Assembly (NCBI GenBank): GCA_029973975.1
Contig: JARKQF010000023.1
Location: forward strand, 1 to 45,687
Direction: 5' to 3'
DNA: 45,687 bases
Source: Paludibacter sp.
GTDB lineage: Bacteria > Bacteroidota > Bacteroidia > Bacteroidales > Paludibacteraceae
Below are positions 1 through 45,687 of this stretch, one piece after another. Every line of letters begins with the position of its first letter. The stretch's first letter is position 1. The notes below the pieces were generated by a model that saw nothing but the letters and a program-made list of their open reading frames with translations, did not search any database and was not told the origin of the DNA. Position numbers and translations under genes: made by a program.

Positions 1-543
1 TGTTCCCGTTTTTCAGAAATGAAGACGGATGTTATCGCTTTGTCTTTTTCTGTCCGTGAAGAAACAATAATACTATTGATTATCAATATAATATAACTTA
101 AAGATTCTGCCGATAACCTATGATTTATAGAGGAAAGATACTGATTTTATAAGATATATCATCATTTTCAATGTTTAAGTATTGGTGGCTTCTGTAAGCC
201 CCTGTTTATGTTCTTTGTGAATCAAAGAACTTCTGCGTTCTATAATAGTAAACGCAAAGTGTTCGACCAAATTTCTTTTTACTACACTTCTCTCCGGTAT
301 AATTTCTTCCTCATTAGCGAGTATCAAACCGGGTACTTTTTGACCCCATGTTCAGGATACAAAGGTATTTCGGCTAATCCTGTCGCCAAATTGTTGCCTG
401 AAAAATCTTCCTCTTTCCCTACGGGCGAGCGTATTTATTCACCCAAAATTTGTCTTCGGCGGATTCAGCCGACCTTTTCACGTATCCGAAACATAAGGTC
501 AGTACACCGGCTCCGATACGGCATAAAAAAAAAGTCAGAAATT
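1..543. other. Left-edge stretch with no convincing gene
   Basis: I see no supportable gene here. An open frame runs from 208 into the gene at 544, but its first 112 codons look like random translation, so I do not treat them as coding. The stretch has two small inverted repeats: GGCTT/AAGCC with a 4-base loop at 187-200, and a perfect 8-bp pair GTTCTTTG/CAAAGAAC with a 5-base loop at 210-230. Either could be a weak terminator or a leader structure for the operon that follows. No clear promoter could be fixed. Confidence 0.4.
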
Positions 544-774
544 ATGAGAAGTATAGTAAAAAATAGGAAACAAGGTAGTAACCTTCCAATTAGCATAAAA
601 TTGGTTGTGAAAATCGTTCTCGTGGCTTTGGGTTGCTCCGTGTGGGGAACAGGGTTTATTTGGGCTTTAGTGGGCTTGTATCTCTTTCTTCCTGTTATTC
701 GGGGTATCCTCTCCTTCTTCGTGGGTTTAGGTGCTATAATCCTATTTATTCTCATTCTTTTCTCCTTTTTATAA
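544..774 (+). CDS. Small two-helix membrane protein, unknown function
   Basis: A 76-aa protein of unknown role. Residues 1-20 are basic (RSIVKNRKQ), followed by two long hydrophobic stretches, about residues 22-47 and 50-76, that read as membrane helices, so the product should sit in the inner membrane. I chose the ATG at 544 because the open frame upstream to 208 has no hydrophobic pattern and looks non-coding. The gene ends 19 bases before the next gene on the same strand, so they are probably co-transcribed. I recognise no domain. Confidence 0.55.
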   Translation: MRSIVKNRKQGSNLPISIKLVVKIVLVALGCSVWGTGFIWALVGLYLFLPVIRGILSFFVGLGAIILFILILFSFL

Positions 775-793
775 TCCCTTAAAATTTAGAGTT

Positions 794-1795
794 ATGAGCA
801 AAGTATTTTTATTAGGAGCAAATAAGGAAATTGACAGAGCCAAACAAGTCGTAGAGGCTAATCAAATAATCCAAATGGAGGGTTACAGTTACGACAGGTA
901 TGTAGTCTATGAAATCCGCAAAAACGATTGGGGAATTGCTTACAAGTTGATTAACCTGCGTACAAAGGAGTATCAAACAGCCGACATTATCAGACCATTG
1001 AAAGAAAAATTCGGTATTGGTTATTACTATGACAGCGAGAACCCTGAATTTATGGACAGTTTCGAGGTCGCAATGCTTCTTCAGCAAGCACAACAACAGA
1101 AAAAAGCAGAGGAAGCCAAAGCCGAGCAGGAAAAAATCAGAGTAGAGCAGGTTAAGGAAATCGGGCGTAAACGCTTTGCCGAAATATTCTCTGAAGATGC
1201 ACAGGCAGTTATCGTAGCACGTTTAAGACAAAACGAGAGCGACAGCTATACCGACTACTACTCATATAGTACACAACGGACGGTTATCATAGGCTTTTCA
1301 AAGCACAAAAGGGACATCTTTTCCGAAATGCGCAAACACGCATCCAATTTTGAGGGAACCGCCTATTTAGCTGAATTTAACGAGGATTACGAACACCGTG
1401 AAAAGTACAGCATGGGCGTCGGCTATTATTTGGGAAAAAGCAAGTACAGCGGTTGGATAATCGAAAAAGAGCCTGTTTATGACCGAAATCGCACGATTGA
1501 AGATTTTGCTTACACAGCAGGAGAAGAAAATAACATACATATCAGCAAAGGCGACACAACACCCCCAAACAAGCCAACAGAATCAACAGGAGAAAGTAAA
1601 GACGGCTGTACACTGGTTGAGTATTCTGCCAAAGCCGTAGCGGTATTCGGAGAAACCAAAGCAATCAAAGACGAACTCAAAGCAATGGGCGGGCGCTTCA
1701 ACAGCCGATTGACATTCAACGGAAAGAAGTTGGCAGGTTGGATATTCCCGAAATCACAGGAGCAGCGGTTAGCCTATTATTTCGGATTGGATTAA
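794..1795 (+). CDS. Conserved ICE accessory protein, unknown function
   Basis: A 333-aa soluble protein of a type common in Bacteroidales ICEs but without known function. The N-terminal part (about 1-100) is a compact alpha/beta region. Residues 100-130 are rich in Q, K, E and A and probably form a coiled coil. Residues 130-240 form a second globular region. The last 60 residues form a distinct small domain (VFGETKAIKDELKAMGGRFN followed by GWIFPKSQEQ), which recurs in Bacteroidota mobile-element proteins. A Thr/Pro/Ser-rich linker at about 255-275 separates it from the rest. The gene lies in a plus-strand operon with PcfK- and PcfJ-like genes. Function is not inferred beyond ICE accessory role. 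Confidence 0.6.
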   Translation: MSKVFLLGANKEIDRAKQVVEANQIIQMEGYSYDRYVVYEIRKNDWGIAYKLINLRTKEYQTADIIRPLKEKFGIGYYYDSENPEFMDSFEVAMLLQQAQQQKKAEEAKAEQEKIRVEQVKEIGRKRFAEIFSEDAQAVIVARLRQNESDSYTDYYSYSTQRTVIIGFSKHKRDIFSEMRKHASNFEGTAYLAEFNEDYEHREKYSMGVGYYLGKSKYSGWIIEKEPVYDRNRTIEDFAYTAGEENNIHISKGDTTPPNKPTESTGESKDGCTLVEYSAKAVAVFGETKAIKDELKAMGGRFNSRLTFNGKKLAGWIFPKSQEQRLAYYFGLD

Positions 1796-1805
1796 GTAGT
1801 AACAC

Positions 1806-1826
1806 GGGGCAGAGCCTTTCTGCCCC
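1806..1826 (+). promoter_or_regulatory. Intergenic hairpin upstream of the PcfK-like gene
   Basis: A perfect 8-bp stem, GGGGCAGA pairing with TCTGCCCC around a 5-base loop, sits between two genes of the same operon, 15 bases before the start codon at 1842. There is no T-run after it, so it is unlikely to be a terminator. It may stabilise or punctuate the transcript. A similar hairpin precedes the gene at 3825. Confidence 0.5.
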
Positions 1827-1841
1827 ACAACACCCAAAAGT

Positions 1842-2252
1842 ATGAAAGCATCAAATCATTTCAAAAATACAATTAAGGCATACTTAGATAAGAGAGCCGA
1901 AACAGATGTATTGTTCTCATTCCAATACAGCAAACCCGAAAAGAGTATTGACGATTGTGTTACCTATATTCTCAATACTGTACAGAAAAGCGGTTGCAAT
2001 GGTTTTGCAGACGATGAAATCTATTCAATGGCGGTACACTATTACGATGAAGATAACATTGAAATAGGTAAGTCGATAAACGCCCATGTAGTAGTAAATC
2101 ATGTAGTAGAACTGACTGAAGAAGAAAAGGAACAGGCTCACCGAGATGCTATACAAAAGGCACAGGACGAAGCATACAGGAAGATGATACAGCCAGTCAA
2201 AAAGAGCAAGAAAGTAGTATTAAATCCCCAACCATCTTTGTTTGATTTTTAA
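1842..2252 (+). CDS. PcfK-like protein
   Basis: A 136-aa protein matching my recollection of the PcfK-like family, small proteins of conjugative elements whose genes usually lie beside pcfJ, as here. Their biochemical role is not well established. The fold appears to be mixed alpha/beta up to about residue 85, then a charged helix (EEEKEQAHRDAIQKAQDEAYRKM), then a basic tail. The protein ends NPQPSLFDF; QPSLF fits the QxxLF pentapeptide that many bacterial proteins use to bind the DNA polymerase sliding clamp. That suggests, without proving, a link to replication or second-strand synthesis of the transferred DNA. The next gene starts 10 bases downstream. Confidence 0.65.
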   Translation: MKASNHFKNTIKAYLDKRAETDVLFSFQYSKPEKSIDDCVTYILNTVQKSGCNGFADDEIYSMAVHYYDEDNIEIGKSINAHVVVNHVVELTEEEKEQAHRDAIQKAQDEAYRKMIQPVKKSKKVVLNPQPSLFDF

Positions 2253-2262
2253 ATATTATCCT

Positions 2263-3555
2263 ATGAAAGCGAAGAATAAATTCCAAGCACAGGTAGTAGA
2301 AGCAAGTAAGACCCTGCCGAAACTCACAAATGAACAAATTCAATGGGGTTATGAGAACGGTATCGACCATATCGGGCGCAGAACCGATAAGGGAGTGATA
2401 ACCTGTACAAAATGCGGTCATTCATGGCAGGGAGCAGGGTATTTGGTGGAAACCCTTACTGATTGCCATTGTCCGAACTGTAAGACCAAACTAAAGGTTG
2501 AAACCACCAAGAAACGAACATTTAACGCTCGTTACTACATGACGGTAGTAACCGCCCATGCAGGTTATCAGGTATTGCGCTCTGTAATGCTATTTTGTTC
2601 GGTTAAGGTCGGAGAAACGCCCAAATACGATTATTCAGAGGTTATGCAACGGTGGATTGCTCCCAATGGAAAGCACTGCACATTCGCAAAACTCCGTCAG
2701 ACAATGGGTACTTGTTATTATGATGCGTGGATATTCCACACCCCATTGGAACTACGCCATGAGAACAGCAATAATAAGTTCTATATCAATGTATATGACA
2801 AAATCTTTACGGGAGTGGTTTATCCCCGAATGAAACTAATCCCCGAACTAAAAAGGACAGGCTACAAAAAGGGATTATACGGACAAAAGCCGTTAGATCT
2901 TTTCCGTACCCTACTTACTGACAGCCGAGCCGAAACGCTGATGAAAACAGGCTATACCAAGCTACTGAAACGCATCATGGACAGCGGTTGGAAGAATATC
3001 GACAAGTATTGGCAATCTGTCCGCATCTGCATCCGAAATGGCTACAAAATCAACGATGCAACACTTTGGTGCGATTATATAGATAATCTCCGATTCTTTG
3101 GCAAAGATCTCTATAATGCTAAATATGTATGCCCAACAGACCTCAAAGCTGAGCATGACAGGTATATGCTGAAGAAAGCCAAAGCTGATGCACAAGCGGA
3201 ATTGAAAAAACAACTTGAAAAAGAAGGCGAATTTAGGGCGATTAAAGCCAAGTTTTTCGGACTTATATTTTCCGATGGGCGTATCAGTGTTCGTGTACTT
3301 GAAAGCGTGCAGGAAATAGTAGCAGAGGGACAAGCGATGCACCATTGCGTGGGTAGTTATTCGACCAAAGAAGATTCCCTTATCCTTTCGGCAACCATTG
3401 ACGGCAAACGCATTGAAACCATAGAGGTATCTATTTCCAAACTGAAAGTTATTCAATGCAGGGGATTATGCAACAAAAACACCGAACATCATAATCAGAT
3501 ACTTTCACTTGTAAATAACAATATGCCACTCATTGAACAACGATTGGCAGCATAA
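2263..3555 (+). CDS. PcfJ-like protein with zinc ribbon
   Basis: A 430-aa PcfJ-like protein. Residues about 48-70 hold two CxxC pairs (CTKCGHSW and CHCPNCK) that form a probable zinc ribbon. The C-terminal third has the family hallmark around MHHCVGSY (near residue 359), followed by strands and a conserved C in IQCRGLCN. PcfJ proteins are encoded by many conjugative elements, next to pcfK, and their function is unclear. I chose the ATG at 2263 rather than the in-frame TTG at 2242 because the TTG overlaps the preceding gene and adds seven unconserved-looking residues. The product is probably cytoplasmic and may bind nucleic acid through the ribbon. Confidence 0.7.
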   Translation: MKAKNKFQAQVVEASKTLPKLTNEQIQWGYENGIDHIGRRTDKGVITCTKCGHSWQGAGYLVETLTDCHCPNCKTKLKVETTKKRTFNARYYMTVVTAHAGYQVLRSVMLFCSVKVGETPKYDYSEVMQRWIAPNGKHCTFAKLRQTMGTCYYDAWIFHTPLELRHENSNNKFYINVYDKIFTGVVYPRMKLIPELKRTGYKKGLYGQKPLDLFRTLLTDSRAETLMKTGYTKLLKRIMDSGWKNIDKYWQSVRICIRNGYKINDATLWCDYIDNLRFFGKDLYNAKYVCPTDLKAEHDRYMLKKAKADAQAELKKQLEKEGEFRAIKAKFFGLIFSDGRISVRVLESVQEIVAEGQAMHHCVGSYSTKEDSLILSATIDGKRIETIEVSISKLKVIQCRGLCNKNTEHHNQILSLVNNNMPLIEQRLAA

Positions 3556-3574
3556 ATCATCTAAAATTAACAAT

Positions 3575-3781
3575 ATGAAAGCAAAAGAAGTAAACGGAAA
3601 TTTAATCGGAAAGTACTGCCACATTTCGGGCGACTTAGAGAACGGATTTTTTAATGGAAAGCCGTATATCTGTCACGAAAGTATCACAAGAGTTATCACT
3701 CGCATAACTGATACCCATATCATTTGCGAATGTGGTAGGAAATTCTTGAAAAACGAAAACTTAGAGATTGTAGAACGATAG
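3575..3781 (+). CDS. Small cysteine-containing protein, unknown function
   Basis: A 68-aa protein starting at the ATG at 3575, 19 bases after the PcfJ-like gene. The frame is open further upstream to 3533, but that would overlap the preceding gene. The sequence looks like a small beta-rich fold with Cys residues near 15, 29, 52 and 54, ending in CECGRKFLKNENLEIV. The CxC pair could hold a metal, but no full zinc site is evident. No family was recognised; the position in the operon is the only functional clue. Confidence 0.5.
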   Translation: MKAKEVNGNLIGKYCHISGDLENGFFNGKPYICHESITRVITRITDTHIICECGRKFLKNENLEIVER

Positions 3782-3790
3782 TAAATAATC

Positions 3791-3808
3791 GGGCGGAGCA
3801 ATCCGCTC
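3791..3808 (+). promoter_or_regulatory. Hairpin with GNRA-type loop before the DUF3873-like gene
   Basis: GGGCGGA pairs with TCCGCTC (one G-T wobble) around the loop GCAA, a GNRA tetraloop in RNA. It lies 16 bases before the start codon at 3825 and is followed by an A-rich leader, the same arrangement as at 1806-1826. It has no T-run and is probably an RNA punctuation or stability element. Confidence 0.5.
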
Positions 3809-3824
3809 ACAAAACAACATAAAA

Positions 3825-4034
3825 ATGAACACAAATTCAATCAACCACAACGGTTGTTCCGTTTGTGAAACAGGGAAAGAGAACTATACAACCTTTATTG
3901 CAGGAGCATTCAGAGGTGCGGAATATTACCAATACGACTACCGCCACACGGACGGAGAACTGTTCTTTACGGTTGCCAAATCATTGGAGCAATGCCGAAA
4001 AGAACGGGACGAGTGGCACTTGAAAAAGCAGTAG
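3825..4034 (+). CDS. DUF3873-like small protein
   Basis: A 69-aa protein that I match from memory to the DUF3873 family of Bacteroidales mobile elements. The recognisable part is YQYDYRHTDGELFFTVAKSL, followed by EQCRKERDEW near the C-terminus, with CSVC near the N-terminus. The function is unknown. It is the last gene of the plus-strand operon and is followed 14 bases later by a terminator hairpin. Confidence 0.6.
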   Translation: MNTNSINHNGCSVCETGKENYTTFIAGAFRGAEYYQYDYRHTDGELFFTVAKSLEQCRKERDEWHLKKQ

Positions 4035-4048
4035 TAATCATAAGGACA

Positions 4049-4074
4049 GGCGATTTTTCGCCCGTTACTTTTTC
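4049..4074 (+). terminator. Rho-independent terminator of the left operon
   Basis: GGCGA pairs with TCGCC around TTTT, and GTTACTTTTTC follows, giving a stem plus T-run directly after the last plus-strand gene. The T-rich tract is also the left arm of a perfect 11-bp inverted repeat (GTTACTTTTTC at 4064-4074 and GAAAAAGTAAC at 4100-4110), so an alternative, longer hairpin is possible. Confidence 0.6.
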
Positions 4075-4158
4075 CATGACTTTTCAAAAATGACGGGGAG
4101 AAAAAGTAACAAAAAGCCGAAAGATAGAATAGACTATAAGTTTGTCTATATTTAAAGG

Positions 4159-4192
4159 AAAAGCCTATCAGAATATTTTCTAATAGGCTTTT
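4159..4192. terminator. Bidirectional terminator between convergent operons
   Basis: AAAAGCCTAT pairs perfectly with ATAGGCTTTT. After one mismatch the stem continues with AGAA/TTCT around a TATT loop. The flanking A and T runs make it look like a terminator on both strands. It lies between the plus-strand accessory operon and the 3' end of the minus-strand transfer operon. Confidence 0.65.
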
Positions 4193-4247
4193 AATATATA
4201 TAGTTCGTTTTACTTGGTGGAGGGGCTAACATTACCTTAGCTGAACC

Positions 4248-4481
4248 TCATGTTTCCATTTTGGTCTCCAGTACCCCCAGCTTGTTAATTAGTGTTTTCA
4301 TACTCATTCCTCCATTTTTAATGTCTTTAATTAGTTTTACAATTTCAAAAATCAAGTCTTTCAATTTCATCAATTCAACTTTTTTGCCACATATAACATT
4401 GATGATAGTTATAATAGGTTTAAAGACCGTAGGAACATATGGTTCAACTAATTCAATAAACGATAATGTCCAGTATTTGTA
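4248..4481 (-). pseudogene. Decayed ORF at the end of the tra operon
   Basis: On the minus strand a frame is open from 4481 to a TGA at 4248-4250 and its translation looks protein-like, with LMKLKDLIFEIVKLIKDIKN in the second half. The same frame continues upstream through one in-frame TAG (4482-4484) to about 4526, just after the 80-aa gene ends. There is no ATG at a sensible place, only an internal one that would give about 40 residues. I read this as a remnant of a small gene that once followed the 80-aa gene. A real short gene cannot be excluded. The plus-strand reading of the same bases looks like a shadow. Confidence 0.3.
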
Positions 4482-4535
4482 CTAAAACCAACAAAGATAA
4501 TGCCATTTTTTGAAATGCGCCAGATTGACAGATAA

Positions 4536-4778
4536 TTATCCCTTTCTGCTTAAATAGGATTTTAGGGCATTTGCAATGTGTTTTCTTGGAGGTTGCATTG
4601 GATGTGTCTTACCCGGCTTTGTTTTTCTTTCCTCTTTCAAGAATACAGCATTAGCTTTTTTATAGTCATTAGGATATGTTTCTATAAACTTATCTACAAA
4701 TTCTTCTTCTGAATAACCTTCAGGTAGTATTCCCAATATAACTTGTATTTTTTCGTCGATTTTCAATATTACACTCAT
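4536..4778 (-). CDS. 80-aa protein of unknown function
   Basis: An 80-aa protein starting with MSVILKIDEKIQVILGILPEG. The first 55 residues look helical and acidic (GYSEEEFVDKFIETYPNDYKKA). The C-terminus is basic (KTKPGKTHPMQPPRKHIANA), so it could contact nucleic acid, but nothing identifies a family. I prefer the ATG at 4778; an alternative start 12 codons upstream adds unlikely residues. It follows the PH-domain gene by 57 bases on the minus strand and is the last intact gene of the transfer operon. Confidence 0.5.
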   Translation of the reverse strand: MSVILKIDEKIQVILGILPEGYSEEEFVDKFIETYPNDYKKANAVFLKEERKTKPGKTHPMQPPRKHIANALKSYLSRKG

Positions 4779-4835
4779 AAATTTCTGATTTAAAGAGAGA
4801 ATGCAAAGATACAATATTTATCCGATATATCTGAA

Positions 4836-5279
4836 TTAGGTAATCTGAATATTTATAGCTCTCTTAAACCGATATGGATTGGTAACATAATAGTAACAGT
4901 TGGTAGCACCGCCAGTTGTAACCACGATAGAACCATATCCGAAAATACGCCCTGCAATACTTTGTATCACCTGAATACCTTCACATTTGGCAAGTACCAA
5001 TTCAACCGTCCGACGGCTGATTACTCCTGTTTTGATAATTACCCGTTTATTGGTTACGGCATAGATTGAGCCGATTTTCACAAACACACGCTGAACAAGG
5101 GCAACCAGTCCCAAGAACAACAGCGTAAGTCCCAAATAGTGTGTTATCCGAACTTCGTCGAAGTAACACATAAACCCGATAGCCAATAATATGGCAGGTT
5201 GCAGGAACAAGAATATATGTATCCGTGCCCTATACATTATTTCTTCTCCGGGCTGTAAATATGTGGTAAGAAATTTCAT
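4836..5279 (-). CDS. Bacterial PH-domain (YdbS-like) membrane protein
   Basis: A 147-aa membrane protein. Two hydrophobic helices (about residues 18-37 and 43-65) are followed by a bacterial PH-like (YdbS/DUF304) domain, recognisable from YAVTNKRVIIKTG and the later strand GYGSIVVTTGG. Such proteins are membrane-anchored with an unknown partner. The ATG at 5279 overlaps the stop codon of the M23 peptidase gene (ATGA), which suggests translational coupling and fixes this start over an upstream alternative. Its place behind the peptidase suggests a role in envelope adaptation during conjugation, but that is inference. Confidence 0.65.
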   Translation of the reverse strand: MKFLTTYLQPGEEIMYRARIHIFLFLQPAILLAIGFMCYFDEVRITHYLGLTLLFLGLVALVQRVFVKIGSIYAVTNKRVIIKTGVISRRTVELVLAKCEGIQVIQSIAGRIFGYGSIVVTTGGATNCYYYVTNPYRFKRAINIQIT

Positions 5280-5878
5280 GCTGTTTTTTCGTTTATAATT
5301 TGTTTGCTCCATATTTCAATCAGGCAGTAGCACCATTCGGCAGGGTTCAGGTAACGTTTACCTTTCCTTATTTCATAGTGTAAATGACTACCAGTGGCTA
5401 CTCCCGTGTTTCCCACACAAGCAATTTGTGTAGCGACATTTACCGAATCCCCGATATTTACTACTGTCTTGCTCAGGTGTGCGTAAAATGAACGGAAATC
5501 CCCTGCGTGCTGAATCTCTATATAGTTCCCATACCCCGAACAATACCCCTTACGAACTACTATTCCGTTACCAGTAGCATATACGGGAGTACCTTTCATT
5601 TTGGGTATGTCAATCCCAGTATGGAATTTCCGTATCTTATAGATAGGATGATAACGCATTCCGAAGCCTGATGAAATCCGCAATGGCTTCTTAATTGGAA
5701 AAATCACAGGATAGTCGGATAGTTCTTCGATAGTCATTTGCATTGAATCAGCTATACGCTGAAATTCTTTTACTGAATAAGCCTGTTCCGTACATTTTGC
5801 TATTTCCAATTTTCTGTGTGGCTGTCCCCATGCAGTTAGATGAAGCAACACAATGAAGAATGTTATTATATATTTCAT
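5276..5878 (-). CDS. M23 (LytM-type) metallopeptidase of the transfer system
   Basis: A 200-aa secreted or periplasmic protein with a signal peptide (residues about 1-18, MKYIITFFIVLLHLTAWG) and a C-terminal M23 domain. The zinc-binding HxxxD is in FHTGID, and the second motif is HLHYEIR; SSGFGMRYHP before them is also typical. M23 enzymes cut peptide cross-links in peptidoglycan. Here, behind traQ, it probably opens the wall locally for assembly of the conjugation channel. The ATG at 5878 is preferred to a TTG two codons upstream. It overlaps the next gene by four bases. Confidence 0.8.
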   Translation of the reverse strand: MKYIITFFIVLLHLTAWGQPHRKLEIAKCTEQAYSVKEFQRIADSMQMTIEELSDYPVIFPIKKPLRISSGFGMRYHPIYKIRKFHTGIDIPKMKGTPVYATGNGIVVRKGYCSGYGNYIEIQHAGDFRSFYAHLSKTVVNIGDSVNVATQIACVGNTGVATGSHLHYEIRKGKRYLNPAEWCYCLIEIWSKQIINEKTA

Positions 5879-5898
5879 AATCAATCTGTAAATACAGT

Positions 5899-5924
5899 AA
5901 GTACCCGAATTGCTCCGGGTACTT
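5899..5924. other. Hairpin between traQ and the M23 gene
   Basis: AAGTACCCG pairs perfectly with CGGGTACTT around an 8-base loop; a second small inverted repeat CTGTA/TACAG lies at 5886-5897. Neither is followed by a T-run on the minus strand, so this is more likely an RNA processing or stability element in the operon than a terminator. Confidence 0.45.
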
Positions 5925-5941
5925 TACTCATTCAACTTCTC

Positions 5942-6385
5942 TTATTCTTCGTCTTCTGTATCTTCTTCCTCTCCTTTGTCATTCTGCCAACTGAATGTTT
6001 TTTGTGCTACCTGACCGAAGTTATCTTCGATATACACATCAATTACTTGTTGGTCGGTACAATGCGAAGTATAATAAAGCCTGAACGTTTCCTTTTTCAA
6101 AGGATAAAGGTCGTTAGGCGATAATACACGCCCATCATCCAATCGCAGTTCGCCCTTTCCGTCTGTTTGGAAATACCTGATGAAGAACTTTGCTTGATCA
6201 TAGTCGCCCTCTTTTACCAGTTGGCATCGAATTTCCGCACTTTCGCCCTGAACGATTTTTTTCTGGACGGGCATAGTAACAAGATCAAATGAATAAACCT
6301 GCTGAACATCCAAATCGTCACTACAGGCACAGACTATTGCCGATAGCAATAGCGTGTATAAAAAATATGCTAATGTCTTTTTCAT
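5942..6385 (-). CDS. traQ: Conjugative transposon protein TraQ (DUF3872)
   Basis: A 147-aa lipoprotein matching the TraQ/DUF3872 family of Bacteroidales ICEs. The N-terminus is a lipoprotein signal with VCAC as the lipobox, so the mature protein should begin at Cys and be anchored in a membrane. The rest looks like an immunoglobulin-like beta domain (QGESAEIRCQL, KFFIRYFQTDGKG). The C-terminus is very acidic (KGEEEDTEDEE). The ATG at 6385 is used because the upstream start is a TTG. It lies 12 bases after traO. The precise role in the transfer channel is unknown. Confidence 0.75.
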   Translation of the reverse strand: MKKTLAYFLYTLLLSAIVCACSDDLDVQQVYSFDLVTMPVQKKIVQGESAEIRCQLVKEGDYDQAKFFIRYFQTDGKGELRLDDGRVLSPNDLYPLKKETFRLYYTSHCTDQQVIDVYIEDNFGQVAQKTFSWQNDKGEEEDTEDEE

Positions 6386-6397
6386 TGTAGTCAAATA

Positions 6398-6982
6398 TTA
6401 ATTGATTATAAACTTTAACCCTACTCCGAACTGGGTATGGAAATGCCCCGTCGATGTCCCCCACAATACCCGCTCACGGGCAGTCAAAAGAAATACAACA
6501 CGGTCGCTCAGGTACGTTTCCATCTCCAACGTAATCGCACCGCCATAAATAAAGCTGTCTTTATCCCGAAGCGTGGAACCGTCAAAGAGCGTTTTTTCTC
6601 CCCAGTTGCTTGTTTCATATCCGGTGAGTGCAGATCCGCCCAAAGAGAAAAGAACTACCTTATTACGGTCAGAAAGAAATTTCAGGTAATAGCCGCCCTC
6701 TGCCGTGAACTGACTGACAGGTATCCTGTCTTCCTTATAGGGGTAGTATTTATTCAAAAACTCTGCGCCAAATACCCACTTATTGGCATGTTTGGTATAG
6801 GTGGCCATCGACAACCCGAAATAATATCCCAGTTCGTTTTTATTATCTGACGAATGAAATCCGTCCACCATTCCGCCAGTTACCTGTATGCCTTGCATAC
6901 CGGGTAAACAACGCTGTGCGTGGGCTTGGTCTATAAAGACCAGGCACAGCACAAACGTTACGATAATAGATAACCGTTTCAT
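6398..6982 (-). CDS. traO: Conjugative transposon protein TraO
   Basis: A 194-aa exported protein with a signal peptide (cleavage probably after AHAQ, about residue 23). The alternating hydrophobic and aromatic pattern (GYYFGLSMATYTKHANKWVF, GGYYLKFLSD) ends in VGLKFIIN. This is typical of small outer-membrane beta-barrels and fits the TraO family. It starts two bases after traN. In the CTnDOT-type apparatus TraO is thought to be an envelope component; no enzymatic motif is present. Confidence 0.8.
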   Translation of the reverse strand: MKRLSIIVTFVLCLVFIDQAHAQRCLPGMQGIQVTGGMVDGFHSSDNKNELGYYFGLSMATYTKHANKWVFGAEFLNKYYPYKEDRIPVSQFTAEGGYYLKFLSDRNKVVLFSLGGSALTGYETSNWGEKTLFDGSTLRDKDSFIYGGAITLEMETYLSDRVVFLLTARERVLWGTSTGHFHTQFGVGLKFIIN

Positions 6983-6984
6983 GG

Positions 6985-7950
6985 TTATTTAACTCTCAAT
7001 TCGTTAATAACTTTGGCTCTCACGAGGTCGGCATTTTCGACAACAAAGGACTGGTGTCGTCCGCCTTCTTTCTCATTCAGTTCAATGATAAGGTGCTTAT
7101 CATCCGGAATAGTAAACTTCGGCAGGGTAAATACCACACGTTCCGTTCTCTTGCCACCTATCAATGTCAGGTTATTGTGTGCCCGAAGTGGTATGACAAC
7201 CTGTTCCTGAATAGCGGTACGCTTGGCTACTTTCTTATCAACTATTTTGAAAGTAATGTAATCCACATCAAAGGGTACATTGGAAGAATTTTTGAGTTGC
7301 ATATGGAAATAAAGCAAGCCATTGTGCGTGTAAATTCCTTTGAGTGTGTACTGAATACCGAAGCGCTTAGAGCCAATATGCTTTATTTCCCGATTGTCGT
7401 TTTTATAAATAGACTTCATTATCAGTTTAACCAGTAACGGCGATTCGCTTCCCAGCTCCCTCATGTAAATCTCCATTGCGTTATTCGGTCGGTTTACTGC
7501 TTCCCCGTCGTGGATAAAGTCGGTCATTTCTACACTCAATTTTACAGGCTCATCGGCATATTTTACATTAAAAGTATAATATGCACCGTCTTCGGTAATA
7601 ACCGCCAAATTGCTCTCACGAGAGAAATCACGCAAGGCAGCTTTCACACGGAGAACGTTTTCCGCTCCGTCCGCTTTGGCTGCCAACAGGTCGGCAGAAC
7701 CTAAGTCTACATAGCGGATTGCAGACGGGAAGATAATATGTACCGTTTTGCTGAAAGTAACTTCCAGTGCATACGGAGGTATCATCCGGTTAAAGGTCAG
7801 CGGTCGTGTCAGACCTTCAAAATAATCGCCCGTAGAAGGCGAAGAAACTTTTACTGTTTCTTGTTTTACGGCACTCTGTGTTTCTAACTCTTGTGCATTG
7901 GCTGTGAATACGCACCCGATAATAGCGAGTACAAAAAGAATTTGTTTCAT
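6985..7950 (-). CDS. traN: Conjugative transposon protein TraN (DUF4138, VirB9-like)
   Basis: A 321-aa exported protein with a signal peptide ending near ANAQ (residue 19). It matches the TraN/DUF4138 family; landmarks are SKTVHIIFPSAIRYVDLGS at about 65-85 and, later, GIYTHNGLLYFHMQLKNSS. That pattern resembles VirB9-type channel proteins, so TraN probably forms part of the outer-membrane core with TraM and TraO. A hairpin plus the ACCACTAAAAAA motif lies 34 bases upstream of its start, separating it from traM. Confidence 0.85.
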   Translation of the reverse strand: MKQILFVLAIIGCVFTANAQELETQSAVKQETVKVSSPSTGDYFEGLTRPLTFNRMIPPYALEVTFSKTVHIIFPSAIRYVDLGSADLLAAKADGAENVLRVKAALRDFSRESNLAVITEDGAYYTFNVKYADEPVKLSVEMTDFIHDGEAVNRPNNAMEIYMRELGSESPLLVKLIMKSIYKNDNREIKHIGSKRFGIQYTLKGIYTHNGLLYFHMQLKNSSNVPFDVDYITFKIVDKKVAKRTAIQEQVVIPLRAHNNLTLIGGKRTERVVFTLPKFTIPDDKHLIIELNEKEGGRHQSFVVENADLVRAKVINELRVK

Positions 7951-7984
7951 ACGAAAATTGTTTTAATTGTTAATTACTATTGGA

Positions 7985-8009
7985 TTTTTTTAGTGGTGGG
8001 CTTTCGCCC
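7985..8009 (-). promoter_or_regulatory. Hairpin plus ACCACTAAAAAAA motif before traN
   Basis: Reading the minus strand, a short hairpin (GGGC, loop GAAA, GCCC; 8009-7998) is followed at once by ACCACTAAAAAAA (7997-7985) and then TCCAATAG. The loop is GNRA-type. The same motif follows a hairpin before traE and precedes mobA, topB and the DUF1896 gene, so it is probably a leader element controlling translation or RNA processing. Confidence 0.55.
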
Positions 8010-8021
8010 TGATTGTTTTAC

Positions 8022-9335
8022 TTATGCTTTTGGAAGTAACAAAACTTTGTAACCTGCTTTCAGGGTAACTTTTACCTCACGCATTTTCTTACTGAAGAAT
8101 TGTGATGTTCCTTGAATCAGGCTTCTCCCCAAATCGGCAGCAAGCTGTGAACCCGCATCGTCCGTAATAGTAATACTACTACCCATCGACGTACCCATAT
8201 TAGCTGCAATCTCTTTCATTGCGGTTATTTCGTCCGAGTTTGGAACAGAAATCCCCTGCATACCGTCCATGTCGTACACTTCCATTTCAACAGGTATCAC
8301 ATTATCCGCATATTGAATTGAAGTAATGGTAATGTGTAGGCGTTCTCCGCCAATCTTTGCACTTCCTGTAAGAATGGTATTGGCAGGAATCAGCATATTT
8401 TCGGCTCGCATAGGTTCTGATAACCGCAGTTGCAGTTCCTTTCCGTTGGAAATCGTTACAGTCTGATACACCGAAGCCCTGATGCTGTTTTTATCCGTTA
8501 TCGCTTCATTTCTGGCAGCCGTGATAAATCCCATATTTCGGGGTTTACCGTATTGCTCCAAAAACTCATCATTCTCCATCGGAGCAGCCAAAAGCGAAAC
8601 AACACTTTGATGTACTTGTGAAACGGGCTTCGGAACAACCTTCTCCCGTATATCGGTTACCGGTGCTGTTTGCGCCTGTTCCTGCGTATTGGGCATATAC
8701 TTGGCTGCAATCGCATAGGATTTTTCGATAAGTTCCAATTGTTGGTCAGCAGCCGATTTTTCAGCCAGTTGCTTTTCCAATTCCTGAATACGGGATTCCA
8801 TTTCTGTCTGCGCTTGGTCATCTACCTTTGTTGCTGGCTGTTCGTACCAGTCATTCAACTGTCGGTTTACATCCTGATAGGCGTGAGCCGACGATTGGAT
8901 TCCCGTTTGTGGAGTGCGATTATTACTTGGCACTTCCTGATTGTCGGACGGGATAGAAGTATTTACTTCCTGTGCCTTACGGTTTTCTTCCTCTCCGAGC
9001 ATAAAAGCGAAGTCCTGTAAATTCCGCATTTTCTCGTTTTGCTTGTTTTGCATGGCTTCCTGTTCATAGGCAGTCCGTTTATCCCCTACGATTGCTTCAT
9101 CTTTGGGAATAGGCAGTTCGGAGTTGAAGCCGTCGGGTTGCAGTTCGTCCTTATCGCCTGAAGGAGCAAAGATGAGCCACATTGACCCGATGAACAGCAA
9201 AACGAACAAGGGATAGATAAGCATCTTTTTCCGCTTCTGAATCTCTTGTGGGGTAAGTTCCTTTTTGGGCTTACTCTCTTTCTTTTTTTCTGTAACGTCC
9301 GGTTTCCGTTCGTTACCTTCATTTGCATTACTCAT
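8022..9335 (-). CDS. traM: Conjugative transposon protein TraM (VirB10-like)
   Basis: A 437-aa inner-membrane protein of the TraM family. It has a basic cytoplasmic N-terminus (about 1-35, with KKKESKPKKELTPQEIQKRK), one membrane helix (LIYPLFVLLFIGSMWLIFA) and a long Gln/Glu-rich periplasmic linker with coiled-coil character (about 150-200). The C-terminal domain (about 265-437) has strands such as LIPANTILTGSAKIGGERL. The layout is that of VirB10-type proteins linking inner and outer membranes. The ATG at 9335 overlaps the traL stop by eight bases and is better than the TTG two codons upstream. Confidence 0.85.
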   Translation of the reverse strand: MSNANEGNERKPDVTEKKKESKPKKELTPQEIQKRKKMLIYPLFVLLFIGSMWLIFAPSGDKDELQPDGFNSELPIPKDEAIVGDKRTAYEQEAMQNKQNEKMRNLQDFAFMLGEEENRKAQEVNTSIPSDNQEVPSNNRTPQTGIQSSAHAYQDVNRQLNDWYEQPATKVDDQAQTEMESRIQELEKQLAEKSAADQQLELIEKSYAIAAKYMPNTQEQAQTAPVTDIREKVVPKPVSQVHQSVVSLLAAPMENDEFLEQYGKPRNMGFITAARNEAITDKNSIRASVYQTVTISNGKELQLRLSEPMRAENMLIPANTILTGSAKIGGERLHITITSIQYADNVIPVEMEVYDMDGMQGISVPNSDEITAMKEIAANMGTSMGSSITITDDAGSQLAADLGRSLIQGTSQFFSKKMREVKVTLKAGYKVLLLPKA

Positions 9336-9603
9336 AATCAAATCTGTTTATTTGGTTTATACTATCCGCTTTTTGCGTATGCTCCAGTTCCAAGCGTTTG
9401 ATATGTTCTATCTGCATCTCCTGACCGCTTTTCTTTCCCATATTATATATGGAAGAAACCGTCATGTAAATTGAACCAGCACCAAATACAAAAAGCATTA
9501 CAAGGATTATAATAATCCGTCCGTCGGGTGTTATCTGTCCCAACAATGACCGCAGACCGTCTTCCATCCAGTTCCTTACGGCTGTAAGTTTTTTCTTTAT
9601 CAT
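9328..9603 (-). CDS. traL: Conjugative transposon protein TraL (DUF3989)
   Basis: A 91-aa protein of the TraL/DUF3989 family with one membrane helix (IIIILVMLFVFGAGSIYMTV) after a short N-terminal amphipathic segment, and a charged C-terminal tail. It is encoded between traK (3-base gap) and traM (overlap), which is the canonical position. It is presumed to be an inner-membrane part of the transfer channel; no catalytic motif is present. Confidence 0.8.
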   Translation of the reverse strand: MIKKKLTAVRNWMEDGLRSLLGQITPDGRIIIILVMLFVFGAGSIYMTVSSIYNMGKKSGQEMQIEHIKRLELEHTQKADSINQINRFDYE

Positions 9604-9606
9604 GGC

Positions 9607-10230
9607 TTATCGGTCTATGGTTCGTAAATCCCTGTTTTCTATTATCTCAAAGCGTTCCATGATAAAGCCGTGCGGATTGTTGTCGCTCCTGACAGAGTTT
9701 CTAAGGTCGCAGCGTGTAACCAAACTACGTTCGGTTACGTTGCTTGCCCTGATTATCATTTGCTTTGCATACACAGTAGTCTTATAAGGATAAGCATCGA
9801 GGTTGCAGGCTACGGAATCAATCTGAATAATCTGATTGATATTTCCCGATATAATACGGTTGTAGTAGCCTTTCTCTTGCATATCCTGATAATATTTGAA
9901 TGCACTTTTATCGACAAGAAACAATGCCCTGTTGATATTCGATTCAATGGCGCTTTTATCGGGGGATAACGTGAAAAATAGTTCGTGGAACCGTTTCACA
10001 TGCTCACGGGCTTCCACAGGACGGTTTTGTGATAAGTCCTGCGAGAGAGCCAACATAAGCGATTTTCCTTCGTCCAATACATAGATTTTCTGCCGTTGTG
10101 CTTCAGCGAAGCTGAATGAGTTCCAGACTGCATATCCGGTAATCCCGGCACACAATACGACAAATACAATGGCGATAATCCTTATTTGCTTGAAACTTGT
10201 TTCAATATTTTTTAAACTTTTGAACTCCAT
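9607..10230 (-). CDS. traK: Conjugative transposon protein TraK (VirB8-like)
   Basis: A 207-aa protein with the TraK signature at the N-terminus (FKSLKNIETSFKQIRII). One membrane helix spans about residues 17-37, and a soluble domain follows (FHELFFTLSPDKSAIESNIN, NQIIQIDSVACNLDAYPY). The single-helix-plus-NTF2-like layout is that of VirB8 proteins, which nucleate the channel at the inner membrane. It is 22 bases downstream of traJ. Confidence 0.85.
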   Translation of the reverse strand: MEFKSLKNIETSFKQIRIIAIVFVVLCAGITGYAVWNSFSFAEAQRQKIYVLDEGKSLMLALSQDLSQNRPVEAREHVKRFHELFFTLSPDKSAIESNINRALFLVDKSAFKYYQDMQEKGYYNRIISGNINQIIQIDSVACNLDAYPYKTTVYAKQMIIRASNVTERSLVTRCDLRNSVRSDNNPHGFIMERFEIIENRDLRTIDR

Positions 10231-10252
10231 TTTTTAATTACATTTTTATTGG

Positions 10253-11239
10253 TTATTTACCAAGCAAGCGACCTCCGACATTACCTGCTACCGATCCGGC
10301 AACACCTCCGGCAATACCGCCCGCTTTACTTGCTGTTTTATTTACCGCTCCGGTATATCCGCCCATTCCTCCGGCTTGTATTACCCAACCTGCTACTGTC
10401 GGAATCGTGAAATATCCGATAATGCCGATTATCAGGAATACGATATACACTCCGTTTGAACCGTCAGGTATATAATTCGGATCTTGCAGCAGTGCGATAT
10501 CCTGTTGAAGCATTAATACCTGTATCCGTGCAAGGACAGAGGAAAAAATATCGGAAATAGGCAGCCACAGATAGACACTGATATAGCGTGCCAGCCACTG
10601 GGTGAGCGTTGCCTGAAATCCGTCATAAATAGAAAAGGCAAACGCAATAGGTCCCAGTATGGCCAGCACGACTAAAAAGAAGGTTCGGATTGTGTCGATT
10701 ACCAATGCGGAAGCATTGAACAGCAACTCAAAGAAATCCCTGATTACTTCCCGGAACCATGCTTTAATATCATACCAAAGTCGTTCGCCCCACATGCAAA
10801 TAATTTCGGGCGTATCGGTAATACCGAGGTCTTTCATTTTTTGGTCGTACACTTCGTCATCAACAAGCCATGCTTTGCCCTCACGTACCCGTGCTTTATA
10901 TTCCAACTGGTCTTTTTGTTGTTGATAGGCTTTCAAATCAAGTGTCTGGGATTCCAGAATGCCGTTTGTTCCTTTAACAATGGGACTCATAACCGCATTG
11001 ATAGTTCCCAAAACTATCGTTGGAAAAAACATGATACACAGACCGATTGCAAATGGGCGAAGAAGCGGAAATACGTCGATAGGCTCTGCACGACTTAATG
11101 CTTGCCATACACGGTAAGCCACATAGAACAAAGCTCCCAGTCCTGCCAATCCCTTTGCAACCCCAATCATGTTACTGCAAAGAGGTATCATATCTTGGTA
11201 CAGATTCGCAAGAATCTGATGTAGGTTATCAAAATTCAT
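10253..11239 (-). CDS. traJ: Conjugative transposon protein TraJ (VirB6-like)
   Basis: A 328-aa polytopic inner-membrane protein of the TraJ family. Hydrophobic helices can be seen at about 27-48, 65-87, 165-205, 210-235 and 262-290. The C-terminus is a Gly/Ala-rich tail (KAGGIAGGVAGSVAGNVGGR). VirB6-type proteins form the inner-membrane passage for DNA. It follows traI by 22 bases in the canonical order. Confidence 0.85.
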   Translation of the reverse strand: MNFDNLHQILANLYQDMIPLCSNMIGVAKGLAGLGALFYVAYRVWQALSRAEPIDVFPLLRPFAIGLCIMFFPTIVLGTINAVMSPIVKGTNGILESQTLDLKAYQQQKDQLEYKARVREGKAWLVDDEVYDQKMKDLGITDTPEIICMWGERLWYDIKAWFREVIRDFFELLFNASALVIDTIRTFFLVVLAILGPIAFAFSIYDGFQATLTQWLARYISVYLWLPISDIFSSVLARIQVLMLQQDIALLQDPNYIPDGSNGVYIVFLIIGIIGYFTIPTVAGWVIQAGGMGGYTGAVNKTASKAGGIAGGVAGSVAGNVGGRLLGK

Positions 11240-11261
11240 AACTGATTGTTTTTAATTTTGA

Positions 11262-11882
11262 TTACCAATACCTTTCGGCGGGACTGCCATAAAGAGATAA
11301 TACCCTGTCCGTATCGTTTTTTTCTTTGGCACGGATATATGAAACCGATATACTCTTTTGAGTATAATACTTGGTCAGGTTACGATATTCCAACATCTTG
11401 TTGTAAATCTGGTCTATCGCATCCATTCTCTCCTTATCGGACAAAGAAAGTCCGTTGCTTCCGGTAACGACGTTTTTCAAATCCGTTACCAGTGCGCCCC
11501 CTTCTTCCAACAGTTTGGTGTAACCTGTCGAGATTGCCGCCAGTTCATTCGGGGTAAAATTGGGATCACTCACCATTTTATTAAATCCGGTAACATAGAT
11601 ATTGGTAATCTCACTGACCATTTCGATAGTCTTTTTTACTTTTCGGGCATCTTTAACCAAATTGTGAACAGACTTCAGGGCATCGTAATACTCTTTTCCT
11701 TGTTTGTAAATTTTAATACTCTCGTTCAGGTTGTTTATCATATTGGATGCAGTCGAAGTACCTTGTATTGCACTGATGATATTCTGCACCAGATTGGTTG
11801 GATCGGAAACTACCCATTGTGCTTTCGCCTGAAAAGAAAACATAGAAAGTGCCACTACAAGGCACATAAATATTCGTTTCAT
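11262..11882 (-). CDS. traI: Conjugative transposon protein TraI (DUF4141, VirB5-like)
   Basis: A 206-aa exported protein with a signal peptide ending near AKAQ (about residue 21). It is rich in helices (NLVQNIISAIQGTSTASNMI, DARKVKKTIEMVSEITNIY) and matches the DUF4141/TraI family, which resembles VirB5 minor pilus proteins. This TraI is not the F-plasmid relaxase of the same name. It lies between the DUF3876 gene and traJ. Confidence 0.8.
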   Translation of the reverse strand: MKRIFMCLVVALSMFSFQAKAQWVVSDPTNLVQNIISAIQGTSTASNMINNLNESIKIYKQGKEYYDALKSVHNLVKDARKVKKTIEMVSEITNIYVTGFNKMVSDPNFTPNELAAISTGYTKLLEEGGALVTDLKNVVTGSNGLSLSDKERMDAIDQIYNKMLEYRNLTKYYTQKSISVSYIRAKEKNDTDRVLSLYGSPAERYW

Positions 11883-11919
11883 ACTTTTTACTTTTTAATG
11901 ATTATTGATTTTGTGTACT

Positions 11920-12222
11920 TTAATCGTACACTCTTTTGTATTCGCCTTCGGTAGTGAGCAGAAGCATATCCCGCTCACTATCGTAGGCAATGCGTATCAT
12001 ACCGTAGAAATTGAAAAAGGTATATCCCCAACATTGGATGAGTGGGACGGTAAACGCCGTATCGTGTTTGTAAATAAACTGCAACCGGAATCGACTACCG
12101 TCATGGTATATCCTAATAGTTGGAGAACCGCAAAGGCTTTCCCATGTCCCACATATATCACGAAGTGGAAAAGAGGTTTGTATTTGCAGTGCCGTAGCCG
12201 GCTTATCACTTTCTCTTTTCAT
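11920..12222 (-). CDS. DUF3876-like small protein
   Basis: A 100-aa protein that I match to DUF3876, a family seen between traG and traI in Bacteroidales ICEs, where some elements carry traH. The fold seems to be beta-rich: ICGTWESLCGSPTIRIYHDG, then FRLQFIYKHD, then RDMLLLTTEGEYKRV. There is no signal peptide or membrane helix. I chose the ATG at 12222, four bases after the traG stop; a longer in-frame start lies inside traG and adds a shadow-like Trp/Arg-rich stretch. The function is unknown. Confidence 0.65.
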   Translation of the reverse strand: MKRESDKPATALQIQTSFPLRDICGTWESLCGSPTIRIYHDGSRFRLQFIYKHDTAFTVPLIQCWGYTFFNFYGMIRIAYDSERDMLLLTTEGEYKRVYD

Positions 12223-12226
12223 GGCG

Positions 12227-14722
12227 TTACTCCTGTCGTTTGCTCTCGGCAATCTGCTTAATCGCCAGTTCCATATTACCATCCAGTTTTTCGGCAAGCC
12301 ACATTACTTCCAGTTTTTCGGATTCTTCCGTCGTGTACGTGTAATACTCTTCCAAACTGACTTCTGTGGCGTAGACAGCCGATTGAACACCACCCAAACC
12401 AAACCACACTTCTTTGTACTTACGACTGGGAACATTAGACATATTTATAGAGAGTACCTGCGACTTTTCTTTTTCGGTCAGTCCGAGCAACGCCTGAATA
12501 CTGTCGAATTTGTTCATGTATTTGCGTTGGTCTAATAGGATTTTACAATCGCTGTTATTGATAATACTCTCTTTCACAATGGGAGAAGCGATAATATCAT
12601 CGACCTCTTGGGTAACGACAATAGCTTCGCCGAAGAACTTACGAACGGTCTTAAATAGGTACTTAATATACTCTGCCATACCCTCTTTCGCAATCGCTTT
12701 CCATGCTTCTTCAATCAATATCATCTTGCGGATACCCTGCAAACGGCGCATTTTGTTTATGAAAACTTCCATAATAATGATTGTAACCACAGGAAATAGG
12801 ATTTTGTGGTCTTTTATCGCATCAATTTCAAAGACAATGAAGCGTTTAGACAATAAATCCAGTTGCTTATCCGAGTTCAATAGGAAGTCGTATTCGCCCC
12901 CACGATAGTACGGTTCAAGCACGTTCAGGAAATTGGCAATATCAAAATCCTTTTCACGTACTTTCTTTTCTTCCAGTACTTTTTTGTAGTCATCACGGAC
13001 GAACTCATAGAACGTGTTGAAAGACGGTTCTAACTTTTTGTTCGTCTTCAGCTTTTCTATGTACTGGCTGACTGCATTGGAGAGGGCAACTTCCTCCGCC
13101 CGTGAAGGCGGCTCGTTATCCCTTTTCCACAGGGTAAGAATAAGCGTTTTTATACTCTCACGCTTTTCAATGTCAAAGACATTATCGTCCGTAAAAAATG
13201 GATTAAATGAAATCGGATTTTCTTCGGTATAAGTAAAATACACTCCATCTTGACCGTTGGTCTTGCGATTTATCAAATTGCAAAGCCCCTGATAGGAATT
13301 ACCCGTGTCCACTAACACGATATGCGTTCCCTGTTCGTAATACTGGCGGCACATATGGTTGGTAAAAAATGATTTACCGCTTCCGCTCGGCCCAAGAATG
13401 AATTTATTACGATTCGTAATAATTCCTTTCTTCATGGGCAAATCGGAAATATCCACATGGAGCGGTTTTCCCGAAACTCGGTCTGCCATTTTGATACCGA
13501 ACGGACTGGGCGAACTGCGGTAGTTCGTTTCTTCCGTAAAGAAGCAAAGAGCAGGTTCTATAAACGTGTAGAACGATTCTTCCGCAGGAAAATCCCCACC
13601 ATTGCCGGGCATCCCTGACCAATACAAAGTAGCGGCATCCACCGTGTTGTGGCGTGGCTTACATTCCATTAATGCAAGTTGTGAGCCTACATCGTTTCGG
13701 ATATGTTTCAGTTCTTCCACGTCATCACTCCACGCCAATACGTTGAAGTGCGCCCGAATAGAAGTCAGCCCGAATGAATGTGCTTCGTTCAGGTATTGGT
13801 CGATCCACTCTTTGTTAATTTGATTGCCCCTTGAATAGCGGGAAAGTGACTGCATATTCCTTGCACTTTTCTCAAATTTCCGCAGGTTTTCCGCACTATC
13901 TTCGATAAATAAATACTGGTTGTAGATATGGTCGCATGATAAGAGCAACCCGACAGGAGAAGCGAAAGACAAACGGCAATCGCTCCTATCGGTCGATAGC
14001 TTTTCGTAACGCATATCCGTTCCGATACGTCCGGGCAGATCTTCCGCATCTGAAAGCGTATGCAGACAGACGTGTTTATTTCCCACCCGAAGCCCGTCTG
14101 CTCCCAATTCCAAATCTTCCAAACAAGTGGTATCATCAAGCGACAGAGAAAAATACTTTTCAATAAGTCCCGGCTTTTCGTCTGTTCCCGTAATCTCATC
14201 CGATGTGATACGGGTAAGAGTAACAAATCCGCTATCGTTCATTATCCGCTCGAATTGACCGACTGCTTCTAAGAACTTAACGCTTGTATCCTTATTGACT
14301 TCTTTAGGAATAATGTTTCCACGACAAAGCGATGAGAAATTGCTTTGCATCCTCATTCGCTCCTTTGTTGTTTTAGTCAAAAACAGGAAACATGAGTGAT
14401 TCAGGAACGGTCGTTCGTTGAAGTGTTTTTCAAAACTGCGGGATAAGAAACTCATATCGTCCTTATCTGTTGCGGGCTTATACGTTTCACGCACAAACCA
14501 ATCTTGCTTGTGTATGACACTATATTCAGGAAGAACTTTTACCGCTTTCGCCCAAGACGAATGTATCGCTTCGTATTCGGTATTGGTTACGGTAAACAGT
14601 TCCGGTAGTTCCACACGGTAGGCTACGGTAATATCCGCATCTTTGGAAATAATGCAGTCGTGTTCGACCGCCAACAGCGGAAACTTACTTTCGATAGTCG
14701 CCGCTTTCATAATATTACGCAT
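12227..14722 (-). CDS. traG: Conjugation ATPase TraG (VirB4-like)
   Basis: An 831-aa cytoplasmic ATPase that powers assembly and transport by the conjugation channel. The Walker A motif GPSGSGKSFF lies near residue 444, and the Walker B region MILIEEAWKAIAKEGM near residue 667; VTQEVDDI follows. The N-terminal half (to about 420) is the family's membrane-associated region (VERHFNERPFLN-like, CRGNIIPKE). The length is typical for VirB4 homologues of CTnDOT-type elements. In this nomenclature TraG is the VirB4 protein; the VirD4-type coupling ATPase is encoded at 24690. Its start overlaps the traF stop by eight bases. Confidence 0.9.
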   Translation of the reverse strand: MRNIMKAATIESKFPLLAVEHDCIISKDADITVAYRVELPELFTVTNTEYEAIHSSWAKAVKVLPEYSVIHKQDWFVRETYKPATDKDDMSFLSRSFEKHFNERPFLNHSCFLFLTKTTKERMRMQSNFSSLCRGNIIPKEVNKDTSVKFLEAVGQFERIMNDSGFVTLTRITSDEITGTDEKPGLIEKYFSLSLDDTTCLEDLELGADGLRVGNKHVCLHTLSDAEDLPGRIGTDMRYEKLSTDRSDCRLSFASPVGLLLSCDHIYNQYLFIEDSAENLRKFEKSARNMQSLSRYSRGNQINKEWIDQYLNEAHSFGLTSIRAHFNVLAWSDDVEELKHIRNDVGSQLALMECKPRHNTVDAATLYWSGMPGNGGDFPAEESFYTFIEPALCFFTEETNYRSSPSPFGIKMADRVSGKPLHVDISDLPMKKGIITNRNKFILGPSGSGKSFFTNHMCRQYYEQGTHIVLVDTGNSYQGLCNLINRKTNGQDGVYFTYTEENPISFNPFFTDDNVFDIEKRESIKTLILTLWKRDNEPPSRAEEVALSNAVSQYIEKLKTNKKLEPSFNTFYEFVRDDYKKVLEEKKVREKDFDIANFLNVLEPYYRGGEYDFLLNSDKQLDLLSKRFIVFEIDAIKDHKILFPVVTIIIMEVFINKMRRLQGIRKMILIEEAWKAIAKEGMAEYIKYLFKTVRKFFGEAIVVTQEVDDIIASPIVKESIINNSDCKILLDQRKYMNKFDSIQALLGLTEKEKSQVLSINMSNVPSRKYKEVWFGLGGVQSAVYATEVSLEEYYTYTTEESEKLEVMWLAEKLDGNMELAIKQIAESKRQE

Positions 14723-15047
14723 ACGCTACCTCCTTTCTTTTCCGTTTGAAAAGGCGGTGCGGAGTTTTCCTGTTTATCAAATAGCGGGGATGTTGTTTTA
14801 CAGCCATGACTTTCATCAAGCCATGTTCCCCGTATTTTTCATTCAGATTAAAGGTCATCCAAACCAATACCGAAGCAGCGATTACACCGAAGCCTATGCA
14901 GATCCACTGGTCAATGCCAATCATATATATAATGACAAAAACCACGAAGACGGAAAGCAAGCCTCCGGCAAATATGAAAAGGTATTGGGATTTCAAGCCT
15001 TTGAACTCCACACTTTTGCCTATTCCTTTATTGATATTAAACTCCAT
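14715..15047 (-). CDS. traF: Conjugative transposon protein TraF (DUF4133, VirB3-like)
   Basis: A 110-aa inner-membrane protein of the DUF4133/TraF family. The opening MEFNINKGIGKSVEFKGLK is diagnostic. Two membrane helices follow (about 24-42 and 46-66), then a basic C-terminus (HRLFKRKRKEVAYA). VirB3-type proteins partner with the VirB4 ATPase, which is encoded directly downstream with overlap. I use the ATG at 15047; the open frame extends upstream to 15134 but reads into traE. Confidence 0.85.
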   Translation of the reverse strand: MEFNINKGIGKSVEFKGLKSQYLFIFAGGLLSVFVVFVIIYMIGIDQWICIGFGVIAASVLVWMTFNLNEKYGEHGLMKVMAVKQHPRYLINRKTPHRLFKRKRKEVAYA

Positions 15048-15070
15048 AACTTTTTTCGGTATGAAGTCGA

Positions 15071-15373
15071 TTAAAGGAAAAAAGAGCGCAGAATGGTAGC
15101 GGCTACAATCAGGAAGATACAAGCACCGAACCACGAAGCAGCGGTTTTGCTTGTGTCGGGATCGCCGGAACTGAACTTTCCGTACACCTTAACGCCCCCA
15201 ATTAAACCGACCACAGCACCAATCGCGTATATCAATTTTGTTCCCGGATCGAAATAACTGGTTACCATGTTAGTAGCTTCGGTAATACCGCCAACACCAT
15301 TACCCTGTGCGAATACACTTGAAACAGCAGCCAAGATAAAAGCTGCCGACATAAGAATCTTTTTCTTTGTCAT
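15071..15373 (-). CDS. traE: Conjugative transposon protein TraE (DUF4134, VirB2-like pilin)
   Basis: A 100-aa small membrane protein of the DUF4134/TraE family, thought to be the pilin-like subunit. It has an N-terminal signal helix (about 1-23), a short mature region GVGGITEATNMVTSYFDPG, and two further hydrophobic helices (LIYAIGAVVGLIGGVKVYG and WFGACIFLIVAATILRSFFL). The leader of 182 bases that separates it from traD contains a hairpin and the ACCACTAAAAAAA motif, which could raise expression of this abundant subunit. Confidence 0.85.
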   Translation of the reverse strand: MTKKKILMSAAFILAAVSSVFAQGNGVGGITEATNMVTSYFDPGTKLIYAIGAVVGLIGGVKVYGKFSSGDPDTSKTAASWFGACIFLIVAATILRSFFL

Positions 15374-15447
15374 ATTGAGAAATTGTTAAAATGGTAAGCG
15401 GGTTGGATAGTCCCGCTTACCGAGTTGATAAATCTGTTACTATTGAA

Positions 15448-15472
15448 TTTTTTTAGTGGTAGGTCATAAGAC
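15448..15472 (-). promoter_or_regulatory. Hairpin plus ACCACTAAAAAAA motif before traE
   Basis: On the minus strand GGTC-TTAT-GACC (15473-15462) is followed one base later by ACCACTAAAAAAA (15460-15448) and then TTCAATAG. The arrangement is almost the same as before traN, where the motif is followed by TCCAATAG. It lies 74 bases before the traE start. The 182-base traD-traE gap holds no other feature I can see. Confidence 0.55.
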
Positions 15473-15555
15473 CCTTTTGTTGTCGGCTTACTGGTGCTAA
15501 CCGTAATCTCTTTCTTTCATCTCTTTTTTGTTTTACATTATTAATACTGTTCGCT

Positions 15556-16305
15556 CTATGCGAAATCTCTGATATTAAAGCTGTCGGGAGCCTTCTTTCC
15601 GCTTCCGGTAGTTCCGGCTTCCTTATCTTTCAATTCATAAAAAGCCGAAAGGCTCTCTGCCATGAGGTCGGAAACGATTTTCTTTGCATCAGGTTTACCT
15701 GAAACCACCTGCTCAAACATATCGGTCTGCCGCATCTCCAATAGGGTATTACCCGCTTTCTGCTTTTGTTCGAGAGTGGCTTCATCCTTACGGTTTACCG
15801 TGCGAACCATATTTCCCAAATCATCGAACTGAACTCCCGAAGCGAGTGCGGCTTGTGCCGTGCCTTCGACTTCTTCTTCCTCGTCCTCCGGCTCATCTTC
15901 GTTTTCGTCTGCTTCGTATTCGAGCGAATAATCTATTTCCATCGGCTCGTTATCTTCATCGGGCGGTGGAGTATCGGAAAACGCTTCTTCCAGTTCCTCT
16001 TGCGGCACTTCTGCTGACGATTTTACCTCGTTAGGCGGAACAAATGTATCGGGATTTTCCGTCGGATTTTCCGTTTTTGGCGAGTTGGCAGCAAGTGGCT
16101 CCGATTTGGCAGTGAGTGGCTTCGCTGCACTTAAATCGAATCGGCTTTTTCCGACAATATCCGACTTCAAACGTCCTGTTTCTTGGATTGAAGAACCTTG
16201 TCCAACAATGTTCTTTTTTCGTCTTTTACCTACTTTCAGTCGCAGAAGATAGATTCCGACGAAAAGGGCGTACAGGATAACTACGGTTATAAATATCTTT
16301 TCCAT
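15556..16305 (-). CDS. traD: Conjugal transfer protein TraD-like (DUF4122)
   Basis: A 249-aa protein anchored by an N-terminal membrane helix (FITVVILYALFVGIYLLRL), then a basic stop-transfer segment (KVGKRRKKN). A long low-complexity region is very acidic at about 125-150 (YEADENEDEPEDEEEEVEG), and a helical C-terminus ends in SFNIRDFA. It matches TraD/DUF4122 of CTnDOT-type ICEs in position and layout; its function is not established. Its coding sequence contains a full copy of the four-GCCA box and a -7-like element (see 16041-16120), so an internal promoter for traE onward is possible. The flexible Pro/Ala/Lys-rich region tolerates that DNA signal. Confidence 0.7.
   Translation of the reverse strand: MEKIFITVVILYALFVGIYLLRLKVGKRRKKNIVGQGSSIQETGRLKSDIVGKSRFDLSAAKPLTAKSEPLAANSPKTENPTENPDTFVPPNEVKSSAEVPQEELEEAFSDTPPPDEDNEPMEIDYSLEYEADENEDEPEDEEEEVEGTAQAALASGVQFDDLGNMVRTVNRKDEATLEQKQKAGNTLLEMRQTDMFEQVVSGKPDAKKIVSDLMAESLSAFYELKDKEAGTTGSGKKAPDSFNIRDFA
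16041..16120 (-). promoter_or_regulatory. Four-GCCA box, copy 1, with -7 element inside traD
   Basis: On the minus strand, GCCA half-sites start at 16120, 16110, 16099 and 16089, spaced 10, 11 and 10 bases. Thirty-seven bases after the box comes TACATTTG (16048-16041), a perfect TAnnTTTG. Copies 2-4 have the same internal spacing and lie 38 bases from their -7-like elements. This copy is inside the traD reading frame and would direct transcription toward traE and the pilus genes. The binding protein is unknown. Confidence 0.6.
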
Positions 16306-16306
16306 C

Positions 16307-16756
16307 TTACTTTTTGGGGCTTAAATAGTCATCGTCGATATTCTTTTTGTACAGTTCTGAAATATCCTCCTGAAAAGTTTCAAAATGGTGTTTCAGTACA
16401 TTGTCTATGTAACTGAATATGGAAATTTCATTGTCGCCAATGGTCTTCACAATCTTTGAAATCCGATTGTGGTATTTTTGGCGGATAGCGACTTGTTTTC
16501 CGTTTCTTGTAGGTATGTTCGCATTCACAAGAAATCGTCTTTGATAGTTATCCGTAGATTTGTGTTCTTCACTTGGAACAACTATCATTTCCAACTCCTG
16601 CCCATCCTGAACAGCTTTTTCACTCTCGTTTTGTTTCACTTGTTTTCGGTGGCGTATTGCTTTGGGTATCATTACCGCAGCAAACACCACGAGACAACAC
16701 ACGATAAGACCTATCGTTATCGTGGTATCGTTGTAAAAAATTGGATTGAGTATCAT
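16307..16756 (-). CDS. DUF3408 protein (TraC-like), membrane-anchored
   Basis: A 149-aa protein with one N-terminal membrane helix (ITIGLIVCCLVVFAAVMI) and a C-terminal DUF3408 domain: IPTRNGKQVAIRQKYHNRIS, then SIFSYIDNVLKHHFETFQED. The domain is a paralogue of the one in the next protein upstream and resembles ribbon-helix-helix-like DNA-binding domains. The family occupies the traB/traC position in these ICEs. Its role in transfer is not defined. It begins 17 bases after the previous gene and ends one base before traD. Confidence 0.65.
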   Translation of the reverse strand: MILNPIFYNDTTITIGLIVCCLVVFAAVMIPKAIRHRKQVKQNESEKAVQDGQELEMIVVPSEEHKSTDNYQRRFLVNANIPTRNGKQVAIRQKYHNRISKIVKTIGDNEISIFSYIDNVLKHHFETFQEDISELYKKNIDDDYLSPKK

Positions 16757-16773
16757 ACTTTTGTTTTTTAGGG

Positions 16774-17238
16774 TTAGAAAATACTTTCGTTGTTTTTATT
16801 GTACAGTTCCGTTATCTCATCCTGATAAGCGGCAAAATGTTGGGTCAGCACATTGTCAATGTAGCTGAACAAAGACACCTGATTTTTACTGATAACCTGA
16901 ACAATCTTCGTTATCTTTTCGTGATGTTCTTTGCGTATATAGACCGATTTGCCTGTACGTGCCGTAATGCCGACTTCCTGAATAAACAGGCTTTCATAAT
17001 CAGGCGATTTACCTCGCTTACGTTTTGTTTCTTCACGGGGCGATTCTTCCGGAACAGTTGCAATTGGTTGTGCTGTTTCTTCGGGTTCTGTTTCTTGTTC
17101 CTGCTTTTTATCATAGTCAGGAACTAATGCTCTGGGTATGGAACTCGGATTGTTTCGCCGTTCCTTGTTCTTGAATGAGGATATGACAAAACTGGCATCA
17201 ATCTCACTCAAATTCACTTCTTCTTTCTTTTTTGCCAT
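16774..17238 (-). CDS. DUF3408 protein (TraB-like), soluble paralogue
   Basis: A 154-aa protein with a charged, Pro/Glu-rich N-terminal half (KKQEQETEPEETAQP) and a C-terminal DUF3408 domain: ITARTGKSVYIRKEHHEKIT, then SLFSYIDNVLTQHFAAYQDE. No membrane helix is present, unlike its downstream paralogue. The two C-terminal domains align along their whole length, indicating tandem duplication. It starts seven bases after traA, an arrangement like parA with a small DNA-binding partner, so it might act with TraA; that is inference. Confidence 0.65.
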   Translation of the reverse strand: MAKKKEEVNLSEIDASFVISSFKNKERRNNPSSIPRALVPDYDKKQEQETEPEETAQPIATVPEESPREETKRKRGKSPDYESLFIQEVGITARTGKSVYIRKEHHEKITKIVQVISKNQVSLFSYIDNVLTQHFAAYQDEITELYNKNNESIF

Positions 17239-17245
17239 GACCTGA

Positions 17246-17998
17246 TTATTTTAGGGTTTCCAACATTTCATCTATCAGGGCATCAAGATTACTACCCCGT
17301 ACCAGTGCCTTATCCGCAGGAAATAAAGTAGAGCGGAATAGGGCTTTATGGTTTATTGATTGCTCTCTGCGGAATCGTTTGCTGTCGGGCAGGAATGTTT
17401 TGAAAAGCGGGAAGCCCAGTTTGTCGATTACATCTTCGTACACTTCGTAGAGTTCAGTTTTTTCACGTCCATCGACAAGATTCCAAAGCAGATACATTCC
17501 TTTGATTTTGGCTCTGCCGGGTGTAATCAGGGCATCATTAACCGTAATCACATATTGCAGGGTACTTTCCAACACCAAGCGGTCAGCACTAATGGGAGCA
17601 ATAATGTAATCCATAAGCGAAAGCGTTTGGACAACCGCAGGATTGTTGATAGTTCCGGGCAGGTCGAAGAACACGAAGTCGGGCTTCAATTCTTCGATTA
17701 CGTCCTGTGCATCTTCCATAGCATTTTCGGGACTGCTCTCGATAACTTCATAAGCCTTTTTGCCCAATGCTGAAAATTGCTCATACGCCATGAGCTTGTA
17801 ATGCTCATCGTCCATTGTCATTTGCATATCACGCTCACGCATTTCCGCAATCGAATGTTGCGGAAAGTCGCAGTCAATCACAGCTACATTGTAGCCACGT
17901 ACATAGTGCAGGTAGGAAGCTACCAACACCGTAAGAGTTGTTTTTCCGGCTCCGCCCTTTTGGGTGCTGAAAGCCACATTCAAAGTTTTCTTTTCCAT
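17246..17998 (-). CDS. traA: ParA-family ATPase TraA
   Basis: A 250-aa ParA/MinD-type ATPase, the first gene of the transfer operon. The deviant Walker A motif KGGAGKTT is at about residues 14-21, and DFVFFDLPGT supplies the second catalytic aspartate region near residue 115. The end of the protein is helical. In CTnDOT-type elements TraA opens the operon and its exact role is unclear; ParA proteins position DNA or protein complexes. The leader upstream carries a GTTTAGC repeat cluster and the four-GCCA box with a -7-like element, so expression is probably regulated. Confidence 0.85.
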   Translation of the reverse strand: MEKKTLNVAFSTQKGGAGKTTLTVLVASYLHYVRGYNVAVIDCDFPQHSIAEMRERDMQMTMDDEHYKLMAYEQFSALGKKAYEVIESSPENAMEDAQDVIEELKPDFVFFDLPGTINNPAVVQTLSLMDYIIAPISADRLVLESTLQYVITVNDALITPGRAKIKGMYLLWNLVDGREKTELYEVYEDVIDKLGFPLFKTFLPDSKRFRREQSINHKALFRSTLFPADKALVRGSNLDALIDEMLETLK

Positions 17999-18038
17999 TA
18001 CTTCTAAATTTTAATTATTAAACATTGTTTGTATCTCC

Positions 18039-18133
18039 GTTCGGCTCTCCGTTCGGCTCTCCGTTTAGCCATTCAGCCGTTTAGCTGTTTGTCCGTCCCT
18101 CTGTTTAGCTGTTGGAACGTTTAGCTGTTTAGC
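18039..18133 (-). repeat. GTTYRGC repeat cluster in the tra operon leader
   Basis: Seven copies of GTTCGGC or GTTTAGC (GCTAAAC on the transcribed minus strand) start at 18039, 18051, 18063, 18079, 18103, 18119 and 18127. The spacings are 12, 12, 16, 24, 16 and 8, all multiples of four. The first two are parts of a tandem 12-mer, GTTCGGCTCTCC. More degenerate GTTTG and CAGCC versions continue to about 18245. The cluster lies between the predicted tra promoter and traA, in the 5' untranslated RNA. It may bind a protein or RNA regulator, or may be a slippage-prone array. Confidence 0.6.
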
Positions 18134-18257
18134 CAACCGTTTGTTTGTTCAGCCATTTATTTGGCTCTATCTCCATACAGCCGACTGTATGTTTTTATAT
18201 CCGTACAGCTATTCGTTGGGCTGTTCGTTTGTTTGTGCATACAGCCGTTTTTCTCTG

Positions 18258-18338
18258 CAAATGAAAGCCTAAAATTTCTCCTGCACACTACTTTTTCACG
18301 AGGTGGCAGCAAGTGGCTTCGATTTGGCAGCAAGTGGC
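18258..18338 (-). promoter_or_regulatory. Four-GCCA box, copy 2, and candidate tra operon promoter
   Basis: On the minus strand GCCA half-sites run from 18338 to 18304 with the same spacing as the other copies; each 14-base half is GCCACTTGCTGCCA. Thirty-eight bases beyond the box is TTCATTTG (18265-18258), one mismatch from TAnnTTTG. This would start transcription about 250 bases before traA, giving the repeat-rich leader. The box differs from copy 1 at only three of 35 positions. Confidence 0.6.
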
Positions 18339-18374
18339 TTCGCTCACTGGAATACAGCACGTTACTTTAGCCTA

Positions 18375-18382
18375 TAACTTTG
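18375..18382 (+). promoter_or_regulatory. Candidate -7 element of the mobA promoter
   Basis: TAACTTTG fits TAnnTTTG on the plus strand and lies 36 bases from the other side of GCCA box copy 2. It is preceded by TAGCCTA, and the ten bases TAGCCTATAA recur at the coupling-ATPase promoter (24648-24661 region). No clear TTTG sits at the -33 position. The transcript would carry the candidate oriT as its leader and start mobA. Confidence 0.45.
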
Positions 18383-18443
18383 CAGCATGAAACGTCGGGA
18401 GGTAATCGACCGCCATTTTAGCTCGCTCGGCTCGCATTCATAG

Positions 18444-18575
18444 CTGCCCCTGTTCAGGGCAGATTTTATTTGCGACATGGCAAATAGCAAGCTGTATTTT
18501 TTGCTGCACGGAAACCGTTTTGCTGCAAAAAATGCTTGCCCCACAAGGGGGACGCAAACCCTCCAAAGTCGGGTT
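18444..18575. other. Candidate origin of transfer (oriT)
   Basis: Four structured repeats lie between the tra promoter and mobA, the usual place for oriT. They are CTGCCC/GGGCAG with a 7-base loop (18444-18462); an imperfect 12-bp pair TTTTTTGCTGCA/TGCTGCAAAAAA (18497-18532) enclosing CGG-AAA-CCG; CCCC-ACAA-GGGG (18539-18550); and AACCC/GGGTT (18557-18575). I could not identify a nick site, so this is based on position and symmetry only. Confidence 0.4.
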
Positions 18576-18634
18576 GCTTAAAGAATCATTTCGGGCAATG
18601 ATTGATTGGCGGCAGATGCCGGAACGACGGATTG

Positions 18635-18646
18635 TACCACTAAAAA
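18635..18646 (+). promoter_or_regulatory. ACCACTAAAAAA motif before mobA
   Basis: This copy lies 10 bases before the mobA start codon, where a ribosome-binding region would be. Copies at 31763 and 34021 have the same 9-11 base distance from their genes. Bacteroidota often lack a Shine-Dalgarno sequence and use A-rich leaders, so the motif may be a translation enhancer. Confidence 0.45.
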
Positions 18647-18656
18647 ATCCGACAGA

Positions 18657-19094
18657 ATGAATGAAAATGCAAAGAACTCCCCCAAAAAGGGAAAAGGGGG
18701 ACGTCCCCCCAAGAATAACGCTGCCGCTTACCGATACTCGGTAAACTTCACGGCTACCGAACACGCCCGGTTTCTCACGATGTTCGAGCAATCGGGACTG
18801 CAATCTATGGCGCGTTTTATCGCTGCCCGCGTATTCGGGGACGAGTTTCGGGTAGTAAAAAACGACCGTTCCGCTATGGAATACGTTACCAAACTCACTT
18901 CTTTTTATGCACAGTTCCGCTCCGTCGGAGTGAATTATAATCAGGTTGTAAAGGAATTGCACAGCCATTTTTCGGAGAAAAAAACGCTTGCATTGCTTTA
19001 CAAATTAGAGAAAGCGACTATCGAACTGGTGGAAATCGGAAAGAAAATTCTGGAATTATCGGAACAATTTAAAACAGAATGGTTGCAAAAATAA
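18657..19094 (+). CDS. mobA: Mobilisation accessory protein MobA
   Basis: A 145-aa relaxosome accessory protein of the MobC-like (Bac_mobilization) type, named MobA in Bacteroides ICEs. A basic N-terminus (KGKGGRPPKN) precedes a ribbon-helix-helix-like start (YRYSVNFTATEHARFLTMFE). The conserved region VGVNYNQVVKELHSHF follows near residue 105, and the end is helical. It should bind oriT and help the relaxase. I chose the ATG at 18657, ten bases after the ACCACTAAAAAA motif; the longer frame from 18606 starts with TTG. It overlaps mobB by 16 bases. Its 5' end contains a 14-base palindrome, GGGGGACGTCCCCC (18696-18709). Confidence 0.8.
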   Translation: MNENAKNSPKKGKGGRPPKNNAAAYRYSVNFTATEHARFLTMFEQSGLQSMARFIAARVFGDEFRVVKNDRSAMEYVTKLTSFYAQFRSVGVNYNQVVKELHSHFSEKKTLALLYKLEKATIELVEIGKKILELSEQFKTEWLQK

Positions 19095-20335
19095 ACGTGG
19101 GGAGTAACCTCTACGGTGCGTTGGCTTACAATCAAGAGAAAGTGAACGAGGGTTTAGGCAAGGTTTTGGGAAGCAATCTTGTCTTTGAACCTACCGACGG
19201 GCATTTCAATGTAACCGAATGTATGAATGATTTTATGCAGTTCGTTCCGGCTCACTTCCGTACCGAGAAACCTGTTTTTCACGTGTCGTTGAATCCGCAT
19301 CCGGATGACCGTTTGACGGACGACCAACTGACAGACATCGGACGGGAGTATATGGAAAAGTTGGGATACGGAAATCAACCTTACCTTATTTTTAAGCACG
19401 AAGATATCGGACGGGAACATATACATATTGTATCGCTTCGGGTGGATAGTACAGGCAAAAAGATTGACGGATACAGGGAACACGAACGCAGTAAGGAAAT
19501 AACCGAACAGTTGGACCGCAAATACAACCTGCATCCGGCAGAGGGACAAAAACGCTCCGAGCAATGGGAGCTTACCCCCGTTGATGCGTCGAAAGGCGAC
19601 TTGAAAAAGCAGATTGCTTCGGTTATCAAACCGTTGGCGAGTATGTACCATTTTCAAAGTATGGGCGAATATAAAGCTGTTCTTTCTCTCTATAATATTA
19701 ATGTGGAGGAACTGACAGGCGAAGTGAAAGGAAAACCCTATCGGGGCTTGCTTTATTCGGCAATGGATAGCGACGGTAATAAAGTCGGCAATCCGTTAAA
19801 GTCTTCCATATTTGGGAAATCAGTCGGTTACGACGGACTTGAAAAACGGATGGCGAAATCTGCCGAACGCATCAAATCCAAGAACCTGAAAGCGCATACA
19901 CTCAAAGCCGTGTCGGAAGCCAAGCAGGGCAGCCAAAGTGAGAGCGAGTTTCGGTCGAAGCTAAGGCAGCAGGGTATTGATGTGTTGTTCAGGCGTAATG
20001 ATGAAGGATGTATCTATGGAGCAACATTCATAGACCATACCACCCGCACCGTTTTGAACGGCTCACGATTGGGTAAAGAGTATTCTGCCAATGTATTTAA
20101 TAACTTGTTTGGCGGCCAGCAGGGACAGATACAGGAATCGGCACAGGAAAGTCGCTTATCCGATGTTTACAAAAAGCCGGAACAACTGAATTTTGATAAC
20201 AGCCATTCTTCGGATAGTGGTTTGGGTGGTATTTTCTCAATTCTATCTCCCGAACCGGAGAATCACCCGAAAGATGAAATGCCGATTCCATATCGTAAGA
20301 AAAAGAAAAAGCGCAGGTATGGGAGGCAGATGTAG
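19079..20335 (+). CDS. mobB: Relaxase MobB (MOBP-type)
   Basis: A 418-aa relaxase that nicks oriT and pilots the strand into the recipient. The N-terminal relaxase domain (about 1-150) has the three-histidine metal motif in HEDIGREHIHIVS (about residues 107-119) and HVSLNPHPDD upstream. The catalytic Tyr is probably one of the early ones, Y12 or Y17. The C-terminal part is basic, ending in PYRKKKKKRRYGRQM. The stop codon directly abuts the stop codon of the convergent gene at 20336, with no base between, marking a cargo junction. In related elements the coupling ATPase gene often follows closely; here the Gabija cassette lies between them. Confidence 0.85.
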   Translation: MVAKINVGSNLYGALAYNQEKVNEGLGKVLGSNLVFEPTDGHFNVTECMNDFMQFVPAHFRTEKPVFHVSLNPHPDDRLTDDQLTDIGREYMEKLGYGNQPYLIFKHEDIGREHIHIVSLRVDSTGKKIDGYREHERSKEITEQLDRKYNLHPAEGQKRSEQWELTPVDASKGDLKKQIASVIKPLASMYHFQSMGEYKAVLSLYNINVEELTGEVKGKPYRGLLYSAMDSDGNKVGNPLKSSIFGKSVGYDGLEKRMAKSAERIKSKNLKAHTLKAVSEAKQGSQSESEFRSKLRQQGIDVLFRRNDEGCIYGATFIDHTTRTVLNGSRLGKEYSANVFNNLFGGQQGQIQESAQESRLSDVYKKPEQLNFDNSHSSDSGLGGIFSILSPEPENHPKDEMPIPYRKKKKKRRYGRQM

Positions 20336-21010
20336 TTACCATTCCACATCATAGTAAATATCATCGTCATCAATTTCCATGTCATTAATATTACATTTCA
20401 ATCGCTCTGTTTCCTTTTTCAGAAAACTTTCGTATTCTTTGTATTCATCTGTGTAAAATATTCCTCGTTTTAATAGTTCTGGAAGTTTCCTAAAAGAACT
20501 CTTGCCACCTCCAAGCACAAAATAGTCTTGATTAATACTTCGCATATAGTGATAAATATATTCATTTGCTCCATAAATACCTCCATCTATAAAGCCAATC
20601 AATTCTTTTGCCCCTACTTCATCGTAAGTGTTCATTGCTTTTTCGAGCCAAAATTCTAATTGCAAAATCATTGAAATATCAAATTTACTTGTTTCATAAA
20701 AACTCATATTGTATTTCAAGGCAGTCAATGAGAATAAAAAGTGTACCCAAGATATTTGTGTACCCAAATATTTGCTTGCTTCCAAAGAAAAATGGCTTGA
20801 TTTTCTTTCTATTCGGCTATTATCTTTTGCTTTTCTTATTTCATAAGAAAAACCACTTATTAGTTTGTCCCGATTATCAAATCCTTTTTTATTAAGATTA
20901 TGCTCATCATTCCAAAACTTACTAATAACTTCATATAAGCTATTTAGATCATCATAAGTTCCCCAAATTTCAACTCCTAAACCTTTTTTTGTTGGTACTA
21001 AGTAAATCAT
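20336..21010 (-). CDS. Unknown third gene of the Gabija cassette
   Basis: A 224-aa protein, last gene of the minus-strand cassette, 30 bases after gajB. It starts MIYLVPTKKGLGVEIWGTYD and looks like a mixed alpha/beta domain with a helical middle (MNTYDEVGAKELIGFIDGGI) and a very acidic tail (INDMEIDDDDIYYDVEW). I recognise no catalytic motif. It may resemble proteins annotated DUF6904, a low-confidence recollection. The standard Gabija system has only gajA and gajB, so this could be an accessory, a regulator or an unrelated cargo gene. The A/T-rich composition matches gajA and gajB rather than the neighbouring mob genes. Confidence 0.6.
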   Translation of the reverse strand: MIYLVPTKKGLGVEIWGTYDDLNSLYEVISKFWNDEHNLNKKGFDNRDKLISGFSYEIRKAKDNSRIERKSSHFSLEASKYLGTQISWVHFLFSLTALKYNMSFYETSKFDISMILQLEFWLEKAMNTYDEVGAKELIGFIDGGIYGANEYIYHYMRSINQDYFVLGGGKSSFRKLPELLKRGIFYTDEYKEYESFLKKETERLKCNINDMEIDDDDIYYDVEW

Positions 21011-21040
21011 ATGCTGTTTCTCAAATTAATAAATATTATG

Positions 21041-22726
21041 TTAATTATTTTTTAATTTGTTCTCCCAAGCTGTTTTATTATCTTCGTTTGGAACTGCAAT
21101 TACCAAGATTTTGCGAGGTCTTGTCATTCCAACATATGCAATTCTTAATTCCTCACTTGCTGAGATATGGGTGTTTTTGTTTAATAGTGTTTTATAAGCA
21201 CTGCCAATCCCTTTGGTTCTTAATATCATGAGTGCAGCATCAAAAGTTTCTCCTTTAACGCTATGAATTGTTCCATACCGATATTCTTTTTCTATGATTT
21301 GTTTATCTCCATTCAAAAACAATTGTGAAAAAGAACTCCCAGAGCTGTCTTTGTGAATATGCAGTTCTATCCCAGTATTGTTCTCTTTTAGAACAGCATT
21401 CGTCTTCACAACCCATTCTCCAATAGAAATGTCCGTTTTAGGGAGCATATTCATAAATGCGTACACTTGTGATTTGAGTGCAACAAAACCCATCTTAGAA
21501 ATAGCAGTATCTATGTCATTTTCGGAACAAAAGGACAAGTCTAACAAAGTTCTTAGCAAAACTTTTTCTATTATTCTAAACCCTTCCTTGAAGCGATTAT
21601 TATCGTATAAAAATTTGCCAAGTGCAAATTCCCTTGTATGATTATCTGTCCAGCTTTTTGCTCTGAAGTCTATCTCCGGAATTTCTAAAATTTCATTTAT
21701 AATACTTTTGCTACGGTAAATTATAGCTGTAGATTCTTTGCTTACAACAATACCTTGTTGCTGACATTCTGCAATAAACTCTGAGACAATTTGAGGTAGA
21801 TTCTTGTCATAGACAATAACTTTAGGCTGGAATTCAAATTGAGCGACTTCCTCATTAACAGAAACAGAAGCGTTTTCCAAAGAGGATATTCCGAAAGTAA
21901 AACTGCAAATATTTTGAGAACTCCTACGATTCTCATTTAAAATCATGGAATTTTCCCATTCCGTATATTTTTGAGTAAGTAATTCTGGTTTAGCATCATT
22001 CCATTCGAAAATAGCCTGATCAGGATCACCTACGAGCATTACTTCCGACAGCCCATTTTCTATAAGTAAATCAATAATCCTCATTTGAATGTCAGAAGTG
22101 TCCTGTGCTTCATCTACTATCAAATATGGAAATCTTATGGCAATAGCTTTAGCAATTTGCGGATATGCTTCAAGAATCTTCATGGCGAAAAAATTAGCAT
22201 CGTTTTGTGTAGCATAGCCCGCTTTATTAAACCGTTTTTTTGCTCCTGTAATATGCTTGTTTTGTTGCCAATCTGCATTCATTTTTTTAGGTTGAACTGC
22301 ATACATAGAGCCATCTATTGAGTAACTGATATTATCGAATAAGGAACTACTAAAATCCTTTCCGCTCCAAACACCATGAGGCTCCCCGACCAAAGTAGGA
22401 CGACCATTGCACTTTAAGATTAAATGCCCAAAGGGAAGGAATATATATTTATTTATAAAACTATCAATCGTTCCAAGAAAGTGAGGATAAGATATTTTTG
22501 TTAAGCTAAACTTTTCACCACATTTCTTTTCTATCTCCTGCCATGCTACATTTGTGAATGAAAGAACTGCAATCCCTTCATGTCGATTTTTCCATTCATG
22601 AACAAGTCTTGCCAATCTTGCCCCGACACAAAAGGTCTTACCACTGCCCGGACATGCCCTTACAACAAATTTACCTGATTTGTTGAAGACTATTTCACGC
22701 TGACTATCGGATAGGGTTCGAAACAT
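21041..22726 (-). CDS. gajB: Gabija helicase GajB (UvrD-like)
   Basis: A 561-aa superfamily 1A helicase. Motif I is CPGSGKTF (about residues 25-32), motif II is VDEAQDTSD (about 200), motif III is GDPDQAIFEW, a later motif is YGTIHSVKGETFDAAL, and motif VI is AYVGMTRPRK near the C-terminus. It starts five bases after the OLD-family gene, the gajA-gajB arrangement of Gabija anti-phage systems, in which GajB pairs with the GajA nuclease. It is somewhat longer than the roughly 500-aa GajB I recall. A free-standing UvrD-like helicase is less likely given the pairing. Confidence 0.8.
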   Translation of the reverse strand: MFRTLSDSQREIVFNKSGKFVVRACPGSGKTFCVGARLARLVHEWKNRHEGIAVLSFTNVAWQEIEKKCGEKFSLTKISYPHFLGTIDSFINKYIFLPFGHLILKCNGRPTLVGEPHGVWSGKDFSSSLFDNISYSIDGSMYAVQPKKMNADWQQNKHITGAKKRFNKAGYATQNDANFFAMKILEAYPQIAKAIAIRFPYLIVDEAQDTSDIQMRIIDLLIENGLSEVMLVGDPDQAIFEWNDAKPELLTQKYTEWENSMILNENRRSSQNICSFTFGISSLENASVSVNEEVAQFEFQPKVIVYDKNLPQIVSEFIAECQQQGIVVSKESTAIIYRSKSIINEILEIPEIDFRAKSWTDNHTREFALGKFLYDNNRFKEGFRIIEKVLLRTLLDLSFCSENDIDTAISKMGFVALKSQVYAFMNMLPKTDISIGEWVVKTNAVLKENNTGIELHIHKDSSGSSFSQLFLNGDKQIIEKEYRYGTIHSVKGETFDAALMILRTKGIGSAYKTLLNKNTHISASEELRIAYVGMTRPRKILVIAVPNEDNKTAWENKLKNN

Positions 22727-22731
22727 TTCAA

Positions 22732-24504
22732 CTATTCTCCTTTTGTTACAAATTTTATAGCGTTTTGTATATAGGTCGGTACAGAGAATGCGTTTCTTGC
22801 AGCTTCGTCTAATGCTAATTTCATTGCAAGCCTATGTGCTAATTCTGATTTTGCTTTATTAGCAACAACCTTTTCCAAAAAGTTTGCAGCATATATTTTC
22901 ACGTCTTCATCTTCAACAATTCTATTTGCAGCTACAGGGTGCATCTCACGGAAAATATCTATTAGAATATCTTTGTTTCCCGCTACAAATAATTCAAATT
23001 CAAATGTTCGTTCTGCTAAAAAAACTTTCAAATTTTTCCGTTCAAGTTCTTTTGCATTTTTGGCTCTTGAATCAATTTCATCCGTTTCCTCAGCTCTGTC
23101 ATCGTCAGTTATAAGAGAGCACCTTGTTTTAAGGTTTTTGTTCTCATCCTCATTATTAAACATGTTTGCAAAATGAGAAAAAGCAACACCGTTTATATTT
23201 ACTAATTCTATTCCTACATTTTCTAAATCAAATTCCCCATCTTCTCCCATTATTTTGCTAAATATAGGCAAGAGTAGAGACTCAGAAATGCCTTCAACCA
23301 ATATGACACCATTAGAAAAGAATAATTGGGATTTTGTTACATCTAAAAATTTACGTAAATAGTTACGATTATCTTCTGTCAAACCAGATTTATCAAGAGA
23401 TAATGCTGTAATTTTTTCATCCTGATTTTGTAGAACAACTACCGATTTCAAATCAGCCTTAGCTGTGATTGTAGGAGAGTGAGAAGATATGAAAATTTGG
23501 GAACCTTGCTCTGTTTCTAACTTATCTAAATATTTGAAGAATAAATTTTGGAGTTGTGGGTGTAGATGTGCTTCCGGCTCTTCTATAAGTAAAGCTACAT
23601 AGCATTCTCTATACAGTTCTTTTCTCTGTTTTAAGTCTCCTAAAACAGTGGCAGTATAAATAAGATTATTATATCCTAATCCATTTTGATAAAGTTCAAA
23701 ATGTTTTTGCTTTGAAGCATCGCCTTCAAGTAGTTCTTCGGGATATATTGGCATTTGAATTTTCAAATTATCGACCAAACGATTAAAATCGAAAGGAAGA
23801 AATAGAATATCTACCTGTTGTTGTTTACTTGAAAAGCTTGTTTCTTTCAAATGTTCATTTATTTTTCCCTTCCCTTTACCTATATGCTCAGTCCAGTCAT
23901 TATCACTATCGACAGCTTCTCTAACTTTTTTAGCAATTTCTTTTTTTCTCTCCTTATCGGTTGTTGAATCAGGGTCTATTTGAATATTCGTGTATAATTG
24001 TCCTAGTCGATTCCCTCTAATAGGACGTAAATGATTTTCAGCATCTCTTAGCGCATCTAAATGGACATGGTATAAAAGAAACAAAACCTCTGGAGCTATA
24101 ACTTGTCCCTCATTTGAACCACCCCAAACTTTATACCTAATTCTATCATTTTCGTCAAGATAGTAACGAAAGTGTAATTGTAAGTCTTGTGCCCCATCTT
24201 CTTGAACGCACAACAAGTCGTTAAACCAACCAGCTTCAGCAGGGACTTCAATCTTAAAATGTAAATGAAATTCTATATCTGTAGAAATATCATCTATTAC
24301 AGATTTATTTATGTGAAAATCTGATGATGATATATAAATATCTCTTTTCTGATTACCATAACTCAAACAAACACGTAATGCGTCAATAATTGCCGTTTTG
24401 CAGGAATTATTCTCTCCAATTAGGACATTTAGTCCTTTGTTGAAATGCAGGGTTAATTCAGCAATTCCTCTATAATTCTTGATAATGAATTTTTCTATAT
24501 ACAT
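22732..24504 (-). CDS. gajA: Gabija nuclease GajA (OLD-family ATPase-TOPRIM)
   Basis: A 590-aa OLD-family protein. The N-terminal ABC ATPase begins with a Walker A region at residues 30-37, read as GENNSCKT: the usual second Gly is Cys35 (codon TGC). The ATPase continues to ALLIEEPEAHLHPQLQ (Walker B) and IFISSHSPTI (H-loop). The TOPRIM nuclease domain follows, with VILVEGISE near residue 400 and LITDDDRAEE near 460. GajA cuts DNA when nucleotides are depleted during phage infection. The length fits the family. Its own promoter is at 24531-24558. Base composition is clearly more A/T-rich than that of mobB or the coupling ATPase, indicating acquisition as cargo. Confidence 0.8.
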   Translation of the reverse strand: MYIEKFIIKNYRGIAELTLHFNKGLNVLIGENNSCKTAIIDALRVCLSYGNQKRDIYISSSDFHINKSVIDDISTDIEFHLHFKIEVPAEAGWFNDLLCVQEDGAQDLQLHFRYYLDENDRIRYKVWGGSNEGQVIAPEVLFLLYHVHLDALRDAENHLRPIRGNRLGQLYTNIQIDPDSTTDKERKKEIAKKVREAVDSDNDWTEHIGKGKGKINEHLKETSFSSKQQQVDILFLPFDFNRLVDNLKIQMPIYPEELLEGDASKQKHFELYQNGLGYNNLIYTATVLGDLKQRKELYRECYVALLIEEPEAHLHPQLQNLFFKYLDKLETEQGSQIFISSHSPTITAKADLKSVVVLQNQDEKITALSLDKSGLTEDNRNYLRKFLDVTKSQLFFSNGVILVEGISESLLLPIFSKIMGEDGEFDLENVGIELVNINGVAFSHFANMFNNEDENKNLKTRCSLITDDDRAEETDEIDSRAKNAKELERKNLKVFLAERTFEFELFVAGNKDILIDIFREMHPVAANRIVEDEDVKIYAANFLEKVVANKAKSELAHRLAMKLALDEAARNAFSVPTYIQNAIKFVTKGE

Positions 24505-24530
24505 AGCTTCATTGAAATTTTAAGATTATG

Positions 24531-24558
24531 CAAAGATAGGGCTTTTAATGCATTTCAA
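24531..24558 (-). promoter_or_regulatory. Promoter of the Gabija cassette
   Basis: On the minus strand TTG (24558-24556), a 17-base spacer and TATCTTTG (24538-24531) fit a Bacteroides -33/-7 promoter 26 bases before the gajA start. The ABC-3C-like cassette has the same -7 sequence and nearly the same spacing. No GCCA box lies at the expected distance, so it is probably expressed independently of transfer. Confidence 0.5.
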
Positions 24559-24580
24559 CCTAATTTCCATTGAGATAAGA

Positions 24581-24661
24581 GCCACATACTGCCAAATCAA
24601 AGCCACATACTGCCAGCTACATCAAAACAGCAAGAAACCTCAGTTGTAGCCTATAATTTCG
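24581..24661 (+). promoter_or_regulatory. Four-GCCA box, copy 3, and coupling-ATPase promoter
   Basis: GCCACATACTGCCA occurs at 24581-24594 and again at 24602-24615, a 21-base period that puts GCCA at 24581, 24591, 24602 and 24612. After 38 bases comes TAATTTCG (24654-24661), one mismatch from TAnnTTTG, in a context TAGCCTATAA shared with the mobA promoter. There is no TTTG at -33, which fits activator dependence. It precedes the gene at 24690. Confidence 0.65.
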
Positions 24662-24689
24662 CTTCTCAAACATTAAAATTATATAGAGA

Positions 24690-26702
24690 ATGCAACAAGA
24701 AGATGATTTAAGAGGACTTGCCAAAGTGATGGAATTTATGCGGGCAATCAGCATATTGTTCGTAGTGATGAATATATATTGGTTTTGTTACTATGTCTTT
24801 CGGGAATGGGGAATCAATATTTCAGTAGTGGATAAAATACTGCTAAACTTTGACCGAACAGCCGGATTATTCGGCAATATTCTGTACACAAAATTATTCG
24901 CAGTCGTTTTTCTTGCTCTTTCCTGTCTGGGAACGAAAGGTGTTAAAGAGGAAAAAATAACTTGGACGAAAATCTGTGTTTTTCTGTCAATCGGTTTTAT
25001 CCTGTTCTTTATGAACTGGTGGATACTTGACCTGCCATTACCGGCATCGGCAACAGCAAGTTTCTATATCTTCACAATGACAATAGGCTACTTGTGTTTG
25101 CTGGTTGGCGGGTTATGGATGAGCCGATTACTCAAAAATAATCTGATGGACGATGTTTTCAATACTGATAACGAATCCTTTATGCAAGAGACCCGATTAT
25201 TACAAAGTGAATATTCAGTAAATCTACCTACTAAATTTTGGTATAAGAAAAAAGAGTGGCGGGGTTGGATAAACGTCGTAAATCCGTTTCGTGCTTCCAT
25301 CGTGTTGGGAACTCCCGGTTCGGGCAAGTCATACGCTGTTGTTAATCAGTATATGAAACAGCAGATAGAGAAGGGATTTTCGATGTATGTGTACGACTTT
25401 AAGTTTCCGGACTTGTCGATGATTGCTTACAACCATTTATTAAACAATCAATCAGGATACAAGAAAGTGCCGACTTTCTATGTGATAAACTTCGATGACC
25501 CTTCTCGTTCGCACCGTTGTAATCCAATTAATCCGTCCTTTATGGACGATATTTCGGATGCTTACGAAAGTGCCTATACCATAATGCTTAACCTAAATAA
25601 AACGTGGGTGCAGAAGCAAGGCGACTTCTTTGTGGAATCTCCGATTATCCTGTTTGCATCTATAATATGGTACTTGCGAATTTATCAGGATGGGAAGTAT
25701 TGTACCTTCCCGCACGCAATTGAATTCCTGAACAAACGCTATGAAGACATTTTCCCAATTCTAACTTCTTATCCCGAACTTGAAAATTATCTAAGTCCAT
25801 TTATGGATGCTTGGTTGGGTGGTGCAGCCGACCAGTTGATGGGGCAAATAGCAAGTGCCAAAATTCCGTTATCACGTATGATTAGTCCGCAGTTATATTG
25901 GGTAATGAGTGGAGATGAATTTACGTTGGACATCAACAATCCTGATGACCCAAAAGTGTTGGTTGTAGGTAATAATCCTGACCGACAAAATATTTATGGT
26001 GCAGCACTCGGTTTGTATAATAGCCGTATTGTGAAACTCATTAACAAAAAGGGACAATTGAAAAGTTCAGTTGTCATTGACGAGTTACCGACAATCTATT
26101 TTAAAGGTTTGGACAACCTGATAGCTACCGCCCGAAGCAACAAAGTAGCTGTACTTTTGGGCTTTCAGGATTTTTCCCAATTAACAAGGGATTACGGAGA
26201 CAAGGAAGCGAAGGTAGTGATGAACACGGTCGGCAATATTTTCTCCGGTCAGGTAGTAGGCGAAACAGCCAAAACGCTTTCCGACAGGTTCGGGAAAGTC
26301 TTACAGAAACGGCAGTCTATGACTATTAATCGTAATGATAAATCGACCTCTATCAGTACCCAAATGGATAGCCTGATACCACCGTCCAAAATCTCCAATC
26401 TTACACAGGGTATGTTTGTCGGAGCTATTGCGGATAATTTTGATGAACGTATCGAGCAGAAGATTTTCCATTGCGAAATTGTGGTGGACAACGCGAAGGT
26501 TGCTGCTGAAACAAAGGCATATCAACCCATTCCTGTCATTACCAATTTTACAGACGAAAATGGAGTGGATAAAATGAAAGAGCAAATACAACTCAACTAT
26601 AACCGTATCAAGGATGAAACGAAACAGATTGTTGCCGAAGAGTTGGAACGCATTCGTAATGATGAGGACTTGCGGCATTTGTTGCCGAAGGAAGAAGAAT
26701 AG
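24690..26702 (+). CDS. mobC: Type IV coupling ATPase (VirD4/TraG family, MobC)
   Basis: A 670-aa coupling protein that brings the relaxase-DNA complex to the conjugation channel. Four N-terminal hydrophobic segments (between about 15 and 160) anchor it in the inner membrane. Walker A is GTPGSGKSYAVV (about 207-218) and Walker B is SSVVIDELPTIYF (about 455). The helical segment DNLIATARSNKVAV and the C-terminal region are typical of VirD4 proteins. In Bacteroides ICEs this gene is called mobC. It is separated from mobB by the Gabija cassette but keeps its own GCCA-box promoter, and ends at a strong terminator. Confidence 0.85.
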   Translation: MQQEDDLRGLAKVMEFMRAISILFVVMNIYWFCYYVFREWGINISVVDKILLNFDRTAGLFGNILYTKLFAVVFLALSCLGTKGVKEEKITWTKICVFLSIGFILFFMNWWILDLPLPASATASFYIFTMTIGYLCLLVGGLWMSRLLKNNLMDDVFNTDNESFMQETRLLQSEYSVNLPTKFWYKKKEWRGWINVVNPFRASIVLGTPGSGKSYAVVNQYMKQQIEKGFSMYVYDFKFPDLSMIAYNHLLNNQSGYKKVPTFYVINFDDPSRSHRCNPINPSFMDDISDAYESAYTIMLNLNKTWVQKQGDFFVESPIILFASIIWYLRIYQDGKYCTFPHAIEFLNKRYEDIFPILTSYPELENYLSPFMDAWLGGAADQLMGQIASAKIPLSRMISPQLYWVMSGDEFTLDINNPDDPKVLVVGNNPDRQNIYGAALGLYNSRIVKLINKKGQLKSSVVIDELPTIYFKGLDNLIATARSNKVAVLLGFQDFSQLTRDYGDKEAKVVMNTVGNIFSGQVVGETAKTLSDRFGKVLQKRQSMTINRNDKSTSISTQMDSLIPPSKISNLTQGMFVGAIADNFDERIEQKIFHCEIVVDNAKVAAETKAYQPIPVITNFTDENGVDKMKEQIQLNYNRIKDETKQIVAEELERIRNDEDLRHLLPKEEE

Positions 26703-26712
26703 AGATAGTTAG

Positions 26713-26745
26713 TTAGAGCCACCATTTAGGTGGCTCTAATCCTTT
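26713..26745. terminator. Terminator after the coupling-ATPase gene
   Basis: TTAGAGCCACC pairs perfectly over 11 bp with GGTGGCTCTAA around an ATTTA loop, followed by TCCTTTTG. It lies ten bases after the coupling-ATPase stop, between convergent genes, and could also serve the ABC-3C-like cassette, which ends at 26749. Confidence 0.75.
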
Positions 26746-26748
26746 TGT

Positions 26749-28650
26749 TTATGCCAATTTTAGACTTTTATTGACTTTTGTGTACTTTTCTCCAACAGTA
26801 TATTCTATAATATCAAGTTCCTCTGCTATCATGGATGTTGCCATAATAATTTGGAATTTTTTATCTTTGAATTCTTCTGAATTTGCCAAACGGACAATGT
26901 TTCGCTGAAAATTCATACTGCGTGCTTCAACCATTCCTTTATCCTCAATATTGTCGCATAATATAAATTTAGGATATCTAAAATAGTCTAATTCCAATGA
27001 AGCAAAAAAGATTGCAAAACGAACACAGTTTTTTAATAATACCATGGAACTCGCAGAAAACCGATTACGTCCATCAAGATAAAATGAATTTTTACCAAAA
27101 TCTATTTGTACAGATTGTCCATTTTGGAATTTCTCTTCATATGCCCCATCTCCCTTCAATAGTTCTAAAGCATAATACTGTATTCTCGAAAATGCAGTAG
27201 AACTCTTTTTCCGTTGAAGATTCGCCAAACGTTCCGTTTCTTCTTTAAGTCTATCTATTTGAGCTTTTAAGGAATATTGATTGTTTTTATAATCTTCATA
27301 AGATTCTATCAACTGTATTTGTTTTCCTAAGAAATCAATTTCTGCATTTAGTTTTCCTTTTTGTTCCAATAATTGATCAAATTTTATTTCAAGACTTGTT
27401 CTGGATTGATTTATATAAACATCGTAATCAGCCTGTGCTTTCACTAAAGAACGAGAAATTTCTTTTAGAGAAGCATCCAACTCTTCAACTTTATTTTCTT
27501 TAGTCTTCAATATTTTTTGCGATTCTTTTATTTGCATTTCGATCTCAAGCTGCATACGTAAAAGTTTGGATTTTCCCGGATTTTCTTTTACTTCTTGTTT
27601 GCAAAGTTTGCAATGATTCTCTCCTACGTTATCATCAAGCTTTTCCAAACATACTGGGCAATATTGAAGAGGAATAGTTCCTAAAACATCTCGTGAGTTT
27701 AAAGATTCCTTAATTGCGACTAATTTAGATTGAAGAACTTCAATAAAATCAGAACTATCAACTAATGACATTTTGTTCTTATCAATAAATTTTAATGTGG
27801 TATCGTACTCGTTTTTAATCCGAATAAGATTCTCTCTTAATTTTTTTATATCATTTTTTACATCGTTTTTCTTGACTGATTCAGCAATTGTGTCTGGCGC
27901 TTTTAAAGTGTTTAATACCCGTTTTAATTGTTCCTGTTTTTCATCTAAAGAAGATTTTATTTTTGCTTTGTCAAATTCAAAAGGGGAATTGTCAAAAACC
28001 TCTTCGATTGCATCTATTTGTTTCTTTATTTCTGATAATTCTCGTTCTTTCTGTTTCAATACCATTTGTCGCCTTAACAAGTCATCATCGTACGTTCCAA
28101 GCAACAAATTTCCAATTGCAATTCTAATTAGAGGGGAATCGAAATCTTCATTTCTCATTAAACTATCCAAGGCGCTTAATTGGTCAATATAGATTAATCT
28201 TAAAATCTGATTGACTGTTATTGATTCTTGATTATCTGTTGAGACTTCAGGAAATTCTAATGCTTTAAATATTATTTGGCTAAAACTTTCTGCGTTTGAA
28301 GACTTTTTATAAGGATATGTTTGCCATCCTTCATAATTTGATTTCAATCCATCTTCTAATTTACCAAAGAAGATAGACATTGGTCTCATTTGCTTTGCTT
28401 CAATTTCCCTCTTGAAAGTAAGAATAACACTATTTAATTCGACTTCTGCATATACATAATTACAGCTCGCAGCTTCCGGTAGCCAATTTGTAAATTCACC
28501 TCCGAGAGCAAAGAAAATGAAATTTGAAATAGTTGATTTTCCTGAACTATTATCCCCTCTTATTATATTAATTCCTTCATGAAATTCTTCATAATAAGCG
28601 GTATCACTTTCTTTTGTTACCAGAAGTTTATTTAGTTTCAAAAAACTCAT
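26749..28650 (-). CDS. SMC/Rad50-like ATPase of an ABC-3C-like defence system
   Basis: A 633-aa ATPase with a split nucleotide-binding domain. Walker A is GDNSSGKST (about residues 32-40). Two coiled-coil arms flank a zinc site with CPVC (about 330-333) and CKLC (about 349-352), reminiscent of Rad50 zinc hooks. The second half has FILCDNIEDKGM in the Walker B position, where Asn stands in place of the usual Glu after Asp. The layout fits the DUF3732-like ATPases of ABC-three-component conflict systems and is also akin to the SMC proteins of Lamassu. It is the last gene of the operon and overlaps the previous one by 23 bases. A role in sensing or cutting foreign DNA is inferred from the family. 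Confidence 0.7.
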   Translation of the reverse strand: MSFLKLNKLLVTKESDTAYYEEFHEGINIIRGDNSSGKSTISNFIFFALGGEFTNWLPEAASCNYVYAEVELNSVILTFKREIEAKQMRPMSIFFGKLEDGLKSNYEGWQTYPYKKSSNAESFSQIIFKALEFPEVSTDNQESITVNQILRLIYIDQLSALDSLMRNEDFDSPLIRIAIGNLLLGTYDDDLLRRQMVLKQKERELSEIKKQIDAIEEVFDNSPFEFDKAKIKSSLDEKQEQLKRVLNTLKAPDTIAESVKKNDVKNDIKKLRENLIRIKNEYDTTLKFIDKNKMSLVDSSDFIEVLQSKLVAIKESLNSRDVLGTIPLQYCPVCLEKLDDNVGENHCKLCKQEVKENPGKSKLLRMQLEIEMQIKESQKILKTKENKVEELDASLKEISRSLVKAQADYDVYINQSRTSLEIKFDQLLEQKGKLNAEIDFLGKQIQLIESYEDYKNNQYSLKAQIDRLKEETERLANLQRKKSSTAFSRIQYYALELLKGDGAYEEKFQNGQSVQIDFGKNSFYLDGRNRFSASSMVLLKNCVRFAIFFASLELDYFRYPKFILCDNIEDKGMVEARSMNFQRNIVRLANSEEFKDKKFQIIMATSMIAEELDIIEYTVGEKYTKVNKSLKLA

Positions 28651-29119
28651 ATCGATACTCCATTAATTTTGTTCTTTTCTTCAACTCAAGGATAGATATA
28701 TTTTCAAAAAAAGCTACAACCAGCTCCATATAAGCATTTTCAGTGTCAGTTAAATCAAACAATAGATTGTCAGGTATGGAATTATCTGTTAGCTTTAGTA
28801 TATCATCAAACAATAAATCATTGTCAATAAAACCAAAGGCTGCTAATGCCCTATATGCGGTTTCTTGTACACTTTCTAATTGGGAAAAAGTATTTCTTAT
28901 ATCGTAGACTTTGTTATATCTATTTGCTTGACATATTTTTTTATATGTAGAAAATTGTCCCGGCAATGTGATATTTCCTGTTTCACAAGGAAATAGAAAA
29001 TAATAATCGTAGATTTTTATTCTATCTTTTTCATGAGATTTTTCACCCAAACATCTAAGAATTTTTAGAGTTCGGGTTAAACAGTGGTATGTATCATATA
29101 CAGGATGATATACTATCAT
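28628..29119 (-). CDS. ABC-3C-like middle component
   Basis: A 163-aa mainly helical protein starting MIVYHPVYDTYHCLTRTLKI. From position and general pattern it resembles the 'middle component' that connects ATPase and effector in ABC-three-component systems; YHPVYDxYHC recalls one subfamily (MC5-like, low confidence). The ATPase gene starts inside its 3' end, so the two are probably translated together. No catalytic residues or membrane helices were seen. Its start is four bases after the upstream stop. Confidence 0.6.
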   Translation of the reverse strand: MIVYHPVYDTYHCLTRTLKILRCLGEKSHEKDRIKIYDYYFLFPCETGNITLPGQFSTYKKICQANRYNKVYDIRNTFSQLESVQETAYRALAAFGFIDNDLLFDDILKLTDNSIPDNLLFDLTDTENAYMELVVAFFENISILELKKRTKLMEYRYEFFETK

Positions 29120-29123
29120 ATAG

Positions 29124-29708
29124 TTATTTCCATCTTATGTGACAATTTCCGGTTAAAAAATAAATCATTGCAGTAATGTCATCATCATATAAATCAAGAA
29201 CATTATTTTCTCCTAACATATCTTGAACGGGTTGAATAACTTTTTCGATAATCATTTCTCGAATAACATCCTTGGAAACGCCGTCATTTACAGCACCTTT
29301 TATATGCAAATTGAAAAGAACATAAATCCTTGCTAATAAGAAGGCATAAATCTTTTGGGTTGCTTTGGATAAATTGTTCTCTGTGATTTTTTTATAAAAA
29401 TACTCTTTCATTTGTTGAGCCCAATCTATATCATTTTCAAAACCTGCCTCTGTGAGTTTTGGTTCAAGCCCAACAAAACCATCAATAGTTGCGGTATAGT
29501 GCTGTATTTTATCTATGAACTCCCTAAACTCAATATTTCCATTTTCGAGTTCTTGTTCAAACTCTTCTACCAATTTTAAATATTGAGTATAAGGTTTAGG
29601 GAAACCATTGTAATTATTAACAGTCATATCTCCCCCTGCTTGATATTGAGAAGAGTTATTCCCGGCAGTTTGCCCTAATGTTGGTATTGTTTCGTTGATA
29701 TTACTCAT
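29124..29708 (-). CDS. ABC-3C-like protein with QTAGxNSSQYQ motif and C-terminal domain
   Basis: A 194-aa protein. Residues 12-33 hold a motif, QTAGNNSSQYQAGGDMTV, that also ends the small membrane protein encoded upstream. Residues about 40-194 are helical and close with AMIYFLTGNCHIRW, which I recall as the C-terminal domain found on effectors of ABC-three-component systems. No nuclease or other effector domain is fused to it here, although in that class an effector domain is usually present. The start overlaps the upstream stop in ATGA, so the two are coupled. It may recruit the membrane protein to the ATPase complex. Confidence 0.6.
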   Translation of the reverse strand: MSNINETIPTLGQTAGNNSSQYQAGGDMTVNNYNGFPKPYTQYLKLVEEFEQELENGNIEFREFIDKIQHYTATIDGFVGLEPKLTEAGFENDIDWAQQMKEYFYKKITENNLSKATQKIYAFLLARIYVLFNLHIKGAVNDGVSKDVIREMIIEKVIQPVQDMLGENNVLDLYDDDITAMIYFLTGNCHIRWK

Positions 29709-29983
29709 TTATTTATAGTCATATTTCCGCCAGATTGATATTGAGAAGAATTATCTCCGGCGGTTTGGCTCATGTTATCTATTTTATTTTGAGAGTTATT
29801 GTGCGAAACAGTTTTTCCCTTTTTAACAATCTTCTTTACAGCGTCATTCAAAAAAAACTGGCTAATTAATGCGGCAAAGGCAATTCCGCAAGAGGAGCCG
29901 GACTCCCAACTTGGTTCAAAAATAAACCAAAGTAGCACTCCCATAAAAGCGACTATATTTATTATAAAAAGAAATGCTTTCAA
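29705..29983 (-). CDS. Small membrane protein with shared QTAGxNSSQYQ motif
   Basis: A 92-aa protein, first in the ABC-3C-like operon. Two hydrophobic stretches (about 2-21 and 31-47) suggest a membrane hairpin. A basic segment (KKIVKKGKTVSHNN) leads to a C-terminal motif QTAGDNSSQYQSGGNMTI, nearly identical to one in the next protein. The first codon is TTG at 29983, because a TGA lies just upstream in frame and the first ATG would remove the first helix. A membrane-disrupting effector is a plausible role, but this is inference; an anchor for the soluble partner is the alternative. Confidence 0.6.
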   Translation of the reverse strand: MKAFLFIINIVAFMGVLLWFIFEPSWESGSSCGIAFAALISQFFLNDAVKKIVKKGKTVSHNNSQNKIDNMSQTAGDNSSQYQSGGNMTINK

Positions 29984-30020
29984 TTTAAATCAGTGTAGTA
30001 GAGTATTTAAATTCCAACCA

Positions 30021-30047
30021 CAAAGATACTAAATATTCGAAATACAA
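30021..30047 (-). promoter_or_regulatory. Promoter of the ABC-3C-like cassette
   Basis: On the minus strand TTG (30047-30045), a 16-base spacer and TATCTTTG (30028-30021) lie 37 bases before the TTG start codon at 29983. The -7 sequence is identical to that of the Gabija cassette, and no four-GCCA box precedes it in this direction. Confidence 0.5.
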
Positions 30048-30123
30048 GGATCGTATTTGTTGGAAATTTCTCGTTTATTTTGGCTGATTTTTGGAGATGA
30101 TTAAATCTATAATATATTACAAC

Positions 30124-30204
30124 GCCACACACTGTCAAACCAACGCCACACACTGCCACCTGCTTCAAAAACCGCTGTCAGCCTGTTGATTAGAACTACT
30201 TTCG
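30124..30204 (+). promoter_or_regulatory. Four-GCCA box, copy 4, and DUF3945-topB promoter
   Basis: Half-sites GCCA, GTCA, GCCA and GCCA start at 30124, 30134, 30145 and 30155 with the same 10-11-10 spacing. After exactly 38 bases comes TACTTTCG (30197-30204). The bases after the box, CCTGCTTCAAAAA, resemble those after copy 3 (GCTACATCAAAAC). It precedes the gene at 30246. The 262-base gap 29984-30245 holds only this element and the divergent cassette promoter. Confidence 0.65.
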
Positions 30205-30245
30205 TTACGCATTAATATTGATGCGTAACAAAAACAGTTTTAAGT

Positions 30246-31757
30246 ATGGATGAAACATTAAAGCCGAAAGACAAAGTTCTCCTGATGCGGGATGAAGGAG
30301 AGGGTAACAAACTCAAAGTCGTGAGAGGCATCGACAAGAAAGGAAAGATTGACGCCATTGACCCGATGAAGGCGACGCAAACCGATTTTATCAAAATCGA
30401 CAAACACGCCGATCCACTCGAAAACTTTTTCAAGAACTTCTTTAATCAGGCTAAAAACCCCTCGCATACAGGTTTCTATGCGGTTACGGTTGATATGCTT
30501 GATAAAGTTCTAAAAATAAGCGAAAAAGATTTGGAAAAGTACCGTATCAATCCGAAAGATTACCTAAGCAATGAGCAGGAACAATCGACTAAAACAACAG
30601 AAAAAGAAAAAGAAAAAGAAAAAGAAACAGTAACCACAAAAACAGAAGAAAAAATGGAAACGTCAACAAAACAAAGTACAAACGAACAGACGAATGATTT
30701 TACCCAGTTCGACACCAACCGCATTCCTGAAAGCGAGTATCAGAAATATGGCATCAAACCTGAAAATTTGGAAGGTGAACTCAAAGCGATGAGTTACGGC
30801 TATAAATCCCCGCACCTTGTCGATATTAATCCTAATATCGACGGAATGGACTATCCGATGAAAGCCCGCCTGTCATTGGAAGAACAACCTGACGGAAGCC
30901 TGAAATTCATTCCGCATCCCTTTCAGCAACAGGTCGATTTGGATAAACCGTTTCAAGGAATTATGCTGCCAAATGATGTGAAAGAAAACCTGTTGGCAAC
31001 AGGCAATGCCGGTCGTGTCGTAGAATTACAACCCAACGGCGAAAAAATACCGTCGTTGGTATCTATCGACAAACTGACCAACCGGTTGGAAGCCGTACCG
31101 CTTGACAAGCTGACTGTTTCTCAAAACCTCAAAGGTGCGGAACTATCTCCCGAACAGCAACAGGCGCTCAAAGAGGGGAAGAAAGTATTGGTCGAGGAAA
31201 TGACCTCTAAGAGTACTATCGGCACGGAGAACCCCCGAAAGTTCGATGCTTACGTTCAGTTCAACGCTGCCAAAGGTGGATACGATTTTTCCTACGACGG
31301 ATTAGGCCGTAATAAGTATAGGCAAGAGAACAAACGGGAACAAAGTCAAAGTCAAAACGATGACCAGCAGAATAAAGTCCGTATTCCCAAAAAACTCTTA
31401 GGAGTAGATTTGGACGATAAACAACAAAACTCACTCCGTGAAGGTAAATCGGTCTATGTGCAGGGAATGTTGAAAGACGAAAAAGGCGAACCTTTCAACG
31501 CATACGTGAAAGTAAATCAGGAAAAAGGCAAACTTGACTTTTTCAAATGGAATCCCGATAGAGCCAAAAAGCAGGGAGCAGACATTAAAGTAGCCGAAGG
31601 AAACAAAACACAGGTGGCTGTTAATTCGCAAGGAAAAACCAATGAAGCGACCAAACATTCCAAAGAGCCCTTGAAACAAGGTCAGCAGCAACCGACCGAA
31701 AATCAGCAACAGAACAATCGACGAACTGTAAAGAAAAATACAGGACATAAAATGTAA
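30246..31757 (+). CDS. DUF4099/DUF3945 protein of the ICE
   Basis: A 503-aa soluble protein. The N-terminal part (about 1-115) resembles DUF4099, with PLENFFKNFFNQAKNPSHTG. A Lys/Glu/Thr-rich low-complexity linker (about 115-155) is encoded partly by four GAAAAA hexamers. Then come repeated DUF3945-type modules: LSPEQQQALKEGKKVLVEEM, later LDDKQQNSLREGKSVYVQGM, each followed by FDAYVQFNAAKG-like strands. The C-terminus is Gln/Asn-rich. It is conserved in CTnDOT-type ICEs upstream of topB; its function is unknown. The topB start follows after 30 bases, and a GCCA-box promoter lies upstream. Confidence 0.7.
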   Translation: MDETLKPKDKVLLMRDEGEGNKLKVVRGIDKKGKIDAIDPMKATQTDFIKIDKHADPLENFFKNFFNQAKNPSHTGFYAVTVDMLDKVLKISEKDLEKYRINPKDYLSNEQEQSTKTTEKEKEKEKETVTTKTEEKMETSTKQSTNEQTNDFTQFDTNRIPESEYQKYGIKPENLEGELKAMSYGYKSPHLVDINPNIDGMDYPMKARLSLEEQPDGSLKFIPHPFQQQVDLDKPFQGIMLPNDVKENLLATGNAGRVVELQPNGEKIPSLVSIDKLTNRLEAVPLDKLTVSQNLKGAELSPEQQQALKEGKKVLVEEMTSKSTIGTENPRKFDAYVQFNAAKGGYDFSYDGLGRNKYRQENKREQSQSQNDDQQNKVRIPKKLLGVDLDDKQQNSLREGKSVYVQGMLKDEKGEPFNAYVKVNQEKGKLDFFKWNPDRAKKQGADIKVAEGNKTQVAVNSQGKTNEATKHSKEPLKQGQQQPTENQQQNNRRTVKKNTGHKM

Positions 31758-31762
31758 AATCA

Positions 31763-31776
31763 ACCACTAAAAAAAA
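31763..31776 (+). promoter_or_regulatory. ACCACTAAAAAAAA motif before topB
   Basis: This copy lies 11 bases before the topB start codon, in the ribosome-binding position, as at mobA and the DUF1896 gene. No hairpin precedes it here. Confidence 0.45.
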
Positions 31777-31787
31777 CCACATCAAAA

Positions 31788-33878
31788 ATGAAAGTAATAA
31801 TTGCAGAAAAACCAAGCGTAGCCCGTGATATAGCGGCTATCGTTGGTGCGAGTAACCGCAAGGACGGTTATTTGGAAGGTAACGGATATTGTGTTGCATG
31901 GGCATTAGGCCACCTCGTTGGATTGGCGATGCCGCAGGATTATGGTATCACAGGATTTCAGGCTGAAAACCTACCGATACTTCCGTCAGAATTTAAGTTG
32001 CTGCCCCGTCAAGTAAAGGACGGCAAGGAATACAAGCCCGATCCGGGAACGATGAAGCAACTAAAAGTTATCCGAGAACTATTCAATAAATGCGAGCGTA
32101 TCGTGGTTGCAACCGATGCGGGTCGCGAAGGAGAGCTAATATTCAGATACATTTATAGTTATTTGGAGTGTAATAAACCTTTCGACCGTCTTTGGATAAG
32201 TTCGCTTACCGACCAAGCTATACGAAAAGGGCTGGAAAATCTTCGTCCGGGAAAAGAATATGACAACTTGTACGGTTCCGCCAAAGCACGCAGCCAAGCC
32301 GATTGGATTGTTGGAATAAACGCTTCGCAAGCCCTTTCCATATCAGCCGGACACGGCGTATGGTCGTTAGGCAGGGTACAAACGCCCACACTTGCGATGA
32401 TATGCAGCCGATACCTCGAAAACAAGGAGTTCAAACCACAAACTTATTTTCAATTCAGATTGCACACAGCAAAAGATGAAATCCAATTTGCTGTAATTTC
32501 TACCGAACGGTACAATACGAAACAGGATGCAGACACAATCTTAGAGCGTATCCGCTCGTCAGAATCAGTCCGCATCGTCAATATGGAAACGAAACAAGGA
32601 CGTCAGGAACCGCCATTACTTTATGACCTGACCACCTTGCAGAAAGAAGCCAATAGCCGGCACGGTTTTTCGGCAGATAAAACCCTGTCGGTGGCACAAT
32701 CGCTTTATGAAGCCAAGCTCATTTCTTATCCGAGAACCGGAAGCCGTTATATTTCCGATGACGTTTTTGCTGAAATACCGGCCCTAATCAGTATGCTTTC
32801 TAATCATTCTTCATTCGGCAACTATGCAAAAACATTGTCGGAAGCAAGTCTGAACAGGCGTTCAGTAAACGACAAGAAAGTTACCGACCACCACGCCCTG
32901 ATAATTACCGAAAATACGCCGAAAGATATTTCAGCCGACCAGTGTATTATCTATGATATGATTGCTGCCCGGCTATTGGAAGCCTTTTCGGGTAAATGTA
33001 CCAAAGAAAACACAAACGTTTCTTTGGATGCTGCGGGCGTTCCGTTTTCGGTTAAAGGCAGTGTTGTCCTTATTCCGGGTTGGAGAGCGGTATTGAATGC
33101 ACCCGATGATGAGAAAGGCGAAGATGATGTTTCTACACTTCCTTTCTTATCCAATGGCGACGTACTTCCTATTAACGGAACGGATTTATTGGAGAAACAA
33201 ACCAAGCCCCGTCCGTTGCACACGGAAAGCAGTCTATTGTCTTCAATGGAAACCTGCGGCAAAGATCTGACCGATGAAGCTGAGCGGGAAGCCATTAAAG
33301 AATCGGGTATCGGTACACCTGCTACACGAGCAAGTATTATTGAAACCTTATTTTCACGTGAGTATATCATAAGGGAGAAAAAATCCCTTGTGCCGACCAA
33401 CAAAGGATTGGTGGTGTATTTAGCTGTCCGTGATAAAAAGATTGCGGATATCGGTATGACGGGCGAATGGGAAAGTGCCCTGAATGAGATAGCTTCGGGA
33501 GAAATGAATGCAGATACTTTCCACAGGGGGATTGCAGTGTATGCCGCGCAGATTACCACCGAACTGTTGGGAAGTAAAATTGAAGGCGGCAATACAAAAG
33601 AAAGTTGTCCGTGTCCGAAATGTAAAAATGGTCAGATCGTTTTCTACCCAAAAGTAGCCAAGTGTAATAACGAAGATTGCGGATTGACTGTGTTCCGGAA
33701 CAAGTCGGGCAAGGACCTGACCGATGGACAACTGAAAGACCTGCTCACCAAAGGGAAAACAGGCATTATCAAAGGTTTTAAGAGCAAAAAAAATAAGTTT
33801 TTTGATGCTGCTATCGCTTTTGACGAAGCCTATAAAACAGTTTTTGAATTTCCTCCGAGAAACAAAAAACGGAAATAA
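31788..33878 (+). CDS. topB: DNA topoisomerase III (type IA)
   Basis: A 696-aa type IA topoisomerase. The TOPRIM domain spans EKPSVARDIA at the N-terminus and TDAGREGELIF near residue 110. The active-site Tyr is Y314 in ISYPRTGSRYI. The C-terminal end has a zinc ribbon (CPCPKCKNG and CNNEDC, about 603-625). It relaxes single-stranded or catenated DNA and is commonly encoded by Bacteroidales ICEs, where it presumably helps process transfer intermediates. All motifs appear intact. It is followed by a terminator hairpin. Confidence 0.9.
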   Translation: MKVIIAEKPSVARDIAAIVGASNRKDGYLEGNGYCVAWALGHLVGLAMPQDYGITGFQAENLPILPSEFKLLPRQVKDGKEYKPDPGTMKQLKVIRELFNKCERIVVATDAGREGELIFRYIYSYLECNKPFDRLWISSLTDQAIRKGLENLRPGKEYDNLYGSAKARSQADWIVGINASQALSISAGHGVWSLGRVQTPTLAMICSRYLENKEFKPQTYFQFRLHTAKDEIQFAVISTERYNTKQDADTILERIRSSESVRIVNMETKQGRQEPPLLYDLTTLQKEANSRHGFSADKTLSVAQSLYEAKLISYPRTGSRYISDDVFAEIPALISMLSNHSSFGNYAKTLSEASLNRRSVNDKKVTDHHALIITENTPKDISADQCIIYDMIAARLLEAFSGKCTKENTNVSLDAAGVPFSVKGSVVLIPGWRAVLNAPDDEKGEDDVSTLPFLSNGDVLPINGTDLLEKQTKPRPLHTESSLLSSMETCGKDLTDEAEREAIKESGIGTPATRASIIETLFSREYIIREKKSLVPTNKGLVVYLAVRDKKIADIGMTGEWESALNEIASGEMNADTFHRGIAVYAAQITTELLGSKIEGGNTKESCPCPKCKNGQIVFYPKVAKCNNEDCGLTVFRNKSGKDLTDGQLKDLLTKGKTGIIKGFKSKKNKFFDAAIAFDEAYKTVFEFPPRNKKRK

Positions 33879-33954
33879 AAGTAGTATCTTTACCGCTAAG
33901 AAAGTTCATACAGCCACAAGTTTGACGAGAAATTGTTGGATATGTACTGTTGGA

Positions 33955-33994
33955 TTTTTTTAGTGGTGGCACTGGGGAGGGATACCCCGGTGCC
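33955..33994 (+). terminator. Terminator after topB, with inverted ACCACTAAAAAAA copy
   Basis: GGCACTGGGG (33968-33977) pairs with CCCCGGTGCC (33985-33994, one wobble) and TTTTG follows, giving a terminator. Directly before it lies TTTTTTTAGTGGT (33955-33967), the reverse of the ACCACTAAAAAAA motif. A forward copy at 34021 follows, so the hairpin sits inside a pair of inverted motifs. Confidence 0.6.
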
Positions 33995-34020
33995 TTTTGC
34001 ATATCTACATCAACAATTTT

Positions 34021-34032
34021 ACCACTAAAAAA
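34021..34032 (+). promoter_or_regulatory. ACCACTAAAAAA motif before the DUF1896 gene
   Basis: This copy lies nine bases before the ATG at 34042. The following TTCATCAG is similar to the bases after the traE copy (TTCAATAG), so conservation extends beyond the A-run. Confidence 0.45.
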
Positions 34033-34041
34033 TTCATCAGT

Positions 34042-34488
34042 ATGAAATACAATTCAAACTTAGAGCCTGCGGAAATGTCCTACTTCCGCCTTAATTTACT
34101 ATCCTTTTTACGTGATTCCCACCCCGACAAAGCCAACGACCTTTCCTTTATTACAGGACGTGGGGATATGGCAGCCGAAGCGTACAGCGAAGCCGTAAAA
34201 AGTGGTTTAGACCATATTCAGACAGCCGAAATTGCCAACGAAACCTTATTCAAAGGTTTGCATTTCTCTCCTTACAATGTGATTGTTGAAATTCTTTGGA
34301 ACGAGTTCTTCGACGAAGTTTCTCCCAATGAAGCCCAAGCAAAGGCAAAAGAACTATTGCCCGAATGTCAAGCGGTATTTTCCAACTACAACCTGAACGA
34401 TGATTTTGCCGAGACGACCGAGTACCAGTCGCTCTATACGGAGCTTGTCGGCACAATCCTGATTTTGCTCGAAAATGAGTTACAATAA
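34042..34488 (+). CDS. DUF1896 family protein
   Basis: A 148-aa helical protein that I match to DUF1896, a family found in Bacteroidota mobile elements upstream of large methylase-helicase genes. Landmarks are [20 protein letters not shown] and [20 protein letters not shown]. There is no signal peptide, membrane helix or catalytic motif. The ATG at 34042 follows the ACCACTAAAAAA motif by nine bases, and an upstream in-frame extension is unlikely. It overlaps the next gene by 14 bases, so a functional link with the large protein is likely. Confidence 0.7.
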
Positions 34489-37400
34489 GCGCACTCATTT
34501 ACGTCAGAACATTGATGCTATCAAGTTGGCGTTAAGGCTCGACAAGGAACAGAAGAGAGCAACTCCCGAAGAGCGGGAAATACTCGCCAACTATTCAGGT
34601 TTCGGAGGAATTAAGGCAATTCTTAATCCTGCGGAAAAGCCCGAAGATATTGAGCGGTGGTCTAAATCCGAAATCGAGCTTTTTCCCTTAGTGCAGGAAC
34701 TTCACGAGGTACTCCGTGAAAGTTCTCCCACACCGGAAGTTTACAAACGCTATGTCAGTTCCTTGAAAAGCTCTATCCTAACGGCATTTTATACGCCGAA
34801 GCCTGTTATTAATGCGTTGGCGGATGCCTTAAAAGATAGCGGTATCACACCGACTCGCTTCTTAGAACCCAGTGCCGGCACAGGTGCTTTTATTGCCTCT
34901 TTCAAAGAAATCGCACCCGAAGCCAAAGTAACCGGATTTGAAAAGGATTTGCTTACGGGAAAAATCCTCTCACACCGTTACCCGCAAGATAAAGTGCGGA
35001 TTGAGGGTTACGAGAAAATGGAAGGACGTTACGCACAGCATTTTGATGTGATAGCATCCAATATTCCATTTGGCGATATTGCCGTATTTGACCCGCTGTT
35101 ATCCACCCACGAGATACCGGCGGTCAAACAATCGACACAGGCTATCCACAACTACTTTTTTACCAAAAGCGTTATGACGGCAAGAGAGGGCGGAATAATC
35201 GCCTTTATCACTTCACAGGGCGTTCTTAATTCAGAGCAAAACAAGCCGATACGTGAATACCTGATGAGCACCTGCGATGTGGTTTCGGCTGTCCGCTTAC
35301 CGAACAACCTCTTTACCGACCACGCCGGAACTGATGTCGGCAGCGATTTGATTATCCTGCAACGCAACAGTCAAAATACGGAATTGAATCAACGGCAGCA
35401 GAATTTTATCGAATCCCGCAAGTTGTCAAACGGTATTTCCATCAACAACCTGTTCCGTGATTTCGACAGGGTGGTGCAGACCGGTTCAAAGATAGATACC
35501 GACCCATACGGCAAACCTGCCATTGTCTTCACGCACGAGGGTGGAGTGGACGGTATCGCCAAAGACCTGCGGAAAATGCTGGATGAAGATTTTTCCCGAC
35601 ATTTGGATTTACAACTATACCAAAGCTTTGCACAAGATACTTCGGAACAAAAACAAATAAAGTCTTTGCCCACCGAAGAAATAGAGTTGAAACCTGAATC
35701 AGAAGAAGCCGTATATGCCAACGACCTCAATCCTCTTTGGCAAACGGATGAACTTGACCCTTTTTGGGAAGCACTTGAAGAACATTGGTTTTCTGATAAA
35801 AATATGCTATCACGGAATGAAAGAGAAACTCATACCATAGAACAATCGACTAAAAATGAATCTGAAAAGCAAACCCTAAACAAGCCAACTTCCGGATTGG
35901 CAACTACTCTTTTCGATATGGACAAGCCTGCCATTAAAAAAGAGCCGACTCCGGAGGCAAAACCGAAGCCTGTTACAGAGCAACCATTAATTACGCTCTA
36001 TGACCTTTTCGGATTTACCCAAGAGGAACGCAGTCAGGCTAATAAACCAAGAAAACGGAGCAAGAAGCCTCAAAAGCAGGAAAGCAAACCACAAGAACTT
36101 CTTTTTATGGATTGGCGGGAAGAATTGCAGTATGAAGCCACTCAAAAAAGGGAACAGTTGCAACAGGAAACAGCACAGGCTTATCCTGTATTTGATGCAC
36201 GTCGGGAAGAACAATTGGAAAACCTTCGGGCGGAAGCTGAACGGGAACAACAGGAGCGTTTGAAACCTGTCCCTTTCCAACCGGAAGATATTCCATCCCA
36301 TTATCGGGAAGGCACATTGGTAACGGACAATAACAACCGTATCGGTTATTTACGTGATTTGAACGGATTTCAGCCGATGTTCCATCCGCTTCAGCTCACC
36401 GGAACACAGCAGGCGAAAGCATCCCTTTACATCGAAATACGGGATACTTATCACCACCTGTACAGCAACGAAGCAACAAGGTTGGAAGCCAATCCCGCCT
36501 TGCGTGAAATGCTCAACAGGCTTTATGATGATTTTACCCGTCGTTTCGGAAACATAAACGACGCGAAAAACCTGAGCCTTATTAAAATGGATGCCGGAGG
36601 AACGGAAATTCTGTCCCTTGAACGCTATGTCAACGGCAAAGCTGTCAAAGCCGATATTTTCCAACAACCGGTTGCTTTCAATCCGAACGAAATAACTTCT
36701 GCCGATAACGCACGGGAAGCCCTGACCGCTTCGCTCAACAAATACGCGACCGTTAATCTTGACTATATGGCAAGGCTTACAGGTGGCACTTCGGAAGAGA
36801 TTTTAGGCGAGCTCAAAGGGCAGGTGTTCTTTAATCCGATGATCGGTGCTTATGAAATCGCGGACAAGTTCATAAGTGGCAATGTAATTTCCAAAGCCGA
36901 ATACGTCGAACGTTATCTGGACAATCATCCCGATAATGAATCCGCAAAAGAATCCCTCACAGCACTTCGGGAAGCAACGCCCCGTCCAATACCGTTTGAG
37001 GATTTGGACTTCAATTTTGGAGAACGATGGATTCCGACAGGCATTTACAGCAAGTATGCTTCGTACTTGTTCGATACCGATGTGTCGGTACACTATGCAC
37101 AAAGCCGGGATGAATACAGTCTGAAAGCCGACCATAAGAATATCAAGATTTGGGATCAATACGCTGTCAAGGCACAAAGTCGGAGTTATGACGGAATTGC
37201 GTTGATGAAACACGCTTTGCACAATACCTCTCCCGATATTACCAAGAAAGTACGAAAATTGGTTGACGGAGAAATGCAAGACGTTAAAGTGAGAGATTCC
37301 GAATCCATCCAACTCGCCAATTCCAAGATTGACGAGATACGCAACGGTTTTACCGAATGGTTGGGTGAACAGTCGCAGGAGTTCAAAGACCGGTTGGCGG

Positions 37401-40219
37401 ATAAATACAACCGCACGTTCAACTGCTTCGTTCGTCCCGATTACGACGGCAGCCATCAGGAGTTTCCCGGATTGGACTTGAAAGGTTTGGGTATTCCCGA
37501 CCTCTACAAGAGCCAAAAAGATGCGGTTTGGATGGATAAACTCAACGGCGGGGGCATTATCGACCACGAGGTGGGCGGTGGAAAAACCTTGATAATGTGC
37601 GTGAGTGCCTACGAGAAAAAACGGTTGGGATTGGTTAACAAACCCCTCATTATGGCTCTCAAAGCCAATGTACACGAGATAGCCCAAACTTTCTGTACGG
37701 CTTATCCCAATGCGAAAGTACTGTATCCGGGTAAGGAAGATTTTACCCCTGCAAAACGGGCGAAGATCTTCAACGAAATGAAGAACAACAACTGGGATGC
37801 CATTATTTTGACGCACGAGCAATTTGGTATGATCCCCCAGTCGCCCGAGATACAGCAACGCATCTTACAGGCGGAACTCGATTCGGTCGAAGAAAATTTG
37901 GAAGTATTAAGGGCACAGGGCAAGGAAATTTCCCGTGCAATGGAGAAAGGTCTGGTTAAGCGACAACTTAATCTTGAAGCCAAGTTAAATACGATCGCTT
38001 ATCAGATTGAAAACCGGAAAGATGATACGGTAGATTTCCGTCTTATGGGTATCGACCACTTGTACGTTGATGAATCGCACCGCTTCAAGAACCTGACCTT
38101 TACCACCCGCCACGACCGTGTGGCAGGTCTGGGAAATGCCGAAGGCTCACAACGTGCCCTGAATATGCTGTTCGCCTTGCGTACCATTCAGGACAGGACG
38201 GGAAAGGATTTGGGAGCCACTTTTCTTTCAGGTACAACCATTTCCAATTCGCTGACCGAGTTATACTTGCTTTTCAAGTATCTCCGGCCAAACGAACTGG
38301 AACGGCAGAACATAAATACGTTCGATGCCTGGGCGGCTATTTTTGCCAAAAAATCGATAGACTATGAATTTTCGGTAACGAACGAGATTGTACAGAAAGA
38401 ACGCTTCCGGTATTTTATCAAAGTACCCGAATTGGCGGCTTTTTATGCCGAAATTACGGATTATCGCTCCGCCGAAGATATTGGCATCGACCGGCCTGTC
38501 AAGAATGAAATCCTGCACAATATTCCGCCTACGCCCGACCAGCAGGAATTTATTCAGAAGTTGGTAGAGTTCGCTAAAACAGGCAAAGGAGAAATCTTAG
38601 GACGTGCTCCGCTATCGGAAAGCGAAGAAAAAGCAAAGATGCTGATTGCAACGGATTATGCCCGCAAAATGTCACTCGATATGCGGTTAATTGACCCCGT
38701 AAAGTACGACGACCATATAGATAACAAAGCTTCACACGTTGCTAAAATGGTAGCGGATTATTACAACAAGTTTGACCAACATAGCGCTACTCAGTTTGTT
38801 TTCTCTGATTTGGGGACCTACAAACCCGGCGAATGGAATCCCTGTTCCGAGATAAAGCGTAAACTGATGGATGACTATGGAATCCCCGCTCACGAAATAC
38901 GCTTTATTCAGGAGGCAAAGACGGACAAGGCTCGCAAAACGATGATAAAGGATATGAACGAGGGCAAGATCCGTGTTTTGTTTGGCTCTACCGAAATGTT
39001 GGGAACAGGTGTAAATGCCCAAAAACGATGCGTTGCCATTCATCATTTGGATGCTCCTTGGCGACCGTCCGACCTTGAACAGCGAGACGGTCGGGGAATC
39101 CGTAAAGGCAACGATATTGCCAAACTGTATGCCGGCAATAAAGTGGATGTACTGATTTACGCTGTTGAAAAATCATTGGACGCTTATAAATTTGGTTTGT
39201 TGCATAACAAGCAGCTGTTTATCCGCCAGTTGAAAAACAACTCAATGGGTAGCCGTACCATCGACGAGGGGAGTATGGATGAAAAAGGCGGAATGAACTT
39301 TTCTGAATATGTGGCTATCCTTTCCGGTAATACCGAACTGTTGGAAAAAGCCCGCTTGGAGAAGAAGATTGCTTCCCTTGAATCGGAACGACAGGCGTTT
39401 ACCAGAGGTAAATCATCATCCCGCCATAAGCTGGAAGGTATTATGTCCGATGTGGAGAAAAATAACGGTATAATTAGCCGTATATCCAAAGATATGGAAG
39501 CATTTAATTCCCGTGTTCAGTTTCAATCGGATGGCGTTACCCGCCTGAATCCTGTTTTATTGGACGGTTTGCAGGGAAGTAATCCGAAAGAGGTTGGAAT
39601 AAAATTAAATGAGATAGCCGACAAAGCCCGGACTCACGGAGCACACGATAAAATTGGTACACTTTATGATTTTGATTTATTGGTAAAATCCGAAACGAGC
39701 AATAAAGACGGTTTTGATGTGATACAAAACCGTTTTTTTGCCAAAGGGGAAGGAGGTATTCTTTACAATTACAATCACGGTTATATTGCTTCTGACCCGA
39801 AGACAGCAGCACAAAATTTTCTGAATGCACTTGATACGATGCCTAAATTGTTGGAGAAATACCAATCGGATAATGAGAAATTGCAAAAGGATATTCCCGT
39901 TCTCAAAGATGTCGTCGAAGCCACTTGGCGGAAAGAACCTGAACTGAAAGTGCTGAAAGATGACCTGATTAAATTGGACCGTGAAATCCAACTCTCGCTA
40001 CAACCACTCGAGGAGAGTGAGGGGCAGGAGAGCGTACAGAACGATGCCGTTTCGGTAAACAGTGCAAACCAACCTACTGCCTCTGTCCGGGAGACTTCTT
40101 TACCCAACAATTTACAGGGAGTGAAAGAAATTATGGGCGACAGGCTTTTAATTGCATCGGAGGGTGGTAGTTCGCTGAAAGTAGAGAAGAAAGATACATC
40201 TAAGGGTTTCAAGATTTGA
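34475..40219 (+). CDS. Giant N6-methylase/SNF2-helicase protein, anti-restriction-like
   Basis: A 1914-aa protein. The N-terminal domain is an N6-adenine-type methylase with motif [12 protein letters not shown] (about residue 130) and NIPFG (about 195) where NPPF/Y is usual. A low-complexity charged middle (about 430-620) follows. The C-terminal half is an SNF2-type helicase with GGGKTLIM (about 1033), DESHRFKN (about 1198) and [10 protein letters not shown] (about 1535), then a coiled-coil tail. Such proteins are carried by many ICEs and resemble the phage P1 DarB-type architecture. I infer that it protects incoming DNA from restriction; a purely DNA-remodelling role is possible. Residue NIPF may reduce or alter methyl transfer. 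Confidence 0.75.
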
Positions 40220-40249
40220 TAATCTCACATAGGTTTTTATTGAAATTCT

Positions 40250-40286
40250 ATTTTGCCACAAATTTATCGTATATTTGTGGCAAAAT
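40250..40286 (+). promoter_or_regulatory. Operator-promoter of the AbiE pair
   Basis: A perfect 14-bp inverted repeat, ATTTTGCCACAAAT (40250-40263) and ATTTGTGGCAAAAT (40273-40286), is separated by nine bases. TATATTTG (40270-40277), a TAnnTTTG element, lies within it. AbiEi antitoxins are known to repress their own operon by binding inverted repeats in the promoter, so this is probably the autoregulatory site. The antitoxin ATG follows at 40294. Confidence 0.65.
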
Positions 40287-40293
40287 TATTTGT

Positions 40294-40896
40294 ATGCAAA
40301 GTGCTTTCAATCAAATTAAGGATAAAATCCTTTCTTCCGAGAGGGGAGAATTGTTCTTCCCTGACGATTTCTCTTCTTTCGGCTCGTCGGATGCTGTCCG
40401 CTCCGCCTTGGTGCGTTTGTGCCAGTCGGAAGTCATTATCCGTGTAGCACAAGGAATTTATTATTATCCTAAAATAGATACCAAATGGGGAAGTGGTATT
40501 ATTCCGCCAAGTATAGAAGAAGTCGCTAACGGTATTGCCAAACGGGACAGAGTGCGGATTATGCCGACAGGAGCATACGTTCTCAATATGCTTGGGTTAT
40601 CGACACAAGTTCCTGCAAATGTGGTTTTTGTTACCGACGGCTCTCCCCGTCGTGTTTCCATTGGCAAAGGCAAAGGTATTTTATTCAAACATACTTCCGA
40701 GATGCGTAATTTTGCCTATCAATCACAAATGATGATGTTGATAGTTACCGCTATGCGTGAAATAGGCGAAGGTAATATTACTTCTGAACAGCTTGAAATC
40801 ATTAAAACGCACTTGAAAAAAGTAAGTCCGGAACAATTTCAAAACGATATACAGTTGGCACCGATATGGGTGCGTAAAACCCTTCAAAACGTATGA
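40294..40896 (+). CDS. abiEi: AbiEi-like antitoxin (DUF6088)
   Basis: A 200-aa protein of the AbiEi/DUF6088 type, the antitoxin of a type IV toxin-antitoxin pair. The N-terminal half is a winged-helix-like domain (SAVRSALVRLCQSEVIIRVAQG-type, about 30-60, then GIYYYPK). The rest is the AbiEi C-terminal region (VANGIAKRDRVRIMPTGAYV, VFVTDGSPRRV). I chose the ATG at 40294, eight bases after the operator; the open frame extends upstream to 40216 but includes the promoter. It overlaps abiEii in ATGA, which helps keep expression balanced. It follows the big helicase gene by 74 bases. Confidence 0.75.
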   Translation: MQSAFNQIKDKILSSERGELFFPDDFSSFGSSDAVRSALVRLCQSEVIIRVAQGIYYYPKIDTKWGSGIIPPSIEEVANGIAKRDRVRIMPTGAYVLNMLGLSTQVPANVVFVTDGSPRRVSIGKGKGILFKHTSEMRNFAYQSQMMMLIVTAMREIGEGNITSEQLEIIKTHLKKVSPEQFQNDIQLAPIWVRKTLQNV

Positions 40897-41894
40897 AATA
40901 CATAGATTTGACAGATGCAGAGCAACGGGAAATCGTTCAAAGAGTACAGGCGGAAACAGGTCTGAACCAACAAATAATTGAAAAGGACTGGTGGGTAACG
41001 GCTGTTCTCAGAGCATTGTTTTCCCTGCCTTACGCCGATCATTTGTCTTTCAAAGGTGGCACTAATTTGAGTAAATGTTGGCGTTTAATCAGTCGATTTT
41101 CCGAAGATGCCGATATTGGTATAGACCGTGAGTATTTGGGATTTAGCGGCACACTCTCAAAGACACAAATCAGTGATAAATTACGTCGTGCTTCTTGTTC
41201 GTTTGTCCGTGAGAAAATGCAGGTCGATTTACGGGAACAACTTATAACAGACGGAATCAATAGCAGTAAGTTTACTGTCAATGTCGATATTACGCCTGTT
41301 ACTACGACAGACCCGGAGATAATCGAGATAGAATATCAATCTGTATTTGAGGAACTTCAATATATCAAACGTAAAGTTCTTGTAGAGGTCAGCGGTCGTT
41401 CTATGAGTGAACCGATAACGCCTGTTCGATTATCTTCTTTCATTGACAGGGTATATACAAACGCTCCATTCACAGAGCCTCATTTTGAAGTCAGAGCGGT
41501 TGCACCTGAACGTACTTTTTTAGAGAAAATCTGCTTGCTTCAAGAAGAATTTGCAAAGCCGAAAGAAGCCATGCGTACCGAGCGAATGTCGCGACACCTT
41601 TACGACATTGTGCAAATCATGCAAACGCCAATATCTTCCAAAGCACTGAAAGATACAGAACTCTACGAATCGGTAATCAAACACCGACAAACATTTATGG
41701 GGATAAAAGGATTTGATTATTCATTATTACGTCCGCAGGTTATTTGCATAATCCCGCCTGCAGAAATTATGGATTCTTGGAGAAAGGATTATGAAACCAT
41801 GCAGGAAACAATGATATACGGCGATTCCCTACCTTTTGATAAATTGATTGAGAGAATTACGGAACTTAATAAAACGCTCAATAGTTTGCAATAA
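40893..41894 (+). CDS. abiEii: AbiEii-like nucleotidyltransferase toxin
   Basis: A 333-aa nucleotidyltransferase-like toxin. The family motif is FKGGTNLSKCW (about residues 52-62), followed by RFSEDADIGID (about 70-80), where the Asp residues bind metal. VRAVAPERTFLEKICLL near 205 and RMSRHLYDIVQ near 230 are also typical. AbiEii toxins transfer nucleotides and halt growth, giving abortive phage defence, and AbiE pairs can also stabilise the element. The key residues look intact. Its start overlaps the antitoxin stop by four bases. Confidence 0.8.
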   Translation: MKYIDLTDAEQREIVQRVQAETGLNQQIIEKDWWVTAVLRALFSLPYADHLSFKGGTNLSKCWRLISRFSEDADIGIDREYLGFSGTLSKTQISDKLRRASCSFVREKMQVDLREQLITDGINSSKFTVNVDITPVTTTDPEIIEIEYQSVFEELQYIKRKVLVEVSGRSMSEPITPVRLSSFIDRVYTNAPFTEPHFEVRAVAPERTFLEKICLLQEEFAKPKEAMRTERMSRHLYDIVQIMQTPISSKALKDTELYESVIKHRQTFMGIKGFDYSLLRPQVICIIPPAEIMDSWRKDYETMQETMIYGDSLPFDKLIERITELNKTLNSLQ

Positions 41895-41945
41895 AATCAA
41901 ACCGGATCTTTAAGAATAGAATTATATGGAATCGAAAAGATAAAA

Positions 41946-41973
41946 CCCGTGCCTGTCATCACGACGGTACGGG
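41946..41973. terminator. Terminator between AbiE and the HTH-primase operon
   Basis: CCCGTGCC pairs with GGTACGGG (one wobble), and the stem continues past a T bulge through GTC/GAC around ATCAC. On the minus strand TTTTATC follows, so it best fits the end of the minus-strand operon that finishes at 42026. It may also stop the abiE transcript on the plus strand, though with a weak T-run. Confidence 0.6.
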
Positions 41974-42025
41974 CTTCTGTCAAACTGAAATTTCTAAAAA
42001 TGAATGTATTGAAATTAAACAGCCC

Positions 42026-42340
42026 TCACGGTTTTTCCGGTGGTTTTCTGCCATTCCTTTTTTTATTAAAATTTTCTCTGATGAACGTATGTACATCACT
42101 TTCTTTATAATAGGTCTTTTGGTAAACCGTCTGAAAAGGCAGTTCGCCTGTACTGCGATAGCGTTGTAGCGTTCGCTTACTTATATGGAGTAGCTGACAC
42201 AAATCCTGATTGTCAAGCAATAATTCTCCGTCCAACATATTCCTTTGTTTACTCATTTTATCAAGGGTTTTATCCTGTTTATCGAAGCGGTACATGATTC
42301 GTTCCATCCATGCTTCAAAGTCTTCTCTGCTGATATACAT
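42026..42340 (-). CDS. Excisionase-like HTH protein
   Basis: A 104-aa DNA-binding protein. After a charged helix (EAWMERIMYRFDKQDK) it has a MerR/HTH_17-type helix-turn-helix: LLDNQDLCQLLHISKRTLQR, then YRSTGELPFQ and KTYYKESDVHTFI. Such domains occur in excisionases and transposon regulators of Bacteroides. It is the last gene of a minus-strand operon with the primase-helicase, 14 bases before it. It may regulate excision or transfer; there is no direct evidence that it binds the GCCA boxes. Confidence 0.7.
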   Translation of the reverse strand: MYISREDFEAWMERIMYRFDKQDKTLDKMSKQRNMLDGELLLDNQDLCQLLHISKRTLQRYRSTGELPFQTVYQKTYYKESDVHTFIRENFNKKRNGRKPPEKP

Positions 42341-42354
42341 AATTGTTCAAGTGT

Positions 42355-44394
42355 TTAGAAGATATGCCCTATCATAAAGTAATTCTGATTGGACGGATCT
42401 TTTATGATTATTTCTTTTTCTCGCATATATTTAATGTAGCTTTTGGCGGTACGTTCCTTTACATCCATTGTTTGCTGGATGCGGTCGCACAGGTCGATAT
42501 AAGTCAAGTGCTTTTGTACGCCAAATATCTCACGGGCAACTGTCGCCAACTCTTTTTCTTTCCGTTTTTCCTTTTCCTCTCGTGGCTTTTCACCGATATA
42601 AATGTGCATTCCCAGTTCCTTATCCCAAGAGAACTGCATCAAAGGAACGTCGAGCGGGCTGCCGTCCCGTACTTTGAGTGCCTTAACCACCGATACCGAC
42701 GGCTCGCTGTCGAGTTCGATACTCACGATTGCAGCCGCTTTGCGTTGCAGTTCGGAACCTAAATGTCCCCGTAACTTCAAACCATTCGGCACATAATGAA
42801 GCACACTAACAATGCAGGTGCGGTATATCCCTGCGAGTCGGTACAGCTCATCCACAATACGGATACTTTCCGCTTCGTCATTGGCAGATAATACCAAATC
42901 CGCAATACCGTCGATAACGACCAGGCGAATGCCCTCATATTCGTAATGATATTTGTCCATACTCTGAACAATAGCTTGCAAGCGTTCCTTTCGGGACATT
43001 CCCGTAAGGGAGAATGCCCGCAGTTCTTCGGGTTTTTCGTTCAGTTTGGCACGTTTCAAAAGATTGGATACATTCTTGAATAGCTGAACTTCAGATTGTT
43101 CTGTATCGTAGAGCAGGACAGCTTTCCCGTCGGAATTATCACGAACATTTATGCCCAGAGTGTCAATATTGCGGCTGTCTTTGATTATCGAACCTGCAAT
43201 CAGGGCGGCAACATAGTTGCTTTTTCCGGTTCCTTCGCCGCCTGTAATACAAAGGATATTCCCCTGTGTTCCGAGTGGCACATCTCCGGCGGAAATAACT
43301 TCTTCGGCTTTTGCCGGAGGGTTATTGAAATCAATTTCACAGGATTTTAGCATGGTCATTGTTTCGCTATATAAATTATCAAGAAAGTCGATGAATAACT
43401 GGCGGAATTCTTTTCGGCTATTTCCTTTAATGAAATAGTCGGTAATGTCTTTCTCTTTTTTTTCTCCTGAAAGTGGTAACAGAAGTCGTTTTACACCATA
43501 TTCGGCTAATGCTTTTTCGTGTTTGATTGCACTATCTATTCCTGTTTTATCGGCATCATAGAGCAATACGATATGCTTAAATCGGAATGTGAGTTTATAG
43601 ATTATTCCTGTCGGAATAGTGGACGTTTCGCTGTTGAAGCAAATCGCATGAAAGCCGTGAGCGGCAAGAGTCATCACATCCTTTTCTCCCCCCGTGATGA
43701 ACAGCGTATCTCCTTTGGCAGGTAATTGTTCCAGACCGAAACAGTAGCTTTCCCCGATATTACCTCCATATAAAAAACGAATTTCCGAAAATGGACGGTA
43801 GATTTTTACATATCGTTTACCTATGTACCCAAATAGCGGCTCATTCTCCGATGAAGTGTAAGAGAACGATTTTCCGTCCTTATTTTCGCTTCTAAACTCT
43901 TTCAGGGATACGGCTCTGTATAGTTTCAGTATTTCGGGAGTGATACCTGACCTTAACCAAAAATCCAGTTCCTTTTGATTGAATTTTTGTTGTATGATAT
44001 TGTAAGGCTTGCTTTTGGACGGTTCGGGAGCGGTTAGACTACCTTTTTGCGGATTTGATTGTGGAACTGGGGTATAATCGGAATTATCCAATCCCAATAT
44101 CATCTCCCTGTTTATGATTTTCAGAATTTCAACGAAGTCTGCTCCATTGTTGCAATTCAAACCTTTCAACTTTCCAACGAAGAAAAAGCAATCGCCGCTA
44201 TACTCATCGTTTCCAAAGTCTTTTATCTTGTAAACACTATTTCGACGGTCGAAATATACATTACAAGAAGCTTTACGATCTTCGTACAAAGGATTGAGGA
44301 AATTTCGTCCCGTTTTCCATTGCACAGGAATATAGTGTTTGAATACATCCAAACCGCTATTTGTCCGTCTTAACAGTTCGTCTTTGTTGAGCAT
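42355..44394 (-). CDS. TOPRIM primase with RepA-like helicase domain
   Basis: A 679-aa protein. An N-terminal CHC2-like region (YIPVQWKTGRNFLNPLYEDR, then SCNVYFD) is followed by a TOPRIM domain with FITGGEKDVMTLAAHGF (about 230) and LLYDADKTG (about 280). The C-terminal half is a RecA-fold helicase with ITGGEGTGKSNYVAALIA (about 380) and RLVVIDGIADLVLSA near 510. The C-terminus looks like a winged helix. It probably primes and unwinds DNA for ICE replication after transfer. The start overlaps the HTH gene upstream by 38 bases. Confidence 0.75.
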   Translation of the reverse strand: MLNKDELLRRTNSGLDVFKHYIPVQWKTGRNFLNPLYEDRKASCNVYFDRRNSVYKIKDFGNDEYSGDCFFFVGKLKGLNCNNGADFVEILKIINREMILGLDNSDYTPVPQSNPQKGSLTAPEPSKSKPYNIIQQKFNQKELDFWLRSGITPEILKLYRAVSLKEFRSENKDGKSFSYTSSENEPLFGYIGKRYVKIYRPFSEIRFLYGGNIGESYCFGLEQLPAKGDTLFITGGEKDVMTLAAHGFHAICFNSETSTIPTGIIYKLTFRFKHIVLLYDADKTGIDSAIKHEKALAEYGVKRLLLPLSGEKKEKDITDYFIKGNSRKEFRQLFIDFLDNLYSETMTMLKSCEIDFNNPPAKAEEVISAGDVPLGTQGNILCITGGEGTGKSNYVAALIAGSIIKDSRNIDTLGINVRDNSDGKAVLLYDTEQSEVQLFKNVSNLLKRAKLNEKPEELRAFSLTGMSRKERLQAIVQSMDKYHYEYEGIRLVVIDGIADLVLSANDEAESIRIVDELYRLAGIYRTCIVSVLHYVPNGLKLRGHLGSELQRKAAAIVSIELDSEPSVSVVKALKVRDGSPLDVPLMQFSWDKELGMHIYIGEKPREEKEKRKEKELATVAREIFGVQKHLTYIDLCDRIQQTMDVKERTAKSYIKYMREKEIIIKDPSNQNYFMIGHIF

Positions 44395-44707
44395 GGAATT
44401 GATAATTGTTTATAAGGTCATTCATACATTCGTCGGTACTGCGGATTCTCCTTTCTGTGAGCATTCGCTTAATTTCCGCAATGGTGTAATATGATTTGCC
44501 GGATATGATAGAATAGGAAATTAGCCGCTTGGTGCGTAAACGTTGAAGTGTACGTTCGCTAATTTTGAGAAAGGTGCATACTTCATAACTATCAACCCAC
44601 ATTTCGTCCGGGTTGGCAGCATCATCGTCCTGATGATCGATGACGAACTTGGCTATCGCATTAATTTTAGATACCAACGTGAGTTCGGGATAACATATTA
44701 TCCCCAA
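44357..44707 (-). CDS. HTH protein with 5' end replaced by the insertion sequence
   Basis: A frame of about 116 codons with a helix-turn-helix (SYEVCTFLKISERTLQRLRT, then YYTIAEIKRML), a paralogue of the HTH protein at 42026. The first codons (MGIICY, from a TTG at 44707) fall in the insertion sequence; ELTLVSKINAIAKFVIDHQ looks native. The usual start is therefore missing, and expression would need the TTG, an internal ATG (about residue 36, before the HTH) or an IS-borne start. It overlaps the primase gene. I treat it as probably 5'-truncated but possibly functional. Confidence 0.55.
   Translation of the reverse strand: MGIICYPELTLVSKINAIAKFVIDHQDDDAANPDEMWVDSYEVCTFLKISERTLQRLRTKRLISYSIISGKSYYTIAEIKRMLTERRIRSTDECMNDLINNYQFHAQQRRTVKTDK
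44687..44704. other. Palindrome at the insertion-sequence junction
   Basis: GGGATAA (44687-44693), CATA, TTATCCC (44698-44704) is a perfect 7-bp inverted repeat spanning the transposase stop codon and the border with the HTH gene. It may be part of the element's end or a chance product of the junction. Confidence 0.35.
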
Positions 44708-45687
44708 ATGGTTAATTGACTTGACTTTTCCACTTCAAATTTGATTGAAGGCTTTTTGGGAAAGAAACAATATGCCACCAATGCAGCAATTATGTTCATG
44801 ATGAAATTATGTGTGGAACGATGCCTTGAATGTTCTATCTGGCAGATATTCTTCAGTTCATCATTGATGGACTCAATTACAGATCTTTTGCGTAAGAGAA
44901 TCTTGTCGCGGAATGACATCTGGGAATTTTTCATATTTGAGCGTATACCGGTCACTAAATGAACTCCCTGGTCAAACAGCATCTCGAAGAGCTTTGTGCT
45001 GATGTAACCCTTGTCTGCATATAGTTTACCGAAAAGATCTTTGGTAAGAACATTGATTACGTCAGGGTTTCTATCGTCGACATTGCCTTTTGTGAGAGAG
45101 AAATTCAGCAATTCACCCTTTTCGTTACAGACCAGATGAAGCTTGAATCCAAAAAACCAGCCCATCGTACTTTTCCCTCTTTGTGCCAGATCCTTGAATA
45201 CTTTATTCGAGTGGATACGCTTGTTATGACATACTTTGATTGGAGTGCTATCCACATATGTAATGCCTGTGCATTCACCAAATCCAAAGAGTTTGAGCAA
45301 CAGCATGAAAGGTACAATCACCCTGGGTTGCAACTCGACAAAACGGTTGTAGGAAACGGCATTTGGAAAATAGCTCTTCATGTGTTTGCAAATATAAAAC
45401 AGGTAATAATTTTTGAAATTATGAAAGGTTCCGCAGTGGAAACAGATCATCACAGCAATAATCTCGCTCCGGGACATTTGCGTTTTCCTGTTTCTCCTTT
45501 TCGTTATGTCACCTGCTTGAAGTTGGTGATTCCGGATTTCATTCTCATATTCTGCACAAAAATCGTCGGCAATACAAAATATTTCAATAACTTTGTCTGT
45601 TGTGATCATAGGGCTGATGTTTGTTATTTGTTTGATTATCAGCTATAAATATACAAATAATCTCCCTATATCACAACTTTTTTTATG
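44690..45687 (-). mobile_element. IS982-like insertion sequence, right end at or beyond the window
   Basis: The element comprises the transposase gene 44698-45609 and short flanks. The left border is placed approximately at 44690-44704 because the HTH gene's native sequence resumes there. I could not match terminal inverted repeats or a target duplication; the right end may lie outside the window. The HTH gene is disrupted at its 5' end by this insertion. Confidence 0.6.
44698..45609 (-). CDS. IS982-family transposase
   Basis: A 303-aa DDE transposase. The catalytic Asp regions are GITYVDSTPIKVCH (about residue 117) and FGKLYADKGYIS (about 195), and the Glu is in RSVIESINDELKN (about 245). 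The N-terminal half has RSEIIAVMICFHCGTFHNFK, a pattern of IS982 transposases. The length fits the family and the frame is intact, so it may be active. It stops at the left border of the element, where it meets the HTH gene. Confidence 0.85.
   Translation of the reverse strand: MITTDKVIEIFCIADDFCAEYENEIRNHQLQAGDITKRRNRKTQMSRSEIIAVMICFHCGTFHNFKNYYLFYICKHMKSYFPNAVSYNRFVELQPRVIVPFMLLLKLFGFGECTGITYVDSTPIKVCHNKRIHSNKVFKDLAQRGKSTMGWFFGFKLHLVCNEKGELLNFSLTKGNVDDRNPDVINVLTKDLFGKLYADKGYISTKLFEMLFDQGVHLVTGIRSNMKNSQMSFRDKILLRKRSVIESINDELKNICQIEHSRHRSTHNFIMNIIAALVAYCFFPKKPSIKFEVEKSSQLTIWG

Follow-up and report, generated by a model that had tools for sequence, protein, structure and literature searches.

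Conjugative elements of the CTnDOT type move genes, resistance genes among them, between Bacteroidota of the gut and the environment, and the timing of their excision and the building of their transfer channel are only partly known. The excisionases of CTnDOT act as transcription activators of the transfer genes (PMC9956884), and the title of a work cited in PMC9956884 has Xis2d binding the mob-tra intergenic region; RteR promotes discoordinate expression of the CTnDOT tra operon (PMC7366714). Primary-sigma promoters of Bacteroidota have the -7 consensus TAnnTTTG (PMC7366714), and the -33 motif is unidentified in Flavobacterium johnsoniae (PMC7366714). Here we compare with these systems a locus in which a promoter of this type probably lies within the coding sequence of traD.

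The window analyzed here, 45,687 nucleotides in length, is a 45.7-kb Bacteroidota contig from a genome that is 85.7% complete, and it holds a large part of an integrative and conjugative element resembling CTnDOT. Genes traA (ParA type) to traO are on the minus strand, and the mobA and mobB genes on the plus; the contig further encodes mobC, a DUF3945 protein together with topoisomerase III, and HTH proteins, such that the window meets the criterion for a CTnDOT-type element of a Tra operon together with MobA/MobB/MobC and topoisomerase III. There is no named model for traB to traE, and these genes are what we take them to be from the usual gene order. The genes that matter most below are:

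15071..15373, minus strand: traE (DUF4134), the first gene downstream of traD
15556..16305, minus strand: traD, 249 aa, host of the putative internal promoter (DUF4122 match below the Pfam cut-off)
24690..26702, plus strand: mobC, coupling protein (NCBIfam NF041326)

We note that the window also carries a Gabija-type defence pair between mobB and mobC (21041-24504, minus strand; PADLOC: GajA E 1.6e-159, GajB E 6.2e-186), an ABC-three-component type cluster (AAA/LmuB-like protein, MC5, CTD9) adjoining mobC (26749-29708, minus strand), and an AbiEi/AbiEii toxin-antitoxin pair (40216-41894, plus strand).

The putative internal promoter of traD has the following parts:

16086..16120, minus strand: putative activator box, four GCCA half-sites read on the minus strand
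16041..16048, minus strand: perfect -7 element TACATTTG (plus-strand letters CAAATGTA), 37 nt downstream of the box
16028..16036, minus strand: predicted transcription start, inferred from the position of the -7 and unmeasured

The half-sites of the box are arranged head-to-tail with spacings of 10, 11, and 10 bp, which places all four on one side of the helix, and TACATTTG meets the sigma-ABfr -7 consensus TAnnTTTG. An earlier sequence-only reading of the window had placed the box 16086-16120 wholly within traD, 37 bases from its -7 and different at three of 35 bases from a second copy in the tra-mob region (18304-18338), and all of these claims are confirmed. A search for TTGGCAGCAAGTGGCTTCG with up to three mismatches gives four matches in the window, all of them within the traD and tra-mob boxes, against an expectation of 0.00 from 100 shuffles. 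The 14-mer around the -7 alone, also with up to three mismatches, is as frequent as in shuffled sequence (four matches, 5.03 expected); it is the pairing of box and -7 at a fixed distance that exceeds chance, and not the -7 alone.

The box is not restricted to traD and the tra-mob region, but is also found at two further promoters in the window:

18304..18338, minus strand: box in the interval separating the tra operon from the mob operon, at the traA (tra operon) promoter
18258..18265, minus strand: -7-like TTCATTTG of the traA promoter, 38 nt from the box
18375..18382, plus strand: TAACTTTG, which may be the -7 of a divergent promoter for mob, 36 nt beyond the opposite edge of the box (function inferred)
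24581..24615, plus strand: box upstream of mobC
24654..24661, plus strand: -7-like TAATTTCG before mobC, 38 nt from the box
30124..30158, plus strand: box preceding the operon of the DUF3945 gene and topoisomerase III
30197..30204, plus strand: -7-like TACTTTCG of the DUF3945/topoisomerase promoter, 38 nt from the box

The mobC and DUF3945/topoisomerase boxes have the same orientation relative to their genes as the box in traD, and the distance from box to -7 is 38 nt at all three of these intergenic promoters and 37 nt in traD. The sequence-only reading overlooked the boxes before mobC (24581-24615) and before the DUF3945/topoisomerase operon (30124-30158); it also missed the four-half-site array, the presence of the array at these two promoters and its link to the integrase end described below, as well as a second related element in the window's own genome, with one box in its traD and one in its tra-mob region.

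To describe such sites we used a composite model of three half-sites and a -7 at 37 or 38 nt, with a score limit of 1.5 or less. There are exactly four composite matches in the window (traD, traA, mobC, and DUF3945/topoisomerase), and 20 first-order Markov copies of it yield zero; likewise, 100 kb around the element of a complete relative, Seramator thermalis, contains four matches, with none in 20 Markov copies. The traD site has the best composite score in both the window and the Seramator region. A fifth boxed promoter in Seramator, before a DUF1896 gene, scores above the 1.5 limit. In whole-genome searches with three mismatches the box pattern is present in 2 to 7 copies in each of nine genomes (the tenth locus, L040, is excluded from this count) and its reversed control in none. 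A pattern search within the family was positive in three of 101 genomes, including the window's own. An initial scan with a two-unit box missed the three-half-site forms of loci L044-L046 and found the L038 group only at four mismatches; it was replaced by the half-site model, whose half penalty for GACA was set after the integrase-end arrays had been seen.

A perfect box was also observed in another element that carries a separate pair of HTH genes (L110, 14166-14199, minus strand), where the boxed operon resembles the DUF3945/topoisomerase operon judging from the starts of its proteins. The stretch between the traA promoter and traA (window 18020-18260) is a long low-complexity leader with short CCGTTTAGC-like repeats, and the second element of the same genome has a leader of AATCAATCG-like repeats (L005, 8770-9040), unlike the window's leader in sequence but alike in character. 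A further short sequence, ACCACTAAAAAA, occurs six times in the window with zero mismatches (7986-7997, 15449-15460, and 33956-33967 on the minus strand; 18636-18647, 31763-31774, and 34021-34032 on the plus strand), the expectation being 0.63 even with one mismatch permitted. Five of the six copies are just upstream of genes, namely DUF4138/traN, traE, mobA, topoisomerase, and DUF1896, and ACCACTAAAAAA could possibly be a leader element shared by transfer genes.

The site within traD is broadly conserved. Scanning the genome contigs for traD gave 36 loci, two of which (L035 and L039) cover the site only in part and were left out. All 23 close loci that cover the site (L014-L034, L036, and L037) have the box in traD, and 10 of 11 more distant loci (L038, L040-L047, and L049) have a three-half-site form followed by the -7 at 37 nt. 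The remaining one, L048, has a traD frame of 37% identity lacking the N-terminal residues, and the box is absent from it. We note that an identical traD gene is present in eight genomes named as Parabacteroides, Dysgonomonas, and Bacteroides (L025-L031 and L037), which suggests recent transfer between genera, and that a metagenome bin named as Eubacteriales contains two contigs with elements of this Bacteroidota kind (L014 and L034), most likely through a binning error.

We scored 33 distinct traD genes, including eight further distant homologues; L036 (a truncated traD in which the site is present), L035, L039, and L048 are outside this set. They fall into eight groups, with 23-43% of residues shared between representatives; over such a range the retention of a promoter within a coding sequence is unusual. 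In every one of the 33 genes the best composite of the whole gene is at the homologous place and at offset 37 (both 37 and 38 were allowed), with scores of 0 to 2.5. The -7 is a perfect TAnnTTTG in 28 of the 33 and fits TAnnTT(T/C)G in 31; it is weakened to TAATTTAG in L054 and L056 and reads TAGYTTCG in L044-L046, while the arrays of L052 and L057 are weak. None of the 33 traD genes has a -33 TTTG. When each gene was randomly recoded with its own codon usage, the observed score was reached in 0 to 14 of 1,500 trials across the 33 genes.

For a later set of candidates an alignment of ten traD proteins served as the query, because the DUF4122 model PF13498 matched only three of 393 genomes. This set was also scored (31 loci, reduced to 26 by removal of five duplicates, with rows lacking a locus, already scored, or representing second gene pieces excluded). 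The site is present at a score of 2.5 or less in 16 of these 26, always at offset 37 though 35 to 39 were allowed, and recoding these 16 attained their scores in 0 to 18 of 400 trials. Several genes of this group are near ones already scored; for ten, the closest scored relative is at most 62% identical. The site is absent from the other ten candidates, of which eight have poor alignments (scores below 150) and could be something other than traD; L154 and L158 align reasonably yet have neither a traD site nor a traA site.

A box in a protein-coding segment could in principle reflect the protein and not the DNA, and the box does lie in a low-complexity Pro/Ala-rich linker that might encode the motif by chance. 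Synonymous variation speaks to this directly. Among 15 distinct close traD genes, the rate of differing codons at positions with the same residue is 0.113 in the box (codons 62-73), compared with 0.354 in codons 1-61 and 0.296 in codons 90-249; it is 0.152 in the codons of the -7 (85-89), and the stretch between box and -7 (codons 74-84) is also quiet, at 0.155. Amino-acid differences show the reverse, at 0.293 in the box versus 0.209 and 0.160 elsewhere. The lowest 12-codon windows of traD start at codons 66 and 65, and the next lowest at 129 and 131, so the box is not the sole quiet stretch of the gene. This comparison used the 104 of 105 gene pairs with less than 97% identity and was not corrected for codon bias; the recoding test uses each gene's own codon usage and therefore allows for it.

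The -7 letters TACATTTG, TATATTTG, or TACTTTTG are kept while the encoded residues alternate between D and N, T and I, and V and A, and at the center of the box the residues change between Lys-Ser and Ile-Pro with the DNA code retained. The explanation of the box as a protein feature can therefore be almost entirely excluded: the same DNA is present in three non-coding promoters, residues vary while bases stay, and random recoding loses the box. The sequence-only reading had stated that free drift of synonymous sites in the box would refute it; that check has been run, and the sites do not drift freely.

The boxes of traD and traA also vary together. Within the close group the center of the traD box changes from AAATC to ATACC in the same elements whose traA box changes (L020 has ATATC in traD), and traD and traA boxes differ by an average of 3.50 positions within the same element and 5.21 between different elements, a result reached by two of 20,000 permutations. 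This comparison used 14 of the 15 genes (L024, near-identical to L023, was excluded), and kinship of the elements contributes to the result. Among distant elements, three GACA half-sites at traA pair with three or two in traD in L183, L184, L186, and L187, and the order GACA-GCCA-GCAA-GCCA is found at both sites in four relatives (L135, L192, L197, and L198) and is off by one letter in L136; in L138, L140, L185, L190, and L194 half-site agreement is only partial. We regard the joint movement of half-site letters across distant elements as a tendency, without a formal test.

In 24 distant regions, scanned on the gene strand only and with A or T accepted as the second base of the -7, both sites are present in 17, the traD site alone in three (L189, with no traA in view, L193, and L141), the traA site alone in two (L137 and L142, whose traD arrays exceed the limit of that scan), and neither in two (L195 and L196). 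No ParA motif was found in L190, counted among the 17, and its upstream site was assigned to traA by position. That the box and -7 are there, how they are laid out, and that they are conserved and covary is shown by direct comparison.

An internal promoter in the sense orientation is the best reading of the traD site, because the box is synonymously quiet, the -7 and its 37-nt offset are kept, and bases stay where residues change. Support for this part of the sequence-only reading comes from sequence comparison, there being no transcript data; its further claim of extra transcription of traE and later genes is inferred only, in the absence of RNA data. In array data for CTn4-bt, induction is larger for traE-traI than for traA (PMC1976400 Table 1); we have not counted this as evidence, because PMC1976400 Table 2 includes no TraD for CTn4-bt and array folds are not comparable between genes.

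Two other uses of the site deserve consideration, although the alternatives discussed in this report are not all mutually exclusive. The first is that the promoter mainly yields a shortened TraD from an internal start codon, and not additional mRNA for traE and later genes. An in-frame ATG is present within the 60 codons that follow the predicted transcription start in 24 of the 33 traD genes, and most of the close group have this ATG in common, in the motif NEPM(D/E/N)ID; but nine of the 33, including the whole L038 group of six genes, have no such ATG and yet retain the promoter, and the ATG of L005 is elsewhere. We consider this explanation improbable. The second is that the box is an auxiliary operator and not a promoter, bound by the same protein and either looping to the traA promoter or holding an excision or relaxation complex. 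The two arrays are about 2.2 kb apart on the same strand in the window, and excisionases as a class bend DNA and bind cooperatively. A looping site, however, needs no -7, and the -7 is kept at exactly 37 nt despite residue changes (28 of 33, or 31 of 33 with T or C at the seventh position), which makes this a doubtful alternative. An internal sense promoter remains the reading we prefer.

The window encodes two candidates for the protein that would bind the box:

42026..42340, minus strand: HTH_17 excisionase-like protein, 104 aa, candidate box binder (Pfam HTH_17 PF12728, above the cut-off)
44357..44707, minus strand: second HTH protein, Xis2c-like by position, 116-aa frame (E 6e-4), adjoining a transposase

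The 104-aa protein does not meet the cut-off of the excisionase family TIGR01764 (21.4 bits versus the curated 28.8). A structure model of the HTH protein was too poor for use (mean pLDDT 53), and a PDB sequence search with it found no related solved structure, only one chance match. The first residues of the second HTH protein differ from those of the Seramator protein, and its N-terminus has probably been replaced. A homologue of the HTH_17 protein is present in all ten box genomes searched, on the contig that bears the box; nine are 82-100% and one is 63% identical to the Seramator protein. In three other places, two of which are almost the same, a weak box with three mismatches precedes HTH_17 genes by about 200 nt.

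A related array marks the integrase end. In the 100 kb of Seramator there are six four-half-site arrays with a score of 2 or less, five corresponding to the promoters and one lying 63 nt upstream of the integrase start and about 200 nt from a tRNA-Asp gene. Such an array, in which GCCA and GACA are mixed, is present at a score of 2 or less in eight of 12 integrase loci of box genomes, seven at 63 nt and one (L129, score 1) at the corresponding place; it is weak in L130 and L134 (score 3) and L133 (score 4), and L131 lacks it. Of the 12 integrases, only six have a box within 50 kb on their own contig: five of these with the array (L123, L126, L127, L129, and L132) and one in which it is weak (L130). 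No integrase was found on the window contig; L130, the weak case, is the integrase of the window's own genome, on contig C91.

The excisionase-like HTH_17 protein is favored as the binder because of the integrase-end array, the presence of HTH_17 in all box genomes, and the weak boxes before HTH_17 genes. In the absence of binding data we cannot distinguish which of the two HTH proteins would bind the box. A different activator also remains possible, such that the promoter is real and is controlled by RteC or another element-encoded regulator. RteC controls excision and transfer genes of CTnDOT (PMC1976400), and RteC-family genes are present in eight of ten box genomes and beside the HTH genes in several box elements. 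CTnDOT-type elements have rteC with two HTH_17 genes, and the window has two HTH genes, the second with an altered start; its genome gives no RteC match, but the contig ends there. Against RteC are the related array at the integrase end, the weak boxes upstream of HTH_17 genes elsewhere, and the lack of a match in two genomes, G501 and the window's own (G000), though the latter is only 85.7% complete and the window contig stops close to the HTH genes. Our preference for the HTH_17 protein over RteC is retained in what follows.

In the mechanism we propose, the traD box and TACATTTG would form a sense internal promoter of the Bacteroidota primary-sigma type, with a -7 TAnnTTTG and without a -33 TTTG. 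An activator would bind head-to-tail, on one face of the DNA, to the four (in some lineages three) GCCA/GACA half-sites spaced by about one helical turn, and would replace the missing -33 contact and recruit polymerase to the -7. Transcription is predicted to run from approximately 16028-16036 through the remainder of traD into traE and beyond, adding transcripts of traE and later genes to those that read through from traA. The same activator would drive the traA, mobC, and topoisomerase promoters from a near-equal distance (38 versus 37 nt). The most probable candidate for this activator is the small excisionase-like HTH_17 protein that the element itself encodes. By binding the related array next to the integrase as well, at the end of the element, it would switch on excision together with transfer.

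We judge this full explanation, an excisionase-activated promoter within traD that feeds traE and later genes, to be likely, with a probability of roughly 0.72, although no transcript or binding data are available; the bare claim of an internal promoter is the more probable of the two. What lowers our confidence in the full explanation is that just six integrases are on the same contig as a box and that the array in the window's own genome is weak. The start of transcription at the predicted position, the identity of the excisionase as binder, and the extra mRNA output for traE and later genes are all inferred. The reading nonetheless makes precise predictions, of a start site, a distance, and a shared activator, and supplies a sequence signature by which other elements may be searched for the activator and its regulon. 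It is also relevant to the discoordinate tra expression reported for CTnDOT, in that unequal tra dosage would, by inference, have an internal promoter among its causes. A bolder reading, on which we would not lay odds in either direction, is that the phased GCCA/GACA array read by an excisionase is a general control language of many Bacteroidota conjugative elements, marking the integrase end and firing promoters at a fixed distance. One such promoter would have entered traD at so early a stage that the protein's linker was thereafter shaped by the DNA, and would split the tra operon into separately dosed parts, traA to traD and traE onward; if true, this would provide a DNA-level reason for the discoordinate expression described for CTnDOT.

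The closest described systems are the CTnDOT/ERL-type conjugative transposons of Bacteroides, which share with this element TraA-TraO, the divergent MobA-MobB, MobC, topoisomerase III, a mob-tra control site (here the box at 18304-18338), and, in relatives, HTH_17 genes beside rteC. They differ in that the known site is confined to the mob-tra intergenic region in the literature examined. Compared with Bacteroidota primary-sigma promoters (-7 TAnnTTTG, -33 TTTG), the traD site has a similar -7, but it has no -33, for which the array would stand in, and is located within a coding sequence. Excisionases of the phage lambda and Tn916 type bind head-to-tail at helical-turn spacing, and the resemblance extends to a small helix-turn-helix protein, direct half-sites 10-11 bp apart, and arrays at element ends; here, in contrast, promoters carry arrays as well, with a fixed spacing to the -7, and one array is inside a gene. 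RdfS of Mesorhizobium ICEs is similarly an excisionase that also stimulates transcription (PMC5882170), although it belongs to another element family and the abstract of PMC5882170 mentions no site in a coding sequence. A limited literature search, which included few subscription papers, found neither a promoter inside traD nor an array common to mobC, topoisomerase, and the integrase end. Internal promoters and gene-activating excisionases are each already known; what is new, as far as the literature searched shows, is a site of this kind conserved within a coding sequence across distant elements.
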